From Rhizobium sp. SL86 (GTDB taxonomy: Bacteria > Pseudomonadota > Alphaproteobacteria > Rhizobiales > Rhizobiaceae), in NCBI RefSeq assembly GCF_026672545.1, contig NZ_JAPPRJ010000001.1, positions 1,116,001-1,180,000 of the forward strand: a stretch of 64,000 bases of DNA, written 5' to 3'. Below are positions 1 to 64,000 of this stretch, one piece after another. Each line of letters starts with the position of its first letter. The stretch's first letter is position 1. The translations under genes and the position numbers were made by a program. Below the pieces are notes generated by a model. The model was given only the letters and a program-made list of their open reading frames with translations. It ran no database searches and was not told where the DNA came from.

Positions 1-1044
1 GCGTTTGCCATCGGATGCGGAGAAAAAGTGCAGGCGGTCCTGGTCGATCGTCAGGGACAGCGACTCGCCGATCACCATGTCCGTCGGCATCGAGGCCGTC
101 AGCATCTGATCGCCCACCAGCCCGTGCACCAAGCGTTGCGCGCCCAGTTCCTCGACGTAATCCACCGTCATCGGCAGCACGGTCTCGCCTTCATGGGCGA
201 GGCGCAGATCTTCGGCCCTGAGGCCGACGGTGACGGCGCCGGATGCGGGTGGCGCGCCGGCAAGATCGATCAGCGCCGGGCCGATCGCCAGGCGATTGCC
301 ATGGATTTCGCCGGCGACCAGGTTCATCGCCGGCGAGCCGATGAAGCTTGCAACGAAGGTGGAGGCCGGTGCGTGGTAGACCTCGAGCGGCGAGCCGATC
401 TGCTCGATCCGGCCGCCATTCAGCACCACCAGCCGGTCGGCCAGCGTCATGGCTTCCAGCTGATCGTGCGTCACGTAGATCGAGGTGGTGCCAAGGCGCC
501 GCTGCAGGCGCTTGATTTCGCCGCGCATGGAGACACGCAGTTTGGCATCGAGGTTCGACAGCGGTTCGTCGAAGAGAAAGGCCGCCGGCTTGCGCACGAT
601 GGCGCGGCCCATGGCCACACGCTGGCGCTGGCCGCCGGAAAGGGCGCGCGGCTTGCGCTCCAGATACTGGGTGATTTCCAGCATGCGGGCGGCTTCCGCC
701 ACACGCGCATCGATCTCCGCCTTCGGCGTGCCGCGGTTCTTCAAGCCATAAGCGAGGTTCTGGTAGACCGTCATGTGCGGGTAAAGCGCATAGTTCTGGA
801 AGACCATGGCAATGTCGCGCTCGGCCGGTTCCATGCGGTTCACCACCTTGCCGCCGATCGAGACCTCACCTTCGGAAATGGCTTCGAGACCGGCAACCAT
901 GCGCAGAAGGGTCGACTTGCCGCAGCCGGAGGGGCCGACGAGGACGATGAACTCGCCATCGGCGATGTCGATCGAGACGGAATTGACCGCCTTCACGCCG
1001 CCGGCATAGATCTTCGACACACCGGCTATCTTGATGCCAGCCAT
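1..1044 (-). CDS. ugpC: sn-glycerol-3-phosphate ABC transporter ATP-binding protein (3' end cut by window)
   Basis: ATPase subunit of the UgpBAEC importer for glycerol-3-phosphate and related phosphodiesters; it hydrolyses ATP on the cytoplasmic face. The protein starts [16 protein letters not shown]; the Walker [10 protein letters not shown] is at residues 37-45, the LSGGQ signature near residue 135 and the Walker B FLFDEP near 156. The reading frame is open to base 1, so only the last residues of a roughly 350-residue protein are missing. It follows ugpE with a 1-nt gap, so it is the last gene of ugpBAEC. A MalK-type ATPase for another sugar is possible on sequence alone, but the neighbours settle the assignment. 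Confidence 0.93.
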
Positions 1045-1045
1045 G

Positions 1046-1894
1046 TTACTTCTCCGTCTCTGTCAGGCCGCGGATGAACAGCCGCTGCATAAATATAACG
1101 ATCAGAATGGGGGGCAGCATGGCAAGCACGGACCCTGCCATCACGAGTTGCCACTGGATGACACCGTCCTGGACGGTGACCATGCGCTTCATGCCCATCA
1201 TCAATGTGTAATAACCGGGGTCCGTCGTCACCAAGAGCGGCCAGAGGTATTGCACCCAGCCGTAAATGAAGAGGATGACGGACAGCGCGCCGATATTCGT
1301 GCGCGACAGGGGCAGCAGGATGTCGCGGAAGAACTTCATCGGGCCTGCCCCATCGACGCGCGCTGCTTCCAGCATCTCGTCCGGCACCGTCATGAAGAAC
1401 TGGCGGAACAGGAAGGTCGCGGTGGCGGACGCAATCAGCGGAATGGTGAGACCCGCCCAGGAGTTCAGCATGCCGAGGTCCGCCACGATCTTATAGGTCG
1501 GCATGATGCGCACTTCGACCGGCAGCATCAGCGTGACGAAGATGATCCAGAAGGCGAGCTGGCGAAGCGGAAAGCGGAAATAGACGATCGCAAAGGCCGA
1601 AATGATCGAGATCGCGATCTTGCCGATGGTGATGACCAGCGCCATGATCAGCGAATTCAGTGCCATGTGCGAATAGTTCGGCAGGCCGTTGGCGGCTGAA
1701 GCACTCGTCAGGATCTGGGTGTAATTCTCGATGAAATGCGAACCGGGGAGAAGCGGCACGGGTCCGCTCATCAGCGTCGAGATGTCGTGCGTCGAGGCAA
1801 TGATCGCGACATAGACCGGCAGCGCCACCACGGCAAAACCGAGGATCAGGAAGGCGTGGGTCAGAAAGGTCAGGAACGGGCGGTTTTCAACCAT
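1046..1894 (-). CDS. ugpE: sn-glycerol-3-phosphate ABC transporter permease UgpE
   Basis: One of the two inner-membrane permeases of the glycerol-3-phosphate importer (282 aa, about six membrane segments). The EAA loop that docks onto the ATPase is visible as EAARVDGAG at residues 176-184. It lies between ugpA and ugpC on the same strand with gaps of 9 nt and 1 nt, so the three are surely co-transcribed. The length and the short cytoplasmic N terminus before the first hydrophobic segment are normal for MalG-type permeases. Confidence 0.93.
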
Positions 1895-1903
1895 GATCGG
1901 TCC

Positions 1904-2788
1904 TCAATACTGCACGCGGCGTTCGACATAACGGAACTGCACGAAGGTCAGCACCATCACGATCAGCATCAGGAGAACCGACTGCGCCGAGGATGAACCG
2001 AGGTTGAGGCCGAGATAACCGTCCTGGTAGACCTTGTAGACCAGCGTCGTCGTGGCCTGCGCAGGCCCACCCACCGTCGTTGCGTCGACGATCGGGAAGG
2101 TATCGAACATCGTGTAGTTCACGTTGATGATGAACAGGAAGAAGGTAGTCGGAGAAAGCAGCGGCAGCGAGATATTGAAGAAGCGCTTGACCGGACCCGA
2201 CCCGTCGATCGCGGCAGCTTCCATCAGCGACTGCGGGACGGACTGCAGACCGGCGAGGAAAAACAGGAAATTGTAGGACACCTGTTTCCAGGCGGCGGCG
2301 ATGATGATCAGGATCATCGCCTGGGTGCCGTTCAGGTCATGGTCCCAGTCAATGCCGATCTTTTCGAGAAAAAAGGGCATCAGGCCCGTGGAACTGTTGA
2401 ACAGGAACCACCACAGGACACCGGCGACCACGGGGGCGACCGCATAGGGCCAGACGAGCAGCGTGGTATAGACCTTGCCGCTGCGGACCAGACGATCCAC
2501 CGAGGCGGCGAAGGCCAGGCCAAGAAGCATCGACAGCGCCGTCACCGATACGGCAAAAACGGCGGTTCTCGACAAAGCGTCGAGATAGTTCGGGTCTTCG
2601 AACAGGCGCTGGTAATGCAGCAATCCAACGAAGGCAGTCGACAGACCAAAGGGATCTTCGCGCTCGAAAGAGGATTTCACCGCCTGCGCCGCAGGCCAGA
2701 TGAAAAACACCAGCGTGATGAACAGCTGGGGCGCAAGCAGAAGATAGGGCAGCAGCCGGTTATTGAAGGTCGTTTTTTTCGTATCCAT
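1904..2788 (-). CDS. ugpA: sn-glycerol-3-phosphate ABC transporter permease UgpA
   Basis: Second permease of the importer (294 aa from the chosen ATG at 2788, beginning MDTKKTTFNNRLLPYL). An upstream in-frame start at 2836 would add 16 residues with no family character, while an AGGGG stretch sits just before the 2788 ATG. The EAA-type docking loop is near residues 190-198 (EAAAIDGSG). It follows ugpB after 79 nt that contain an imperfect hairpin, the usual place for reduced read-through between the abundant binding protein and the membrane subunits. Confidence 0.92.
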   Translation of the reverse strand: MDTKKTTFNNRLLPYLLLAPQLFITLVFFIWPAAQAVKSSFEREDPFGLSTAFVGLLHYQRLFEDPNYLDALSRTAVFAVSVTALSMLLGLAFAASVDRLVRSGKVYTTLLVWPYAVAPVVAGVLWWFLFNSSTGLMPFFLEKIGIDWDHDLNGTQAMILIIIAAAWKQVSYNFLFFLAGLQSVPQSLMEAAAIDGSGPVKRFFNISLPLLSPTTFFLFIINVNYTMFDTFPIVDATTVGGPAQATTTLVYKVYQDGYLGLNLGSSSAQSVLLMLIVMVLTFVQFRYVERRVQY

Positions 2789-2821
2789 GGAGCCCCTGCC
2801 AGATTGGTCCGGACAAAGGAA

Positions 2822-2850
2822 GGGAGGACCGGCCATCGGCCGCCCCTCCC
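2822..2850 (-). terminator. Imperfect hairpin between ugpB and ugpA (attenuator-like)
   Basis: The arms GGGAGG/CCTCCC enclose a second GGCC/GGCC pairing across a 3x3 internal loop and a 3-nt apex. Only a weak pyrimidine stretch follows on the transcribed strand, so partial termination or 3'-end protection of ugpB mRNA is more likely than full termination. This is inference from sequence. Confidence 0.4.
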
Positions 2851-2867
2851 CTCTGGGTCAGCTTTGA

Positions 2868-4184
2868 TTAGTTGGCAGCTTCAAATTCGCGAAGCAGCTT
2901 GTTGCCACGCTCGACGGCGCTGTCGAGAGCCTGCTTGGCGTCCTTCTTGCCGGCCAGCAGCGACTGGAACTCTTCGTCCACGATCGTGCGAACCTGGGTG
3001 AAGTTGCCGAAGCGGAGACCCTTGGAGTTCGCGGTCGGCGTGCCACGGGTGATCTGCTCGATGGCGATGTCGGAGCCCGGGTTCTTGGCGTAATAGCCCT
3101 GGCTCTTGCCGAGGTCATAGGCAGCGTTGGTGATCGGCAGGTAACCGGTATACTGGTGCCAATCAGCCTGAACTTCCGGCTTCGACAGGTAGGTGAAGAA
3201 CTTGGCTACGCCCTTGTAGACGGCCTTGTCCTTGCCATTCAGAACCCAAAGCGTGGCGCCGCCGATGATGGAGTTCTTCGGCTCCTTCGTGACGTCGTCG
3301 TAATAGGGCAGCGGAGCAAAGCCCGGCGTGAAGGTCTTGGCATTGTTGATGACGCCTGCACGGCCAGCCGACGAGTTCATCGTCATGGCGCATTCCTGGG
3401 CGTAGAACATCGTGGCTGCCTGGTCGCCGCCGACCGGACCGCCGTACTTGAAGAGGCCTTCATCCTGCCACTTCTTCAGGTTCGCCCAATGCTTGATCTG
3501 GACCGGACCGTTGAACTTGAATTCGGACTTCAGACCGCCGAAGCCGTTTTCCAGCGTGCCGAAGGGCTGGTCGTGCAGGGCCGACAGGTTTTCCGTCTGA
3601 ACCCAGGTGATCCAGGCCGAGGTGAAGCCGCACTTGGCAGCGCCGGAGGAAACGATCTTCTTGGAGAAGTCTTCGACTTCCTTCCAGGTCTTCGGAGCCA
3701 CTTCCGGATCAAGGCCAGCCTTCTTGAAGACGTCCTTGTTGTAATAGAGGATCGGCGTGGAGGAGTTGAAGGGCAGCGACAGGATGTTGCCCTGCGTGTC
3801 GGAATAATAACCGACGACCGGCGCCAGGAACGACTTCGGCTCGAAGCTTTCGCCTTCGTCCTTCATCAGCTTGTAGACCGGGTAGACGGCGCCCTTGGCG
3901 GCCATCATCGTGCCCGTGCCGACTTCGAAGACCTGGACGATGGCCGGCTGCTGGTTGGCGCGGAAAGCGGCGATCGCTGCCGTCAGGGTTTCCGGATAGG
4001 AACCCTTGTAGACCGGAACAACCTTGTAGTCGCTCTGGCTTTCGTTGAACTTCGTGGCGATCTCCTCGAGCTTCTTGCCGAGTTCGCCACCCATGGCGTG
4101 CCACCAGGTAACTTCGGTTGCTGCAAGCGAGGTGGTTGCCGAGAGCGCGAGCGCTGCTGCGGCCAAAGTGAGCTTCTTGAACAT
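2868..4184 (-). CDS. ugpB: sn-glycerol-3-phosphate-binding periplasmic protein
   Basis: Periplasmic solute-binding protein that captures glycerol-3-phosphate and delivers it to UgpAE (438 aa). A Sec signal peptide is clear: MFKKLTLAAA followed by a hydrophobic stretch and an AXA-type site near residue 22. The mature start EVTWWHAMGG is typical of UgpB/MalE-type proteins. It is the first gene of the operon ugpBAEC; a Pho-box-like site lies about 75 nt upstream. Length is normal for UgpB. Confidence 0.94.
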   Translation of the reverse strand: MFKKLTLAAAALALSATTSLAATEVTWWHAMGGELGKKLEEIATKFNESQSDYKVVPVYKGSYPETLTAAIAAFRANQQPAIVQVFEVGTGTMMAAKGAVYPVYKLMKDEGESFEPKSFLAPVVGYYSDTQGNILSLPFNSSTPILYYNKDVFKKAGLDPEVAPKTWKEVEDFSKKIVSSGAAKCGFTSAWITWVQTENLSALHDQPFGTLENGFGGLKSEFKFNGPVQIKHWANLKKWQDEGLFKYGGPVGGDQAATMFYAQECAMTMNSSAGRAGVINNAKTFTPGFAPLPYYDDVTKEPKNSIIGGATLWVLNGKDKAVYKGVAKFFTYLSKPEVQADWHQYTGYLPITNAAYDLGKSQGYYAKNPGSDIAIEQITRGTPTANSKGLRFGNFTQVRTIVDEEFQSLLAGKKDAKQALDSAVERGNKLLREFEAAN

Positions 4185-4259
4185 GGTGTCTCCCTCTATC
4201 TCCGGTAGATCGGATGTGGCTGGCTTAGCGGCCTTATGTGACGCGTCCTTAAAGGATTT

Positions 4260-4277
4260 ATGACAGCACAGTTACAG
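4260..4277 (-). promoter_or_regulatory. Pho-box-like site upstream of ugpB
   Basis: Read on the minus strand: CTGTAAC, 4 nt, then CTGTCAT. PhoB sites are two CTGTCAT 7-mers spaced by 4 nt; the match is 5/7 and 7/7 with exact spacing. It lies 76 nt from the ugpB start. Phosphate-starvation control of ugp is known in Escherichia coli and Sinorhizobium; PhoB binding here is inferred. Confidence 0.6.
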
Positions 4278-4310
4278 GAGAGCCCGATATTGCACAGGTT
4301 TGCAAGTTTT

Positions 4311-4685
4311 TCAGAAGGCATCCACAAAATGTCGCGGAAGCCTCCAATGCTGCATCGCAACAATATCATATCGGAAGACAAGCAGATGCGCGTCAGTTTG
4401 CCTCGAAATCCAGTAGTTCGAGGCGGAGCGGATGCGGTGCTGCGCTGCATGACCGACCGCATCGACGGCATCGCGTTCACTTCTGCGCATTTTCACTTCA
4501 ACAAAGGCAATCAGATCTCCCCGCCGGGCGATGATATCGATTTCACCGACGGGCGTGCGGTATCGCATGACAAGGATTCGGTAGCCTTTCAGACGGAGAA
4601 AGACGGCCGCGACGTGTTCGGCAAGGCGCCCGTGGCGCTCCGCCTTTTGGCGCTTCTGCCTCTTGTCGTCAGGCGCCATCGCCAT
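4311..4685 (-). CDS. yraN: YraN family protein (UPF0102, endonuclease-like fold)
   Basis: Small conserved protein (124 aa) of unknown exact role with a restriction-endonuclease-like core. The conserved GEID (residues 47-50) and EVK (63-65) form the D...ExK pattern of the family. The basic N terminus RQKRQKAERHGR is typical. It overlaps the end of rsmI on the same strand; the rsmI-yraN pair is widespread in bacteria, which supports the call. Both are read away from dnaN. Confidence 0.88.
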   Translation of the reverse strand: MAMAPDDKRQKRQKAERHGRLAEHVAAVFLRLKGYRILVMRYRTPVGEIDIIARRGDLIAFVEVKMRRSERDAVDAVGHAAQHRIRSASNYWISRQTDAHLLVFRYDIVAMQHWRLPRHFVDAF

Positions 4686-5577
4686 CCTTCAACTCGATCA
4701 GCCGCTGGTAGAGGTCCTTGCGCGAGAGGCCGGTCAGGCGCGCGGCCTCGGCAGCGGCCTTCGTCGCCGGCATGCTGGCGACAAGTTCGCGCAGCATCAC
4801 GTCGACATCGACGGCGGCCGGCACATCGTCGAAAGCCGGCGGTCCGATGACGAGCACGACCTCACCCTTCACCGTCGCATCGGCATATTGCGCCGCCAGG
4901 TCACCGAGCGATCCCCGGCGGAACTCCTCGAAGGTCTTGGTCAGTTCGCGGCAGACACAGGCGGGCCTGGACGAGCCCAGCACATCGGCGGCGATGACAA
5001 GCGTATCGGAAATGCGATGCGGCGATTCGAAGAAGATCAGTGTCGCCGGGATCTTGGACAGTTCCGCCAGCCGGTCGCGCCGGCCCTTTTCCTTGACCGG
5101 CAGGAAACCGGCAAACAGGAAGGCATCCGATGGCAGGCCGGAACCGACGAGTGCTGCAAGCGGCGCGGACGGTCCCGGAATCGGCACCACCTTGTGGCCC
5201 GCTTCCAGCGCCAGCTGACCCAGCCGGTATCCCGGATCGGAGACGAGCGGGGTTCCGGCATCGGACACGAGCGCAACGGACTTGCCCTCATCAAGCGCCG
5301 CGATCAGCCGCGGCCCGGCCTCGTTGGCGTTGTGCTCATGATAGGCGAAGGGACGGCTGGCAATCCCGAATCGGTCGAGCAGCACACGCGTGACACGGGT
5401 ATCCTCGCAGGCCAGAACATCGGCACCGGCCAGCGTTTCGAGTGCGCGGAGCGTGATGTCGCCCAGATTGCCGATCGGCGTCGCCACCAGATACAAGGCA
5501 GGCTCGAGCGGCCTTGCCGGCACCGCGACATTGGCGACACGGTAGGTTCTGGAGGTCGCCTTGTCTTCTTCCGTCAC
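4669..5577 (-). CDS. rsmI: 16S rRNA (cytidine(1402)-2'-O)-methyltransferase
   Basis: SAM-dependent enzyme that 2'-O-methylates C1402 in the decoding centre of 16S rRNA. Tetrapyrrole-methylase fold motifs are present: VATPIGNLGD (about residues 31-40) and VSDAGTP (104-110). The start chosen is the GTG at 5577 (302 aa), about 9 nt after AAGGACAGG; an ATG at 5649 would add 24 residues of no family character. Its 3' end overlaps yraN by 17 nt, consistent with one operon. It is divergent from dnaN. Confidence 0.9.
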   Translation of the reverse strand: MTEEDKATSRTYRVANVAVPARPLEPALYLVATPIGNLGDITLRALETLAGADVLACEDTRVTRVLLDRFGIASRPFAYHEHNANEAGPRLIAALDEGKSVALVSDAGTPLVSDPGYRLGQLALEAGHKVVPIPGPSAPLAALVGSGLPSDAFLFAGFLPVKEKGRRDRLAELSKIPATLIFFESPHRISDTLVIAADVLGSSRPACVCRELTKTFEEFRRGSLGDLAAQYADATVKGEVVLVIGPPAFDDVPAAVDVDVMLRELVASMPATKAAAEAARLTGLSRKDLYQRLIELKDGDGA

Positions 5578-5844
5578 GTCTGAACCTGTCCTTGTCTGCA
5601 CTGTTTTGGCCTTTATGCGGGAGGCAAGGGGATTGGGCAAGCAGCACATGACCAGCCCGGACGGCTGTGGAAAGCTGTGCGAAGTCTCTTGCGCTGCATC
5701 GAAATCCTCCGCCCGTGTGGCAGGACCTCTTGCCTTTTCCTTCAAAACTCTGCCATTTTGCCCGTCCACATCGTCCGACCAGCCCGACGGACAAGCATAA
5801 CTTCCGGTCCTTCCGGACCGGCACGGTCGAAAGCGGTAGCGTCC
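5578..5844. promoter_or_regulatory. Divergent intergenic region rsmI/dnaN
   Basis: 267 nt between the divergent starts of rsmI (minus) and dnaN (plus). It must hold both promoters. I see no convincing paired -35/-10 and no large palindrome. An upstream in-frame extension of the dnaN frame exists here but has no family similarity. Confidence 0.35.
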
Positions 5845-6963
5845 ATGCGTATTACTCTTGAGCGGTCCAACCTTCTTAAGTCGCTGAACCATGTTCACCG
5901 GGTCGTGGAACGCCGCAACACGATCCCGATCCTGTCCAACGTGCTGATGCGTGCGTCGGGCAATGAACTGGCTCTGAAGGCGACCGACCTCGATCTGGAA
6001 ATCACCGAGGAAGTGCCGGCCATGGTCGAACAGGCCGGCGCGACGACGGTTCCGGCCCACCTGCTTTACGAAATCGTGCGCAAGCTGCCCGATGGCGCGG
6101 AGGTACGCCTCGCGACCAATCCGGATGGCGGCAGCATGATCGTCCAGTCCGGCCGGTCGAAGTTTTCGCTGCAATGCCTGCCGGAATCGGACTTCCCGGA
6201 TCTGACCGCCGGCACGTTCAGCCATACGTTCAAGATCAAGGCAACCGAACTCAAGATGTTGATCGATCGCACCCAGTTCGCGATCTCGACGGAAGAGACC
6301 CGCTATTATCTGAACGGCATCTTCTTCCACACGATCGAGGCCGGTGGCGAGCTGAAGCTGCGCGCCGTTGCCACCGACGGCCACCGCCTGGCACGCGCCG
6401 ATATCGTCGCGCCGTCCGGTTCGGAAGGCATGCCCGGCATCATCATTCCGCGCAAGACGGTTGGCGAGCTGCAGAAGCTGGTGGACGATCCGGAACTCGT
6501 CGTCACCGTCGAGGTCTCGGATGCCAAGATCCGCCTGAACATGGGCTCGATCGTCATGACCTCCAAGCTGATCGACGGCACCTTCCCGGATTATCAGCGT
6601 GTCATCCCGACCAGCAACGACAAGGAAATGCGCGTCGATTGCCAGAGCTTTACCCGCGCCGTCGACCGCGTCTCGACCATTTCGTCGGAGCGTGGCCGTG
6701 CGGTGAAGCTGGCGCTCAGCGAAGGCCAGCTGCTGCTGACCGTCAACAACCCGGATTCGGGCAGCGCGACGGAAGAAGTCGCAGTCGGTTACGAAAGCGA
6801 TCCGATGGAAATCGGCTTTAATGCCAAATACCTGCTCGACATCACCGCGCAACTGTCCGGCGAGGACGCGATCTTCATGCTGGCGGACGCCGGCTCGCCG
6901 ACGCTCGTCAGGGATACGGCGGGGGATGATGCCCTGTATGTTCTGATGCCAATGCGCGTTTGA
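5845..6963 (+). CDS. dnaN: DNA polymerase III subunit beta (sliding clamp)
   Basis: Ring-shaped clamp that tethers DNA polymerase III and other repair proteins to DNA. The ATG at 5845 gives 372 aa, the normal length, beginning MRITLERSNLLKSL. Characteristic segments follow: VVERRNTIPILSNVL near the N terminus, ATDLDLEI, and the C-terminal end YVLMPMRV. The frame is open a further 168 nt upstream, but that part is not conserved. A strong terminator follows 8 nt after the stop, so this is a monocistronic unit or the end of one. Confidence 0.97.
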   Translation: MRITLERSNLLKSLNHVHRVVERRNTIPILSNVLMRASGNELALKATDLDLEITEEVPAMVEQAGATTVPAHLLYEIVRKLPDGAEVRLATNPDGGSMIVQSGRSKFSLQCLPESDFPDLTAGTFSHTFKIKATELKMLIDRTQFAISTEETRYYLNGIFFHTIEAGGELKLRAVATDGHRLARADIVAPSGSEGMPGIIIPRKTVGELQKLVDDPELVVTVEVSDAKIRLNMGSIVMTSKLIDGTFPDYQRVIPTSNDKEMRVDCQSFTRAVDRVSTISSERGRAVKLALSEGQLLLTVNNPDSGSATEEVAVGYESDPMEIGFNAKYLLDITAQLSGEDAIFMLADAGSPTLVRDTAGDDALYVLMPMRV

Positions 6964-6970
6964 GTTAAAA

Positions 6971-6999
6971 GAGGATCGGTTCGCCGGTCCCTTTTTTTT
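6971..6999 (+). terminator. Intrinsic terminator of dnaN
   Basis: A 7-bp stem GGATCGG/CCGGTCC (one G-T wobble) is closed by a TTCG tetraloop and followed by eight T residues. It lies directly after the dnaN stop. Confidence 0.93.
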
Positions 7000-7083
7000 G
7001 CCGCATTTTTAGATGCGACATTTTTCCTTGCTTTTGCGTCATCAAGAGCCACTTAGTCAGACAGGGCCTGCCGGGAGATCAGA

Positions 7084-7677
7084 ATGCAGTTGCGTTTCAA
7101 GGAGCGGCTGGGCCGCAAGTTCGACGAGGAAATCCGCTTCTTTAAGGGATGGATCGACGGGCCGAAGCGGGTCGGCGCCATCCTGCCGACCTCCGGCATC
7201 ACCGCACGCCGCATGGCGAGCGTCATTACGCCGAAATCGGGCCTGCCGGTGCTGGAGCTCGGCCCCGGAACCGGCATCATCACCAAGGCCATCCTGCAAC
7301 GCGGCATTTCGCCGGAAAACCTGGTCTCGATCGAATTCTCGACCGACTTCTTTCAGCACCTGACCCGGAACTTTCCGGGCGTGCATTTCATCAATGGCGA
7401 TGCCTTCGACCTCCAGAACACGCTTGGCAGCTTCAAGGACGTGCAGTTCGATGCAGTGATCTCGGCCATCCCCATGCTGAGCTTCCCGATGGAGCGGCGA
7501 ATCGCCCTGCTCGAGGATCTTCTGGACCGTATGCCGCATGGCCGTCCGGTGATGCAGATCACCTATGGCCCTGTCTCGCCGATCGTCGCCAAACCCGACC
7601 GCTACCGGATCAAACATTTCGATTTTGTCGTCCGCAACATCCCGCCGGCGCAGCTCTGGGTCTACACCCGCCCCTGA
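7084..7677 (+). CDS. pmtA: Phospholipid N-methyltransferase, PmtA type
   Basis: Class I SAM-dependent methyltransferase (197 aa) of the Rhizobium/Agrobacterium PmtA type, which methylates phosphatidylethanolamine stepwise towards phosphatidylcholine at the inner membrane. The SAM motif VLELGPGTG is at residues 56-64; the N terminus RLGRKFDEEIRFFKGW, the IPMLSF stretch and the C-terminal WVYTRP are typical. An RBS (GGGAG) precedes the ATG. The alternative is a related rRNA-dimethyltransferase-like protein, but the N-terminal segment favours PmtA. Confidence 0.82.
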   Translation: MQLRFKERLGRKFDEEIRFFKGWIDGPKRVGAILPTSGITARRMASVITPKSGLPVLELGPGTGIITKAILQRGISPENLVSIEFSTDFFQHLTRNFPGVHFINGDAFDLQNTLGSFKDVQFDAVISAIPMLSFPMERRIALLEDLLDRMPHGRPVMQITYGPVSPIVAKPDRYRIKHFDFVVRNIPPAQLWVYTRP

Positions 7678-7692
7678 GCGAGGTTTTTCCTC

Positions 7693-8292
7693 ATGTTCGG
7701 CCTCTACGTCACCCATCCGCAGGTCAACATCGATCCGGCGGTTCCGGTTCCCGATTGGGGACTGTCGGAGACCGGATTGGCCCGAACCCGACAGGCGGCG
7801 GGCCTTGCCTGGGGTCGACAGCTTCGCCGCATCGTGTCGAGCGAGGAGCGCAAGGCGATCGAAACGGCAATGGTTCTGGCCGACGCCGCTGGCATCGCTG
7901 CGGAAATTGACGCGGAGATGCATGAAAACGACCGGTCCGCCACCGGCTTCCTGCCGCCACCGGCCTTCGAGCAGGCAGCCGACTGGTTCTTTGCTCATCC
8001 GGACGAGAGTTTTCGCGGCTGGGAGCGGGCCGTCGACGCGCAGGCGCGAATCGTGAAGGCGGTTTCCGAAGTGCTGGCCGGGCACGATCCGCGGCAGCCA
8101 ATCGCCTTTGTCGGCCATGGCGGGGTCGGAACGCTGCTGAAATGCCATCTCGCCGGCCAGCCAATTTCGCGGGACCGCGACCAGCCCGGCGGCGGCGGCA
8201 ATCTTTTCGCCTTCCATCTCTCCCGCTCTCTTGCCGAGTGCCGCCTTGCATGCGACTGGACGCCGATGGAATCTTGGCAAGGAGACATGTGA
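7693..8292 (+). CDS. Histidine phosphatase superfamily-like protein with degenerate RHG motif
   Basis: 199-aa protein with the layout of phosphoglycerate-mutase-like phosphatases: [10 protein letters not shown] and [11 protein letters not shown] in the first half and the second catalytic histidine region FVGHGGVG in the second. The N-terminal hallmark RHG is here THP (YVTHPQVN), so the His is kept but the Arg and Gly are lost. The protein may therefore be a weak or non-phosphatase member. Its stop overlaps the pyrF start (TGATG), which suggests translational coupling. Substrate unknown. Confidence 0.7.
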
Positions 8293-8984
8293 TGACCGCA
8301 CGCGACCGCTTGATCGTCGGGCTCGACCTTCCCACCATAAGCGAAGCGGAAACCGTGGTGCGCACGCTGGGCGACGAGGTCTCCTTCTACAAGATCGGCT
8401 ACCAGTTGGCCTTTGCCGGCGGGCTGGAATTCGCCCGCGACCTTGTGCGCGATGGCAAGCAGGTCTTTCTCGACATGAAGCTGCTCGACATCGACAACAC
8501 GGTGGCGAAGGGCGTCGAAAACATCGTCAAGATGGGCGTGACCATGCTGACCCTGCATGCCTATCCGAAGGCGATGCGCGCGGCGGTCGAGGCGGCGAAA
8601 GGTTCGAACCTCTGCCTGCTCGGCGTCACGGTTCTGACCTCCATGGACGATGCGGACCTGCGAGAGGCCGGCTACGAATACGATCCGCACACGCTGGTGC
8701 TGACGCGCGCCGAACAGGCACGCGCCGCCGGCATGGGGGGCATCGTCTGCTCGGCGGAGGAATCGTCGGCGGTGCGCAAGATCATCGGCCCGGACATGGC
8801 GCTGGTCACCCCCGGCATTCGCCCGAAGGGGGCCGATGCCGGTGACCAGAAACGGGTCGTCACGCCTTTCGACGCGATCAAGGCAGGCTCCAGCCACCTC
8901 GTCGTCGCCCGCCCGATCGTCAAGGCGGCGGATCCGCTGGCTGCGGCCCAGGCCATCCTGGCCGAAATGAACGAAGCGCTCTGA
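8292..8984 (+). CDS. pyrF: Orotidine-5'-phosphate decarboxylase
   Basis: Last step of UMP synthesis: decarboxylates orotidine 5'-monophosphate. 230 aa from the ATG at 8292. The catalytic motif [10 protein letters not shown] (residues 61-70) carries the Asp-Lys-Asp charge network; the phosphate-binding segment [10 protein letters not shown] is in the C-terminal third. The start overlaps the previous stop by 1 nt. A longer frame upstream exists but is the reading of the preceding gene in another frame. Confidence 0.96.
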
Positions 8985-9014
8985 GAAAAACACGTCAGGA
9001 AAAGGGAGAGAAGC

Positions 9015-9302
9015 ATGCCGAAGGGATACTGGATTGCCCGCGTCGATGTACGCGATGCGGAACGCTACAAGGATTATGTCGCCGCCGCCAAGCCGGCGTT
9101 CGAGCGCTACGGCGCGACATTCCTGGCCCGCGGCGGTCCCATCACCACGCTGGAAGGTACGTCGCGCGCCCGCAATGTCGTGATCGAATTCGCCTCGATG
9201 CAGGATGCGGTGGATTGCTACAATTCGCCGGAATACCAGATCGCCGCAAAAATCCGCCAGGAGGCGGCCGATGCGGAAATGCTGGTCGTCGAAGGCGTCT
9301 GA
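9015..9302 (+). CDS. DUF1330 domain protein
   Basis: 95-aa protein of the DUF1330 family (ferredoxin-like dimeric alpha-beta barrel fold). Typical opening PKGYWIARVDVRD and the conserved middle RARNVVIEFASMQDAVDCYNS are seen. A good RBS (AAAGGGAGAG) precedes the ATG. It lies 30 nt after pyrF on the same strand and may be co-transcribed. No enzymatic activity can be assigned. Confidence 0.85.
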   Translation: MPKGYWIARVDVRDAERYKDYVAAAKPAFERYGATFLARGGPITTLEGTSRARNVVIEFASMQDAVDCYNSPEYQIAAKIRQEAADAEMLVVEGV

Positions 9303-9444
9303 TCACCCTTAAGGCAGGGCTTCCTTCACCACCCATGGATTTCGCTGCGCCTTGCGTCCTTCCGACCGGCGCTTGACACTTCACCTCGGCCACGCTTTGG
9401 GCTAGAGGAAACTACATGATCCTTTTGGCTTTCGGAGCATCCCC

Positions 9445-10425
9445 ATGACCATGTCCAATCTTCCGCCGCTCGTCACCGTGTTCGGGGGCTCGGGTTTTGT
9501 CGGCAGGCATGTGGTTCGGGCGCTCGCCAAGCGCGGTTACCGCATCCGTGTCGCCGTCCGCCGTCCGGATCTCGCCGGCTTCCTGCGCCCGCTGGGTTAT
9601 GTCGGCCAGATCCAGCTGGTCCAGGCAAACCTGCGCTATCGCGGTTCGGTCGATCAGGCCGTGGCCGGTGCCGATCACGTCATCAACTGCGTCGGCATCC
9701 TGTTCGAAAGCGGCAAGAACTCTTTTGACGCGGTGCAGGAATTCGGCGCCAAGGCCGTGGCGGAAGCCGCCCGTGCAACCGGCGCGAAGCTCACCCACAT
9801 CTCCGCCATCGGCGCAGACACCAAGTCCGAATCGTCCTACGCCCGCTCCAAGGGCCGCGCCGAAGAGGCGATCCTGCAGACGCTGCCGGATGCCGTCATC
9901 CTGCGTCCATCGATCGTCTTCGGTCAGGAAGACAACTTCTTCAACAAGTTCGCCGACATGGCGCGTACCATGCCCTTCCTGCCGCTGATCGGCGGTGGCC
10001 ACACGAAGTTCCAGCCGGTCTTCGTGGAAGATGTGGCGGAAGCCGTGGCCCGCTCGGTAGATGGCAAGGTCGAAGGCGGCAAGATCTACGAACTCGGCGG
10101 CCCGGAAGTGCTGACCTTCAAGCAGTGTCTTGAGGAAATGCTGCGCGTGACCTATCGCAAGCGCTCCTTCATCTCGATCCCGTTCGGCGTCGCCTCCCTG
10201 ATGGGCAGCATTGCCTCGATGGTGCCGCTGATTGCCCCGCCGCTGACGGCCGACCAGGTGACCCTGCTGAAGACCGACAACGTGGTTTCGACTGAGGCCA
10301 TCAAGGAAGGCCGCACGCTGGAAGGTCTCGGCATCAAGGGCACGCTGCTCTCCAGCATCCTGCCGAGCTATCTCGTGCGTTTCCGCATTCACGGCCAATA
10401 CACCAATGCCGGAAAGGCCGCCTGA
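9445..10425 (+). CDS. Complex I NDUFA9-subunit-type NAD(P)-binding protein
   Basis: 326-aa atypical short-chain dehydrogenase. The N-terminal Rossmann motif TVFGGSGFVGRHVVRAL is at about residues 10-26. In mitochondria the orthologue is the accessory subunit NDUFA9 of complex I, and alphaproteobacterial homologues copurify with complex I. The tail IHGQYTNAGKAA is retained. The first residues MTM could be trimmed by starting at the second ATG. A strong terminator follows. Confidence 0.85.
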   Translation: MTMSNLPPLVTVFGGSGFVGRHVVRALAKRGYRIRVAVRRPDLAGFLRPLGYVGQIQLVQANLRYRGSVDQAVAGADHVINCVGILFESGKNSFDAVQEFGAKAVAEAARATGAKLTHISAIGADTKSESSYARSKGRAEEAILQTLPDAVILRPSIVFGQEDNFFNKFADMARTMPFLPLIGGGHTKFQPVFVEDVAEAVARSVDGKVEGGKIYELGGPEVLTFKQCLEEMLRVTYRKRSFISIPFGVASLMGSIASMVPLIAPPLTADQVTLLKTDNVVSTEAIKEGRTLEGLGIKGTLLSSILPSYLVRFRIHGQYTNAGKAA

Positions 10426-10459
10426 GGCGCGCCAGCGGTACTTTGCACTGCACAATTTG

Positions 10460-10492
10460 AGGCAGGGCCCGCGCCCTGCCTATTTCTTGTTA
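10460..10492 (+). terminator. Intrinsic terminator after the NDUFA9-like gene
   Basis: A 9-bp perfect stem AGGCAGGGC/GCCCTGCCT with loop CCGC is followed by ATTTCTTGTTATT. Confidence 0.85.
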
Positions 10493-10657
10493 TTCTAATG
10501 TGACACAAATGCCGCACTCGACGTCAAGCAGGCATTAACCGCGGATTCAACAACTTGCTCTATTGAATTCCTGGGTGGCGGCTCGTAAACCCGCACAACC
10601 GCTTCTGGATCAGTTGGCGCCGTGACATCTCTTATTTCCTCCGAAAGGCAATCCTCC

Positions 10658-10819
10658 ATGGGCAAGTCGATCGCACTGTTTTTTGCGTGTGCGGCATTGG
10701 TTATTCTTGCGGGCTCGTTCCTGGCACCGGGCACGGTTGCCGCCAACAAGGGCACCTGCGCCCCGGCTTACGGCGTTGATCCGTGCAGCACGGGTTCGAT
10801 CAGCAACACGTCTCGCTGA
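10658..10819 (+). CDS. Small predicted secreted or membrane-anchored peptide
   Basis: 53-aa peptide: MGKSIALFFACAALVILAG is a strong hydrophobic signal or anchor, followed by a short polar tail with two Cys (CAPAYGVDPC) and a Ser/Thr end. The start at 10658 is preceded by AAAGG 11 nt upstream; an upstream GTG at 10622 would only add a polar leader before the signal peptide. A hairpin follows the stop. Such short secreted peptides occur in Rhizobiaceae without known function; I do not recognise this one more closely. Confidence 0.6.
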   Translation: MGKSIALFFACAALVILAGSFLAPGTVAANKGTCAPAYGVDPCSTGSISNTSR

Positions 10820-10831
10820 TCGCGGCTGACA

Positions 10832-10857
10832 GGGCGGACCGTTTCAGGATCCGCCCC
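10832..10857 (+). terminator. Hairpin after the small secreted peptide gene
   Basis: GGGCGGA-CC / GG-A-TCCGCCC stem with one bulged A and a 6-nt loop, followed by a short pyrimidine tract (CCTTCTT). It lies between two convergent genes. Confidence 0.55.
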
Positions 10858-10871
10858 TTCTTCGCGCTACA

Positions 10872-11678
10872 TCACCCGTAGATCAGCAGGCCAGCCAGGC
10901 CGGCAAAGCCGACGAGGATTCGCCAATAGGCGAAGGGCGCAAAGCCCCGGCTCGAGACAAAACTCAACAGACCCTTCACGACAAACAGCGCGGTGATGAA
11001 TGCCGCCACGAAGCCGATTGCGATGATGCCGAGATCATCGAAGCTCAAGATGTCGCGGTTCTTGTAGAGATCCAGCACAAAAGCCCCGACCATGGTCGGC
11101 ATGGCGAGGAAGAAGGAAAATTCCGCCGCCGAACGCTTATCCGTGCCCATCAGCAGCGATCCGACAATCGTGGCTCCCGACCGGGAGGTTCCCGGAATCA
11201 TCGCCAGGCACTGGAAGAGGCCGATCTTGAAGGCGAGCGACGGCGGATAAGCCATCGCATCGGTGTAACGCGGCGTGAAATTCATCCGGTCGACGGCCAG
11301 CAGGATGAACCCGCCGACGATCAGCATCACGCAGATCAGCATCGGCGTTTCAAACAGCACGCTCTTGATGAAGTCATGCGCAAACGCGCCGATCACGGCG
11401 GCCGGCAGAAAACCCACCAGCACCGTCAGCACGAAACGCCGCGACTGCGCGCTTGTCGGCAGTGTCAGCGCCACGCTGAGGAGTTTCTGGAAATAGACCA
11501 GCAGGATGGCGAGGATCGCACCCAACTGGATGAGAACGGCAAAGGTGTTTCCGGGTGATTCGAAGCCGAGAAAGTGGCCGGCCAGCAGCACATGGGCCGT
11601 GGAGGAGACGGGGATGAACTCGGTCAGCCCCTCGATCAGGCCGAGAACCAGGGCGCTGACGATGGATTGGTCCGCCAT
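10872..11678 (-). CDS. uppP: Undecaprenyl-diphosphatase
   Basis: Integral membrane phosphatase (BacA/UppP, 268 aa) that recycles undecaprenyl pyrophosphate to the lipid carrier of peptidoglycan synthesis. The active-site segments are present: [14 protein letters not shown] (residues 16-29) and PGTSRSGAT in the second half. The start is the ATG at 11678 with AAAGGATC upstream; an in-frame extension to 11723 lacks an RBS. Divergent from the fzlA-like gene. Confidence 0.95.
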
Positions 11679-11836
11679 TCTTGATCCTTTATTAACAGAG
11701 ATGGGAATTATAGTGGGAGGCAAATGAGCGCTTCGGCCTACTAAACCTTCGTGGCTGCCTTATGTCAGCCACATTCGGGCATTGGTGATCGCGTCCGTCG
11801 CAGGCTTATCACAACAATCTTCATTTTCGAGTATCG

Positions 11837-12529
11837 ATGCCCACGCTTTATCATCACCCGATGTCCTCTGCCTCGCGTTTCGTCCGCCTCATCCTGGCCG
11901 AATACGGCTTCCAGACGGATTTTGTGGAGGAGCAGCCCTGGGAAAAGCGCCGTGAGTTTCTGGCCCTCAATCCCGCCGGTTCGCTGCCCGTCTATGTCGA
12001 TGACAGCATGCGTGTGCTCTGTGGTCCGAATGTCCTGCTGGAATTCCTGGACGAGACGCATGGTGTTCTGAAACGGGATCGCCGGCTTCTGGCGGAAGAC
12101 CCGTTCCAGCGCGCCGAAATCCGACGGCTGACCGAATGGTTCCTGCAGAAGATGGAGCAGGACGTGACGAAGCCTTTGACCCGCGAGCGGGTCTACAAAC
12201 TGCAGATGTCACAGGCGCAAGGCGGCGGCGCACCGGACAGCAAGGTGCTGCGCACCGCACGCGCCAATATTCGCCAGCACATGAAATACCTCGCCTGGCT
12301 TGCCGGCTCCCGCACCTGGCTTGCCGGCGACCGGCTGAGCTATGCGGATCTGGCGGCGGCCGCCTCCATCTCGGTGCTCGATTATCTCGGCGAGATCGAT
12401 TGGCAGGAGACACCGGTCGCCAAGGAGTGGTATCAGAGGCTGAAATCGCGGCCCTCGTTCCGGCCACTTCTGGCGGAACGCATCCGCGGCATCACGCCGG
12501 TATCTCATTATGCGGATCTCGACTTCTGA
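11837..12529 (+). CDS. fzlA: GST-fold protein, probable FtsZ-binding division protein FzlA
   Basis: 230-aa glutathione-S-transferase-like protein: thioredoxin-fold N domain ([18 protein letters not shown]) and a helical C domain with [14 protein letters not shown]. In Caulobacter the GST-like FzlA binds FtsZ filaments and is needed for constriction, and its extreme C terminus contacts FtsZ. This protein has the right length and a distinctive end HYADLDF, and is coupled to queG, as in related genomes from memory. A plain GST is the alternative; the choice of FzlA is an inference from length, tail and context. Confidence 0.65.
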
Positions 12530-13694
12530 CAAGGACAGACCGACATCCGCCCCCTCGCAGAAAACCGAGGAGCGGAAACGCAAGCTGACCGCCTTCCTAC
12601 GTCAGGAAGCGCTTGCCCAGGGTTTCGACCTCTGTCGCATCACGCTGCCGGACAGTATTCCGGAGGCGCCGGCCCGGCTTGCCGAGTTTGTCGCTGCCCG
12701 CCGCCACGGCACCATGGCCTGGATGGAGGAGACGCTGGAGCGACGCGCCGATCCGCGCACGCTGTGGAGCGAGGTGCGCTCCATCGTCATGTTCGGCCTG
12801 AATTACGGGCCGGAGGAGGATCCCCGGTCCATTCTCGACAAGCCGGACCGCGCCGCCATCTCCGTTTACGCCCGCAACCGCGATTATCACGACGTCATCA
12901 AGGGCCGGCTGAAGGAGATCGCCACGCGGTTTGCCGCGCGCGCCGGGGCCGACGTGAAGGTGTTCGTTGATACCGCCCCGGTGATGGAAAAGCCGCTCGC
13001 CGCCGCCGCCGGTCTCGGCTGGCAGGGCAAACATACCAACCTCGTCTCGCGCAGCCATGGCTCCTGGCTGTTCCTCGGCAGTCTGTTTACGACCGAAGCG
13101 CTGGAGATCGACACACCCGAACGCGATCATTGCGGCTCCTGCCGCGCCTGTCTCGACGCCTGTCCGACCGCGGCTTTCCCGGCGCCCTACCAGATCGATG
13201 CACGGCGGTGCATCTCCTACCTGACGATCGAACACAAGGGGCCGATCGATCCAGACTTGCGGCCGCTGATCGGCAACCGCATCTATGGCTGCGACGATTG
13301 TCTGGCCGCCTGTCCGTGGAACAAGTTCGCGGCAGAGGCCTCCGAGATGAAACTGAAGGCGCGCGAGGACCTGAAGGAGCCGTCGATCGCCTTTCTGCTG
13401 ACCCTCGACGATGCCGCCTTCCGCAGCCTGTTCAGCGGCTCGCCGGTCAAGCGCATCGGGCGTGATCGGTTCGTCCGCAACGTGCTGATGGCAGCCGGGA
13501 ATTCCGGGCGCAGTGATCTGATCGCGCCGTGCCAACGTCTTCTCGACGATGGCTCGCCGGTGGTGCGCGCCATGGCGGTCTGGGCCCTGTCGCGCCTGAT
13601 GCCGCAGGCAGGCTTTGCGGCGCTGCGTGCGGCCAAGAGCAATGATGAGGACGCCGAGGTGCGGGCGGAATGGCAGATGACGGAGCAGTGCTGA
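12510..13694 (+). CDS. queG: Epoxyqueuosine reductase
   Basis: Final step of queuosine synthesis in tRNA: cobalamin-dependent reduction of epoxyqueuosine. 394 aa. The catalytic Asp lies in [11 protein letters not shown] (about residue 154). Two ferredoxin-type clusters are visible: C208-x2-C211-x2-C214-x3-C218 ([14 protein letters not shown]) and C261-x2-C264-x3-C268 ([11 protein letters not shown]). HEAT-like repeats fill the C terminus. The start overlaps fzlA by 20 nt, and the stop overlaps the next start, so the three are translationally coupled. Confidence 0.94.
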
Positions 13695-14566
13695 TGCGGA
13701 TGATGATTTTCGGGGCCGGTTATTCCGGCCAGGCCATTGCGGCGGAAGCGCTGAAGGCGGGAGCAGAGGTGTCCGGCACGACCCGCAGCCCGGAAAAATC
13801 CGCTCTCCTCAGACAACAGGGCATCCAGCCCTTCCTGTTCGACGGCACGGCCCTGTCCGCAGAGCTTCGCCAGTCTCTGGCAGAGGTCACGCATCTCGTT
13901 CAGTCGATCGCGCCGGGTGCCGCGGGTGACAGCCTTCTCACTCTGACGAACGGTGATCTGCGCTCCCTTTTTCCGAAGCTCGAATGGGCGGGTTATCTGT
14001 CGACCGTCGGCGTGTACGGCGATCACGGAGGCGCGTGGGTGACGGAAGATACCCCGTGCCGGCCGGTCTCCCAGCGGTCGGTGGAGCGCGTCGCCGCCGA
14101 AGAAGGCTGGCAGGTCGCAGCCGAAATGGCCGGCATTCCCGTCGCCATCCTCCGGCTCTCCGGCATTTACGGGCCCGGCCGCAACGGTTTCGTCAATCTG
14201 GCGCAGGGCACGGCTCGGCGGCTGGTCAAACCCGGCCAGGTGTTCAACCGCATCCGGGTGGAGGATATCGGCCGCGCCTGCCGGTTCCTGATCGAGCGCC
14301 AGCTGGGCGGGATCTTCAACATCACCGATGCCGAACCGGCGCCGCCGCAGGACGTGGTGACGGAAGCCGCCCGCCTGATGGGCGTCGAACCGCCGCCGGA
14401 ACAGGCCTTCGAAACGGCCGAGCTCAGCCCGATGGCACGCTCCTTCTATGGCGAAAACAAGCGGGTCTCCAACGCCAAGCTCTGCAACCTGGGGTTTGAA
14501 TTTCTGTTCCCGGATTATAGGACCTCTCTCCGGCAGCTCTGGTCCGACGCCGTCTGGAAGCCCTGA
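13694..14566 (+). CDS. SDR-type NAD(P)-binding protein
   Basis: 290-aa protein of the extended SDR/epimerase class. It begins [20 protein letters not shown], with the Rossmann glycines in GAGYSGQ; YLSTVGVYG and RLSGIYGPGRNG are the usual active-site and substrate-loop segments. The canonical YxxxK is not evident, because the residues after VYGDHGG diverge, so activity is uncertain. The start at 13694 overlaps the queG stop (TGATG) and has GGAG 9 nt upstream; the ATG at 13670 lies inside queG. Role unknown. Confidence 0.8.
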   Translation: MRMMIFGAGYSGQAIAAEALKAGAEVSGTTRSPEKSALLRQQGIQPFLFDGTALSAELRQSLAEVTHLVQSIAPGAAGDSLLTLTNGDLRSLFPKLEWAGYLSTVGVYGDHGGAWVTEDTPCRPVSQRSVERVAAEEGWQVAAEMAGIPVAILRLSGIYGPGRNGFVNLAQGTARRLVKPGQVFNRIRVEDIGRACRFLIERQLGGIFNITDAEPAPPQDVVTEAARLMGVEPPPEQAFETAELSPMARSFYGENKRVSNAKLCNLGFEFLFPDYRTSLRQLWSDAVWKP

Positions 14567-14579
14567 TTTCCGGGCTTCC
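14556..14579 (+). terminator. Hairpin spanning the stop codon of the SDR gene
   Basis: A perfect 8-bp stem GGAAGCCC/GGGCTTCC with an 8-nt loop. No T run follows, so termination would be weak. Confidence 0.35.
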
Positions 14580-14960
14580 GCCAAGCTGCCGGCAATCTCC
14601 TTACTCGGGTGAAAATTCCATTTTTGGCACATGAGTGAGTGACAGTTTCTTCATCTTTGCGGCAAAGTCGCCAAAATTTGCGTGAAATCGGCAGAAAAAC
14701 GACCAGCTTGATAAAAAAATTTCTGCCATTTTCGTGAACCGGAATCAGGCCCCGATTCACCAGGAACGGTTTTCCAATTCTTGCCTGTTTTCCTTAAACT
14801 TTTTCCCTTTCGATCGCCGACGATCATTAGCCGGCTTGTCATCACGAATCTTACACTCTGAAACATTGCGTGATCTCAGAGTCCACGTTTCTGCCTTTTT
14901 TGACCCTGCCTTAGCCCGCCGCACAGGAAATTTTGGGCTCACCACAGGGGACAACAGGAT
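14567..14960. other. Intergenic region upstream of the RlpA-like gene
   Basis: 394 nt, clearly more AT-rich than its surroundings, with several A and T runs. No ORF with protein character and no convincing promoter pair was found. It presumably carries the promoter and a long 5' leader of the RlpA-like gene. Confidence 0.4.
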
Positions 14961-15323
14961 TTGAAGTTCACACAACGCACGCTCTTCGCCGCGGTTGCCA
15001 TCGCATCCATCTCGTTCATGGGAACCGCTTCCGCCAATGCCGCGCCAGGTTGTGGTCATGCCTCCTGGTATGCACTGACCTCGAAGACGGCCTCGGGCGA
15101 ACGGATGAACCCTTCCAAGCTGACCGCCGCGCACAAGTCGCTGGGTTTCGGCACCAAGGTGAAGGTAACCAACAAGCGGAACGGCAAGAGCGTCGTGGTT
15201 CGCATCAATGATCGCGGCCCGTTCATCCGCGGTCGCGTCCTGGATCTCTCCAAGGCCGCCGCACAGAACATCGGCATGGTCGCATCCGGCACGGCACAAG
15301 TCTGTTACGAGGTCATCGGCTAA
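14961..15323 (+). CDS. RlpA-like double-psi beta-barrel lipoprotein/secreted protein
   Basis: 120-aa secreted protein. A Sec signal peptide (about 27 residues, cleavage near SANAAP) is followed by one RlpA-like double-psi barrel: [15 protein letters not shown], then [20 protein letters not shown] and the GPF and [11 protein letters not shown] segments. RlpA proteins act on glycan strands of peptidoglycan at the septum. This one lacks the SPOR domain of full RlpA and has no lipobox Cys. The start is TTG, chosen because an in-frame ATG occurs only inside the signal peptide and AGGGG/CAGGA lie just upstream. Confidence 0.82.
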
Positions 15324-15455
15324 GGCTTCGGACGGGCTGGCGACGCCGCTCGATGGGCGTAAAGCCAGCGGCACAAAGGCCCGGCGAAACCCGAACAGCC
15401 TTGCCCTTGCGGCGGAAGGCGGTTACACGCCGCCTGACAAGCAAGGAGATTGACG

Positions 15456-16736
15456 ATGCGACTGGGCGGACGGATGGCGGCTGCCATCGAGGTGCTGGCA
15501 GATATCGAGGCGCGCAGGCGTCCCGTCGCCGATGCCCTGAAGGACTGGGGCCTTGCCCACCGCTTCGCCGGCTCCGGCGACCGCGCGGCGATCGGCAACA
15601 TTGTCTATGACGCGCTGCGCATGCGCCTCTCGCATGCCTGGCTGATGGACAATGAGAGCGAAACGGCGCTGGTCTATGCGGTCCTCCTGCGCCAGTGGGG
15701 TTTTACGGCCGAAACGCTGGCTGCAGAACTGGCCGACGACAAATTCGCGCCAGAGGCACCGGACCTTGCACCGCTTGCCACCCGCGATCTCTCAACCGCG
15801 CCACCACATGTCCAGGGTGATATTCCGGACTGGCTTGTCGGCTCGTTCGAAACCGCCTTCGGTGACCGCTGGCTCGCGGAAGCCGTGGCCATGGCGGGCC
15901 GCCCGACGCTCGACCTGCGCGCCAACACACTGAAGGCCACACGCGACAAGGTGGTCAAGGCACTCGACCGCTCCGGCGCCGTCCCCACACGGCTTGCCCG
16001 TTATGGCGTGCGCATCCCCGCCGGCGAAGGCGCCTCGCGCCTGCCGAACGTCACGGCCGAACTCTCCTTCCAGAAGGGCTGGTTCGAGGTACAGGACGAA
16101 GGCTCGCAGATGGTCGCCGATCTCGTGCAGCCCGCGGAAGGTCAGCAGGTGCTCGATTATTGCGCCGGTGGCGGCGGCAAGACGCTCGCGTTGTCGGCGG
16201 CCATGAACAACAAGGGTCAGGTGCATGCCTATGACGCCGACCGCAAACGACTGGCACCGATCATCGAGCGGCTGCGTCGCGCCGGAACCCGCAATGTTCA
16301 GGTCCATGACGATGTGCGTGATCTTTCCAGCCTTGAGGCAAAACTCGATACTGTGCTGGTCGATGCTCCCTGCACCGGCACCGGCACCTGGCGCCGGCGG
16401 CCCGACACGAAATGGCGTCTGACCGACAAGAACATCGAGGAGCGGCTCGAGCAGCAGCGTGATGCCCTGACCTCTGCCGCACGTTACGTAAAACCCGGCG
16501 GCCACCTCGTCTACGTCACCTGTTCCATCCTGCCGCAGGAAAACGGCAGCCAGATCGAACGTTTCTGTGCCGAGAACCCGGACTTCTCACCGGTCGACAG
16601 CCTCACCACCTGGACGGCTCTGTTCGGCGCCGAAGCGGAAAAGCCGTATTCGGCAGACGGAACAAGCCTGACACTGACCCCCGGCTCGACCGATACGGAC
16701 GGCTTCTTCTTCTGCAAGATGAAACGAAATGGCTGA
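15456..16736 (+). CDS. rsmB: RsmB/NOP-family rRNA (cytosine-5)-methyltransferase
   Basis: SAM-dependent RNA m5C methyltransferase (426 aa), probably acting on 16S rRNA. The N terminus has a NusB-like RNA-binding region. The catalytic domain shows VLDYCAGGGGKTLAL (SAM loop), the VDAPCTGTG motif IV cysteine and the VTCSILPQEN motif VI cysteine. The ATG at 15456 is preceded by AAGGAG at 7 nt; a TTG two codons earlier is less likely. Assignment to RsmB rather than another NOP2/RsmF member is by overall layout. Confidence 0.88.
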   Translation: MRLGGRMAAAIEVLADIEARRRPVADALKDWGLAHRFAGSGDRAAIGNIVYDALRMRLSHAWLMDNESETALVYAVLLRQWGFTAETLAAELADDKFAPEAPDLAPLATRDLSTAPPHVQGDIPDWLVGSFETAFGDRWLAEAVAMAGRPTLDLRANTLKATRDKVVKALDRSGAVPTRLARYGVRIPAGEGASRLPNVTAELSFQKGWFEVQDEGSQMVADLVQPAEGQQVLDYCAGGGGKTLALSAAMNNKGQVHAYDADRKRLAPIIERLRRAGTRNVQVHDDVRDLSSLEAKLDTVLVDAPCTGTGTWRRRPDTKWRLTDKNIEERLEQQRDALTSAARYVKPGGHLVYVTCSILPQENGSQIERFCAENPDFSPVDSLTTWTALFGAEAEKPYSADGTSLTLTPGSTDTDGFFFCKMKRNG

Positions 16737-16752
16737 AATGCGCCTCTTGGCT

Positions 16753-16764
16753 TGACGATCGTCA
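16753..16764. promoter_or_regulatory. 12-bp perfect palindrome upstream of the imelysin cluster
   Basis: TGACGATCGTCA, just after the rsmB stop. It could be an operator or the core of a weak terminator for rsmB. No T run follows. Confidence 0.35.
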
Positions 16765-16792
16765 GGTTGTGGCCGGTCCATCAAATCGTTCT

Positions 16793-16810
16793 AATCTAGA
16801 TTGTTTGACA
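16793..16810 (+). promoter_or_regulatory. Palindrome AATCTAGATT overlapping a -35-like TTGACA
   Basis: The 10-bp perfect palindrome at 16793-16802 ends 2 nt before a TTGACA hexamer at 16805-16810. In rhizobia genes of this kind are often under RirA or Irr iron control. The palindrome is in the right place for a repressor site, but I could not match it to a known consensus with certainty. Confidence 0.4.
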
Positions 16811-16868
16811 CCAGTATCCGTATGCGCGATGACAGCGCAGACGGCTTCACGCTGCTGCAGGAGGGATT

Positions 16869-18143
16869 ATGATCCGTAGAACGATTTTGAACGCAAGCTT
16901 CGGCTTGCTCGCCGCATCCGCCGCCTTCGTCATGACCCCGGCCATGGCGGCCGAACCGGCCGCGGTGCTGAAGCATTATGCGGACCTCGCCCATGCCAAA
17001 TACGAGGATTCGCTGACCACCGCGAAGGCGCTCGACAAGGCGATTGATGCGTTGATCGCAAAGCCCTCGCAGGAGACGCTGGCCGCAGCCCGCCAGGCCT
17101 GGATTGCCGCACGCATTCCCTATCAGCAGTCGGAAGTCTACCGCTTCGGCAACCCGATCGTTGATGAGTGGGAAGGCAAGGTTAATGCCTGGCCGCTCGA
17201 TGAGGGCCTCATCGACTACGTCGATGCGTCCTACGGCACCGAGAGCGACAGCAACGCCTATTACACCGCCAACGTGATCGCCAACAAGAAGCTGACGATC
17301 AACGGCGAGGAGATCGACGCCTCGAAGATCACGCCGGAGTTCATCCGCAGCCTGCACGAGGCCGGCGAAGTGGAGGCCAATGTCGCCACCGGTTATCACG
17401 CGATCGAGTTCCTGCTCTGGGGCCAGGACCTGAACGGCACCGGACCGGGTGCCGGCAACCGCCCTTATACCGATTACGACAAGGCCAATTGCACGCACGG
17501 CAATTGCGACCGCCGCGCCGATTACCTGAAATCCGCCTCCACGCTTCTGGTGCAGGATCTTCAGGAGATGGTGGTGGCCTGGGCGCCGGATGGCGAGGCA
17601 ACCAAAACCGTGACCGCCGATCCGAAGGCCGGCATCACTGCAATCCTCACCGGCATGGGGTCGCTGTCCTATGGCGAACTCGCCGGCGAGCGGATGAAGC
17701 TCGGCCTTTTGCTGCACGATCCGGAAGAAGAGCATGACTGCTTCTCCGACAATACCTACGCGTCGCATCTGAACGATGCGATCGGCATCGCGTCTGCCTA
17801 TAACGGCACCTATACCCGCGTCGACGGCACCAAGATGACCGGCCCGTCGCTCTCCGAACTCGTCAAGGAGAAGGATCCGGCGCTGGATCAGGAAATGACG
17901 GCCAAGCTCGACAAGACGCTTGCCGCCATGAACGCCATGGCCGACCGCGCCAAGAAGGTGGAAGCCTACGACCAGATGATCGGCGAAGGCAATGCACAGG
18001 GCAATGCGGTCGTTCAGGCTGCCATCGACGGCCTGATCGACCAGACGAAGACGGTCGAACGCATCATCGCCAAGCTCGATCTTGGCGCGATCAAGCTCGA
18101 AGGCTCCGACAGCCTCGACAATCCGAACGCCGTGTTCAAGTGA
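16869..18143 (+). CDS. Imelysin family (peptidase M75-like) iron-regulated protein
   Basis: 424-aa periplasmic protein of the imelysin/IrpA family. The signal peptide covers about the first 28 residues (cleavage near AMAAEP). The family motif GxHxxE is present as GYHAIE at residues 175-180 in ATGYHAIEFLLWGQD, a putative iron site. A strong RBS (GGAGGG) precedes the ATG. It heads a four-gene block with a di-haem oxidoreductase, a second imelysin and DUF1513, a conserved set predicted to serve iron acquisition. No peptidase activity should be assumed. Confidence 0.9.
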   Translation: MIRRTILNASFGLLAASAAFVMTPAMAAEPAAVLKHYADLAHAKYEDSLTTAKALDKAIDALIAKPSQETLAAARQAWIAARIPYQQSEVYRFGNPIVDEWEGKVNAWPLDEGLIDYVDASYGTESDSNAYYTANVIANKKLTINGEEIDASKITPEFIRSLHEAGEVEANVATGYHAIEFLLWGQDLNGTGPGAGNRPYTDYDKANCTHGNCDRRADYLKSASTLLVQDLQEMVVAWAPDGEATKTVTADPKAGITAILTGMGSLSYGELAGERMKLGLLLHDPEEEHDCFSDNTYASHLNDAIGIASAYNGTYTRVDGTKMTGPSLSELVKEKDPALDQEMTAKLDKTLAAMNAMADRAKKVEAYDQMIGEGNAQGNAVVQAAIDGLIDQTKTVERIIAKLDLGAIKLEGSDSLDNPNAVFK

Positions 18144-18183
18144 TCAGGACGGAGCAGGCCGCCCGCCTTGCGCGGGCGGCCTG

Positions 18184-19728
18184 ATGTTTGCCATGCGTCA
18201 GTCTCGGGTCCGCACTCTCTTGCTCTCGGCGGCAGCCGGTGCGTGCCTGCTTCTTCCGGCGCTTGCCGATGAGTTTGACCTGTCTGCCACCCGGCGCACG
18301 GATCTGAGCGACACGGACATGGCCCGGGTCGTCGCCGTCACGCGGCCTGCCACTGATTTTTCTAGGGCGGAAGCTTTCGAGGCCATGCCCGGCGGCGCCA
18401 CGACCTCCACGGCCCTCGTCAACGGGGATGCGTTTTCGCATTTCTCTGCCAATATCCGCTTTGCCGAACAGGAAACCTTCAAGCTCGGCAATGCGCTTTT
18501 CACCAAGCTCTGGGTCGCGGCACCCTCATCGACACAGGCCTCTGACGGTCTCGGCCCCCTCTACAATGCCCGCGCCTGCCAGAGCTGCCACCTGAAGGAC
18601 GGTCGCGGCCATCCGCCGGAAGGGGCAAACGACCGGACCTCGATGTTCCTGCGGCTGGCGAGATCCGCACGCACGCCGGAAGAAGAAGCGCGCATCGCCC
18701 GGCACGAGGTGCTGAACTTTCCGGACGCGACCTATGGCGAGCAGCTGCAGGATCTCGCCGTTCCCGGCCTTGCCGCCGAAGGCGAGATGGAGATCGCCTA
18801 TAGCGAGGTTCCGGTGATCCTGGCGGACGGAACCACCGTCTCGCTGCGCAAGCCCCGCTATTCGGTCGCGGAGTTTGCCTATGGTCCGTTGGGGTCCGAC
18901 ACGACGCTGTCGCCGCGCATCGCCCCGCCCATGCTCGGCATGGGGCTGATCGAGGCGATCCCGCAAGCCGATATCCTCGCCCATGCCGATCCGGACGACC
19001 GCAACGGTGACGGGATTTCAGGACGCGCGGCCATCACCCGCGACCACCGGACAGGGCAGCTTGCGCTCGGCCGTTTCGGTTTCAAGGCGCAGACAGCGAC
19101 CGTGCGCGATCAGGTCGCGGCCGCTTTCTCTGGCGACATGGGTCTCTCCACCCCCGACCGGCCGAACCCCTTTGGCGATTGCACCACGGCCGAAACCGCC
19201 TGTTTGTCGCTGCCGACCGGCGTGCAGGCACGGCTTGGCGACAGCGAAGCCCCCGATCCGGTGATGGATCTCGTCACCTTCTATTCGAAGAACCTCGCCG
19301 TGCCGATGCGCCGGAGCGTCGAGGCACCGGATGTGCTGGCCGGCAAAAAGGTCTTCTATTCCCTCGGCTGCCCCAGCTGTCATGTGCCGAAATTCGTCAC
19401 CCGCCGCGATGCGGACAATCCGGCCCAGGCCTTCCAGCTGATCTGGCCCTATTCGGATTTTCTGCTGCACGATATGGGCGAAGGACTGGCCGATGGTCAG
19501 GCGGTCGGCATCGCAACCGGACGCGAGTGGCGCACCCAGCCACTCTGGGGTATAGGACTGACCGAGACCGTCAATGGTCACACCTTCTTCCTGCACGATG
19601 GGCGCGCCCGCAACCTGACCGAAGCCATTCTGTGGCACGGCGGCGAAGCGCAGGCCGCCCGCGATGCATTTGCTGCACTGTCCGCAATGGATCGCGCCGC
19701 GCTCATTTCGTTTCTGGAGTCCCTTTGA
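18184..19728 (+). CDS. Di-haem oxidoreductase family c-type cytochrome (DUF1111)
   Basis: 514-aa exported protein of the di-haem oxidoreductase family. Its signal peptide (TLLLSAAAGACLLLPALA) is near the N terminus. Two c-haem motifs are visible: CQSCH at residues 132-136 and CPSCH at about 395-399. The family pairs with imelysins in iron-type clusters, where a redox step on iron in the periplasm is a reasonable inference. The start at 18184 was taken because the open frame before it lies in the previous gene; a second ATG three codons on is possible. Stop and next start overlap (TGATG). Confidence 0.88.
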   Translation: MFAMRQSRVRTLLLSAAAGACLLLPALADEFDLSATRRTDLSDTDMARVVAVTRPATDFSRAEAFEAMPGGATTSTALVNGDAFSHFSANIRFAEQETFKLGNALFTKLWVAAPSSTQASDGLGPLYNARACQSCHLKDGRGHPPEGANDRTSMFLRLARSARTPEEEARIARHEVLNFPDATYGEQLQDLAVPGLAAEGEMEIAYSEVPVILADGTTVSLRKPRYSVAEFAYGPLGSDTTLSPRIAPPMLGMGLIEAIPQADILAHADPDDRNGDGISGRAAITRDHRTGQLALGRFGFKAQTATVRDQVAAAFSGDMGLSTPDRPNPFGDCTTAETACLSLPTGVQARLGDSEAPDPVMDLVTFYSKNLAVPMRRSVEAPDVLAGKKVFYSLGCPSCHVPKFVTRRDADNPAQAFQLIWPYSDFLLHDMGEGLADGQAVGIATGREWRTQPLWGIGLTETVNGHTFFLHDGRARNLTEAILWHGGEAQAARDAFAALSAMDRAALISFLESL

Positions 19729-20834
19729 TGCGCAAGCTGATCTCCGCCCTTGTTCTTGCCGCGCTCTCGTCCTCTTCTGCCTTCGGGCAGGATGCAAACC
19801 TCGCGCCGCCAAAACCGATCACGATGGAAGAAACGAAGACGCTGATGGCGCATGTGGTGGATGATTTCATCCGCCCCGGCTACCGCACCTTCGCCACCTC
19901 CAGCAGCCGGCTGACCAATGCGATGATGGAGCTCTGCTCCAAACCCTCGGAAGAAACGCTCGCCGCTGCACGCGCCGCCTTCGAAGCGACCGCCATCGAC
20001 TGGGCGCGCATCGAAGTGGTGCGGGTCGGCCCGGTGATCGAGGAGAACCGTTTCGAACGCATCCTGTTTTATCCGGACCGCAAGGGCACCGGCCTTCGCC
20101 AGGTGCAGGCGCTGCTCGCCAATCCGGACGAAGCGGCCACCTCTCCTGTCGGTCTGCGCGAAAAAAGCGTCGCCATGCAGGGGCTCGGGGCGCTCGAATT
20201 CGTGCTGTACGGCACAGGCTCTGAGGACCTGCTTGGCCAGGCGGACGGCTTCCGCTGCCGTTACGGCCTGGCGGTTGCCGGAAGCGTGCAGCGGGTGGCA
20301 ACTGAACTGTCGCAGATCTGGGATGACCCGCAGGGCATCCAGAAGGACTGGAAGAACCCCGGGCCGGACAGCGCCGTCTACCGCGACCAGAACGAGGCGG
20401 TCACCGGTGTGCTCGGCATCCTCGTCCATTCCGCCGAAGCGTTGCGCGACCAGCGCATCGAAAGCTTCTACAAGGGCGAAGACAACAACACCTTTGCCAA
20501 ACAGGCGCTGTTCTGGCGCTCCGGCCTCACCTTCCGTATGCTGACCGGAAATCTGATGGGCGTGCAGGCGCTGCTTGATCGCTCCGGGATCCGTGACCTG
20601 CTGAACGACGACCAGCGGTCGATCATCTCGTCCATCGATTTCGTGCTGAAATCGCTGATCCGTGTGTCGCAGGATATGGATCCGAATGTTGAGATGGCCG
20701 TGAGCACCGATGCTCAGCGCCAGAAGCTCGACTTCCTGCTTCTCAACAGCCGCGACCTGATCCTGCGCCTCAACGACAATCTGGGCGGCGGGCTCGGGCT
20801 CGGCGCCGGTTTCTCCTTCTCCGATGGTGACTGA
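19728..20834 (+). CDS. Second imelysin family protein
   Basis: 368-aa exported protein; the signal peptide MRKLISALVLAALSSSSAFG is clear. It has imelysin-like helical layout (SSSRLTNAMMELCSKPS; AAFEATAIDWARIEVVRVGPV). The family GxHxxE site is here GLGALE, so the metal-type His is missing, unlike the first imelysin. The start overlaps the di-haem oxidoreductase stop by 1 nt, so translation is coupled. The two imelysins probably have different jobs, one possibly structural or with altered metal binding. Confidence 0.85.
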   Translation: MRKLISALVLAALSSSSAFGQDANLAPPKPITMEETKTLMAHVVDDFIRPGYRTFATSSSRLTNAMMELCSKPSEETLAAARAAFEATAIDWARIEVVRVGPVIEENRFERILFYPDRKGTGLRQVQALLANPDEAATSPVGLREKSVAMQGLGALEFVLYGTGSEDLLGQADGFRCRYGLAVAGSVQRVATELSQIWDDPQGIQKDWKNPGPDSAVYRDQNEAVTGVLGILVHSAEALRDQRIESFYKGEDNNTFAKQALFWRSGLTFRMLTGNLMGVQALLDRSGIRDLLNDDQRSIISSIDFVLKSLIRVSQDMDPNVEMAVSTDAQRQKLDFLLLNSRDLILRLNDNLGGGLGLGAGFSFSDGD

Positions 20835-20843
20835 GCCGTGGCG

Positions 20844-21923
20844 ATGAAAAGCGGGCTGATCGACAGACGCAGTTTTGCCAAGGCGGCCGGCATCGGTTTT
20901 CTGGCATCACTCCTCCCGCACAAGCTTGCCGCGCTCCAGCGGGCCGACGCCGTCTTCGCCTCCGGCTTTCGCGCACCGGACGGCACCTATGGCCTTGCCA
21001 CCGTCAGCGTGCGCGGCGAAGTGATCGACCGGATCGCCCTTCCCGCCCGTGCGCACGGGCTGTCCTATTGCAAGGTGACGGGGCGCGCCGTCGCCTTTGC
21101 AAGGCGGCCGGGCACCTTTGCCATGATCTTCGATCCGGCGGGCCGGGCAGAACCGGTGGTGATCCATTCGCCGGAGGACCGGCACTTCTACGGCCACGGG
21201 CATTTTTCGCCGGACGGCCGCATTCTCTATGCCAGCGAGAACGATTTCGACGGCAATCGCGGCATGATCGGCCTTTATGACGCGACGGACGATTTCCGCC
21301 GGATCGGCGAGTTCGACGCACACGGCATCGGCACCCATGACATGACCGTCTCCGATGACGGAAAACTTCTAGTGATCGCCAATGGCGGCATCGAGACGCA
21401 TCCGGATTTCGGCCGCACCAAACTCAATCTCGACCGCATGGAGCCGACGCTCGTCATTCTCGACGCCGCCACCGGCGCGCTTGTCCAGCGCCACACGCTG
21501 CCGCCGCGCCTCAGCCGCCTCTCCACCCGCCACCTCGATATCGACGCGAAGGGCCGCATCTGGTTTGCCTGCCAGTATGAGGGGCCTCGCAACGACCTGC
21601 CGCCGCTTGCCGGTCATTTCGCACCCGGCGAAGACCTGACCTTCCTGCAGCTGCCGCAGCAGACGACGGAACTGCTCGCCAATTATGTCGGTGCCATCGC
21701 CGTCAACCGTGCCGAAAACCTCGTCGGCCTCACCTCGCCGATCGGCAATGCGGCCGTCATCGTCGATGCCGGCAATGGCCGCGTTCTGGCCGAGCAGGTG
21801 ATCCGTGATGCGGCCGGGGTGGCACCGGCGCCGGAAGGTATGGCCGTCTCCTCCTATACGGGCGAACTTTGCCGCACCCGCTCCAATCTCGCCTGGGACC
21901 AGCATCTGATCCGGATCGGTTGA
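20844..21923 (+). CDS. DUF1513 protein with Tat-type signal
   Basis: 359-aa protein of the DUF1513 family, probably a beta-propeller in the periplasm. The N terminus carries a twin-arginine signal, DRRSFAKAAGIGFLASLLP. Propeller-like segments follow, such as HFYGHGHFSPDGRILYASEND and GTHDMTVSDDGKLLVIANGG. It is the last gene of the imelysin block, 9 nt after the second imelysin; a GTG two codons upstream is an equally possible start. Function unknown; the context says iron handling. Confidence 0.85.
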   Translation: MKSGLIDRRSFAKAAGIGFLASLLPHKLAALQRADAVFASGFRAPDGTYGLATVSVRGEVIDRIALPARAHGLSYCKVTGRAVAFARRPGTFAMIFDPAGRAEPVVIHSPEDRHFYGHGHFSPDGRILYASENDFDGNRGMIGLYDATDDFRRIGEFDAHGIGTHDMTVSDDGKLLVIANGGIETHPDFGRTKLNLDRMEPTLVILDAATGALVQRHTLPPRLSRLSTRHLDIDAKGRIWFACQYEGPRNDLPPLAGHFAPGEDLTFLQLPQQTTELLANYVGAIAVNRAENLVGLTSPIGNAAVIVDAGNGRVLAEQVIRDAAGVAPAPEGMAVSSYTGELCRTRSNLAWDQHLIRIG

Positions 21924-21964
21924 TGCCTCTGGCGGATTGGCCGGCCATGCTCTAAATCTGAGCG

Positions 21965-22418
21965 ATGAAAAAGATCCTGATCCATCTGCTGTTCATCGCG
22001 CTCGTTGTCGGGCTCGGCGCCCTTATCGGCGTCGCCAACGTGCCGGGCCGAGTGGTACCGGTCGCTCGCCAAACCGCCGTTCAACCCGCCCAACTGGATC
22101 TTTGGCCCGGTCTGGACCATGCTTTATGTGCTGATCGGCATTGCCGGTGCCCGCACCTGGCTTGCGGCGCCATCGTCGGCCCGCATGCAGATGTGGTTCG
22201 GGCAGATGGCGCTGAACTTCCTCTGGACGCCGGCCTTTTTCGGCGCCGAAAGCACCGTGCTCGGACTTCTCGTCATCCTGCCGCTGCTTTTGTCCATCCT
22301 CGCCTTCATCCGCATGAGCTGGACGCCGGATCGGCTGAGCGCCATCCTCTTCCTGCCCTATCTTGCCTGGGTGGGTTTTGCGACGCTGCTCAATCTCTCG
22401 CTCTTCCTGCTGAATTAG
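21965..22418 (+). pseudogene. tspO: tspO (TspO/MBR family) interrupted by a frameshift
   Basis: The first 28 codons encode MKKILIHLLFIALVVGLGAL and on to VPG, a normal TspO N terminus. The rest of the protein (EWYRSLAKPPFNPPNWIFG, later LNFLWTPAFFG) continues in the next frame to the stop at 22418. Dropping one C at 22048-22049 in GGGCC restores VPG-EWYRS and an uninterrupted protein of about 150 aa with five membrane segments. TspO binds tetrapyrroles and modulates membrane transport. Either a real pseudogene or a base-calling error; the rest of the gene is intact. Confidence 0.85.
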
Positions 22419-22493
22419 CCCTGAGCCGCACCTTGGCCTGCGGGCGGGCTTGCGAGCCGGCCTGCGGCATGCCAGTTTCGCACCCGCGAAAGG

Positions 22494-22952
22494 ATGGCGG
22501 GCATGGACGGGATTGATGCGGGCGATTTCCGCGAACGGGTGAGGCGCAGTTTCGGTCGGCAGGAGGCGATGCGCACGATCGGCGCGGAGCTGACGCGCGT
22601 CGAACAGGCGCTGGTCGAAATCGAGATGCCCTTCGATGCCAAACTCACCCAGCAGCATGGTTTCCTGCATGCCGGCGTGATTGCCGCAGCGCTTGATTCC
22701 GCCTGCGGTTATGCCGCCTATACGGTGATCGAACCGGAGGCCTCCATCCTCACCATCGAATTCAAGATCAATCTTCTTTCGCCGGGGCGGGGCGACCGTT
22801 TCCTGTTCCGTGGCGAGATTACCAAACCCGGTTCCACCATCATCGTCGCCGATGGCCGCGCCTATGCCGTCAGCGATGGCCCCGCCAAGCTGATCGCCTC
22901 GATGACCGGCAGCATGATGGTGATCCGCGGCAGACAGGATGTCACCGGATGA
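22494..22952 (+). CDS. PaaI family hot-dog thioesterase
   Basis: 152-aa acyl-CoA thioesterase-like protein. The hot-dog signature HGFLHAGVIAAALDSACGYA carries the catalytic-type HGG/HAG region and the helix Asp; SILTIEFKINLLSP follows. Substrate unknown. The stop overlaps the mtnN start (ATGA), so the two are translationally coupled. The ATG at 22503 is an alternative start. Confidence 0.85.
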   Translation: MAGMDGIDAGDFRERVRRSFGRQEAMRTIGAELTRVEQALVEIEMPFDAKLTQQHGFLHAGVIAAALDSACGYAAYTVIEPEASILTIEFKINLLSPGRGDRFLFRGEITKPGSTIIVADGRAYAVSDGPAKLIASMTGSMMVIRGRQDVTG

Positions 22953-23587
22953 GCTTCGAACTGAAATCGGTTGCCGGCAAAAGGCTGCTCTTCGTCATGG
23001 CGGTGGATGCCGAATATGGTCCGCATCTGAAAACCCGGTTCACACCGCTGATGACCGGCGTCGGCCCGGTGGAGGCCGCGATTTCCCTGACGAGGGCGCT
23101 CTCCCATCTCGCCATCGACGGTGCGCTGCCCGATCTCGTCGTCTGCCTCGGCTCGGCCGGATCGCGCATACTCGAACAGACGGAGGTCTACCAGATCGCC
23201 TCCGTCTCCTACCGCGACATGGATGCTTCCCCGCTCGGTTTCGAAAAAGGCCGCACGCCCTTCCTCGATCATCCGGCCGTCATCACACTGCCGCACCAGA
23301 TTCCGGGCCTGCCCTCCGCCACGCTCTCGACGGGCGGTAACATCGTGTCCGGCGAAACCTATGACACGATCGATGCGGATCTCGTCGAAATGGAAACCTT
23401 TGCGGCACTGCGCGCCTGCCAGAGTTTTGGCGTGCCGCTGATCGGCCTTCGTGGAATCTCGGACGGCAAGGCGGAGCTTCGCCACGTCTCCGACTGGACC
23501 GAATATCTGCATGTCATCGACGAGAAGCTCGCCCACGCCATCGATCGCTTGACGCAGGCGCTGCAAACCGGCGATTTGCGGATCTGA
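22949..23587 (+). CDS. mtnN: 5'-methylthioadenosine/S-adenosylhomocysteine nucleosidase
   Basis: 212-aa nucleoside phosphorylase-fold enzyme that cleaves adenine from MTA or SAH. Visible motifs are VMAVDAEYG at the N terminus, TGVGPVEAA in the first third, and VEMETFAALRAC (nucleoside site) with RGISDGKAE near the end (catalytic Asp in SDG). Slightly shorter than the enterobacterial enzyme, as usual in rhizobia. It overlaps the thioesterase by 4 nt and precedes guaA by 40 nt. Confidence 0.85.
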   Translation: MSFELKSVAGKRLLFVMAVDAEYGPHLKTRFTPLMTGVGPVEAAISLTRALSHLAIDGALPDLVVCLGSAGSRILEQTEVYQIASVSYRDMDASPLGFEKGRTPFLDHPAVITLPHQIPGLPSATLSTGGNIVSGETYDTIDADLVEMETFAALRACQSFGVPLIGLRGISDGKAELRHVSDWTEYLHVIDEKLAHAIDRLTQALQTGDLRI

Positions 23588-23627
23588 CGCAGTTGCCAAA
23601 ACGAGCATTCTTCATTAAAGGCTCGCC

Positions 23628-25208
23628 ATGACCCAGATCGCCCATCACGACCGCCTCCTCATCATCGATTTCGGCTCCCAGGTAACGCAGCTGATTGCGC
23701 GCCGCCTGCGTGAACTGAACGTCTATTGTGAAATCCACCCCTACCAGAACGTCACGGATACGTTCCTCGCGACCTTCAAACCGAAGGCCGTGATCTTCTC
23801 CGGCGGTCCGGATTCGGTGACGCGCGAAGGCTCTCCCCGCCCGCCGCAGACGGTCTATACGCTCGGTATTCCGGTGCTCGGCATCTGCTATGGTCAGCAG
23901 GTGATGATGCAGGATCTCGGCGGTCAGGTCGAAGGCGGAAAAATTTCCGGCGGTGGCGGCACGGCAGAATTCGGCCGCGCCTATGTAACGCCGGCCGACA
24001 AGAGTGATCCGTTCCTCGAAGGCTGGTTTGCCGATGGCCGCGAGCAGGTCTGGATGAGCCATGGCGACCATGTGAGCCGCATCGCACCCGGCTTCGAGGT
24101 CTATGGGACCTCGCCGAATGCGCCGTTTGCGATCACCGCCGATCCGGCCCGGCATTTTTATGCCGTGCAGTTCCACCCGGAAGTGCACCACACGCCGAAC
24201 GGCAAGACGCTGTACGAGAACTTCGTCAAACTGGCCGGTTTTAAGGGCGACTGGACGATGGGCGCCTACCGCGCCGAGGCGATCGCCAAGATCCGCGCCC
24301 AGGTGGGTGACAAACGTGTCATCTGCGGCCTCTCCGGCGGCGTCGACAGCTCGGTGGCCGCCGTTCTCATCCACGAGGCGATCGGCGAACAGCTGACCTG
24401 CGTCTTCGTCGATCACGGCCTTCTGCGCCAGGGTGAGGCCGAAGAGGTCGTCACCATGTTCCGCGACCACTACAACATCCCGCTGATCCATGCCGACGAG
24501 CAGGAACTCTTCCTCGGCGCGCTCGAAGGCGTGACGGACCCGGAAGTCAAGCGCAAGACGATCGGCAAGCTCTTCATCGACGTGTTCCAGAAACACGCGA
24601 ACACCATCGACGGCGCCGAATTTTTGGCGCAGGGCACGCTTTATCCGGACGTCATCGAAAGCGTCTCCTTCTCGGGCGGTCCCTCCGTCACCATCAAGAG
24701 CCACCACAATGTCGGCGGCCTGCCGGAAAAGATGGGCCTGAAGCTGGTCGAACCGCTGCGCGAGCTCTTCAAGGACGAGGTGCGCGCACTCGGCCGCGAA
24801 CTCGGCCTGCCGGACAAGTTCATCGGCCGTCATCCCTTCCCCGGTCCTGGCCTTGCGATCCGCTGCCCGGGCGAGATCACCCGCGCGAAGCTCGAGATCC
24901 TGCGCAAGGCGGACGCGGTCTATATCGACCAGATCCGCAAGCACGGTCTCTACGACGAGATCTGGCAGGCCTTCGTTGCGATCCTGCCCGTGCGCACCGT
25001 CGGTGTGATGGGCGATGGCCGCACCTACGACTACGCCTGTGCGCTGCGCGCCGTCACCTCCGTCGATGGCATGACCGCGGATTATTATCCCTTCACCCAC
25101 GAATTCCTGGGCGAAACGGCAACCCGCATCATCAACGAAGTCGAAGGCATCAACCGCGTGACCTACGACATCACGTCCAAGCCGCCTGGCACGATCGAGT
25201 GGGAATGA
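23628..25208 (+). CDS. guaA: GMP synthase (glutamine-hydrolysing)
   Basis: Converts XMP to GMP with ATP and glutamine (526 aa). The class I amidotransferase domain has its nucleophile C87 in LGICYGQQ and the His/Glu pair in [10 protein letters not shown] (about residue 183). The ATP-pyrophosphatase loop SGGVDSSV is near residue 236. The C terminus KPPGTIEWE is intact up to the last codon. The 3' end is a known integration target of tyrosine recombinases, and an ICE integrase begins 316 nt downstream. Confidence 0.97.
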
Positions 25209-25524
25209 AATGATGTGGTTCGCGGCGTTTCGCGAACTATCACCATGTCCTCATAACTAGCTGAAATAAAACAAAAAGTCAAGCATTCACTATCGGAGCC
25301 TATCGCCCTGAAGCGATCGGCTCTGACGGTGCGTGCGACGGTATGCGTTTTTCGCCGTCCGCCGGATTTTTGCCCTACCGTCAGGCAAAAAACTGAAGCA
25401 CTCCGTTAGGATCAATACTAACTGGCTGGTATATAACGATTATTCTCATAGATTGACGGTATCGAATTTGACGGTAAAATTGACCTCGAAAAAGGCGTTT
25501 TCGATCGTCAACGAGGCCGTTCCC
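25209..25524. other. guaA-integrase junction, expected attL region
   Basis: 316 nt between guaA and the integrase start. It holds a perfect hairpin GTTCGCG/CGCGAAC at 25218-25237 and is AT-rich afterwards (many A runs), in contrast with both neighbours. The left attachment site is expected at the guaA 3' end. Its partner repeat (attR, probably ending in a copy of the guaA tail) was not found within this window. Confidence 0.5.
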
Positions 25525-26781
25525 ATGCTCACTGACATGGCCATCAAGAGGCTGAAACCAAAGGATAAATTGTACAAGGTGGCTGACCGTGACGGTATGT
25601 ACGTTTCCGTCGCCACGACAGGCCAAATCACCTTCCGGTACGACTACCGTCTGAACGGCCGCCGGGAGACGCTGACGATCGGCCCCTACGGCTCCGATGG
25701 CCTCACGCTCGCCGAAGCGCGCGAACGCTGCATCGCCGCTCGCAAGCTGGTGGCGGAGGGGCTTTCCCCTGCCCACGAGAAGCAGCGTGACAAGCGGCGC
25801 AAGGCCATGGAGCGCAGCTTCGGCGCGGTGAGCGGCATATGGATCAAGGAAGCGCGCATGGCGGAAAGCACCCGCTCGATGCGCAAGGCCATCCTCGATC
25901 GCGATATTCTCCCTGCCTGGAAGAACCGCCTTCTGACCGAGGTGACGCCGGACGATCTGCGCCAGCTCTGTGCCAAGGTGAAGGAGCGCGGCGCGCCGGC
26001 GACGGCCATCCACGCCCGCGACATCGTCAAGCAGATCTTCGCCTTCGCCATCCTGCACGGCGAAAAGGTGCCGAACCCGGCCGACGAGGTCGGGCCGGCC
26101 TCGATCGCGACCTTCCAGCCGAAGGACAGGGCGCTGTCCCCGGCCGAGATCAAGATCATGCTGCAGCAGATCGAGCATGTGCCGACCCTGCCGACCATCC
26201 GCCTCGGCTTGCGTCTGATCCTGCTCACCATGGTGCGGAAGAGCGAACTGCAGGACGCCATCTGGGACGAGGTGGATTTCGAGAACGCCGTCTGGACGAT
26301 CCCGAAGGAGCGTATGAAGCGCTCGAAGGCGCACAACGTCTATCTCTCGCAACAGTCGCTCGACATCCTGATTGCGCTCAAGACCTGCGCCGGCAACTCG
26401 CGCTACCTGCTGCCGTCCCGTTATGACGCCGATGCGCCCATGTCGCGCGCCACCTTCAATCGCGTGACCACGGCCGTCGTGGCGCGAGCGAAGAAGGAGG
26501 GGCTGCCGCTGGAACCGTTCACGGTGCACGACCTGCGCCGGACCGGCTCGACGCTCTTGAACGAGATGGGTTTCAACAGCGACTGGATAGAGAAGTGCCT
26601 CGCCCATGAGGACGGGCGCTCATCGCGCGGCGTCTACAACAAGGCGGAATACGAACCGCAGCGCCGGCATATGCTCCAGGAATGGGCCGACATGATCGAC
26701 GCCTGGGTGAAAGGAGAGAAGCGCGTGCCGACGCTGTTGCCGCCGTCGATACCGTTTATGGGCGCTGAAAACGTGTCTTGA
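25525..26781 (+). CDS. Tyrosine-type site-specific integrase (P4-like)
   Basis: 418-aa recombinase catalysing integration and excision. Layout: N-terminal arm-binding domain (DUF4102-like, LKPKDKLYKVADRDGMYVSV), core-binding domain, catalytic domain. Catalytic residues are visible: Arg in TMVRKSELQDA, HxxR in TVHDLRRTGS, the second His in CLAHEDG and the Tyr in GVYNKAEYE. The start at 25525 gives the normal length, with GAGG 8 nt upstream; the open frame extends a further 64 codons upstream, without family character. It sits directly behind guaA and reads away from it. Confidence 0.93.
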   Translation: MLTDMAIKRLKPKDKLYKVADRDGMYVSVATTGQITFRYDYRLNGRRETLTIGPYGSDGLTLAEARERCIAARKLVAEGLSPAHEKQRDKRRKAMERSFGAVSGIWIKEARMAESTRSMRKAILDRDILPAWKNRLLTEVTPDDLRQLCAKVKERGAPATAIHARDIVKQIFAFAILHGEKVPNPADEVGPASIATFQPKDRALSPAEIKIMLQQIEHVPTLPTIRLGLRLILLTMVRKSELQDAIWDEVDFENAVWTIPKERMKRSKAHNVYLSQQSLDILIALKTCAGNSRYLLPSRYDADAPMSRATFNRVTTAVVARAKKEGLPLEPFTVHDLRRTGSTLLNEMGFNSDWIEKCLAHEDGRSSRGVYNKAEYEPQRRHMLQEWADMIDAWVKGEKRVPTLLPPSIPFMGAENVS

Positions 26782-27095
26782 CTGGTCCCGCTCGCCGAAT
26801 GCTTCAGCGGGCAGCGACCGATGACAAAGTGATCGGATCATAAGGCGCGGCGGCGTGTGAGTGGCGAGTCTTCGCGACAATCACTCCAACGGTCGAGTGA
26901 GAGCTACTCCCATATCTCGATCCTTCGACAGCCATCAGGAAGCGCGTGCCAATTTTTCAGGAGGAAGCGCAACGAGATGCCGATATGGCGCATCTGGACC
27001 CCGCCGAGATGCAACAAAATCCTTTGACGCGCACCTTTTTACGGTCTATATGCATCACAAGGCATCGATTATGCATCAGATCGTGAGCGGGGCGC
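26782..27095. other. Intergenic region between integrase and ietA
   Basis: 314 nt without a convincing gene, RNA or repeat. It becomes AT-rich near 26,940-27,080, in keeping with a promoter for the ietAS block. Confidence 0.35.
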
Positions 27096-28301
27096 ATGGA
27101 GCACTTTTCAATTATTCAGGCCCTTTGTCGGGCGGCAATGGGCGAACCAACACCCGCACTGCGCAAACAAGTCGAGCGGCTAAGGGATGCTCTCGCCAAA
27201 GATGGTGAGGAAAAGCAGGCGGCATCGCTCGCGGGGATTCTTGCCACTGCGGAGCGTCTAAAGGAGATGGCTCCGAGTCGAATCGAGCGCTCCCGAGCGA
27301 ACCTGTCCGGCGAGACACTCGGTCGCAACACGCCGGTTCCTGTCGATCGTGAAACGGCCGCCGCCTTGGCGGAGATCATTTTTCCATCTGAAGTCGAGGG
27401 GGCAGCTCCGCTCTTCAATTCGACTGTGACGCAGGCAGTCGGAACGATTGTCGATGAATGGACCGATTTCGAGGCGCTCGCGACCGTTGATATCGTGCCT
27501 TCGAAGACGTGTTTAATCTACGGAGCGCCCGGCACGGGGAAAACACGACTGGCCCTCTGGGTGGCTCGCAGGTTGGGGTTGCCCGTTGTTCTCGTGAAGC
27601 TGGATGGTCTTGTTTCCTCGTTTCTTGGAACGACAGCACGAAATATTGGAAATCTCTTCGCGTTCGCCAATCGCTATCGTTGTGTCCTCCTGCTTGATGA
27701 ATTCGACGCGATTGCAAAGGTCCGCGACGATCCGCAGGAGGTCGGCGAGATCAAGCGCGTTGTGAATGCGCTTCTCCAAAATCTCGATGTTAGGCAAAAC
27801 ATCGGATTAACAATCGGCATCACCAATCACCCAAAGCTGCTTGATCCGGCAGTCTGGCGCCGTTTCGAGGTCCAGCTTGAGATCCCTAAGCCCGACTTTG
27901 AGGTGCGAAAGGCGATCGCCGCCATGTTTATGCCGCCTGTAACGGCTCCCGACAGCCATCTCCGTCTTATTGCGTGGTTCACCGAAGGTTCGACTGGGGC
28001 TGAGATCGAAGCGCTGGTAAGAACGTACAAGAAGGCTACCACGGTTCGCGAGGACGAGCGACGTGGGTTATTGGATACGCTCCGCCAATTTGCGACGCTC
28101 AACGCGGCTCGCATTCAGAGTGAGCGTCGAACGCTGTTGTTCGATGATCCCACAACTCTGTTCCGGGCCATGCGCGACGACCCCATCCTCGCATTTTCAA
28201 TGGCCGACATCGGCGAAATCGCAGGGAGGGATAAATCGACCGTAAGTCGTCAGCTTGGACGGCAGTCGAGTAAAGCCGATGCGGGGGTGAATCATGGCTA
28301 G
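27096..28301 (+). CDS. ietA: AAA ATPase IetA of an IetAS defence/stability pair
   Basis: 401-aa AAA ATPase. Walker A GAPGTGKT is at residues 143-150, Walker B CVLLLDEFDAI at about 196-206, and an Arg-finger-like WRRFEVQ follows. The C terminus holds a helix-turn-helix-like stretch, SMADIGEIAGRDKSTVSR. It overlaps the subtilase gene by 8 nt. AAA ATPase plus subtilase is the IetAS arrangement: first described as a stability/incompatibility locus on an Agrobacterium Ti plasmid and later reported as anti-phage. In that model IetA restrains or gates the protease. Confidence 0.82.
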   Translation: MEHFSIIQALCRAAMGEPTPALRKQVERLRDALAKDGEEKQAASLAGILATAERLKEMAPSRIERSRANLSGETLGRNTPVPVDRETAAALAEIIFPSEVEGAAPLFNSTVTQAVGTIVDEWTDFEALATVDIVPSKTCLIYGAPGTGKTRLALWVARRLGLPVVLVKLDGLVSSFLGTTARNIGNLFAFANRYRCVLLLDEFDAIAKVRDDPQEVGEIKRVVNALLQNLDVRQNIGLTIGITNHPKLLDPAVWRRFEVQLEIPKPDFEVRKAIAAMFMPPVTAPDSHLRLIAWFTEGSTGAEIEALVRTYKKATTVREDERRGLLDTLRQFATLNAARIQSERRTLLFDDPTTLFRAMRDDPILAFSMADIGEIAGRDKSTVSRQLGRQSSKADAGVNHG

Positions 28302-30795
28302 TCCGATCCAGATCGTCCTCAATCCGGACAATTATGAGGAAGCCCGAGAGGCGGGCGGCGGCGGCGGCCGCAAGGACTTCTTTGCTCACCGCGATCGGGA
28401 GTTTGGCGCCCACAAGGCAGCTCTGATCGAGCAGATCGACACTATCTCCGGGGTTCTTTCCGCGCAAGCGCAGGGACCGATCGGCTACGTCAAGGTCATC
28501 CTTAAACGAGATGCTTGGGCCAAGAGCCATCGACCCGTGGGGGCGCTCTTTCGCAGCGATCGGGTACCCGTAGTCGGGGGTGGGGATCTCGGCGTTATGA
28601 TTGTCGAAGGCCGCCCATCGGCTTTGGCGCAGGTGAAAGCCGAAATTGCCAAGGCCGAAACGCAGACCAGAATGCGTTACGACGAGAAAAAGGGGAAAGA
28701 GGTGCCGAACCCCTCGGCGCAAAAGAGCGAGACGGGAGCAATCGAGCGGATCGAACTCTACGGCGCTTCCGACAAGCGCAACTTTTCGGTCGAAGAGGCC
28801 GTTGCTTGGCTCGCCAATCCGATGACGGGAAGCGGGTATCAAGTTGAGTTGTTCGACGTTCTGCCGCCGCGTGCCGAATGGGATCGCCTCGACCCCGCGC
28901 ACAGACGTCTGGTCGAGTCCTTTGTTGCGGGCTTCAACGCCCTTGAACAAAGCTTGTCAGTGGAGCGTCTGCCGAACTGGAGGCAGCGCCTCCCTATGCT
29001 TTCCGTGCGCCTGGACCGAGCCGGAGATGGTGCCGTTCTACGGCTGACGAGCGTATCATCGAAGGAACGCCGGGAGCTCGCGCCCTTTGACCCGAATGTT
29101 CAACACCATAGCCGCTTGCTGGCATTCTTGGACACGCATCCCTTGGTCCGACGGATCGAGTTACCTGGCATCGTGGTGCGCTCTGCTCGCCCGGCAACGC
29201 CGGACCGCATTCGGCCAGCGCAAGCGGTCATGCCCGTTCGTGATAGTCGCAGAACTCATCCAAGGATGGGTATCATCGACGGCGGCATAAGCCCAGCGTT
29301 GGCTGACTGGGTTATCGATCGATGGGACGTGCTGGCCGACGAAGATATGGATCTATCCCATGGCACGTTTATTGGCGGGCTTGCAGTCGCTGGAGCAGGA
29401 ATAAATGGTGCGGAGACTTGCCCCGAACCCGACGGAATGGAGCTGGTTGACGTGGCCGTCTTCCCAAATGAGCAGAAGGCTGGGGCGTTTGCATCTTACT
29501 ATTCGGGTGGCCTCCCGCAGTTCTTCGATGAGATGGATGCGGCTGTCGCAGATGCGCGGGCGCGACACGGCGTGCGTGTTTTCAATATGAGTCTGAACAT
29601 CCTTCAGCCCGCCGCACCCGATCGCTACAGCCCACATGCGGTCCGACTCGACCAGATTGCCGAAGAAAACAATGCCGTCGTGTTCATTTCGGCCGGTAAC
29701 ATTCAGCCGCAAGACCTTCGCCCTGAGTGGCCGGTCGATGCAGCAACTGCCCTTTCCAACCTTGCGCTTGCGCGAAACGATGGACTCCTGACGCCAGCGG
29801 AGAGCGCGAGGAATGTTGCCGTCGCGGCGCTGAATCCTCCGGGGCACAGCGGTTGCTTGCCGTTCGCCCCAGCCCGTTTCAGTCGTCGGGGGCCTGGGCT
29901 TCGGTCCGGTGGAAAACCCGACCTTGCCCACATCGGAGGCGCGGGCACGCAGCACGCGACACTGGGGCACGGACTTTTCTCAATCCTTCCTGATGGAACA
30001 GTAATCGACGGTTGCGGGACCAGCTACGCCTCGCCTTTGATCGCAAAGACGGCAGCAGTCCTCGACCATGCTATCGAGGGCGAGGTTTCGCGTGAGACAC
30101 TCATCGGTTTGCTCGTGCACCACGCTGAGATTCCAGAACCCTTGAGCCAGAAAATGCTGGCGCCGGTGGCACGGCACCTTGTCGGGTTCGGGATGCCGCC
30201 GTCTGCTGAACGTATTCTGGAGACGGGCGATCATTCAATTACCCTGGTCTTCGCCTCGCGTATCCAGCACGGCCAGCAGATCAATTTCCGCTTCCCATGG
30301 CCAGCGTCCTTGGTCGGACCTGGCGGCAAATGCCGAGGGCGGGCGAAGTTGACGCTTGTATCGACGCCGCCGCTGGATGCGCGGTTCGGTTCCGAATTCG
30401 TCCGGGTCAACGTGAACGCCGTCCTGCAGCAGGAGCAGGATGAGGGAAAATGGAAGGGTCGCCTTGATCCGCTCTACCTCCCGTCGTCACGAGAGTCGCC
30501 GGCGGTCGAGGCGGAGCTAATCGAACATGACCTGAAATGGAGCCCCGTAAAGGTCCACGCCAAGACGTTCCCTCAGGGAGTTGGGCCTTCATCGAACTGG
30601 CGGCTGTTTGTTGAATATCTCACCCGCACTGGAGAGGTGATGCCAGAGGGGGGCGTCCCCTTCACGGCGATTTTAACCATCAGCGATCCAGAAGCGGAAA
30701 AGCCCGTTTTCAATGACATGCGGCAAAGCCTTCAGGCGATCGGTACGCAGATCGCTGACATTCGGACGGCCGCACGCATTACGCCGCGCGTTTAG
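28294..30795 (+). CDS. ietS: Subtilisin-like serine protease IetS
   Basis: 833-aa cytoplasmic S8 peptidase without a signal peptide. The catalytic triad is visible: Asp in MGIIDGGIS (about residue 329), His in LSHGTFIGG (about 356) and Ser in CGTSYASP (about 577). A long N-terminal region of about 300 residues of unknown role precedes the peptidase domain, and about 200 residues follow it. The start lies inside ietA (8-nt overlap), so the two are translationally coupled. A partner in an abortive, proteolytic defence or addiction module is the best reading. Confidence 0.85.
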   Translation: MASPIQIVLNPDNYEEAREAGGGGGRKDFFAHRDREFGAHKAALIEQIDTISGVLSAQAQGPIGYVKVILKRDAWAKSHRPVGALFRSDRVPVVGGGDLGVMIVEGRPSALAQVKAEIAKAETQTRMRYDEKKGKEVPNPSAQKSETGAIERIELYGASDKRNFSVEEAVAWLANPMTGSGYQVELFDVLPPRAEWDRLDPAHRRLVESFVAGFNALEQSLSVERLPNWRQRLPMLSVRLDRAGDGAVLRLTSVSSKERRELAPFDPNVQHHSRLLAFLDTHPLVRRIELPGIVVRSARPATPDRIRPAQAVMPVRDSRRTHPRMGIIDGGISPALADWVIDRWDVLADEDMDLSHGTFIGGLAVAGAGINGAETCPEPDGMELVDVAVFPNEQKAGAFASYYSGGLPQFFDEMDAAVADARARHGVRVFNMSLNILQPAAPDRYSPHAVRLDQIAEENNAVVFISAGNIQPQDLRPEWPVDAATALSNLALARNDGLLTPAESARNVAVAALNPPGHSGCLPFAPARFSRRGPGLRSGGKPDLAHIGGAGTQHATLGHGLFSILPDGTVIDGCGTSYASPLIAKTAAVLDHAIEGEVSRETLIGLLVHHAEIPEPLSQKMLAPVARHLVGFGMPPSAERILETGDHSITLVFASRIQHGQQINFRFPWPASLVGPGGKCRGRAKLTLVSTPPLDARFGSEFVRVNVNAVLQQEQDEGKWKGRLDPLYLPSSRESPAVEAELIEHDLKWSPVKVHAKTFPQGVGPSSNWRLFVEYLTRTGEVMPEGGVPFTAILTISDPEAEKPVFNDMRQSLQAIGTQIADIRTAARITPRV

Positions 30796-30895
30796 CGCTG
30801 ATATCGACAATGGAGTGATCAAGAGCACCGAACAATCGGCGATGAACATAAGCTCTCCGGGGTGTAAACTGATGTGCTGGTGACATGGAGGAACA

Positions 30896-31135
30896 ATGGC
30901 AACGATCATTCATCTCGGACCAGACAATCCTATCCCGCCGGAGCGGCATGTCGCCGTTGTTGTCCATCGAGACCACATGGGGATGGAAAAGGGATATTTC
31001 TACGATAGCGCCGAACAGGACACCGGTGGATCAGGGCCATTCGACTGGCGCATGGCCGAAGCAATCGAGCGGGCCGAGCGGTTTGCGATCGACCGGAAGA
31101 TTCCACTCGTCATCGTCCGCGCCAAAAGAAATTGA
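30896..31135 (+). CDS. Small conserved-looking protein downstream of IetAS
   Basis: 79-aa soluble protein, MATIIHLGPDNPIPPERHVA at the start, with no recognised domain. GGAGG lies 5 nt before the ATG, a strong RBS. It is followed 9 nt later by the nuclease-fold gene, so the two are likely co-transcribed. It contains His-rich HRDHMGMEKGYFYDS and a basic C terminus. It may belong with the next gene as part of the defence block; function unknown. Confidence 0.6.
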   Translation: MATIIHLGPDNPIPPERHVAVVVHRDHMGMEKGYFYDSAEQDTGGSGPFDWRMAEAIERAERFAIDRKIPLVIVRAKRN

Positions 31136-31144
31136 GCCTCAGCT

Positions 31145-32083
31145 ATGCCCTCTCGCCTCGTTCAGCGTATTCATTTCGAAGATTTCGGCGGTACCGAGTT
31201 CGAGCGGCTTGTCTTTGCCTATCACGTGCGCGCAGGTTGGACGGATCTTGCTTGGTTCGGTCAGACCGGCAGTGACGAAGGACGCGATATCGTCGGGAGA
31301 GAGCTGATCGAGAGTGGGGGATATAGATCCAGTGTCATTCAGTGCGTCAATCGTAAAACGCTGACACAAAAGAAGGCCGAAGAAGATATGATGCGCGCCA
31401 TTGCAGCATCTCGTGGTAATCTAAAAGCATTCAAATTTGTGGTGGGCGGTACTGTTTCTGCAGCGAGGCGCGATGCGGTCGAAGAGGCGGCGGTCAAGGC
31501 GGGCATAACGTCATTAGCGATATGGTCAGGAGTTGATTTTGAAGAACATCTCCGTTTGATCGGAGAGGATCTCCTCCGGCGTTTCTGCGACGGCGATCCG
31601 TTTCCGGATCGGCCGGACGAACTCTGCCATTTCGCAAGCGATTTTCCCGGCCTGACTGATATTGATGCGTTGGAGCAGATGGCAGTCGTATTCCAACGAC
31701 CAGTCTTTCAGACTTGGTTTCAGGAAGAAAGCTCCCTGCCTGCGTTTCAGACTGCCATCGAAGACACAATTGCCGCGCTCAACACCGGCGTCTGGCGCAC
31801 ACGCGAAGGTGAGACTATCCGCCGGATACCTTCGCTTCATCACTTAAGGAACCCTCAAGTCAAAGCCAAAGTCAGGAAAGCGTCGGAACTTGTCGACAAA
31901 TTGCGCCGGACCTTTATTGCCGGTCTGCGAGACAAAACGATTAGGCCATGCGGCTGTGGCAATCCAAGCTGCCCCACCTTCATGATTGATCGGACCGTGG
32001 CAGCAAGCTTGGACGACATTCGAAAGATGGCTTTGGACGCATTTCGTGAGGCGTACAGCCCCTTTGATGTTCATTTGCAGTGA
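31145..32083 (+). CDS. Mrr-like restriction-endonuclease-fold protein
   Basis: 312-aa protein. The first 150 residues follow the Mrr-type PD-(D/E)xK layout: FERLVFAYH helix, GSDEGRDI with the metal Asp (D48), then VIQCVNRK at 64-71. The usual QxK is here Q66-C-V68, so the Lys is missing at its normal place, with N-R-K just after. Then FKFVVGG and an IWSGVDFEEHL helix as in Mrr. The C terminus has clustered cysteines C269, C271 and C276 (CGCGNPSC). Placed next to IetAS, a defence effector is likely; catalysis is uncertain. Confidence 0.6.
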   Translation: MPSRLVQRIHFEDFGGTEFERLVFAYHVRAGWTDLAWFGQTGSDEGRDIVGRELIESGGYRSSVIQCVNRKTLTQKKAEEDMMRAIAASRGNLKAFKFVVGGTVSAARRDAVEEAAVKAGITSLAIWSGVDFEEHLRLIGEDLLRRFCDGDPFPDRPDELCHFASDFPGLTDIDALEQMAVVFQRPVFQTWFQEESSLPAFQTAIEDTIAALNTGVWRTREGETIRRIPSLHHLRNPQVKAKVRKASELVDKLRRTFIAGLRDKTIRPCGCGNPSCPTFMIDRTVAASLDDIRKMALDAFREAYSPFDVHLQ

Positions 32084-32299
32084 CCTGCATCCGAACTGGA
32101 AGGGAATGAGGTTAACCTTTGATGCGAGGTCTTACCAACTGAGTTCTTGGTAAAACCCTTGCGGAAAAGGGAAAAGCGCTGTTCGCGGTGTTTTGGCGCA
32201 ACATACGGCGGTACACGTGGAAAGATGAAGAGGTCGAAAGACTGCATTCAAGCGGGTCCGTTACCGCAGGCAGGAAGTGGACTGTCTCGTCGTTGCCGT

Positions 32300-32683
32300 T
32301 CATGCCCGCTGAGATTGAGCCCTGACTTGCCGCGTCCGCCGCTGGCGAACATCAGGCGCCGGCGCTTTGGGTATGGCGTCCGCATCCGATGCTCGGCGCC
32401 TCTCGTTGAGCCAAGCTTCGACCTCGGCCAGATCCCACACCACGCATCGTGGCGTCAGGAAGAAGCGCTTGGGAAACTCGCCGCGCCGTTCCATCTCGTA
32501 GATCGTCGTGTCGGCGAGTGGCACGATTTTGCGCAGCTCCGGGCGACGGATCACGCGCTTGAACAGGGCAGCGGGCGGCTGAAACCGCTTGGAGCCGCTC
32601 TCGGCAGGCTCGTTGGCGGGTGGCTGCATGGTATCGGAGGCCAAGGTCCGATCTTCTCGAGAAATCGTCTGTTCGCGTTTCAT
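32300..32683 (-). CDS. AlpA-family helix-turn-helix regulator
   Basis: 127-aa protein with an AlpA/excisionase-type winged helix near its C-terminal half: RRPELRKIVPLADTTIYEME, then GEFPKRFFLTPRCVVWD and the helix VEAWLNERR. AlpA proteins regulate integrase or excision in genomic islands. The start at 32683 has AAGG about 10 nt upstream; a further upstream extension and a later ATG at 32629 are possible. It is transcribed against the rest of the backbone, towards the defence genes. Confidence 0.8.
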   Translation of the reverse strand: MKREQTISREDRTLASDTMQPPANEPAESGSKRFQPPAALFKRVIRRPELRKIVPLADTTIYEMERRGEFPKRFFLTPRCVVWDLAEVEAWLNERRRASDADAIPKAPAPDVRQRRTRQVRAQSQRA

Positions 32684-33042
32684 TTCGATCGCCTTCGATC
32701 GCAGTGGAATGACTGCGACCAAGGTGATGCATGTCGCTCGTTCATTGAAGACATCGGGCGTCGGCGTGCGGGAAACGGCGGCCATCGCGCGAGAATCGGA
32801 GGCAATCGCGAGCGACACTTCACCCCTTATTCCCCAAAGCCCGGCGCGTTCTTTCCTGAGCGTACTATGCCTGTGGCCTTCGATCTTCCCCTCTCAACGA
32901 GCTCTGGTAACGCTGGCCGCCGCCGCGGCGCGGTCAAGCCCGGCCCGCACCGGACCGTGTAGGGCCTGACCGCGCCGCTCGATTGCGCCGGCCGAACGCC
33001 TCCTCGCCCTCGATCGGAGGGTGACATCGAAGGGAGGCCGAC
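32684..33042. other. Divergent intergenic region alpA/DUF2958 with a long inverted repeat
   Basis: 359 nt between divergent starts. Its right part holds the 17-bp-arm inverted repeat at 32925-32978. No further gene seen. Confidence 0.4.
32925..32978. repeat. Long inverted repeat upstream of the DUF2958 gene
   Basis: Arms of 17 nt (32925-32941 and 32962-32978, core GGCGCGGTCA/TGACCGCGCC) with a single mismatch and a 20-nt loop. It can form a strong stem in the leader of the DUF2958 transcript or serve as a protein site. Confidence 0.6.
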
Positions 33043-33396
33043 ATGACCGCAGCTCTCATCACCAACGAACTCTATGCCCGGCTTCTCGCCAATGGTGCTC
33101 GCAGCGCCGCCGGCGAGGACATCGATCCGCGTCCTGTCGTCAAGCTCTTCACACCGGACGCTGGCGCCATCTGGCTTCTCACCGAAGCCGATCCCGAAGA
33201 CCCCGACTGTCTGTTCGGCCTTTGCGATCTCGGCCTTGGCGAACCTGAACTCGGTTACGTCAGTCTTGCCGAAATCCGATCGGTGCGCGGACGTCTCCGG
33301 CTTCCGGTCGAACGCGACCTCCACTTCAAGGCCGAGCATCCGCTGAGTTGGTATGCCGGGTGCGCCCGCCAATCCGGCAGGATCGTCACCGCCTGA
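33043..33396 (+). CDS. DUF2958 domain protein
   Basis: 117-aa protein of the DUF2958 family, common on rhizobial ICEs and plasmids. Typical segments: ITNELYARLLANGAR, PVVKLFTPDAGAIWLLTE, then GLGEPELGYVSLAEI and ERDLHFKAEHPLSWYA. The role is unknown. The gene has a structured leader and is followed by a strong hairpin, so it is probably transcribed alone. Confidence 0.88.
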   Translation: MTAALITNELYARLLANGARSAAGEDIDPRPVVKLFTPDAGAIWLLTEADPEDPDCLFGLCDLGLGEPELGYVSLAEIRSVRGRLRLPVERDLHFKAEHPLSWYAGCARQSGRIVTA

Positions 33397-33407
33397 CGAT
33401 CGCAACC

Positions 33408-33431
33408 GCGCTCCGCCTTCGGGCGGGGCGC
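33408..33431 (+). terminator. Terminator-like hairpin after DUF2958
   Basis: A 10-bp stem GCGCTCCGCC/GGCGGGGCGC (one wobble) is closed by a TTCG tetraloop. Only a short TTCGTC follows. Confidence 0.65.
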
Positions 33432-33590
33432 TTCGTCGTGCTCATGATCCGTCCGGAGACGGAAAGACGGCGATCAGGATGCACGGCTTTCAGGTTCGGA
33501 GGCTTTGCACATCCTGATCCGGTTCCCATGCCCGGCGCCCGCTGGCGCTCATGCCGGGCAGTTGCTTGGGGGCGCTGCCCCCTGGCGCGG

Positions 33591-33786
33591 TGCAAGGGAT
33601 CGCTGACGCTCGGCCGGGACGGTTTCCCCGGCCTTCCGCGCGGATGCGTGTTTCAGATCCTCGCCCATAGGTTCGATCCGCTTGTGCAGGCCGGGTGATC
33701 CCCCTCCGTCTCGGCCGCCCTTGCATCTTGCACCCCCCGGTCTCGGCGACGGCCAGGGTTGCAGCGCAGCGCTGCGCTCCAACCCA
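33591..33786 (+). repeat. Leader repeat, copy 1 (upstream of parB)
   Basis: Diverged direct repeat of 38144-38305. The last 52 nt (33735-33786) are identical to 38254-38305 and contain the 30-bp near-perfect palindrome 33756-33785, centred on GCGCAGCGCTGCGC. Each copy ends about 20 nt before a start codon, just upstream of the ribosome binding site. Confidence 0.85.
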
Positions 33787-33804
33787 AGCCAAAGGATCAA
33801 GATC

Positions 33805-35820
33805 ATGACCGACACCATCGAAACGACCGCCACGGTTTCCGAAGCCCCCGCCGAGAACGGCGCGGTGCTATTCGTGCCGTTGAACAAGTTGAAGAAGTCG
33901 CCCCGCAACGCCCGCAAGACCCCGCATAGCGAAGCCCATATCGAGGCGCTGGCGGCGAGCATCGCTGCCAAGGGGATGCTGCAAAATCTGGTGGTGGAGC
34001 CGGAAACGAACGCGGACGGCGAGCCGACCGGCAGCTATTTCGTGACCATCGGCGAAGGCCGCAGACTGGCGCAGGTGCTGCGGGTGAAGCGCAAGCAGAT
34101 CAAGAAGACCGAGCAGATCCGCTGCGTTCTGGATACCGAGAACGATGCGACAGAGATCAGCCTCGACGAGAACGTCACCCGCGAGGCGATGCACCCCGCC
34201 GACCAGTTCGAGCGGTTCCGCGAGCTTGCCGACAATCGCGGATGGGGTGCGGAAGAAATCGCCGCCCGGTTCGGCGTGACCGCCCATGTCGTCAGACAGC
34301 GGCTCCGCCTTGGTGCCGTCAGCCCGAAGCTGATGCAGGTCTATCGGGACGGCGGCTTGTCGCTGGACCAGTTGATGGCCTTCGCTATCACCGAAGACCA
34401 TGACCGGCAGGAGCAGGTCTACGAGAACCTGTCGTGGAACCGCGACCCTTCCACCATCCGGCGCGACCTCACCAAGATGAATGTCGCGGCCACCGACCGA
34501 CGCTCGATCTTCGTCGGCACGGACGCCTATGCGGAGGCGGGCGGCACCATCATCCGCGACCTCTTCACCGAGGACCGGGGCGGCTATTTCGAGGACGCCG
34601 CGCTGCTGGATCGGCTCGTCATGGACAAGTTGGAAGGCATCGCCGCCGAGGTACAGGCAGTCGAGGGATGGAAGTGGGCTTCCGTTCACATCGACTTCCC
34701 CCATGCGCATGGGATGCGCCGGACCTATCCGCATCCGGTGGACCTGTCGGAGGAAGACGCCACTGCCTATGGCGCCGCGCAAGAAGAGTACAATCGCCTG
34801 TCGTCGGAATATGAAGGCTATGAGGAATTGCCGGACGAGGCGGACCGGCGGTTCGCCGAGCTTGAAGGGGAGATCGAGCGGATCGACGCCAAGCGCCACG
34901 CCTATGACGCCGACGAGATCGCGCGCGGTGGCGCGTTCGTCATCCTGAACCATGACGGCACGGCCCGCATCGAACGCGGCTTCATCCGCGCCGAGGACGA
35001 AGCCCCGGAACCGGAGGGCACGGAGGATGCGACCGTCAACGAGGAAGGCGAAATCGTCGGGGACGAGGGAAACGGCGAAGACGCCGAACCACTGCCGGAC
35101 GACGAGGAGACTGAAGACGCGGGCAAGCCGCTATCGGACCTTCTCATCCGCGACCTGACGGCCCATCGCACCCTTGGTCTGCGTCTCGCCCTTGGCGAGC
35201 AGCCGGATATGGCGCTTGTCGCCATTGTCCATGCGTTGGCGGCGCAGACCTTCTATCGAGCCGGGGAAGCGTTCTGCCTCGAAATCCGGCTGACCAGCGC
35301 CTATCTTGCCTCCTATGCGGACGGGATCGAGGACACGCCCACTGCGAAGGCGCTGGCGGATCGTCATGCCGGATGGGCGTCGGACATGCCCCGCGACGTG
35401 GCGGACCTGTGGGGCTTCGTCGCCGGTCTGGATCAGGCGAGCCTTATGGCCTTGCTCGCCCATTGCGTATCGCTGACCGTCAATGCGGTTCGGGTGCCGT
35501 GGGAGCAGAAGCCCCATGCCCGTGCGATGGCTTCAAGGCTGGCGAGCGCGGTCGCGCTGGACATGACGGCGCATTGGACCCCGACCGAGCGGACCTATCT
35601 GGGCCGTGTCACCAAGGCGCATATCCTCGCAGCCGTGCGGGAAGCGGTCAGTGATGACGCTGCCGAGCGAATTGCGGGCTTGAAGAAGACGGAGATGGCG
35701 CAGGCTGCCGAACAGCTTCTCGCTGGCACCGGCTGGCTGCCTTTCGTGCTGCGCCCCGCACGGCCCGTAGATATCGAAGCTGCGCCGGAAGCCGACGCCT
35801 ACCTGCAAGCTGCCGAGTGA
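33805..35820 (+). CDS. ParB/RepB/Spo0J-type protein of the ICE
   Basis: 671-aa DNA-binding protein. The N-terminal ParB/Srx CTP-binding domain (about 22-110) contains GEGRR at 83-87 and SLDENVTREAMHP (about 119-131). A HTH follows at about 148-170 (EEIAARFGVTAHVVRQRL). The middle has an acidic stretch of about 70 residues (EAPEPEGTED onward). Such long ParB proteins are hallmarks of this ICE family and of some plasmids. They are not paired with the ParA downstream in one operon, so a partition role is inference. The start at 33805 has AAAGGATC upstream. Confidence 0.88.
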   Translation: MTDTIETTATVSEAPAENGAVLFVPLNKLKKSPRNARKTPHSEAHIEALAASIAAKGMLQNLVVEPETNADGEPTGSYFVTIGEGRRLAQVLRVKRKQIKKTEQIRCVLDTENDATEISLDENVTREAMHPADQFERFRELADNRGWGAEEIAARFGVTAHVVRQRLRLGAVSPKLMQVYRDGGLSLDQLMAFAITEDHDRQEQVYENLSWNRDPSTIRRDLTKMNVAATDRRSIFVGTDAYAEAGGTIIRDLFTEDRGGYFEDAALLDRLVMDKLEGIAAEVQAVEGWKWASVHIDFPHAHGMRRTYPHPVDLSEEDATAYGAAQEEYNRLSSEYEGYEELPDEADRRFAELEGEIERIDAKRHAYDADEIARGGAFVILNHDGTARIERGFIRAEDEAPEPEGTEDATVNEEGEIVGDEGNGEDAEPLPDDEETEDAGKPLSDLLIRDLTAHRTLGLRLALGEQPDMALVAIVHALAAQTFYRAGEAFCLEIRLTSAYLASYADGIEDTPTAKALADRHAGWASDMPRDVADLWGFVAGLDQASLMALLAHCVSLTVNAVRVPWEQKPHARAMASRLASAVALDMTAHWTPTERTYLGRVTKAHILAAVREAVSDDAAERIAGLKKTEMAQAAEQLLAGTGWLPFVLRPARPVDIEAAPEADAYLQAAE

Positions 35821-35826
35821 GGATCG

Positions 35827-35854
35827 GGCCGGGATCGTGCAAGCGATCCCGGCC
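35827..35854 (+). terminator. Terminator of parB (first of three hairpins)
   Basis: A perfect 11-bp stem GGCCGGGATCG/CGATCCCGGCC with a 6-nt loop, followed by a pyrimidine-rich TTCCTGCTTTCTC. Confidence 0.8.
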
Positions 35855-35883
35855 TTCCTGCTTTCTCATCATCCCAAAAATCG

Positions 35884-35914
35884 CGGTCGCGCGGGGATCG
35901 ACCCCGCGCGACCG
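35884..35914 (+). repeat. Second hairpin in the parB-membrane protein gap
   Basis: A perfect 13-bp stem CGGTCGCGCGGGG/CCCCGCGCGACCG with loop ATCGA. Very stable; no T run follows. Confidence 0.8.
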
Positions 35915-35916
35915 AT

Positions 35917-35939
35917 CCGATGACCGTCGCGGTCATCGG
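35917..35939 (+). repeat. Third hairpin, directly before the RBS of the membrane protein gene
   Basis: A perfect 10-bp stem CCGATGACCG/CGGTCATCGG with a TCG loop. It ends about 5 nt before GGAGG and could control access of the ribosome. Confidence 0.75.
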
Positions 35940-35956
35940 TGCAGGAGGACTCTACA

Positions 35957-36379
35957 ATGGTCGTGCTCATGCTGATGGCCGTTGCGTTCGTCGCCAGTCT
36001 CTGTGTCCTGGCCTATATGCTCGCTGTCTATGCGCTGCCGTTCATGGTCGGCGTCGAGGCAGCGAAATGGGTCTATGCCTGTGGCTCCGGCCTGATAGGC
36101 GCAGGACTGGTCGGGATGGTGGCGGGTGCCGCCGCCTATGGCTTGCTGGTCGTTCTGTTCATGGTGGTCCGCTCACCGATCCTGCGTCTCGCCGTGGCGT
36201 TCTTCTTTGCCGCACCAGCCGCCGTAGCAGGTTATGCGATGGTCCACGGCATCACGAGGGAGGCTGTTCCGTCCAACATCTGGCGGACGATCTTCTGTGT
36301 CATTGGCGGCGGCGTGACCTGCTTGTCGGCTCTGATGCGGTTGGCTGCAACAGCATCGCCCATTCACCGCAGCGACTGA
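35957..36379 (+). CDS. Small multi-pass membrane protein
   Basis: 140-aa protein with about four hydrophobic segments: VVLMLMAVAFVASLCVLAYM, GLIGAGLVGMVAGAAAYGLL, ILRLAVAFFFAAPAAVAGYA and IFCVIGGGVTCLSALMRL. No known domain. The ATG at 35957 follows GGAGG at 9 nt; an upstream start at 35939 is inside the hairpin. Position between ParB and a HEPN-like gene gives no clear job. Confidence 0.7.
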   Translation: MVVLMLMAVAFVASLCVLAYMLAVYALPFMVGVEAAKWVYACGSGLIGAGLVGMVAGAAAYGLLVVLFMVVRSPILRLAVAFFFAAPAAVAGYAMVHGITREAVPSNIWRTIFCVIGGGVTCLSALMRLAATASPIHRSD

Positions 36380-36387
36380 TTATTTCG

Positions 36388-36936
36388 ATGTTTCAGGGTA
36401 TGGATGTTTCAATCGGCCGTCGAATGAAAGTTTTGCCTATGCTCAAAAGCCTACCCGCTCTCAACTTGCCTGATCCCTATTTCGCCGGGACCGCAGGTTT
36501 TGTCGGCAGCACAATTGAAGACCTTCATGGTGATATGTGTGCATTCGAGCTTCCCGCTGCGGCTTCTGAATCTGTAAGGCGATCTCATGACGCTATTCGG
36601 CACGCCTATATCTACGCCTATTTTTCCTATGACCTTCTGACGATGGCGGCGAGCCAGACGTTTCCATGCCTTGAACTCGCCTTGCGTGAACAGATCGGCC
36701 ACCAGTTCGCCGGGCGTGTTCACAAGAACGGACGGCCCCGTCCCGCGATGCTCGACGAGTTGCTGAAGTCCGCCAAGCAACAGAACCTGATTTCCTCAGA
36801 GATCGAACATCTGAGCCAATTGCGCAATATGTTCGCCCACGGAAGCGATACAGTGTTGAATCCGCCCATGTTTCTGACCACGTTCGAGATTGTCACCGAC
36901 ATCATCCGGGAACTCTACATAAGCCAGCAAGTATGA
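36388..36936 (+). CDS. HEPN-like protein with RNxxxH motif
   Basis: 182-aa helical protein. AIRHAYIYAYFSYDLLTMAA and CLELALREQIGHQ look like the paired helices of HEPN/abortive-infection-type proteins. The motif R146-N-M-F-A-H151 (LSQLRNMFAHGSD) is the Rx4H site of HEPN ribonucleases. No named family was recognised. Starts at 36424 (MKVLPMLKS) or 36388 are both possible; no strong RBS. It lies 8 nt after the membrane protein gene and may pair with it. An RNA-cleaving effector is plausible but unproven. Confidence 0.55.
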   Translation: MFQGMDVSIGRRMKVLPMLKSLPALNLPDPYFAGTAGFVGSTIEDLHGDMCAFELPAAASESVRRSHDAIRHAYIYAYFSYDLLTMAASQTFPCLELALREQIGHQFAGRVHKNGRPRPAMLDELLKSAKQQNLISSEIEHLSQLRNMFAHGSDTVLNPPMFLTTFEIVTDIIRELYISQQV

Positions 36937-37636
36937 CCGGCGTTGCCCCTCCTGGGCCGCGCTCTCGGCTGCGCCGGAACCACGTCTGAGGCGTGTTTCC
37001 GCCATTCGGCTTCGATCGCTAACGCAAAGCGGCGGCGGGGCGCATGAAGCCCCGCATTCGACCGATGCGCGATGGTGTATTGCGTCAGTCGGTATAGAAG
37101 TGGGACCTGATTGTGGCGGTCTCGCAGCCTGGCCACCCTCTGGAACCGCGGAACGTACCGGGGCGGTTCATCCAGCTTCGTTCGACAACGAAGCCCGGCG
37201 GGAGCAGCACGTCCAGCCGCTCAGTCTGGAAATACCAACAATCCACGAACGGTGGCCGTAACTTTCACCATCTCTGTCGGGACAGCCAGCCGTTTCTGGA
37301 ACGGGGCCAGCCATGACAGTGATCCCATTGGCCGGTCTCATCCCGTGACAGGCAACTGCTCGCATCATCGTATCTCCATCGTTTCGCCGAGTCGCACCCA
37401 CGGCGTCCTCGAATGGATTGGGTCTGACCGAAGACCGGCTCTGCCTCGATCATCCTCCCGCAACGTCCGTCGCCAGCTTTTTTCCGCCGCCTTCGGCTTT
37501 GCATCGCGAAACAAAAAAGCCGTCGCCGGCCGCCTTCCACTGCGTTCCAGCCTTTCAGGTGCGGGCTGATCGTCCCCGGTCGCACGACCACCATCGAGGT
37601 CGCGATAGGCGCGGCCCGAGCAACGGAGACACGACA
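36937..37636. other. 700-nt gene-poor region
   Basis: No intact gene found. On the minus strand, 37085-37264 is open and reads like the tail of an IS5-type transposase (FVVERSWMNRPGTF), with a possible frameshift into the neighbouring frame. This would be a decayed insertion sequence, at low confidence. The last about 100 nt are the leader of the DUF736 gene. A hairpin GGGGC/GCCCC lies near 37040. Confidence 0.35.
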
Positions 37637-37951
37637 ATGGCGACCATCGGCACCTTCACCAAGACCGCGAACGGCGACATCACCGGTACGGTCAAGACCC
37701 TGACCCTCAACGTCAAGGCCAAGTTCGTTCCCACCGAGGGCGACAGCGAGCGCGGCCCGGACTATCGGATCTTCGCCGGCACCACCGAGTTCGGCGCGGC
37801 GTGGAAGAAAACCGCCCGCGAGACCGGCCGCGACTATCTCTCGGTCAAGCTGGACGATCCGAGCTTCCCGGCTCCGATCTACGCCAGTCTGGTCGAGGAC
37901 GAGGGCGGCGAAGCTCACAACCTCATCTGGTCCCGCCGCAACGGCGACTGA
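37637..37951 (+). CDS. DUF736 family protein (first copy)
   Basis: 104-aa protein of the DUF736 family found throughout rhizobial ICEs: [50 protein letters not shown], then [18 protein letters not shown]. The start is at the ATG of MATIGTF with GGAGA upstream; the open frame extends well upstream without similarity. A perfect terminator follows. A second, diverged DUF736 copy occurs at 43754-44089. Confidence 0.9.
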
Positions 37952-37965
37952 GGGCGAACACCTCC

Positions 37966-37991
37966 GAAGCCCCGCTCTCACGCGGGGCTTC
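37966..37991 (+). terminator. Terminator of the DUF736 gene
   Basis: A perfect 10-bp stem GAAGCCCCGC/GCGGGGCTTC with loop TCTCAC, 15 nt after the stop. Confidence 0.8.
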
Positions 37992-38324
37992 GTCACGCTT
38001 ATTAAGGCGGCCATTCAGGAAATGCAGAGACCAGTATGCGCGGCTTTCAGGTTCTGTTGCTGCGCGCATCCCGATCCAATCCTTTAGCCCGGCAACCGCT
38101 TTGCGCATGCCGGGTGTTGACTAAGGGCTCCGCCCCCGCGCGCTGCAAGGGATCGCTGGCGCTCGTCCGGGCCGGTGTCCCCGGCCTTCCTTCACTTCGT
38201 TCCGTGCAGACCGGGTGATCCCCCTCCCGCCCCGCCGCCCTTGCACCTTGCTACCCCGGTCTCGGCGACGGCCAGGGTTGCAGCGCAGCGCTGCGCTCCA
38301 ACCCAGCCCCAAGGGAGACAGACC
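37992..38324. promoter_or_regulatory. Structured leader region of the DUF932 gene
   Basis: About 330 nt without a gene. Its right half is the second copy of the leader repeat (38144-38305). The left part is more AT-rich and probably holds the promoter. Confidence 0.45.
38144..38305 (+). repeat. Leader repeat, copy 2 (upstream of DUF932)
   Basis: Counterpart of 33591-33786. Shared blocks include GCAAGGGATCGCTG, CCCCGGCCTTCC, CCGGGTGATCCCCCTC and the final 52-nt identical stretch. The palindrome lies at 38275-38304. The AAGGGAG RBS follows at once. Confidence 0.85.
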
Positions 38325-39167
38325 ATGTATCATCATCTCGCCACCCGGTTCGGCCGCAACTCTCACCAGATCAGCGGACGCGAAGCCCTCGACAACGAAG
38401 CTCTTTTTCGTCACGTCCCCTCAGTGTTCGCCCGCGAAGCGCATGACAGCCGGTCGGAGCGTTACGTTTACGTCCCCACCATCGAGATCGTGGAAGGATT
38501 GCGCCGGGAGGGCTGGTTTCCGTTCTTCGCGGTGCAATCGGTGCCGCGCGACGGTAGCCGCCACGGTCACGCCAAGCACATGCTGCGCCTGCGCCGGGAT
38601 GATGGGATCGGCATGCCCGAGGCGGCGGAAGTCATCATCGTCAACAGCCACGACGGGACCAGCGCCTATCAGATGTTCGCCGGGATGCTGCGCTTCGTTT
38701 GCACCAACAGCATGATTGCGGGAGAGCGGTTCGAGGAAGTCCGCGTGCCCCACAAGGGCGGCATTCAGGATCGGATCATCGAGGGCGTTTACACCGTCGC
38801 GGAGGACTTTCCGCGCCTGATCGATGCGACCGAGACCATGAAGGACACGCGGCTCTCACGGGACGAGCAGCAGGTGTTGGCCGAGGCGAGCCTTATCGCG
38901 CGCTATGGCGAGGAGGAAAGCCCGGTTCGCCCGGATCAGATCATCGCTCCGCGCCGCCGCGAGGATGTCGGGCAAAACCTGTGGCAGACCTTCAACGTCA
39001 TTCAGGAAAACCTCATTCGGGGCGGGCTGGATGGACGACGGCAGACTGCGGATGGACGCATCCGCCGCAGCCGGACGCGGCCGATCAACGGTATCGACCA
39101 GAATGTCGGGCTGAACCGCGCCCTGTGGACGTTGGCCGAGGGAATGCAGCGGCTGAAGACCGCCTGA
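38325..39167 (+). CDS. DUF932 domain protein
   Basis: 280-aa protein of the DUF932 family (phage and plasmid proteins of unknown role; some annotated as phage/plasmid-like TIGR03299-type). Family features: RYVYVPTIEIVEGLRREGW, HMLRLRR, NSHDGTSAYQMFAGMLRFVC and FNVIQENLIRGGL. The chosen ATG has AAGGGAG 8 nt upstream. Two strong hairpins follow. Shares its leader with parB, so both may respond to the same signal. Confidence 0.9.
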   Translation: MYHHLATRFGRNSHQISGREALDNEALFRHVPSVFAREAHDSRSERYVYVPTIEIVEGLRREGWFPFFAVQSVPRDGSRHGHAKHMLRLRRDDGIGMPEAAEVIIVNSHDGTSAYQMFAGMLRFVCTNSMIAGERFEEVRVPHKGGIQDRIIEGVYTVAEDFPRLIDATETMKDTRLSRDEQQVLAEASLIARYGEEESPVRPDQIIAPRRREDVGQNLWQTFNVIQENLIRGGLDGRRQTADGRIRRSRTRPINGIDQNVGLNRALWTLAEGMQRLKTA

Positions 39168-39174
39168 CCCTCGC

Positions 39175-39210
39175 AAAGCCGTGGAGCCGGAAACCCGGCT
39201 TCACGGCTTT
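39175..39210 (+). terminator. Terminator of the DUF932 gene
   Basis: A 16-bp stem AAAGCCGTGGAGCCGG / CCGGCTTCACGGCTTT (one G-T wobble) with a 4-nt loop, 7 nt after the stop. Confidence 0.8.
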
Positions 39211-39235
39211 CCGCAGAAGCGTGGATCAGATTTCG

Positions 39236-39261
39236 CGCCGATCCGTCTTTGCGGATCGGCG
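39236..39261 (+). repeat. Second hairpin downstream of DUF932
   Basis: A perfect 10-bp stem CGCCGATCCG/CGGATCGGCG with loop TCTTTG. Probably a back-up terminator insulating the fseA-like gene. Confidence 0.65.
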
Positions 39262-39463
39262 GGTTTCCGCTGAGCAGACGAAACGCAGCTCGCCGGGCAT
39301 GGCCCGGCTCGCGAAGGAACCTCAAAAACGATCCGAATTATCTTCAAATATTGATCGTCCAACGCGATCAACATATCGGGCAACAGTGACTTCAACGCGA
39401 GCCTCGTATCGCGAACAGTTCCTCTTTCCAGCAACGCATAAATGCTGGACGAGAGGTGACGCC

Positions 39464-40253
39464 ATGCCGAGTACAGATTGGCGCTCGCCGGCCGCTTATG
39501 CACATGCCAAGAGCATTTCTGCCGCCGGCTTTGCCTGGGAGTATCTTCGTCGCGATGAGGATTATCGCCGCGACTTTCATCGCGTGAGGCGATTGCCACG
39601 CCTCGACAGCGATGCGCAGACGGCGTTCTCGGAACGCTGGGGGGTGCGATTTCCCGACAGACCCGACTCTCTCCGCCGACCGGGCTGCGCTATTCTGGAT
39701 GCCGTCGCTGCTGCCTGATGCCTTTGAGCTTCGCCCGTCCGCGTGCGTCGACTCTGATCCCGCCAGCATGACGATCAGCCTGCCGACGTTGCCGGGTCTC
39801 GACGCTCGTGCCACCGAGGATGGGAAGTGGCATGGCCTCTGGCGGTCGGCGGGAGTGGACCATCAGTTCTGGCTCGCAGATCCGCCGTCCGGCACCAAGA
39901 CGGCCTATTTCGTTATGCTGCCGCTCGACGCCTCGCTGGAGCATCGCGCCGAAGCGGTGTCGCGCTTCTGGCGAACGCTGACGGGGCGGCCGATCGGCGA
40001 GCGTCGTCACGCTCTTCCAGCGCAGACCCGAGACCGACACATCCTGATCTTGCGCGCCCTCGACGGTCGCACAGACGGCGCCAGCTATCGAAAGATCGCG
40101 GAAGCCCTGCTTGGATTTCGTGGCAACAAAGCCGATTGGGAAAGCGATCCTCGCAAGAACCAGACGCGCCGCCTCGTTGCTGACGGCACCCACTATGTGC
40201 ATGGCGGATATCGCGATCTGCTGCGCTATCCCGCGCGTCTGCCGCCCCGCTGA
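39464..40253 (+). CDS. fseA: FseA-like excision activator encoded in two frames (probable +1 programmed frameshift)
   Basis: Frame 1 (39464-39718, 84 aa) starts MPSTDWRSPAAYAHAK and has the DUF6499-type domain. Frame 2 is open from 39612 and ends at 40253 with a DUF2285 domain (LILRALDGRTDGASYRKIAE). Reading frame 1 to CCC at 39653-39655, skipping G39656 and continuing in frame 2 gives WGVRFP-TDPTLSADRAALFW, an uninterrupted family-like protein of 262 aa. In ICEMlSymR7A two such ORFs are fused by +1 frameshifting into FseA, the activator of the excisionase gene. If unshifted, frame 2 could start at ATG 39699. A plain indel cannot be excluded. Confidence 0.8.
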
Positions 40254-40408
40254 ACGTTGCCGTTCGATCGTCTTCGTTCGCGCCTCCGGGGGGCCGGAAA
40301 CGCTACCCCCTAATTTCGGCACGCTGCAAGCCGCCGTTCCTCCGCCACGGTTCGCCATGACCCGCTGCCGTCACCGGCAGCCATCCGAACCGCCCCGGAG
40401 GCCCGATC

Positions 40409-40678
40409 ATGCTCGACCCGAAGACGGGATTGCCGCCGCGTTTCCTGCGCACGCCCGACGCGGCGCGATTCCTCGGCATCTCGCTCAGGACGCTGGAGAA
40501 GCACCGCACCTACGGCACCGGCCCGACCTATCGCAAGATCGGCGGCCGCGTGATCTACGCGCTCGAGGACCTGCAGGCCTGGACGGCCATCGGCGCGCGC
40601 AAATCCACCACGGACCAGAATGCCGGCCGGGTCTTTCCGGCGCGTCCTCTGACGCCTGCCGAGCGGGGAGCGCGCTGA
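40409..40678 (+). CDS. rdfS: Excisionase-type HTH protein, RdfS-like
   Basis: 89-aa MerR/excisionase-type winged helix: RFLRTPDAARFLGISLRTLE, then GPTYRKIGGRVIYALEDLQAW. Size and position (after the DUF2285 gene, directly before RepA and ParA) match the recombination directionality factor RdfS of ICEMlSymR7A, which drives excision. The stop abuts the repA ATG. The 155-nt gap upstream should carry the promoter on which FseA acts. The identification is by family and synteny. Confidence 0.7.
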   Translation: MLDPKTGLPPRFLRTPDAARFLGISLRTLEKHRTYGTGPTYRKIGGRVIYALEDLQAWTAIGARKSTTDQNAGRVFPARPLTPAERGAR

Positions 40679-41749
40679 ATGAGCGGCTCCTCTCGACAAG
40701 ACGGCAAGCACGGGAGCGAACGCCAGCGGCTCGATCCCTTCGTGGTCGCCACCGGCGATGCCAGCCCGCGCGATCAGCGCGATCTCATGGAACGGCCGTT
40801 CTTCTCGTTGTCGAAGACGCCGCGCGTCAAGCCGATCCTCTACAAGGCCGCCGATGTCGAGGTGCAGGTGCTGGGGATGCCCGAACACGGCATGGCGACG
40901 ATATGGGACGCCGATGTGCTGATCTGGGCCGCCTCGCAGATCGTCGCGGCCGAGAACCATGGTCTCCGTACCTCGCGCTTCTTTCGCTTCACGCCCTACC
41001 AGCTCCTGCGGGGTGTCGGCCGTCCGACCGGAAACCAGCAGTATCTTCTCCTGAAGGCCTCGCTGGCACGGCTGCAATCGACCGTCATCGCCACGACGAT
41101 TCGGAACGGCGTGCAATGGCGCCGCCGACAATTCTCCTGGATCAACGAATGGGAAGAGATGACGACGCGAGAGGGCCGCGTCGAGGGCATGGAATTTGTC
41201 CTGCCCGAGTGGTTCTACAACGGGGTCGTCGACCGCTCACTGGTGCTGACCATCGACCCGGACTATTTCCGGCTGACCGGCGGTATCGAGCGCTGGCTCT
41301 ATCGCGTCGCGCGCAAGCACGCCGGCCATCAGCGACACGGCTGGCTGTTCGAGATCGCCCATCTCCACGCCAAATCCGGCAGCCTTGCGCGCATCTCCGA
41401 TTTCGCGCTCGATCTGCGCCGGATCGCTCTCCGTCAGCCCTTGCCTGGATATCGCCTGTCGATCGAACGCGAGGGGCGGCGTGAACTGCTCCGCATACGG
41501 CCCGTCCAACAATTCACAGTGCCTGTGGATGAGCCTGTGAACAGCATCGGCAGATCAGGCGCAAAGGGTATCGGCACATCAGGCGCAGGCCTATCGGCAG
41601 ATCGGGCGCACGGACCACAGTTAACGCTCTGGCCTGAAACACGAAATCCGGCCACTAACTTAGACTCTAACAGAGAATCTAACTCTTCTTTGTTGGCGCG
41701 CGGGAAACGCGGCCGTGGTGCCGGTGCCGCCGGAAGGCGGACGCCATGA
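40679..41749 (+). CDS. repA: RepA-type replication initiator
   Basis: 356-aa protein of the alphaproteobacterial plasmid/ICE replication initiator A family: RDLMERPFFSLSKTPRVKPI, YQLLRGVGRPTGNQQYLLLK, GVQWRRRQFSWINEW and a helical WLYRVARKHAG. The N terminus is polar; the last 80 codons contain iteron-like repeats and read as low-complexity. GGGGAG precedes the ATG, and it overlaps parA by 4 nt. Autonomous replication of the excised circle is known for some ICEs, and this gene makes it possible here. Confidence 0.85.
   Translation: MSGSSRQDGKHGSERQRLDPFVVATGDASPRDQRDLMERPFFSLSKTPRVKPILYKAADVEVQVLGMPEHGMATIWDADVLIWAASQIVAAENHGLRTSRFFRFTPYQLLRGVGRPTGNQQYLLLKASLARLQSTVIATTIRNGVQWRRRQFSWINEWEEMTTREGRVEGMEFVLPEWFYNGVVDRSLVLTIDPDYFRLTGGIERWLYRVARKHAGHQRHGWLFEIAHLHAKSGSLARISDFALDLRRIALRQPLPGYRLSIEREGRRELLRIRPVQQFTVPVDEPVNSIGRSGAKGIGTSGAGLSADRAHGPQLTLWPETRNPATNLDSNRESNSSLLARGKRGRGAGAAGRRTP
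41546..41610 (+). repeat. Three iteron-like direct repeats inside the 3' end of repA
   Basis: 18-nt units beginning ATCGGCAGATCAGG at 41546, 41570 and 41593 (one or two mismatches), with periods of 24 and 23 nt, about two helical turns. An AT-rich stretch with TCTAAC repeats (about 41650-41692) follows. This is the layout of an iteron-controlled origin with an unwinding element. Confidence 0.6.
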
Positions 41750-42399
41750 TCGTCGCGCTCCTCAATCAGAAGGGCGGCGTCGGCAAGACGACGCTGGCGC
41801 TGCATCTCGCCGGTGAATGGGCCGGGAGGGGCAAGCGCGTGACCCTCATCGACGCCGATCCGCAGGGTTCGGCGCTGGATTGGTCGCAGCAACGGGCTCG
41901 TGAGAACGGCATCCGGCTGTTCGGCGTCGTCGGCCTGGCGCGCGATACCTTGCACCGGGAAGCGCCGGAGCTGGCGCGCGATGCCGATCACATCGTCATC
42001 GACGGGCCGCCACGCATTGCCGGGCTAATGCGTTCCGCACTGCTGGCCGCCGACCTGGTGCTGATCCCGGTGCAGCCATCGCCGTTCGACGGCTGGGCCT
42101 CGGCCGAGATGCTGGCGCTCGTCGCCGAAGCGCGCATCTACCGGCCGACCTTGATGGCGCGCTTCGTGCTCAACCGCTGTGGCGCACGCACCATCATCGC
42201 TCGCGAGACCGCCGAGACGCTCGCCGATCACGACCCGCCGGTGCTGTCGACAACCATCGGCCAGCGCGTCGTTTTCGCCGATGCCGCACAGTCTGGTCGG
42301 CTCGCCTCCGAAATCGATCCCGACAGTCAGGCCGCGCGAGAGATCGCGGCACTCGCTGCGGAGATCGGACGGCTGGTCACGGGAAGGACATTGCCATGA
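41746..42399 (+). CDS. parA: ParA family ATPase
   Basis: 217-aa Walker-type partition ATPase: deviant Walker A KGGVGKTT at residues 9-16, LIDADPQGSALDW and VIDGPP for the ADP switch and Walker B. Overlaps repA (ATGA-type) and is overlapped by the next small RHH gene, so the three are one operon. Segregation of the excised element is the likely role. Confidence 0.92.
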   Translation: MIVALLNQKGGVGKTTLALHLAGEWAGRGKRVTLIDADPQGSALDWSQQRARENGIRLFGVVGLARDTLHREAPELARDADHIVIDGPPRIAGLMRSALLAADLVLIPVQPSPFDGWASAEMLALVAEARIYRPTLMARFVLNRCGARTIIARETAETLADHDPPVLSTTIGQRVVFADAAQSGRLASEIDPDSQAAREIAALAAEIGRLVTGRTLP

Positions 42400-42647
42400 G
42401 CGCGCACCCGATCCGTCGCCGTTTTGCGGCCCGGCCCGCTGATCCCGAAAGCTGGATCAAGGCAGCCGACGCCCCGCGTACCGACGAGGAGGCCCGCTTC
42501 ACCGCGCGGCTGACCATCGACATCACACCCAACCTGCGCGGCCGCATCAAGATCGTCGCCTTTCAGCGCGGCATCACCGTCGCCGACATGCTGCGCGATC
42601 TGCTCGCGCGCGAATTTCCGCCGACCACCGATGGAGATCGCCCATGA
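42396..42647 (+). CDS. Ribbon-helix-helix-like partner of ParA
   Basis: 83-aa protein with a disordered basic N terminus (HPIRRRFAARPADPESWIKA) and a C-terminal RHH-like segment (FTARLTIDITPNLRGRIKI, then TVADMLRDLLAREFP). ATGA overlaps on both sides with parA and DUF2840. Small DNA-binding partners of ParA often have this build (ParG type), so a centromere-binding role is plausible. Confidence 0.7.
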   Translation: MSAHPIRRRFAARPADPESWIKAADAPRTDEEARFTARLTIDITPNLRGRIKIVAFQRGITVADMLRDLLAREFPPTTDGDRP

Positions 42648-43166
42648 CCGGCGCCACCGCTTCCCGTTCCCATGGCGGTGCCGCACCGCGCACCCAGTCC
42701 GCCGACGCTTTCACACAAGTCGAACTGACGCACATCGAGAAGCGGATCGAGAACTGGATCAGGTTCGGCCACAAGGCGCGCGAACAGGTGCTCGACCGAA
42801 GTCGGCGTGTCTTTTTCTACAGGCCCGGCAGCGTCTTTGCCTTCGTGCGGTGGGCATCGAACGACTTCGGCACGATCACATCGCGCATCGACATCGTGCG
42901 CGCGGTGGCGCCAGGTGAGCCCTTCCAGACGCTGCCTTTCGTGCGTCCCGGCGGCGACATCCTGCTCAGAATCGAGGGCTGGCCCAAGGTCGAGCGCGTC
43001 CTTCAGCACATCGATGCCATCGAGGTGATCGGCATTGATCCGACCGAGGTTGTCGCCCGATCACTGGCGGCACGTCCTCAACCGTTTGACCGTTGGATAC
43101 GAGCCGCGTGCCTACACCGTCGATCAGCATCAGGCGTTTCTATTGCGCCAGAGGGCTGAACCATGA
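42644..43166 (+). pseudogene. DUF2840 gene with a frameshift near its 3' end
   Basis: DUF2840 family, found beside traF on rhizobial ICEs. The first 138 codons are normal (RIENWIRFGHKAREQ, VLDRSRRVFFYRPG, then IDAIEVIGIDPTEVVA). As read, the frame then gives RSLAARPQPF and stops at 43159. One base on, the sequence reads DHWRHVLNRLTVGYEPRAY to a TGA at 43164-43166 that overlaps the traF ATG as ATGA, the spacing typical of this operon. Dropping one C at 43056-43058 restores it. Either a loss of the C terminus or a sequencing slip. Confidence 0.75.
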
Positions 43167-43708
43167 CCCGGTTCGGCTACATCATGGCGACGTACTTCTC
43201 CGTGATGGGCGTTGCCGTCGCATCGTTCATTCCCACGCCGCTGCGCGTCGTCTGGAACGCATCCGCGAGTGTTCCGATCGGCCTCTATGATCTCGCCCCC
43301 ACGCAGAGTCTCGAGGCGGGCGATCTCGTCGCGCTCCTGCCCGACAAGCCGCTCGCCGACTTCATGGTGGAGCGCGGCTATATCGGTCGTGGCGTGCCGC
43401 TTTTGAAGCGTGTCATGGCTCTGCAGGGGCAAGAGGTCTGTCGCACCGGGCTCGCCATCACGGCCGATCATGTGCCGCTCGGTGAAGCGCTCGAACACGA
43501 CCGATTGGGGCGTGCTCTGCCGGTCTGGCAAGGCTGCCGGAAGATCGCACAAGGCGATCTCTTCGTGATGAACCCCGAAGTGCCCGACAGCCTGGATGGC
43601 CGCTACTTCGGCCCGATCCCGGCACGCGCCGTCATCGGCAAGGCGACGCCGATTTACACCGACGAGGAGGGTGATGGCCGCTTCGTCTGGCGTGCTCCGA
43701 CGCGGTGA
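43163..43708 (+). CDS. traF: TraF-like S26 signal peptidase (conjugal pilin maturation)
   Basis: 181-aa membrane-bound peptidase. One N-terminal membrane segment (YFSVMGVAVASFIP) is followed by the nucleophile Ser (S36 in SASVPIGLY) and the general base Lys (K82 in LLKRVMAL). TraF of RP4 and Ti plasmids processes and cyclises the pilin TrbC. GRYFGPIPARAVIGKA near the C terminus is typical. It overlaps the DUF2840 gene in restored form. Confidence 0.9.
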   Translation: MTRFGYIMATYFSVMGVAVASFIPTPLRVVWNASASVPIGLYDLAPTQSLEAGDLVALLPDKPLADFMVERGYIGRGVPLLKRVMALQGQEVCRTGLAITADHVPLGEALEHDRLGRALPVWQGCRKIAQGDLFVMNPEVPDSLDGRYFGPIPARAVIGKATPIYTDEEGDGRFVWRAPTR

Positions 43709-43753
43709 GTGCCGCACCACAGTTCAATCACCACCAGTTCATGGAGGTTCCAC

Positions 43754-44089
43754 ATGCCGCAAATTGGCGAGTTCACGCGCGAAACCACCGGCTTTGTCGG
43801 GCGCGTCCACACCTTCACGCTCTTCCGCGAGATCACCATCGTTCCGGCAGAGCCGTCCGACGCCGACAACGCGCCGGACTACCGCGTCCACAACGGCAAC
43901 GAGGAAGGGCCGGAGATCGGCGCGGGCTGGAAGCGCACCGGCGAACGAGCCGGGGATTACATCGCGCTCGTCATCGATGATCCCGGCTTGCCGCAGCCGA
44001 TCCGCGCCAATCTGTTTCGCGACGACGACGGTGGCGCGTCCTGGTCGCTGCATTGGAACCGTGCCCCGAAGCGCGGCGAGCGGGAGTGA
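43754..44089 (+). CDS. DUF736 family protein (second copy)
   Basis: 111-aa DUF736 protein: PQIGEFTRETTGFVGRVHTF, APDYRVHNGNEEGPEIGAGW, then YIALVIDDPGLPQPIRANLF. The ATG at 43754 has GGAGG 6 nt before it. It is clearly diverged from the copy at 37637-37951, so it is not a recent duplication. It follows traF and precedes the transglycosylase by 4 nt. Confidence 0.88.
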   Translation: MPQIGEFTRETTGFVGRVHTFTLFREITIVPAEPSDADNAPDYRVHNGNEEGPEIGAGWKRTGERAGDYIALVIDDPGLPQPIRANLFRDDDGGASWSLHWNRAPKRGERE

Positions 44090-44093
44090 CATC

Positions 44094-45023
44094 ATGCGAT
44101 CCGTCAGCCTGCGCGCCTGTGCCATCTCCTTGCGATCGGCGATCCCTTTGTTCGCGGGAAAGCCGTCTCATCCCTTCGTCCCGCTCGACGACCGGTCGGC
44201 CGGCGCGCGCAGCGGAGGTCAAGGGCGATCGAAGATCGGCGCAATGCGCGTACCCTTGACCGCAGCGAGCACGCTGGCAGTCTGGTGCCGCAGTGGAGAA
44301 GGCGCGCCTGTTCGAATGGCGGTCATTCTTCTCTCGGGCTTGCTTTACGGCGTTGCGATCCCGGCGATTGCGCTGGCGCAGACGAAGCCCGTCGCTCACC
44401 CGTCTGCGCGCGATCCCTATGGTGATCACATCGCCGAAGCGGCACAGCGCTTCGAGCTTCCCGCCGCCTGGATTCTCGCGGTGATGCGCGCCGAGAGTGA
44501 CAGTGATCCACGTGCCACCTCGCCCAAAGGGGCGATCGGGCTGATGCAGATCATGCCTGAGACCTGGGCCGAGCTGCGCGTGCGCTACCGTCTGGGTGAC
44601 GATCCTTACGACCAGCACGACAACATCGTGGCGGGCGCGGCTTATATCCGCGAGCTGTTCGATCGCTATGGCTCGCCGGAGTGGATAGCGGCTTACAACG
44701 CCGGTCCCGGGCGCTACGAGGAGGCGCTGAAGGGCCGCCCACTTCCACCGGAAACCCGCGCTTATGTCGCCGCCCTCGCGCCGATCATCAGCGGCGGCGA
44801 GACCACCGGCGCGGTCATGATCGCGTCCGCCGATCCGCTCTCCTGGACCCGTGCTCCGCTTTTCGTCATGCAGCCTTTGAGCAAGACGACGGTCCCTCCC
44901 GTGCAGTTCGACGAGCACAAGGACGACATTCCGCAGGCGATCACCGTGCGCGACCTGTCCGCCATCGTGCCGCAGTCGGGCGGTCTGTTCGTTGCGCGAG
45001 CGGATGCGAGACAACAGCCATGA
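44094..45023 (+). CDS. Lytic transglycosylase for conjugation (msi107-like)
   Basis: SLT-type lytic transglycosylase that opens peptidoglycan for the mating channel. The catalytic Glu is in MRAESDSDPRATSPKG (E134 in the 309-aa version), with GLMQIMPETW, NIVAGAAYIRELFDRYG and AAYNAGPGRYEEAL. The start at 44094 has GGGAG 7 nt upstream, but the hydrophobic signal MAVILLSGLLYGVAIPAIAL begins at residue 75, so a start at 44316 giving a normal exported protein is a serious alternative. Confidence 0.88.
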   Translation: MRSVSLRACAISLRSAIPLFAGKPSHPFVPLDDRSAGARSGGQGRSKIGAMRVPLTAASTLAVWCRSGEGAPVRMAVILLSGLLYGVAIPAIALAQTKPVAHPSARDPYGDHIAEAAQRFELPAAWILAVMRAESDSDPRATSPKGAIGLMQIMPETWAELRVRYRLGDDPYDQHDNIVAGAAYIRELFDRYGSPEWIAAYNAGPGRYEEALKGRPLPPETRAYVAALAPIISGGETTGAVMIASADPLSWTRAPLFVMQPLSKTTVPPVQFDEHKDDIPQAITVRDLSAIVPQSGGLFVARADARQQP

Positions 45024-45315
45024 AGCTCGTGATCGCGTCCGCCCGGCGGGAGACTTCAGTGTGCAGCGGATGGGGCTGGCAACGGTCTCATCCATCAGCA
45101 GGGGGGGCACGAAGGGGGCAAAGGGCGGAGGGCAAGATTAAAGCGGACGGCACCCTACGGGTCCGATCCTTGGGGCAAGCCCTTGTCTGCACACTGTTTG
45201 GGGCGGCACCGTCGCCAGACCGCCATGGTGCCGCGAGGCGCGGCAAAGCCAACATTTCCCGCGTTGTTCGCAGCACTCCTGCCCGAAATCGCCGGCTTCT
45301 GGCGGATCGGCTGCT
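45024..45315. other. Intergenic region before the relaxase, candidate oriT
   Basis: 292 nt with no gene. In ICEMlSymR7A the transfer origin lies in the gap between the transglycosylase gene and rlxS. This one has an inverted repeat CGGAC/GTCCG (45144-45148, 45161-45165) enclosing ACCC/GGGT, followed by GATCCTTG, loosely like the ATCCTG core of MobP-type nick regions. The assignment is inference from position and sequence. Confidence 0.45.
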
Positions 45316-47364
45316 ATGAGGGAAGACGACGATCATTTCCGGCCAAAGCCCGGCCGCGTCCGATCCAACGTCGGGAAAGTCGGACAGGCCAAGAGCTTCC
45401 TAAGCAAGGTGCGGAAGGTCACGCGCCAGCAACAAGCAGCCTCTGGCCGAAGCCGATCGGCGAAGAGCGGTGGTTCCGGTCGCGCCACCAAGGGAAAGAG
45501 CATCGTCGCCTCCGGCCGGGGCGTGCAGCGCGGTCGCGGTGCGTCCTTCGTGCGCGCCCGCAACCTGTCGAACGGCTGGAGCCACCGCCAGCCCGGCAGC
45601 CGCCGCGTCGTCGTCAAATCCCGTTCTGTCCGGAGCGCGGGCAAGAGCGGAAAGGCCGCCGCACATCTGCGCTATATCCAGCGCGACGGCACATCGCGCG
45701 ATGGCGAGCGCGGGCAACTCTATTCCACGACGGACGATCGCGCCGACGGCGATGCCTTTCTCAATCGCGGCAAAGACGATCGCCACCAGTTCCGCTTCAT
45801 CGTCTCGCCCGAGGACGCCGCCGATCTTGCCGACCTGACCGGCTACACCCGCGAGCTGATGGGAAGGATCGAAACCGATCTCGGCACGAAGCTCGATTGG
45901 GTCGCGGTCAATCACCACAACACCGGCCATCCCCATGCGCATGTTATCGTCAACGGCCGCGATGCGCTCGGCGACGATCTCGTCATCAATGGCGACTATC
46001 TCGCCAATGGCATTCGTGAGCGGGCGAGCGAACTGGCGACGCTGGAACTCGGCCCCGTCACCGAGATCGAGCAGCGCCGCAAGCTGATGACGGAGATCGA
46101 CCATGACCGCTTGACCCGCATCGACCGGGCGATGATCGCCGAGGCAGAGGACCGCTTGCTTGACCTCCGATATGAGCCGGACGATCTGCACGGCCAGTCC
46201 GATCGGACCTTGCGCTTGCGCCGTCTCGGCAAGCTCGGCGGCATGGGCCTTGCCACCGAACATGCGCCCGGCGTCTGGGAATTGAGCGAGCGGCTGGAGC
46301 CGACGCTGCGTGAGATGGGCGAGCGCGGCGACATCATCCGCACCATGCAGAAGGCGCTCCGGGCCGACGGCGCCGAGCGCGACCCAATGAGTTTTCAGAT
46401 TCACGATGCAGCGCCAGCGACGCCGGTCCTTGGCCGTGTCATCGACAAGCATCTCTACGACGAACTGGGTGAGAACCTGACGCTGGTGGTCGATGGCATC
46501 GACGGACGCACGCACCATGTCTCCGGCATCGACCCGGCGCGCGTCGAGGACGCCCGCATCGGCAGCGTGATCGAGATCGGGCCGTCCGACCGCACTGGCC
46601 GCCCATCCGATCGCGCCATTGCCGGCATGGCAGAAGACGGGATCTATCGGTCGAGCCGCCATCTGGAGCACGCTCGGTTCGAGGGGCGCGTGCCGAACGG
46701 CGACTATGAGGGGTTCGTCGATGCCCATGTCCGCCGACTGGAGGCGTTGCGCCGTGCCGGCATCGCCGAACGGATCGACCGCGATCAGTGGCGCATCCCG
46801 GAAGATTTCGAGGCGCGCGCCGCCGCCCATGATGCGGGCAGCAACGCCCGCGTCAATATCCGCGTCCTCTCTACCTTCGACCTCGAACGCCAGATCGGAT
46901 CGGACGGCGCGACGTGGCTCGACCGACGGCTGGTCGGTGTGGGCGTGTCCGATCTGTCGTCGTCAGGATTTGGCAACCAGGTGCACGAGGCGATGGCGCG
47001 CCGGCGCGAGGCGCTGATCGATCACGGTGACGCTGTCCGTCAATCCGATGGCCACGTCGCCTATCGGCGCAACCTGATCGCCACGCTTCAGGAGCGCGAG
47101 GTTGCCCGTGTCGGCGAGGAGGTGGCAGCGAAGAAGGCCCTGCCGTTCCGGGCCGCCGCCGATGGCGAGACCGTCAGCGGCACCTTCACCGGAGCGGTGC
47201 AGCTATCGAGCGGCAAGTTCGCGATCGTCGAGAAGTCTCACGAGTTCACCCTTGTCCCCTGGCGGCCGGTCATCGACCGCCAGCTTGGTCACGAGGTATC
47301 GGGTATCGTCCGTGGTGGATCGGTGTCGTGGCAATTGGGGCGGCAGAAGGGATTGGAGATCTGA
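45316..47364 (+). CDS. rlxS: RlxS-type relaxase (VirD2-like, DUF3363)
   Basis: 682-aa relaxase that nicks oriT and pilots the strand. The basic N terminus (about 110 residues rich in R, K, S) precedes the relaxase domain. HLRYIQRDG holds a conserved region, and the metal-binding HHNTGHPHAHVIVNG (about residues 200-214) is the histidine triad. The C-terminal half is DUF3363 (LGRVIDKHLYDELGENLTLV onward). The catalytic Tyr was not pinned down by eye. Last gene of the RdfS-to-RlxS run. Confidence 0.92.
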   Translation: MREDDDHFRPKPGRVRSNVGKVGQAKSFLSKVRKVTRQQQAASGRSRSAKSGGSGRATKGKSIVASGRGVQRGRGASFVRARNLSNGWSHRQPGSRRVVVKSRSVRSAGKSGKAAAHLRYIQRDGTSRDGERGQLYSTTDDRADGDAFLNRGKDDRHQFRFIVSPEDAADLADLTGYTRELMGRIETDLGTKLDWVAVNHHNTGHPHAHVIVNGRDALGDDLVINGDYLANGIRERASELATLELGPVTEIEQRRKLMTEIDHDRLTRIDRAMIAEAEDRLLDLRYEPDDLHGQSDRTLRLRRLGKLGGMGLATEHAPGVWELSERLEPTLREMGERGDIIRTMQKALRADGAERDPMSFQIHDAAPATPVLGRVIDKHLYDELGENLTLVVDGIDGRTHHVSGIDPARVEDARIGSVIEIGPSDRTGRPSDRAIAGMAEDGIYRSSRHLEHARFEGRVPNGDYEGFVDAHVRRLEALRRAGIAERIDRDQWRIPEDFEARAAAHDAGSNARVNIRVLSTFDLERQIGSDGATWLDRRLVGVGVSDLSSSGFGNQVHEAMARRREALIDHGDAVRQSDGHVAYRRNLIATLQEREVARVGEEVAAKKALPFRAAADGETVSGTFTGAVQLSSGKFAIVEKSHEFTLVPWRPVIDRQLGHEVSGIVRGGSVSWQLGRQKGLEI

Positions 47365-47394
47365 TCTCAACACCGGGAAAGCTGGAACGAAGGG

Positions 47395-48318
47395 TTATCT
47401 ACCGCGATCCCACGGCGGTTCGGGCAAAAAGCGGTTCACCAGTTCATCGACCACGACGCGCACCTTCGGGCTCATCTGCCTGGTCTGCGGCCATAGGGCG
47501 TGGATCGGAAAGCCTCGCGTCGTCACCTCCGGCAGCACCTGTGCAAGTCGTCCGTCGCGCAAGTGGTCGGCAATCAGCCAGGTCGAGAGGAGCGCGATGC
47601 CTTGGCCAGCGAGGGCCGCGTCACAGATGGCGTCGCTGTGGTTGAACGAGAGCCGTCCGGAGACGGGCTTCGCCACGGGCGCGCCTTTCCCATCCAGGAA
47701 CCACCACGGCAAGGACTGTCCGCCCCGGCCGAAGACGATGCAGGCATGAGCGCCCAGATCATCGAGCGAGGTGGGGCTCCCGTACTTGTCGAGATAATCG
47801 GGGCTGGCGCAGAGCACCGATTGCTGCACACCCAGCCTTCTGGCGACGAGTGTGGAGCTGTCCTCGAGATCGCCGATGCGGATCACGAGGTCGATGCCTT
47901 CGTCGATCGGATCAATGCGCCGATCGGTCAGCGAGACTTCCAGCGACAGGTCCGGATAGTGCTCGCCGATATCGAGAAGCACGGGCAGCACCCAGCGTCG
48001 ACCGAACACCACGGGCAGATCGATCCGCAGTCGCCCGCGTGGCCGCAGGCGATGGGCGTTCAGTGCCGCCTCGGCGTTTTCCAGATCGGCCAGGACGCGC
48101 ACGCAGGTCTCGTAGAAAGATTGGCCTTCGGTCGTCAGCGCGAAGCGACGCGTTGTTCGGTTGAACAATCGAACCCCGAGCCGATCCTCGAGCCGCGCCA
48201 CGCTCTTGGCGATACCGGATTTCGACAGGCCGAGCCTCTCCGCCGCCAGCGTGAATCCGCCCGCGTCGGCGGCCTGGACGAAGGCTGTTATGCCACTGAG
48301 GTGTTCGGTGGAAATCAT
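47395..48318 (-). CDS. LysR-type regulator, divergent from an MFS transporter
   Basis: 307-aa LTTR. N-terminal winged helix ITAFVQAADAGGFTLAAERL, SGIAKSVARLEDRLG, then a periplasmic-binding-type effector domain. It belongs to the AaeR/DsdC-like group that usually controls a neighbouring efflux gene. The divergent MFS gene at 48441 is the likely target; two short palindromes lie between them. It marks the start of a cargo block that interrupts the ICE backbone after the relaxase. Confidence 0.9.
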   Translation of the reverse strand: MISTEHLSGITAFVQAADAGGFTLAAERLGLSKSGIAKSVARLEDRLGVRLFNRTTRRFALTTEGQSFYETCVRVLADLENAEAALNAHRLRPRGRLRIDLPVVFGRRWVLPVLLDIGEHYPDLSLEVSLTDRRIDPIDEGIDLVIRIGDLEDSSTLVARRLGVQQSVLCASPDYLDKYGSPTSLDDLGAHACIVFGRGGQSLPWWFLDGKGAPVAKPVSGRLSFNHSDAICDAALAGQGIALLSTWLIADHLRDGRLAQVLPEVTTRGFPIHALWPQTRQMSPKVRVVVDELVNRFLPEPPWDRGR

Positions 48319-48327
48319 CGCGACCTA

Positions 48328-48368
48328 TTGACGACTATCAGTCAACTCATATTGCCATAAGAGGCAAT
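48328..48368. promoter_or_regulatory. Two operator-like palindromes between LysR and MFS
   Basis: TTGAC-N8-GTCAA at 48328-48345 and ATTGCC-N6-GGCAAT at 48351-48368, in the 122-nt divergent gap. Likely LysR binding sites. Confidence 0.5.
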
Positions 48369-48440
48369 TTATCGCCACTACAGTCGCCAATAAAATGCTC
48401 CGGTTAGGGTCGTCCGGCCCGTATCCCACGGAGCGGCGCC

Positions 48441-49664
48441 ATGCCAGGACCATCACATTCCACCCATAAAGACGAAGGAAGGCAGTCGATCCCGCCGGCT
48501 CTGATCTGGCTTCTGGCGATCGGAGCCGGCGTCGGCGTCGCCAATGTCTATTACATCCAACCGGTGGTTCCGCTGGTACGCGAGACATTCGGCATCGGAT
48601 CGGAACCGGCGAGCCTCGTCCCGGCGGTGAGCCAAGCCGGCTATGCCCTCGGAATGCTGCTGCTGGCCCCGCTCGGCGATCTCATCGACCGCAAGCGGCT
48701 CGTCCTCGCCAAGTCGATCCTGCTCGTGCTTGCGCTGTTGGCGACGGCTCTCGCACCGAATTTTTCCGTGCTTCTCGCCGTCAGCCTCGCCGTCGGACTG
48801 CTCGGCAGCCTCGGCCAGGACTTCGTGCCCATGGCGGCGCAACTCGCGACGGCCGAAGAGCGGGGGCGCACCATCGGGCTTGTGACCACGGGCCTGCTCT
48901 GCGGCATCCTGTTGTCTCGCACCTTGGGGGGTGTCGTCGGCGATCTCTTCGGTTGGCGAGCGATCTACGCGTTGGCCGCCACCATGGTGGCGCTGGTCGG
49001 CGTTGCGGTCTGGCGCTGGTTGCCGCTCCAGCCGGCGACCGCCAACGGTTCCTATGGCGCTCTTTTCCTGAGCCTTGCCACCTTGGTCGAGCGACATGCG
49101 GTGCTGCGCAAGGCACTCCTGACCCAGGGCCTGCTGGCGGCAACCCTTGGTGCCTTCTGGTCGACCCTGGCGCTGATGCTGGCGGAGCCGCCGCTCTATC
49201 TCGGTGCGGGTGCGGCCGGCGCCTTCGGATTGGCCGGCGCCGCCGGGGCCTTCGGCGCCCCTCTGTTCGGACGCCTCGCCGACGCCCGAGGGCCTGCCAT
49301 CGCGATCCGCCTCGGCTGTCTGCTGGTTACTCTTGCCTTCACCCTGATGCTGGCACTTCCGCATTCGATCGCAGCGCTGATCGCGGGAGCGGTGCTGTTC
49401 GACCTCGGCGTCATGGCCGCGCTGGTTTCGCACCAGACCATCGTCACGACGATCGACCCCGCAGCGCGCAGCCGGCTGAACGGCTTACTGATGACCGCTG
49501 CCATGATTGGCATGGCGATCGGTGCGCTCGCCGGCGGCTGGGCCTGGAGCCGCTACGGCTGGACCGGCGTGTGCCTCACAGGCGTGATTGCCGGTTTCGC
49601 CGCGCTGCTGCGCTCCCTTCTTCCGCCATCCGTTCCCCTCGCTGCAAAGGAGTTCGCCCGATGA
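48441..49664 (+). CDS. MFS transporter (DHA1-type, 12 TM)
   Basis: 407-aa major facilitator, probably drug or metabolite efflux. PLGDLIDRKRLVLAKS carries the loop 2-3 signature (GDxxDRK), and GRLADARGPAIAIRLG the mirrored one in the second half. About 12 hydrophobic segments. The stop overlaps the EthD-domain gene by ATGA, so transporter and enzyme are translationally coupled, which suggests that they handle the same compound. Confidence 0.88.
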   Translation: MPGPSHSTHKDEGRQSIPPALIWLLAIGAGVGVANVYYIQPVVPLVRETFGIGSEPASLVPAVSQAGYALGMLLLAPLGDLIDRKRLVLAKSILLVLALLATALAPNFSVLLAVSLAVGLLGSLGQDFVPMAAQLATAEERGRTIGLVTTGLLCGILLSRTLGGVVGDLFGWRAIYALAATMVALVGVAVWRWLPLQPATANGSYGALFLSLATLVERHAVLRKALLTQGLLAATLGAFWSTLALMLAEPPLYLGAGAAGAFGLAGAAGAFGAPLFGRLADARGPAIAIRLGCLLVTLAFTLMLALPHSIAALIAGAVLFDLGVMAALVSHQTIVTTIDPAARSRLNGLLMTAAMIGMAIGALAGGWAWSRYGWTGVCLTGVIAGFAALLRSLLPPSVPLAAKEFAR

Positions 49665-50584
49665 CCACCTCTATCGCACCGTCCACATCAACCGAGCCCG
49701 ACGCTCGAACCGCTCCGCTGACGGTGCTGTTCTCGTTCTTGTTGCGCGCCGATCCGGCCGCCAACGCATCCGAAACCGACCCCAATCTCAGCTTCGAAAC
49801 ATGGGGGGACTATTGGCGCAAGGTGCATGGCCCGCGCTTCCTCCATCCCGACGAGGCGGACGATCGCACGACGATCAGTCGCCTGCTGCGTTACGATCAG
49901 ATTCACCGCGTGGCGTCGGGACCGACGAGTTTGAACCCGCCGCCTTACCGGCCACCGCTCGACGCGGACGGTCGCCTGTTCGAGACCATCGTCGGTCACG
50001 TCGAGCCCTACCGACGTCCGCAGTGGGACGGGGTCGCGTATCTCAACTTCGCGGGGCTCGACGATCTCGGCGCGGTTCTCGGTGCCGAGCGTGTTCGTCG
50101 CAAGATCCTTCCCGAGGATCAGGCCATCTTCCGGGATCTCGGGCCGGTACTGGCCCGCCAGTTCATCATCATGCCGAACACGGCTGGTGACGACTCGATC
50201 ATCCTGATCAAGACGCACATTCGGCGCGATGATCTCGACCGCGAGAGGTTCCAGCGCCGCTGGCTGCACGATCATGCCGAGTTGGTGGTCGGCCAGGCCG
50301 ATACGCAGCGTCTTGTGAAGCGTTACGTCCAGCTTCACAACATCGGCCCCGTCACAGCGGGCGCGCCTTTCTTCCATCCCGTAGCCAGCCGGATCGATGG
50401 CGTGACGCTCATGGCCTTCGCCTCGATGAAGGATGTCGAGAGCTTCCTGCTGTCCGACGGCTACGCCGTGATCGAGGAGGCGGAACGATCCATCGCGATC
50501 GTCGAGGCGGGCGAGTATTGGACTGGCCTGACCTTCACCGTGGTCGATCAGCACGCGCCGGAACAGGCCTCGGCAACGTCATGA
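49661..50584 (+). CDS. EthD domain protein
   Basis: 307-aa protein of the EthD/dimeric alpha-beta barrel type, apparently two barrels: the first around TWGDYWRKVHGPRFLHPDE, the second around DLDRERFQRRWLHDHAELVVGQ. EthD domains occur in ether degradation and in polyketide/aromatic modification. The coupling with the MFS gene is by a 4-nt overlap. Substrate unknown. Confidence 0.75.
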   Translation: MTTSIAPSTSTEPDARTAPLTVLFSFLLRADPAANASETDPNLSFETWGDYWRKVHGPRFLHPDEADDRTTISRLLRYDQIHRVASGPTSLNPPPYRPPLDADGRLFETIVGHVEPYRRPQWDGVAYLNFAGLDDLGAVLGAERVRRKILPEDQAIFRDLGPVLARQFIIMPNTAGDDSIILIKTHIRRDDLDRERFQRRWLHDHAELVVGQADTQRLVKRYVQLHNIGPVTAGAPFFHPVASRIDGVTLMAFASMKDVESFLLSDGYAVIEEAERSIAIVEAGEYWTGLTFTVVDQHAPEQASATS

Positions 50585-50643
50585 GGGGGCCGGCGACGCT
50601 GTCCGACAAACGTAGCCGGCTGCGGGCGGTTGTCCCGCGCCCG

Positions 50644-51513
50644 CTATCCGGCCATCGCGCGGTGCTCCCGAAAAGCCGCAGCCAATGTGCGCAATGCAGC
50701 GCGCGACTTGGGATCGGTGAGCGTCGAGTGCAGCACAATCTCGGACGACGGAAGGCGCGGCAGCCTGAAGCGTTCGCCGATTTCGATGGTGCCGGGCGGA
50801 GCAAGGCGACAGGAAAAGATGGCCATGGCGAATCCGGCGGAGACGGCTGCCGCGACGGCCGACGAGCCGCCGCCGAGGAACACTTCCGTCCAGGCGATGC
50901 CAGCCTCGTCCAGGGCGCGGGTCGCGATATCGCGCACGCCACAGGAAGGCGACAGGGCGGCCAACCGCAGAGGCTCGCCCTGCCGATGCTCGAAATTCGG
51001 CGCGGCGAACCATCCGAAATGTTCCGGGCCGAGGACCTCGCCATCGCGTCTGTCGTCTTCGCGACGAATGATACAGGCGTCCAGCTCTCCACGATCGAAG
51101 GCGTCGAGCAGCGTGCGCGAGTTTTCGAGGCGTACCTCGATGCGCAGGCCCGGATCGTGCGCGTTGAGTTGTGCCAAAAGGGTCGGAAGCTCAGGACCTG
51201 CCACATGCGCGGCGATGCCGAGCCCGAAGCGGCGCGGGGTCGTGGAAGCGAGCGCCGACAGCGCGGCTTCGTGCGCGGCAAGAAAGTCGCGAGCGGGATC
51301 GAGAAAGACGGCGCCGTGTGCGGAAAGCCGGACGTGGCGCGGCGTACGCTCGATCAGCCGCTGGCCGATCCGCTCTTCCAGGCGCCGCAGCTTGACGCTG
51401 ATCGCCCCTTGCGTGGTGCCGAGGGCCTCCGCCGCTCGCGTGAAACTCTGAAGGTCGGCGATGGCTACGAAAGCCTGGACCGACTCGACATCGAGGGATG
51501 CCATTTCGATCAT
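50644..51513 (-). CDS. LysR-type regulator
   Basis: 289-aa LTTR. HTH: VQAFVAIADLQSFTRAAEAL, TQGAISVKLRRLEERIGQRL; effector domain: GLGIAAHVAGPELPTLLAQL. It lies convergent to the EthD gene and divergent to the DHA2 MFS gene at 51694, its likely target. A short palindrome CTGAA-ATA-TTCAG at 51529-51541 lies just upstream of its start. Confidence 0.9.
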   Translation of the reverse strand: MIEMASLDVESVQAFVAIADLQSFTRAAEALGTTQGAISVKLRRLEERIGQRLIERTPRHVRLSAHGAVFLDPARDFLAAHEAALSALASTTPRRFGLGIAAHVAGPELPTLLAQLNAHDPGLRIEVRLENSRTLLDAFDRGELDACIIRREDDRRDGEVLGPEHFGWFAAPNFEHRQGEPLRLAALSPSCGVRDIATRALDEAGIAWTEVFLGGGSSAVAAAVSAGFAMAIFSCRLAPPGTIEIGERFRLPRLPSSEIVLHSTLTDPKSRAALRTLAAAFREHRAMAG

Positions 51514-51528
51514 CCAGATTTGTTGTCT

Positions 51529-51541
51529 CTGAAATATTCAG
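51529..51541. promoter_or_regulatory. LysR-box-like palindrome
   Basis: CTGAA-ATA-TTCAG, 13 nt, 16 nt upstream of the LysR start in the divergent gap to the MFS gene. Confidence 0.45.
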
Positions 51542-51693
51542 CCATATCATTCTTATATCGTCAAGTTTCGCCTACGATCAGGTCCATCAACAACAGTCGC
51601 TCGCAAGACTGCCGTGCCACCCCGGCCTCAGCCGCCGTGGGTGAACGACCGCGTGCGAGACGCCGAGTGATCTCGGCGCTGAAAGGCCTGATC

Positions 51694-53211
51694 ATGTCCT
51701 TTGCTTCCTCGCGGCAAGGTAACCTTGCCTTGGCCGCCATCTGTTTGTCGGCTTTGATGTTCGGCTTCGAAATATCAAGCGTTCCGGCGATTCTGCCGAC
51801 GCTGGAGAAAGTCCTTCACGCCGACTTTCAAGAACTCCAGTGGACGATGAACGCCTACACCATCGCCGTGGCGACGGTCCTCATGGCTGCCGGCACACTG
51901 GCGGATCGCTTCGGGCGCAAGCGTCTCCTCGTCGTCGCCATCGTTGCGTTCGGCGCCACCTCCCTGCTGTGCGGCCTTGCCCCCAACATGATAACCCTCA
52001 TCGCCGGGCGCGCGCTCCAGGGAGCTAGCGGCGGCGCCATGCTGATTTGTGGGATCGCAGTGCTCTCGCATCAGTTCAGCACGGCGGCCGATCGAGCCCG
52101 AGCTTTCGGCTGGTGGGGCATCGTTACCGGGTTCGGTCTCGGCTTCGGTCCGGTGATCGGCAGCGGGATCGCAGCCCTGATGGGCTGGGCCTGGGTGTTT
52201 CTGATCCACGGTTTCATCGCCGTGCTGACCGTCATCCTGGCTTGGCGCGGTGTTCGGGAATCGAAGGATCCAGCCGCTCGGCGCCTGGATCTCGGCGGCA
52301 TCGCGACCCTGTCACTGGCCGTCTTTTGCGTCGCCTACGTCATTACTCAGGGCAGCGAACTCGGTTTCACCAGCCCGATCGCGCTGGCGATCGTCGCTAC
52401 AGCCGCCCTCAGCCTCATCGCCTTCGTCATTGTCGAGCAGATCACGCCGCACCCGATGTTTGATTTCTCGGTGTTCCGAATCCGGCCGTTTTCCGGAGCT
52501 CTGTTCGGCTCGATGGGCATGAATTTCAGCTTCTGGCCGTTCATGATCTATCTGCCGATCTGGTTTCAGGCGGGGCTCGGTCTCGACGGGCTGACCGCTG
52601 GCCTTGCACTGCTCGCCTACACCCTGCCGACGCTGGTCGTGCCGCCCTATGCCGAACGCCTTTCGCTGCGTCTTGGCGCCGGCACCGTCATCCCGGCCGG
52701 ATTGTTCGTGATCGGTCTCGGCTTTTTCATCATGAAGATCGGAACAGGCGGTGGTCCGGCGGCCTTGCCGACGACATTGATCGGCGCGTTGCTGGCCGGG
52801 ATCGGTCTCGGGGCGACCAACACGCCGGTCACCAACACCACGACCGGATCAGTATCGAGCGACAGGGCCGGCATGGCATCCGGCATCGACATGAGCGCAC
52901 GGATGATCTCGCTCGCCATCAACATCGCGCTGATGGGCTTTGTCTTGGTCGACGGCGTTCTGAAGCGCCTGAGTGCGGTGTCCGGATCGTTCGACGCCAC
53001 GCAACTTCGGCACATCGCCGAACAGGTCGCCGCCGGAAACGTCGGTGCTTTCGATCACGCCGCTCCGGGAGTGTCGAAGGTGCTCGGTCCTGCCGCACTG
53101 GCCGGCGGCTTCGGAGAGGTGATGCTCTACGGCGCCATTGGTGTCTGGGTGCTGGCCGCACTCAGCTTCTTCACCTTCGGGAGGAGGAAAGATGTCGATG
53201 GCGCGTCATGA
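51694..53211 (+). CDS. MFS transporter, DHA2 family (14 TM, EmrB/QacA-like)
   Basis: 505-aa drug-efflux-type transporter. Typical features: WTMNAYTIAVATVLMAAGTL (TM2 motif), AGTLADRFGRKRLLVV (motif A), GRALQGASGGAML and GFGLGFGPVIGSGI (motif C-like), SSDRAGMASGIDMSAR near the end. The start is at 51694 with AAAGG upstream; the open frame extends far upstream, through the region of the LysR gene, without similarity. Probably controlled by the divergent LysR. Confidence 0.88.
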   Translation: MSFASSRQGNLALAAICLSALMFGFEISSVPAILPTLEKVLHADFQELQWTMNAYTIAVATVLMAAGTLADRFGRKRLLVVAIVAFGATSLLCGLAPNMITLIAGRALQGASGGAMLICGIAVLSHQFSTAADRARAFGWWGIVTGFGLGFGPVIGSGIAALMGWAWVFLIHGFIAVLTVILAWRGVRESKDPAARRLDLGGIATLSLAVFCVAYVITQGSELGFTSPIALAIVATAALSLIAFVIVEQITPHPMFDFSVFRIRPFSGALFGSMGMNFSFWPFMIYLPIWFQAGLGLDGLTAGLALLAYTLPTLVVPPYAERLSLRLGAGTVIPAGLFVIGLGFFIMKIGTGGGPAALPTTLIGALLAGIGLGATNTPVTNTTTGSVSSDRAGMASGIDMSARMISLAINIALMGFVLVDGVLKRLSAVSGSFDATQLRHIAEQVAAGNVGAFDHAAPGVSKVLGPAALAGGFGEVMLYGAIGVWVLAALSFFTFGRRKDVDGAS

Positions 53212-53250
53212 GGTCCGAGCCCGTAAGCCGTCCCGCCTTCAGGTCTTGCT

Positions 53251-54138
53251 CTATGCAGAGGTTGGCGCGGCCGAGCGACGCGCCAACTCGACGAACAGGG
53301 TTCCGGCCCGCGAGAGCGGCCGCATTGGCGAAGCAACGAGTCCGAACTCGCGATGCAACGGCGAAGCGAGCTTCGAAACCCGGAAGCCGCGTTGCTGTTC
53401 CGGCAACGTGGATTCCGGCACGAGGCTGACACCCGCACCCTCCCGAACCAGGGCAATCGCGCTCGACCAGTCGCGCACCTCGATCTGCACGTTCTGGAGC
53501 GTCAATCCTTCCGCGTCGGCAAGCGAGCGGGCGTTCGTATGGCACCCGCCGGTGGCGAGAACGAAGGGCGCTGCCGCCAGCTCGGCCAACGAGACCGAAG
53601 GTCGCCGTGACAGGGGATGCGCCGCCGGCAGGATCGGAACCCAGGCATCCCGTCCGAGCGGAACGGCATTTCTGGACGAAGACGGATTGAGAACGACGCC
53701 GAGGTCGATCGATCCCGCTGCGAGCCAAGCCTCCACTTCCAGGTCGTCGGTTTCGAGCGGCACGAGGTCGATGCCCGGATGGAGCGTGCGAAAACGCCGA
53801 AGCAAGGGCGGAAGGACAGTAGCGAAGACGCTTGGAAACCCCGCCAGACGGATGGCCCCGGTCTCCTCGCCGATCAGCGCCATTGCCTCCCTTTCGATCG
53901 CCTCCAGATGCGAAAGGGCTGTTCGCGCATGGTCGAGCGCGCGCTCTCCGAAGGCGGTCAATTCGACACCCCGTGGCTGGCGGATGAGCAGTTTCACGCC
54001 CAGACTCTCTTCGAGCGCGGCCAGGGCTTGGCTCATCCCCGATTGGGTGACGCCGAGCTTATCCGCGGCTGCGGTGAAGCTGCCGGCCTCGGAGACGGCG
54101 ATCAGGCTCTGGAGTTGGGTCAGGTTCATAGTAGTCAA
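53251..54138 (-). CDS. LysR-type regulator
   Basis: 295-aa LTTR. HTH: QLQSLIAVSEAGSFTAAADK, TQSGMSQALAALEESLG; effector domain with LAGFPSVFATVLPPLLRRF and GAGVSLVPESTLPEQ. The start may be the ATG of MNLTQLQ three codons in. Divergent from the GST gene at 54231, the likely target. Third LysR of the block. Confidence 0.9.
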   Translation of the reverse strand: MTTMNLTQLQSLIAVSEAGSFTAAADKLGVTQSGMSQALAALEESLGVKLLIRQPRGVELTAFGERALDHARTALSHLEAIEREAMALIGEETGAIRLAGFPSVFATVLPPLLRRFRTLHPGIDLVPLETDDLEVEAWLAAGSIDLGVVLNPSSSRNAVPLGRDAWVPILPAAHPLSRRPSVSLAELAAAPFVLATGGCHTNARSLADAEGLTLQNVQIEVRDWSSAIALVREGAGVSLVPESTLPEQQRGFRVSKLASPLHREFGLVASPMRPLSRAGTLFVELARRSAAPTSA

Positions 54139-54230
54139 GATTATGTCAGAAAAATATGGGAGTAATTTTTATTATATCACGGGACCTGCCAATGTGGGTG
54201 GCGATTTTCCCCCTCAGCGAGGCCCCGACG

Positions 54231-54848
54231 ATGAAGCTCTATTTCGCCCCCGACACCTGTTCGCTCTCGCCGCACATCGTGCTTCAGGAACTCGGAATGC
54301 CCTACGAACTCGTCCGTGTGAACAATCGGACGAAACGCACATCCACGGGAGAGGACTTCCTCTCCATCAATCCGAAGGGCTATGTCGCGGCGCTCGAACT
54401 CGATACCGGCGAGGTTCTGACCGAAGGACCGGCCATCGTTCAGTATTTGGCCGACCTGATGCCGGAGGTGGGATTGGCTCCGGCCGCCGGTACGCTGGCG
54501 CGGGTTCGGCTGCAGGAATGGCTCAACTTCATCACCAGCGAAATCCATTCCGGATCGAGCCCGCTGTTCAATCGAGCCTTGCCGGAGGAGGTGCTGGTGA
54601 TCTTCCGGGACCGGCTGTTCCGGCGTCTCGACTTCATCGAGGTGAACCTCGCATCTCGGGATTATCTGGTGGGCGACGGTTTCACGGTCGCCGACGCCTA
54701 TCTCTTCACCGTGCTCGGCTGGATGAAGGGTTTTTCGATCGATCTCGACCGTTGGCCGGCGACCGCTCGCCATATGCAACGGATCGGCGCGCGGGCGTCC
54801 GTCCAAGCTGCTTTGGCACGGGAGGCGGAGCTTCTTCCGGTCAGATGA
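54231..54848 (+). CDS. Glutathione S-transferase family protein
   Basis: 205-aa GST of the beta class type. N-terminal thioredoxin fold: KLYFAPDTCSLSPHIVLQEL with Cys-Ser, INPKGYVAALEL (cis-Pro region replaced by VAAL), EGPAIVQYLAD (glutathione-binding). C-terminal VGDGFTVADAYLFTVLGWM. The start is the ATG at 54231; an upstream extension to 54156 has no family similarity. Probably detoxification, in line with the efflux and redox neighbours. Confidence 0.88.
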   Translation: MKLYFAPDTCSLSPHIVLQELGMPYELVRVNNRTKRTSTGEDFLSINPKGYVAALELDTGEVLTEGPAIVQYLADLMPEVGLAPAAGTLARVRLQEWLNFITSEIHSGSSPLFNRALPEEVLVIFRDRLFRRLDFIEVNLASRDYLVGDGFTVADAYLFTVLGWMKGFSIDLDRWPATARHMQRIGARASVQAALAREAELLPVR

Positions 54849-54916
54849 CGTGCAAGTTCGGCTTCGACCCGTTGATCGGAGGGCGGTCGGTGGTCGCGGC
54901 GCGCGGCAGAGAAGAT

Positions 54917-55828
54917 TCAGGGAGCGTCGTCGCGTCGGAACTTTCCCGGCGCACAGCCGACGACCCGCCGGAAGGTTGTGCTGAAGGCCGCTTCGGATTC
55001 ATAGCCGATGGAAAAGCCGATCGCCCCGACACTGTCGTTCGTTCGCTTGAGCCGTTCAGCCGCGAGCACCATGCGCCAGCGGATGAGATAGTCCAGGGGC
55101 GGTTGTCCAACCGCTTCTCGGAAGCGCGCAGCGAAAGTGCTGCGCGACATGCCGGCGATGGTTCCCAGTTCCGCAAGCGTCCAGTGGCGAGCGGGTTCGG
55201 CGTGCATGGCGCCGAGCGCTCTCGTCAGTCGGGGATCGGACAGCGCCGACAACCATCCGGCGGGCTTGTCCGTCCCGGAGGCGAGCCAGAGCCGCAAGAC
55301 TTGCAAGAGCATGATCTGGGCGAGGTGCTCCGCCATCAGCGTGCCGCCTGGAGGCCGATCTTTCAGTTCCGCAGCCAGTTGCTCCAGCGCCCAGCGCAGA
55401 ACGGCAGCCTGGTTCGAGGCGTCGCGCACATGAACGATGGCCGACAAGGCCCCGAACAGCATTCCGGCATGATCGCCCTCGAAAGAAAAACGGCCGCCGA
55501 TCAGGAAGAAGTCGCCGCCGCCGTTGCAGGTCGCGATGCCGTCGACAGCCTGATCATAGATCGTGGGAGATTCGATCGGGCGCAATGCGAGGTCCGTTGC
55601 GAAGAGGAACGGACGGCCGCGCGTGAGCAGGAAGCAGTCGCCGGCTTCGATCCGTCGCGGATCAGGCTCCCCATCGACCTGGACCCAACAGGCGCCGCGC
55701 ATGACGGCGTTGAACTTGATGCCTTCATGCGGGGGAAATCTGATCGCCCACTCACCACCGGCGTCAAGGCCAGCGCTGATCGCACTTTTCGGCTTCAGAA
55801 GCGACAGAACGTCGGACAATGGGTCCAA
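54917..55828 (-). CDS. AraC-type regulator with N-terminal cupin
   Basis: 303-aa regulator. Cupin_6-type sensor: DPLSDVLSLLKPKSAISAGL, then DAGGEWAIRFPPHEGIKF. Two HTHs in the C terminus: WTLAELGTIAGMSRSTFAARF and DSVGAIGFSIGYESEAAFST. The similarity begins at LDPLSD, so the TTG at 55828 is the best start, though it lacks a clear RBS; the ATG at 55918 would add 30 residues. It is divergent from the SDR gene at 55951, its probable target. Confidence 0.88.
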   Translation of the reverse strand: MDPLSDVLSLLKPKSAISAGLDAGGEWAIRFPPHEGIKFNAVMRGACWVQVDGEPDPRRIEAGDCFLLTRGRPFLFATDLALRPIESPTIYDQAVDGIATCNGGGDFFLIGGRFSFEGDHAGMLFGALSAIVHVRDASNQAAVLRWALEQLAAELKDRPPGGTLMAEHLAQIMLLQVLRLWLASGTDKPAGWLSALSDPRLTRALGAMHAEPARHWTLAELGTIAGMSRSTFAARFREAVGQPPLDYLIRWRMVLAAERLKRTNDSVGAIGFSIGYESEAAFSTTFRRVVGCAPGKFRRDDAP

Positions 55829-55950
55829 GGCAAAAATCCAGACGATCGAGAAGGAAAGGCAGACTATACGACATGGATCGTGCGAGTGCCACGGGTCATC
55901 CTTTCTGAGAGCAAACATGCGGGCGAAACCGCACCTCTCGGAGAGACACC

Positions 55951-56916
55951 ATGATCGACCATCAGAAACCGCTCGGGTCCGGCTTTGGGGCAAGAAGCAC
56001 CGCCACGGATGTTCTCGCCGATATCGATCTCGCCGGTAAGCGCGCGATCGTCACCGGAGGACATTCGGGGCTCGGCTTGGAAACGACCAGGGCGCTTGCT
56101 GCTTCAGGAGCCCAGGTCATCGTTGCCGCGCGCAATCCAGCGGCAGCGGCGGTAGCCACGAAGGACATCGGCGGCGTGACGGTCGAGCCGTTGGACCTGT
56201 CGCACCTCGACAGCGTGCGCGCCTTCGCCGAGCACATCATCGCTGATAACCAACACATCGATATTCTGATCAACAATGCCGGCATCATGGCCTGCCCGGA
56301 GGCGAGGGTAGGACAAGGCTGGGAGGCGCAGTTCGCCACCAATCATCTCGGGCATTTCGCGCTGACAAACGCGCTTTGGCCGCTGCTCGAAGGTGGTGCA
56401 CGTGTCATCTCGGTCTCTTCGGCCGGCCACCACAATTCGCCAATCATCTGGGACGATCTTCATTTTATTGGAGGTTACGACAAATGGCGCGCCTACGGCC
56501 AGTCGAAGACGGCAAATGCGCTCTTCGCCGTCCATCTCGGCCGGCTTGGGCGCGAAGCCGGTGTGCAGGCCTTCTCGCTTCATCCCGGAAAGATCTTCAC
56601 GCCGCTCCAGCGGCATCTGGCGCAGGCGGAGATGATCGCCGAGGGCTGGCTCGACACGAGCGGTGCGCCAGCCGACCCGACCTTCAAGACGCCTGAGCAG
56701 GGCGCGGCGACGCAAGTATGGGCCGCGACCTCGCCGATGCTCGACGGTCGTGCCGGTCTCTATTGCGAGGATTGCGATATTGCCGTGCGCGCCGAGACTG
56801 CAAATGAACCGTTCGTCGGCGTTCGAGATTACGCCGCCGATCCCGCTGAGGCCGAGCGGCTCTGGACGCTTTCGGCCGAACTCACCGGCATCGACGCCTT
56901 CGATGCATCGAGGTGA
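55951..56916 (+). CDS. Short-chain dehydrogenase/reductase
   Basis: 321-aa classical SDR. Cofactor motif TGGHSGLGLETTRALAASGA (TGxxxGxG; about residues 36-55), NNAG in ILINNAGIMACPE, catalytic Ser in VISVSSAGHH and YxxxK as YGQSKTANALFA. WW-domain-oxidoreductase/retinol-dehydrogenase-like group. The substrate is unknown. Divergent from the AraC regulator. Confidence 0.9.
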   Translation: MIDHQKPLGSGFGARSTATDVLADIDLAGKRAIVTGGHSGLGLETTRALAASGAQVIVAARNPAAAAVATKDIGGVTVEPLDLSHLDSVRAFAEHIIADNQHIDILINNAGIMACPEARVGQGWEAQFATNHLGHFALTNALWPLLEGGARVISVSSAGHHNSPIIWDDLHFIGGYDKWRAYGQSKTANALFAVHLGRLGREAGVQAFSLHPGKIFTPLQRHLAQAEMIAEGWLDTSGAPADPTFKTPEQGAATQVWAATSPMLDGRAGLYCEDCDIAVRAETANEPFVGVRDYAADPAEAERLWTLSAELTGIDAFDASR

Positions 56917-57083
56917 TGCCATGCGGGTGGGCGGCACCAAAGAGCGTGACAAGAGCGAAGACGCAGCCGACTACGCCCTTGCGACATCGTTGCAGGGCCG
57001 CTTCGCGCTCGCCGACATGGGTCTGTTGAGCCTTACGCCTCGCTGCGTTCGATCGCCGAGCGCTTAGCGGGATCGGAGGAGCA

Positions 57084-58046
57084 ATGCGGCGACGAGCGCA
57101 CAATGGCCAGGAGGTTGTTGATCAACAGAATGCGCTGTTGAGAGGCCGCATCCCGCTCGTGGCACTGATCCAGACGTTGTCCGTTGCCGAGTATCTGAAT
57201 TTTCGCCACGCCGCGAATGCTCTCGGCGTCAGCCAGTCGAGCGTGAGCACCAGGATCAAGACGCTGGAAGAGGATCTCGGTGTTGTTCTATTCGAGCGCC
57301 GCCACCGTGGGGTCCGCCTGACCGACGCCGGCCGCAATTTCATCACGGAAGTTGCCGCGGGGATCGGCCATCTCGATCTTGCGATCAAGACAGCAGGGGC
57401 GGTTCTGAACGGCGCGATTGGTCATCTGTCGATCGGCCTCCTGTCTTCGATCGGTTCGGGGTTCCTGGCCGATCTGCGCCGCCGGTATCGCGACGAGCAT
57501 CCGGAGATCGAACTCGACATCTTCGAGGGGCGTTCGGACGAGATCATACGTCAGGTCCGCGAAGCCAAGCTCGACATCGCCTTCGTGGTTGGTGCCGTAG
57601 AAGTGCCCGACTGCCATTCACGGCAGCTCTGGTCCGAAGCCGTGATAGCCGTGCTACCGCAGGGCCATTCATTGGCGAGTGCGGACCATCTCATGTGGGA
57701 AGACCTCGCCGCAGACACCTTCCTTGTCCGGCAAAGCGGCGCCGGTCCCCAAGTCCTGGACCATATCGTTCGCAGACTCGTCGAGCGAGAGAAGTCGCCC
57801 CGCATTCGTCGGTGCGATGTCGGTCGAGACACGCTGATGCACATGGTTGCAGATGGCGAGGGGATCACGCTGACGAGCGAGGCCGCGTCGCACGTCCCGT
57901 TTCCCGGCGTCCTTTTTCGACCTATCGCCGATGAGCCGGACCGGGCCAGATTCAGCGCGGTTTGGTCGCCGCATAATCGCGGTCCGGCGCTCAGGCATCT
58001 GCTCGATCTTGCAACCGAGATGAGCAAATCAGCGCAATTTGGCTGA
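57084..58046 (+). CDS. LysR-type regulator
   Basis: 320-aa LTTR. HTH: TLSVAEYLNFRHAANALGVS, QSSVSTRIKTLEEDLGVVLF; effector domain: GHLSIGLLSSIGSGFLADLR. The start may be at MRRRAHNG or later, since about 25 residues before the HTH are not family-like. Convergent with the XRE gene, whose stop region it overlaps by 18 nt. Fourth LysR and the last gene of the cargo block. Confidence 0.88.
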   Translation: MRRRAHNGQEVVDQQNALLRGRIPLVALIQTLSVAEYLNFRHAANALGVSQSSVSTRIKTLEEDLGVVLFERRHRGVRLTDAGRNFITEVAAGIGHLDLAIKTAGAVLNGAIGHLSIGLLSSIGSGFLADLRRRYRDEHPEIELDIFEGRSDEIIRQVREAKLDIAFVVGAVEVPDCHSRQLWSEAVIAVLPQGHSLASADHLMWEDLAADTFLVRQSGAGPQVLDHIVRRLVEREKSPRIRRCDVGRDTLMHMVADGEGITLTSEAASHVPFPGVLFRPIADEPDRARFSAVWSPHNRGPALRHLLDLATEMSKSAQFG

Positions 58047-58250
58047 TTCCTTCAGAAGTTCGCCCGGTTCAATTCCCAGCGCCTCCGCAATCTGCCCAAG
58101 AACCGTGACGCTCGCGGAAACGTCGGCGCGCTCGATCGCGCCGATATAGCGCGCGCTCAGGCCGGACTGATCGGCCAGCTCTTCCTGCGTCATTTGCTTG
58201 TCATGGCGCAGCCGACGCAGATTGACCGCCATAACCTCCTTGAGATCCAT
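58029..58250 (-). CDS. qseC: XRE-family regulator, QseC-like
   Basis: 73-aa Cro/C1-type repressor: NLRRLRHDKQMTQEELADQS, GLSARYIGAIERADVSAS, VLGQIAEALGIEPGELL. It begins 20 nt from a 33-bp perfect palindrome and is divergent from a DUF2285 gene. The same pair in ICEMlSymR7A is QseC (controller) and QseM (antiactivator of FseA and TraR). Assignment by synteny and domain, not by alignment. Confidence 0.7.
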   Translation of the reverse strand: MDLKEVMAVNLRRLRHDKQMTQEELADQSGLSARYIGAIERADVSASVTVLGQIAEALGIEPGELLKESAKLR

Positions 58251-58269
58251 GGCGAAATGAGAGCCTGCG

Positions 58270-58302
58270 TCGGAATGATCGTTCCAGGAACGATCATTCC
58301 GA
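58270..58302. promoter_or_regulatory. 33-bp perfect inverted repeat operator
   Basis: Two 16-nt arms beginning TCGGAATGATCGTTCC around a single central A at 58286. It lies between the divergent XRE and DUF2285 genes, where the XRE protein should bind and set both promoters. Confidence 0.85.
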
Positions 58303-58459
58303 TTCGTGCTGAAACATGCTATAGATCCGCTCGGCCAAACGATGAATTCCAGCCCGCTGCCGCAAAGAGCCGTGGTTCGCTAAGCTGTTTGTCTCAAAAT
58401 TGAAGAGCTTCTGAACTATTCCTTGCGGGCCGCTGCACTGTCGAAAGGAGGGCCATCCG

Positions 58460-58759
58460 ATGCGGATACGCCCCGAACTCGATCCCGATGTCGACGATCT
58501 CGCTCCCAGCGGGCCAGAGATCACGGTCTACGACGAACGACACTTCGTCACGTATCTGCGACTGCTCGATGCGGAGACGGATGGGGCGGACTGGACCGAA
58601 GTGGCTCGTATCGTGCTGCATCGTGATCCCGGGACTGAAGGGGATCGCTCGCGCCTCTGCTGGCAAAGCCATCTCAATCGTGCTCGCTGGATAACGAAGA
58701 CCGGCTATCGCAAGATACTGGAACAGGCGGCGACCGAGGCGCGATCAGCGCGGCACTGA
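58460..58759 (+). CDS. qseM: DUF2285 protein, QseM-like antiactivator
   Basis: 99-aa protein consisting almost only of a DUF2285 domain: HFVTYLRLLDAETDGADWTE, VARIVLHRDPG, then HLNRARWITKTGYRKIL. In ICEMlSymR7A the DUF2285 protein QseM binds and blocks FseA (which also has DUF2285) and TraR. Here it sits beside the XRE gene and operator, and the FseA-like protein carries the same domain, so a role as its inhibitor is a sound inference. AAGGAGGG lies upstream of the ATG. Confidence 0.75.
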   Translation: MRIRPELDPDVDDLAPSGPEITVYDERHFVTYLRLLDAETDGADWTEVARIVLHRDPGTEGDRSRLCWQSHLNRARWITKTGYRKILEQAATEARSARH

Positions 58760-58875
58760 GCGTCCTTTTTCTTCGCCATAGTATCCGATGATGCGACGCA
58801 TCGGATTTCCTGTTGCCTATGTCTGGAACGGCTATTCTCTGATCGGCTCCGTCTCTTTTGCCGATTGGAGCCTTT

Positions 58876-60867
58876 ATGTCCGGAAGCCGCGTCCTGTGGG
58901 GACAAGTCGCCATCGTTCTCCTGATCGTGCTCACCGCCATCTGGTGTGCGACGGAATGGACGGCGTGGCGTCTCGGCTTTCAGGCGCAGCTTGGCGTCCC
59001 CTGGTTCGAGGTGGCTGGCTGCCCGATCTACTATCCGCCCATCTTCTTCTGGTGGTGGTATTGCTACGACGCCTATGCGCCGCCGATCTTCGTTGAAGGC
59101 GCCTGCATCGCCGTGTCGGGCGGCTTCATCTCGATCATCGTCGCCATCACCTTGTCGGTGATCCGAGCGCGCGAGGCGAAGAACGTCGCTACCTACGGCT
59201 CGGCGCGATGGGCCGAACCGGAGGAAATCCGCGCCGCCGGATTGCTCGGCCCCGATGGCGTATTGCTTGGCCGGCTCGACGGCGGCTATCTCCGCCACGA
59301 CGGCCCGGAGCATGTGCTGTGCTTCGCGCCTACGCGGAGCGGCAAAGGCGTCGGTCTCGTCGTGCCGACGCTGCTGACCTGGCCGGGCAGCACGATCATT
59401 CACGACATCAAGGGCGAGAATTGGGGCCTGACCGCCGGTTTCCGATCCCAGCATGGCCGCGTGCTGCTGTTCGATCCGACCGATCCGGCATCGTCGGCCT
59501 ATAATCCGCTGCTGGAGGTGCGTCGCGGCGACAAGGAAGTCCGCGACGTGCAAAACATCGCCGACATCCTCGTCGATCCCGAAGGCGCCCTCGATAAGCG
59601 CAACCATTGGGAAAAGACCAGCCATTCGCTGCTGGTCGGCGCGATCCTGCATGTTCTCTACGCGGAACGTGACAAGACGCTTGCCGGCGTCGCCAACTTC
59701 CTCTCCGATCCGAAGCGGCCCGTCGAGGCGACGCTGCGCGCCATGATGAACACGGCGCACCTCGGCGAGGCCGGTGTCCACCCGGTCATCGCGTCCTCGG
59801 CGCGCGAGTTGTTGAACAAGTCCGACAACGAGCGATCGGGCGTGCTCTCCACCGCAATGTCGTTCCTCGGCCTGTACCGCGACCCCGTGGTGGCGAAGGT
59901 GACGGCGCGCTGCGACTGGCGCATCGCCGATCTGGTAACGGGGGAGAGGCCGGTCAGCCTCTATCTCGTCGTCCCGCCCTCCGACATCAACCGCACCAAG
60001 CCGCTGATCCGCCTGCTCCTCAATCAGGTCGGACGGCGTCTGACCGAAGACCTGAAGACCTCCGCCAACCGGCATCGCCTCCTATTGATGCTGGACGAGT
60101 TTCCGGCGCTCGGCCGTCTCGACTTCTTCGAGAGCGCACTCGCCTTCATGGCGGGCTACGGCATCAAGTCCTTCCTGATTGCCCAGAGCCTCAATCAGAT
60201 CGAAAAGGCTTACGGCGCGAACAACAGCGTGCTCGACAACTGCCATGTGCGCGTCGCCTTCGCCACCAACGACGAGCGCACCGCCAAGCGCGTGTCGGAC
60301 GCCCTCGGCACCGCGACCGAGATGCGCGATTCCACCAACTATGCCGGCCACCGGCTGTCGCCCTGGCTCGGCCATCTCATGGTGTCTCGGCAGGAGACGG
60401 CGCGGCCGCTGCTCACCCCCGGAGAGGTGATGCAGCTCCCGCCCGCCGACGAATTGCTGCTGGTCGCAGGTGTGCCGCCCGTGCGGGCAAAGAAGGCGCG
60501 CTACTACGAGGATGCTCGTTTCAAGGAACGCATCTTGCCGCCGCCGAAGGCGCCGACAGCGTCCGCGCCGGCAGCGCAGTCCGCGGATGATTGGTCGACG
60601 CTGGCGATCCCGGCGGCATCGGCTGGAGCAACATCCGACAACGGGAATGGTGTGAGCTTCGATCCGGCCAATGCCGGCATTCGCCGCGAGCCGGAATTGC
60701 CGGAACATGAGGAGATCGCGCCACCCGAGCGATCACCCCTCAGTGAGTTCGATGTTCTCGACGACGATCCCGATGTGGACGCCGCCCGGGCCAGCCGCTT
60801 GCGCCAGCAGGTCACATCGAATGCCCGGCAGGCAACGATGGACCCGGCTGATGGCCTCGAACTGTGA
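58876..60867 (+). CDS. traG: TraG/VirD4 type IV coupling protein
   Basis: 663-aa ATPase that links relaxosome to the mating channel. Two N-terminal membrane segments (VAIVLLIVLTAIWCATEW; ACIAVSGGFISIIVAITLSV). Walker A is APTRSGKGVGL (about 151-161), Walker B LLMLDEFPALG (about 403-413). Also WPGSTIIHDIKGENW and FLIAQSLNQIEKAYG. The C terminus is an acidic tail. The start at 58876 has GGAG upstream. GTG/TGA overlap with the CopG gene. Confidence 0.93.
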   Translation: MSGSRVLWGQVAIVLLIVLTAIWCATEWTAWRLGFQAQLGVPWFEVAGCPIYYPPIFFWWWYCYDAYAPPIFVEGACIAVSGGFISIIVAITLSVIRAREAKNVATYGSARWAEPEEIRAAGLLGPDGVLLGRLDGGYLRHDGPEHVLCFAPTRSGKGVGLVVPTLLTWPGSTIIHDIKGENWGLTAGFRSQHGRVLLFDPTDPASSAYNPLLEVRRGDKEVRDVQNIADILVDPEGALDKRNHWEKTSHSLLVGAILHVLYAERDKTLAGVANFLSDPKRPVEATLRAMMNTAHLGEAGVHPVIASSARELLNKSDNERSGVLSTAMSFLGLYRDPVVAKVTARCDWRIADLVTGERPVSLYLVVPPSDINRTKPLIRLLLNQVGRRLTEDLKTSANRHRLLLMLDEFPALGRLDFFESALAFMAGYGIKSFLIAQSLNQIEKAYGANNSVLDNCHVRVAFATNDERTAKRVSDALGTATEMRDSTNYAGHRLSPWLGHLMVSRQETARPLLTPGEVMQLPPADELLLVAGVPPVRAKKARYYEDARFKERILPPPKAPTASAPAAQSADDWSTLAIPAASAGATSDNGNGVSFDPANAGIRREPELPEHEEIAPPERSPLSEFDVLDDDPDVDAARASRLRQQVTSNARQATMDPADGLEL

Positions 60868-60869
60868 GG

Positions 60870-61313
60870 ATGGCCATGCAGACCAAGACCCGCATGAATG
60901 TCTATTTCGACCCGGAACTTCTGAAGAAGGTCGAGGCGCTGGCGCTCCGTCGCAACATCTCCAAATCCGCCGTCATTGAAGCCGCCGTCGCCTCCTTCCT
61001 GTCGGCGGATGCGTCCGAGCGACTTGAGGCCGTGTTCGCGCGCCGCATGGATCGCATCGGCCGACAGATCGATGGACTCGATGAAGACATAGCCATTGTC
61101 GGCGAAACGCTCTCGCTGTTCATTCGCTTCTGGCTGACCATCACGCCGCCGCTGCCCGACAGCGCGCAGGCATCGGCGAGGGCGAAAGGCGCAGAGCGCT
61201 TCGAGAGCTTCGTGCAAACTCTTGGGAGGCGACTGGCGACAGGGGATCGGTTCTTGAAGGAGCTGTCCCGCGATGTCGATGCGAACCGAGAGGAGACGAA
61301 CGCGAGGGCCTAA
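60870..61313 (+). CDS. CopG-type protein downstream of traG
   Basis: 147-aa protein. The N-terminal ribbon-helix-helix RMNVYFDPELLKKVEALALR is followed by a helical, probably coiled tail (RMDRIGRQIDGLDEDIAIVG; FIRFWLTITPPLPDS). Such CopG proteins regularly lie between traG and trbB on rhizobial ICEs. Here the next gene is an opposing MFS gene whose stop overlaps this stop by 4 nt. The GTG at 60864 overlapping the traG stop is an alternative start. Confidence 0.85.
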   Translation: MAMQTKTRMNVYFDPELLKKVEALALRRNISKSAVIEAAVASFLSADASERLEAVFARRMDRIGRQIDGLDEDIAIVGETLSLFIRFWLTITPPLPDSAQASARAKGAERFESFVQTLGRRLATGDRFLKELSRDVDANREETNARA

Positions 61314-62503
61314 TTCGCCTCACATGGAAGAGCCTTCGGTTGGGATCGTCGGTCGGCGAGATTGACGCCGAGCGCTGCAAGCGTGCAGACGCCGAGCAGG
61401 ATGGCCGTGCCGACGGTGTCGCCCCGTCCAACCCACCCCGCGACGATCGGTGCCAGCACAAGCAGCGCGCCGTTGTTCATCGATTCTGACGACGCCAGCA
61501 CGAAGCCGGCGTCCGAGCCGGCCCGGCTCGCTTGAATGGCGGTGTTGGCCGGTGCGGCGAGGCCTGATGCAAAACCCCAGAGAGCCAGTAGCCCGATTGC
61601 CAAACCGAGGCTCGGGTTGGTCGCGAAGAAGGCGCTCTGCGTTACGCAGATGAGCGCGATAGCGAAAATGAGGACGGTCTCTGGCCGTCCGGCCCAGGCG
61701 GCGAGGCGCCCGATGGCAAGGTTGCCTGCCGCGAGACCGACCCCGAAGGCGGTGACCGAGAGCCCGACCATGCTGGTGGAGAGACCATAGCGGTTGCGCA
61801 GAACCTCGCCGGAGATCAGGAAGCCGGCAATGGTCGCGCCGAGCCAGAAGCCCTTGGAGAGGTTGGGCCGGAAGGTCGCGCCATCGAGCAGGCGGGCCGC
61901 CGAGGCTTTGAGCGGTCGGCCCTGCCGCGCCACGGAGGGAGGCAGAATGCGCGCGGCCAGCACGAGAACGGCGAGGCAGCCGCAGGCGACGGCGATGAAC
62001 GGCACCTGCCAATCGAAGGCATCGGTGAGGAGCCCCGCGAAGGTCGGGCCGGTGGCGATGCCGAGGGTCAGGCCGAAGAGGACGAGGCCCATGGCGCCGG
62101 CTTGGCGATCTTCGGGAACGGTCTCGGCGATCAGGGCGAAGGCGGTCGGCGTCAGGGCTGCGCCCGCTGCGCCACCGAGAATGCGGGCGATGATCGCGAA
62201 GGTCAGCGACGGCGCGAAAGCGACGGCCAGCGCGTCGGCGGCAAACAGCGCCAATGCTGGGAGAAGCAGGCGCCGCCGGCCAATCCGATCGCTGAGGAGG
62301 CCGATGAGCGGGGCAAGCACGGCGTAGGACACCGCATAGGCAGAGACGAGCCAGGCGATATCGGCGGGTTTCTCGGCGAAGGCCGACGCCAGCGGCGTCA
62401 GCATCGGCGCGAGCATGAACTCAACCGCGCCGACGAAATAGACCGCGAGCGCCAGGGTGGCGAGGATGAGCGAGGGCGATGGGGCTGGTTTCGGCATGGG
62501 CAA
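61310..62503 (-). CDS. MFS transporter (DHA1-type)
   Basis: 397-aa efflux-type major facilitator: LIGLLSDRIGRRRLLLPALA (motif A), ARILGGAAGAALTPTAFALI, GLTLGIATGPTFAGLLTD (motif C-like). It lies immediately behind the MerR gene with an 83-nt overlap, so it belongs to its operon. The stop overlaps the CopG stop in convergent orientation. This is where trbB is normally found. Confidence 0.88.
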   Translation of the reverse strand: MPMPKPAPSPSLILATLALAVYFVGAVEFMLAPMLTPLASAFAEKPADIAWLVSAYAVSYAVLAPLIGLLSDRIGRRRLLLPALALFAADALAVAFAPSLTFAIIARILGGAAGAALTPTAFALIAETVPEDRQAGAMGLVLFGLTLGIATGPTFAGLLTDAFDWQVPFIAVACGCLAVLVLAARILPPSVARQGRPLKASAARLLDGATFRPNLSKGFWLGATIAGFLISGEVLRNRYGLSTSMVGLSVTAFGVGLAAGNLAIGRLAAWAGRPETVLIFAIALICVTQSAFFATNPSLGLAIGLLALWGFASGLAAPANTAIQASRAGSDAGFVLASSESMNNGALLVLAPIVAGWVGRGDTVGTAILLGVCTLAALGVNLADRRSQPKALPCEAN

Positions 62504-62879
62504 GCGTCTCCGGTACGCTGATGTCGTCCTGACCGGAGGCAGCCTTCAGGGTGATGAGAAGCTTCTGGCGACGGGTTTCGAGATCGGCCATCTGCCGTTC
62601 GATCGCCGCAAGCTTCAACCGATGTGCAGCGGCCACCTTCGGACAGGCGGTGACCGTGGCGGGATCGTCGACTATGCAGTTGAGAAAGGTTGCGATTTCC
62701 TCGGTGGTGAAGCCGAGCCGGATCATCCGGCCGATGCGGCGCACCAGAAGCATGTCGGCTTCGTCGAAATCGCGGTAGCCGTTCTCCTCGCGGGTGGCGC
62801 GGATCAGGCCTACCTTCTCGTAGTGACGGATGGAGCGCACGCTCGCCCCCGTCCTTTTTGCAACGTCTCCGATCTTCAT
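62421..62879 (-). CDS. MerR-family regulator
   Basis: 152-aa regulator: MKIGDVAKRTGASVRSIRHY is a classical MerR HTH, with the wing RATREENGYRDFDEADMLL and a dimerisation helix (AAIERQMADLETRRQKLL). Cys residues C68 and C79 could sense oxidants or metals; no clear metal motif. It overlaps the MFS gene by 83 nt, and its promoter has the 19-bp spacer of MerR-controlled promoters, so it probably autoregulates the operon. Confidence 0.9.
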   Translation of the reverse strand: MKIGDVAKRTGASVRSIRHYEKVGLIRATREENGYRDFDEADMLLVRRIGRMIRLGFTTEEIATFLNCIVDDPATVTACPKVAAAHRLKLAAIERQMADLETRRQKLLITLKAASGQDDISVPETLAHAETSPIALAHPRHPGARGLFRRRG

Positions 62880-62897
62880 CCGCCCTCCTGCTGCATC

Positions 62898-62928
62898 TCG
62901 TAACCCCTGACATCAATGTCAGGGTCAA
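62898..62928 (-). promoter_or_regulatory. MerR-type promoter with 19-bp spacer and palindrome
   Basis: On the minus strand: TTGACC (-35), 19-nt spacer, TTACGA (-10). The spacer contains most of the palindrome CCCTGACAT-TG-ATGTCAGGG (62905-62924). This is the hallmark of MerR-family-activated promoters. Confidence 0.7.
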
Positions 62929-62939
62929 GAGGCAATCGA

Positions 62940-63407
62940 TCAAGGAGCAACCGCGTTCTTTTCCGTGCCGACCGGGTGCTGCATGCGGGAACTGACCGCG
63001 ACGCGATTCCAGATGTTGATGGTTCCGATGGCGATCGTCAGTTTGGCGATGTCGGTCTCCGAGAAGATGGCGCGGACGGTTTCAAAAGCAGCGTCGGGAA
63101 TGCCCGTCTCGGCGGCGAGCGTCACGCTCTCGGTCCATTCGAGAATTGCCCGGTCGCGCGCATCGAAGAACGGGGACTCGCGCCAGACGGCGACGAGATG
63201 CAGCAACTGGGCGTCCATCCCGTCCGCCAGAGCGTCCTTCACATGCAGGTCGACGCAGTAGGCGCAACCGTTGATCTGCGAGGCGCGCAACTTGACGAGA
63301 TGAAGCGTGCGCTTGTCGAGGCCCGACTTGGTCACGGCGCCGTCGAGGGTGCGGACAGCCTGATAGAGTTCGGGTGCCAGCGCGGCGATGTTCAGTCTGG
63401 GGTGCAT
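62940..63407 (-). CDS. Carboxymuconolactone decarboxylase family (AhpD-like) protein
   Basis: 155-aa alkylhydroperoxidase-like protein. The redox site is C48-A-Y-C51-x3-H55 in NGCAYCVDLHVKDAL, as in AhpD-type CxxCxxxH proteins. Further typical segments: DARDRAILEWTESVTLA and TIAIGTINIWNRVAV. The start is MHPRLNIAAL at 63407; the open frame upstream is not similar. Divergent from the Rrf2 gene with a palindrome between them, so probably under Rrf2 control. Confidence 0.9.
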   Translation of the reverse strand: MHPRLNIAALAPELYQAVRTLDGAVTKSGLDKRTLHLVKLRASQINGCAYCVDLHVKDALADGMDAQLLHLVAVWRESPFFDARDRAILEWTESVTLAAETGIPDAAFETVRAIFSETDIAKLTIAIGTINIWNRVAVSSRMQHPVGTEKNAVAP

Positions 63408-63440
63408 GGGTGCCTCCGGTAGCGAGAGGGGTTGGCTGAG

Positions 63441-63467
63441 AATCATGGATAATATATATCCATGATT
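63441..63467. promoter_or_regulatory. Operator-like palindrome between AhpD-like gene and Rrf2
   Basis: AATCATGGAT-N7-ATCCATGATT; the spacer is AATATAT. It is placed at the centre of the 94-nt divergent gap, as expected for an autoregulating Rrf2 repressor. Confidence 0.7.
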
Positions 63468-63501
63468 AGGACGCAATCCAAGAACGGAACGGGAGAAGGC
63501 G

Positions 63502-63996
63502 ATGCGGCGCATGAGCGACGGGGTGGAGGCGGCGCTGCACTGTGCCTTGGTGCTGGCCGGATTGCGGGAGGGCAAAGTGCTTCCGGGCAAGAGTCTCGCC
63601 GAATTGCACGGCGTTTCGGAAACCTATCTTCTGAAGCACCTGCGGGCGCTCGCTGCGGCTTCCGTCATTGATGCCGTGCCGGGGCCGCGCGGCGGCTATC
63701 GGCTGGCGCGCGACCCGGCGCGCATCACGTTGCTCGACATCGTCGAAGCGATCGACGGACGGGAGCCCGCCTTCGTCTGCCGCGAAATCCGCCGGCGCGG
63801 CCCCGGCAAGGCGAAGGACCCGTGCGCCTACAAGGCCGATTGCTTCATCAAGACCCGCATGATCGCCGCCGAGGAGGCTTGGCGGACTGCCCTGCAACAG
63901 CAAACCCTTGCCGATCTCGTTGCCGACGGAGCCCAATTGATCGACGCGCACAACAAGAAGGCGGTGGCGACCTACGTCGAGAACGCACAGCGCTGA
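63502..63996 (+). CDS. Rrf2-family redox regulator
   Basis: 164-aa transcription factor: VEAALHCALVLAGLREGKVL, LAELHGVSETYLLKHLRAL (HTH) and GPRGGYRLARDP (wing). Three C-terminal cysteines, C93, C108 and C114 (FVCREI, DPCAYKADC), match the cluster-ligand spacing of Fe-S Rrf2 proteins approximately. The ATG at 63511 is an alternative start. It likely senses redox stress or nitric oxide and controls the divergent AhpD-like gene. Confidence 0.9.
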   Translation: MRRMSDGVEAALHCALVLAGLREGKVLPGKSLAELHGVSETYLLKHLRALAAASVIDAVPGPRGGYRLARDPARITLLDIVEAIDGREPAFVCREIRRRGPGKAKDPCAYKADCFIKTRMIAAEEAWRTALQQQTLADLVADGAQLIDAHNKKAVATYVENAQR

Positions 63997-64000
63997 GCGA

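Follow-up and report, generated by a model that had tools for sequence, protein, structure and literature searches.

The fseA-like gene and the likely mobile element around it

The window, i.e., the whole 64,000-nucleotide stretch of Rhizobium sp. SL86 DNA that was analysed, holds two overlapping forward-strand frames. Frame 1 runs from an ATG at 39464, preceded by GAGGTGA as read by eye, through 84 codons to a stop codon at 39716-39718. Frame 2 stands in a +1 relation to frame 1, is open from before its ATG at 39612 and ends at a stop codon at 40251-40253. The features of the locus and its surroundings were assigned as follows.

23628-25208: guaA, neighbour of the integrase
25333..26781, forward: tyrosine integrase beside the guaA 3' end, likely the left end of the element (family match)
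39464..39718, forward: fseA 5' half, DUF6499 (PF20109), 84 codons, giving residues 1-63 of the predicted fusion (ORF and Pfam)
39612..40253, forward: fseA 3' half, DUF2285 (PF10074, RovC-type DNA-binding), of which the fusion would use 39654-40250 (ORF and Pfam)
39638..39653, forward: predicted frameshift signal TGG GGG GTG CGA TTT C (split-gene comparison)
39650..39653, forward: predicted +1 slip site UUU_C, P-site tRNA-Phe moving from UUU to UUC, with CCG at 39654 as the next codon of the new frame (split-junction comparison)
40291..40322, forward: FseA-box-like inverted repeat GGGCCG-N20-CGGCAC (alignment; layout after PMC10359603, excerpt)
40409..40678, forward: rdfS-like excisionase gene; RdfS (8dgl), E 3.3e-9, was the sole solved relative found (structure-database match)
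40679..43708, forward: after rdfS, replication initiator A, ParA-like protein, a small ORF, DUF2840 and TraF-type signal peptidase (family matches)
45316..47364, forward: RlxS-like relaxase (NF041267), 656.6 bits, below the cut-off of 850 (NCBIfam model)
58029..58250, reverse: small HTH_3 protein, divergent from the lone DUF2285 gene and QseC-like by position only (family match and position)
58460..58759, forward: lone DUF2285 protein, candidate antiactivator, narrowly missing the Pfam cut-off of 26.4 with 25.4 bits (Pfam and QseM match)

Frame 1 matched DUF6499 with 80 bits (cut-off 23.8) and frame 2 matched DUF2285 with 105.6 bits (cut-off 26.4). The domain make-up of the FseA family, i.e., an N-terminal DUF6499 and a C-terminal DUF2285, was found with both scores above cut-off, and the earlier note's reading of the two frames as halves of an FseA-like gene holds. 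AWEYLRRD in the translated N half corresponds to the AWEFLRRN-like motif by which the family is recognized (PMC10359603, excerpt). In a single-sequence search the C half matched RovC (6xz5) at E 0.78 only, and neither half was assigned to any NCBIfam family.

In frame 1 the junction reads TGG GGG GTG CGA TTT CCC GAC, and the +1 frame goes on with P-T-D-P-T-L. Whether the +1 step is taken at TTT-C or CCC-G, the fusion is identical, ...WGVRF-PTDPTLSADRAALFW..., predicted from the coordinates as 63 + 199 codons, i.e., 262 aa. The same note's claim that the joining costs no conserved residue is supported.

The stretch beside guaA with its integrase is likely an integrative element. Judged by homology, it carries a module of the ICEMlSymR7A type, i.e., RdfS-like, QseM-like with a divergent HTH gene, and RlxS-like genes. 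A transglycosylase domain is encoded between the TraF-type peptidase and the RlxS-like relaxase. For the protein of 58460-58759, the only solved relative found by sequence was QseM (7uqt), E 8.1e-18. QseC of R7A is an HTH protein whose gene adjoins qseM (PMC8627217, excerpt).

No LuxR or LuxI family gene, and so no element-borne TraR/TraI quorum sensing, was found in C1 1141-1207 kb at E <= 0.001. At the same threshold, LuxR-type genes were found elsewhere in the genome at C1 626 kb, C1 1759 kb, C2 and C8, and LuxI genes on C5, C6 and C7. An att repeat was searched by comparing 25100-25340 with 27000 to 124000 in window-extended coordinates, and no exact repeat of at least 12 bases was found. 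When up to three mismatches were allowed, three places matched the guaA end, the best at 90854 with two mismatches. When 25100-25335 was searched as DNA against the complete genome of the strain itself, the self-match was the sole match.

Cargo genes for LysR regulators, MFS transporters, a glutathione transferase and a short-chain dehydrogenase lie between the relaxase and the QseM-like gene (47395-58046). Just after the integrase, at 27096-32083, genes for an AAA ATPase, a subtilase and an Mrr-like nuclease with lower GC3 are possibly a defence cassette.

The repeat between fseA and the rdfS-like gene can also be read as the hexamers GCCGGA-N16-TTCGGC at 40293-40320. The published FseA box consists of two inverted hexamers separated by 15-16 bp, the central bases being conserved, and lies in its logo 62-67 from the start codon (PMC10359603, excerpt); the window repeat lies farther. 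The form G[GT][AG][CT]CG-N20-CGGCA[CT], written after viewing the alignment it describes, was present, at -114 to -125, upstream of 24 of the 31 rdfS-like genes compared, and missing in 7 of these regions. Taken alone, the repeat in the window is not significant, shuffles attaining its score in 23%. Its two-mismatch matches in the window numbered 16, against 9.02 expected.

Split relatives and the probable slip codon

Of the 397 genomes from the same order that were searched with the DUF2285 half, 81 gave matches, the own genome counted. Six named loci from one scan of genome contigs were added, together with plasmid records and fetched stretches, of which the plasmid records gave 66 matches to the C half, all below 60% identity. 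All sources together made 123 loci, which were profiled with N-half and C-half HMMs; the profile seeds excluded L010 and matches shorter than 50 aa. The +1 relation proposed for the window was confirmed there and recurs, more often than chance could explain, in 117 of the 123 loci. The remainder were two single-frame loci (L092, L118), three without an N half (L002, L004, L085) and one with a frame difference of 2 (L045). The last comes from a further lesion in the C half; L045 is the same place as L120, which was counted as +1.

The 118 two-ORF loci gave 112 distinct 63-base junctions from many genera. Codons were counted in the 100 of 114 non-duplicate paired loci in which the N profile match reached the junction. 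The other 14 were 12 split loci, read one by one, and the two single-frame ones. The junctions of L003 (GCC TTT CGC) and L115 (TTC TTT CAC) were read directly, because a motif search had misplaced both. Among a further 30 loci, 13 repeated earlier places, the window included, eight were newly split and nine were newly found single-frame or unassignable.

Two further DUF2285 genes were seen in the same genome. L003 (contig C9) is another split fseA-like gene; downstream of it lie an rdfS-like HTH gene and an ORF that by eye looks like a replication initiator. For L002 (contig C5) the DUF6499 half was not found, and an ORF that by eye resembles a transposase (2252-2869) stands close to the place expected for the N half.

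Every one of the 112 distinct split junctions in the main survey has TTT as the junction codon. The base after it was always a pyrimidine, C in 108 junctions and T in 4 (C 97 and T 3 in the 100 profile-placed loci, C 11 and T 1 in the 12 loci read by hand). The following 0-frame codon was CCC in 63 junctions, CGC in 35, CGT in 4 and another in 10, which makes TTT CCC the most frequent form. For a P-site tRNA-Phe to re-pair one base further on, with UUC or UUU, the site must read TTT-Y. The eight newly split loci comprised seven with TTT-Y and one with TGT-C (L140). This locus came from the DUF6499 search, looks split and reads CGG TGT CGC in place of CGA TTT Y, with W-R-L-R-C for W-G-L-R-F; it is an exception to the TTT rule and may be a decayed gene. 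In L119 the junction is TTT TGA, with a stop directly after the slip codon, a layout reminiscent of the prfB arrangement.

On these counts, the window halves are very probably one FseA-type activator gene, joined by +1 slippage at UUU_C (39650-39653) and not at CCC_G. The earlier note had placed the slip at CCC_G (39653-39656), with tRNA-Pro moving from CCC to CCG. That position would produce an identical fusion, +1 shifting at CCC before UGA is known (PMC5009743, excerpt), and CCC does follow TTT in the 63 junctions. Slippage there is possible in at most those 63, since 49 of the 112 lack CCC (35 CGC, 4 CGT, 10 others) and all 49 keep TTT-Y; in the window, moreover, no stop codon follows CCC. 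The CCC_G position was rejected on this distribution and is now improbable. The suggestion that TTT CCC G is a new variant of the switch also falls, because by comparison of junctions TTT CCC is the usual site of the known FseA switch; the conserved +1 site of the family is present at the window locus. From UUU to UUC is also the step that tRNA-Phe reportedly takes in the conserved msi172 motif, in the work of Ramsay in 2015. The UUU_C reading agrees with the general behaviour of UUU_Ynn, which in bacteria is especially prone to +1 shifts even when no stop follows on its 3' side (PMC5009743, excerpt).

Codon choice before the predicted slip site

The commonest form of the signal in split genes is TGG GGG TTG CGA TTT C. 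Codon enrichment in the 100 loci, which takes no account of shared descent, was seen for TTT (100/100 Phe, background 0.291), CGA (65/73 Arg, background 0.109), GGG (77/100 Gly, background 0.141) and TTG (60/88 Leu, background 0.124). Among 42 representatives of 60%-identity clusters, the counts were TTT 42/42, CGA 26/29, GGG 32/42 and TTG 25/36. Unlike the junction Arg, the conserved Arg residues of the LRR motif are mostly encoded by CGC. On either side beyond these codons, no comparable codon preference could be made out by eye in the 100 loci. In the window the spacing from the Shine-Dalgarno (SD)-like stretch to UUU is about 6 nt, more than the 3 nt of prfB, a point against the proposed slippage.

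Downstream RNA structure was not detected in 58-base stretches of the 42 representatives (mean z +0.41, mononucleotide shuffles). The upstream 57 bases gave a mean z of -0.60 (sd 1.26) in the same set and with the same shuffles. The 0-frame stop lies from 6 to more than 600 bases beyond the slip site across loci.

Single-frame relatives gave the comparison for these codons. L092 and L118, from the DUF2285-half search, are 30% and 29% identical and thus distant; the others come from a phylum-wide search. In total 25 loci were counted as single-frame, four of them (L147, L158, L163, L173) with a C-half match of E 0.06 or weaker, and L155 and L176 could not be assigned as split or single-frame. 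At the same peptide the single-frame relatives use CGA for 0 of 10 Arg and GGG for 6 of 25 Gly. They use ordinary codons there, so that on this comparison the choice of CGA and GGG follows splitting and not the peptide. Of the over-used codons CGA differs most between split and single-frame genes and TTG least, the latter being frequent in single-frame relatives too (8/24 Leu, against 0.14 elsewhere in them). Three of the 25 (L118, L166, L171) carry TTT CCY in frame with no need of a shift, so TTT CC alone is no proof of shifting.

The two halves could instead be separate proteins that are made from independent starts and cooperate unfused. This is stated for rihF1b/rihF1a of Azorhizobium, which are described with individual start and end codons and no programmed frameshifting (PMC9601964, excerpt), and frame 2 of the window does have its ATG at 39612. 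Separate synthesis would leave the invariant TTT-Y and the codon bias up to it unexplained. The upstream opening of frame 2 is not conserved, reaching 5 to 635 bases in most loci, and L028 has a stop inside the C frame. Independent halves are improbable. The Azorhizobium claim of no frameshift, as given in the excerpt of PMC9601964, deserves a re-check in view of the TTT-Y rule.

RNA polymerase slippage on the six-G run of the window (39639-39644) would also reach frame 2, by transcripts one base short. The product would then read W-G-C-D-F in place of W-G-V-R-F. In single-frame relatives, by contrast, W-G-L-x is retained in the frame of the C half. GGT, GGC or GGA stands at the Gly codon in 23 of the 100 split genes, and an invariant TTT would be unneeded. 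Polymerase slippage is disfavoured on these grounds and is very improbable.

A random indel or sequencing error in a normally one-frame gene, for which single-frame homologues in distant groups could speak, is rejected as next to impossible because the +1 relation recurs at 112 distinct junctions in many genera and all 38 loci with both halves in the first comparison set are split. Close one-frame homologues with one base less, which had been set beforehand as the refutation of a programmed shift, were looked for and not found; the single-frame relatives are distant.

A predicted excision switch and known systems

Programmed slippage at UUU_C would proceed as follows. The peptidyl-tRNA-Phe would leave UUU and re-pair with UUC one base on, likely helped by the G-rich SD-like stretch and by the CGA codon, then in the E site. 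A minority of ribosomes would make the 262-aa activator, and the rest would stop at 39716 and release the 84-aa DUF6499 protein. Bound to the repeat at 40291-40322, the FseA-type activator would switch on rdfS together with the transfer genes, and the QseM-like protein would attach to DUF6499 and so hold the activator in check. Two-hybrid data from R7A indicate QseM-DUF6499 binding, QseM did not inhibit tagged FseA in vitro, and in R7A TraR drives fseA (PMC10359603, excerpt). Excision of the guaA-borne element would then require two uncommon events, i.e., frameshifting and low QseM. The earlier note's view that frameshifting restricts excision to rare cells comes from ICEMlSymR7A and may apply here by analogy.

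It is tentatively proposed, at somewhat less than even confidence, that UGG GGG UUG CGA UUU Y is a 16-base +1 signal in which tRNA-Phe is loosened by the SD-like G run and by a CGA codon, read by inosine, as it leaves the E site. Such a signal would need no 3' structure or stop and would form its own class of stimulator. Under the same tentative proposal, excision of this LuxR/LuxI-less element would be held back mainly by frameshifting and the QseM-like antiactivator. The GGG-UUG-CGA context was not met in the passages searched; it may or may not already be in print.

With this analysis, a further integrated element comes under the known FseA switch, and the most likely slip position is revised. 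Comparing split with single-frame genes yields GGG-UUG-CGA-UUU-Y as a testable cis signal for bacterial +1 frameshifting. A simple annotation rule is also gained for FseA-type regulators, which are often mis-annotated.

The window fseA belongs to the already known FseA family and switch. In that family 4709 homologues have been counted, about 61% of them split with a conserved +1 frameshifting site (PMC10359603, excerpt). FseA (Msi172-Msi171) of ICEMlSymR7A from Mesorhizobium likewise has DUF6499 and DUF2285 in overlapping frames in +1 relation; the comparison was made apart from the R7A DNA itself. The likeness extends to rdfS-, traF- and rlxS-type genes and a QseM-like protein, and perhaps to a box-like repeat before rdfS. 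Unlike ICEMlSymR7A, the window element has fseA directly upstream of rdfS, replication and partition genes after rdfS, an integrase beside guaA, and no LuxR/LuxI family match.

Other DUF6499/DUF2285 genes annotated as split, with a TTT C junction and a downstream HTH protein and replication initiator A, are found on the alphaproteobacterial plasmids pKvSKV1 of Ketogulonicigenium vulgare and pMLb of M. japonicum. Unlike the window gene, these are plasmid-borne. The lone DUF2285 gene of K. vulgare adjoins fseA, whereas in the window it lies about 18 kb away.

Among other +1 frameshifts, prfB (RF2) has a G-rich SD-like stretch upstream of its slip codon, as the window does. There, the site is CUU_UGA with a stop, and the SD-like stretch is spaced 3 nt from it, whereas the window has UUU_CCC, about 6 nt and no stop. 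The UUU_C sites of YopN-TyeA and influenza PA-X (UCC_UUU_CGU) lie in other genes with other upstream codons, but share with the window a UUU followed by a pyrimidine and need no stop (PMC5009743, excerpt).
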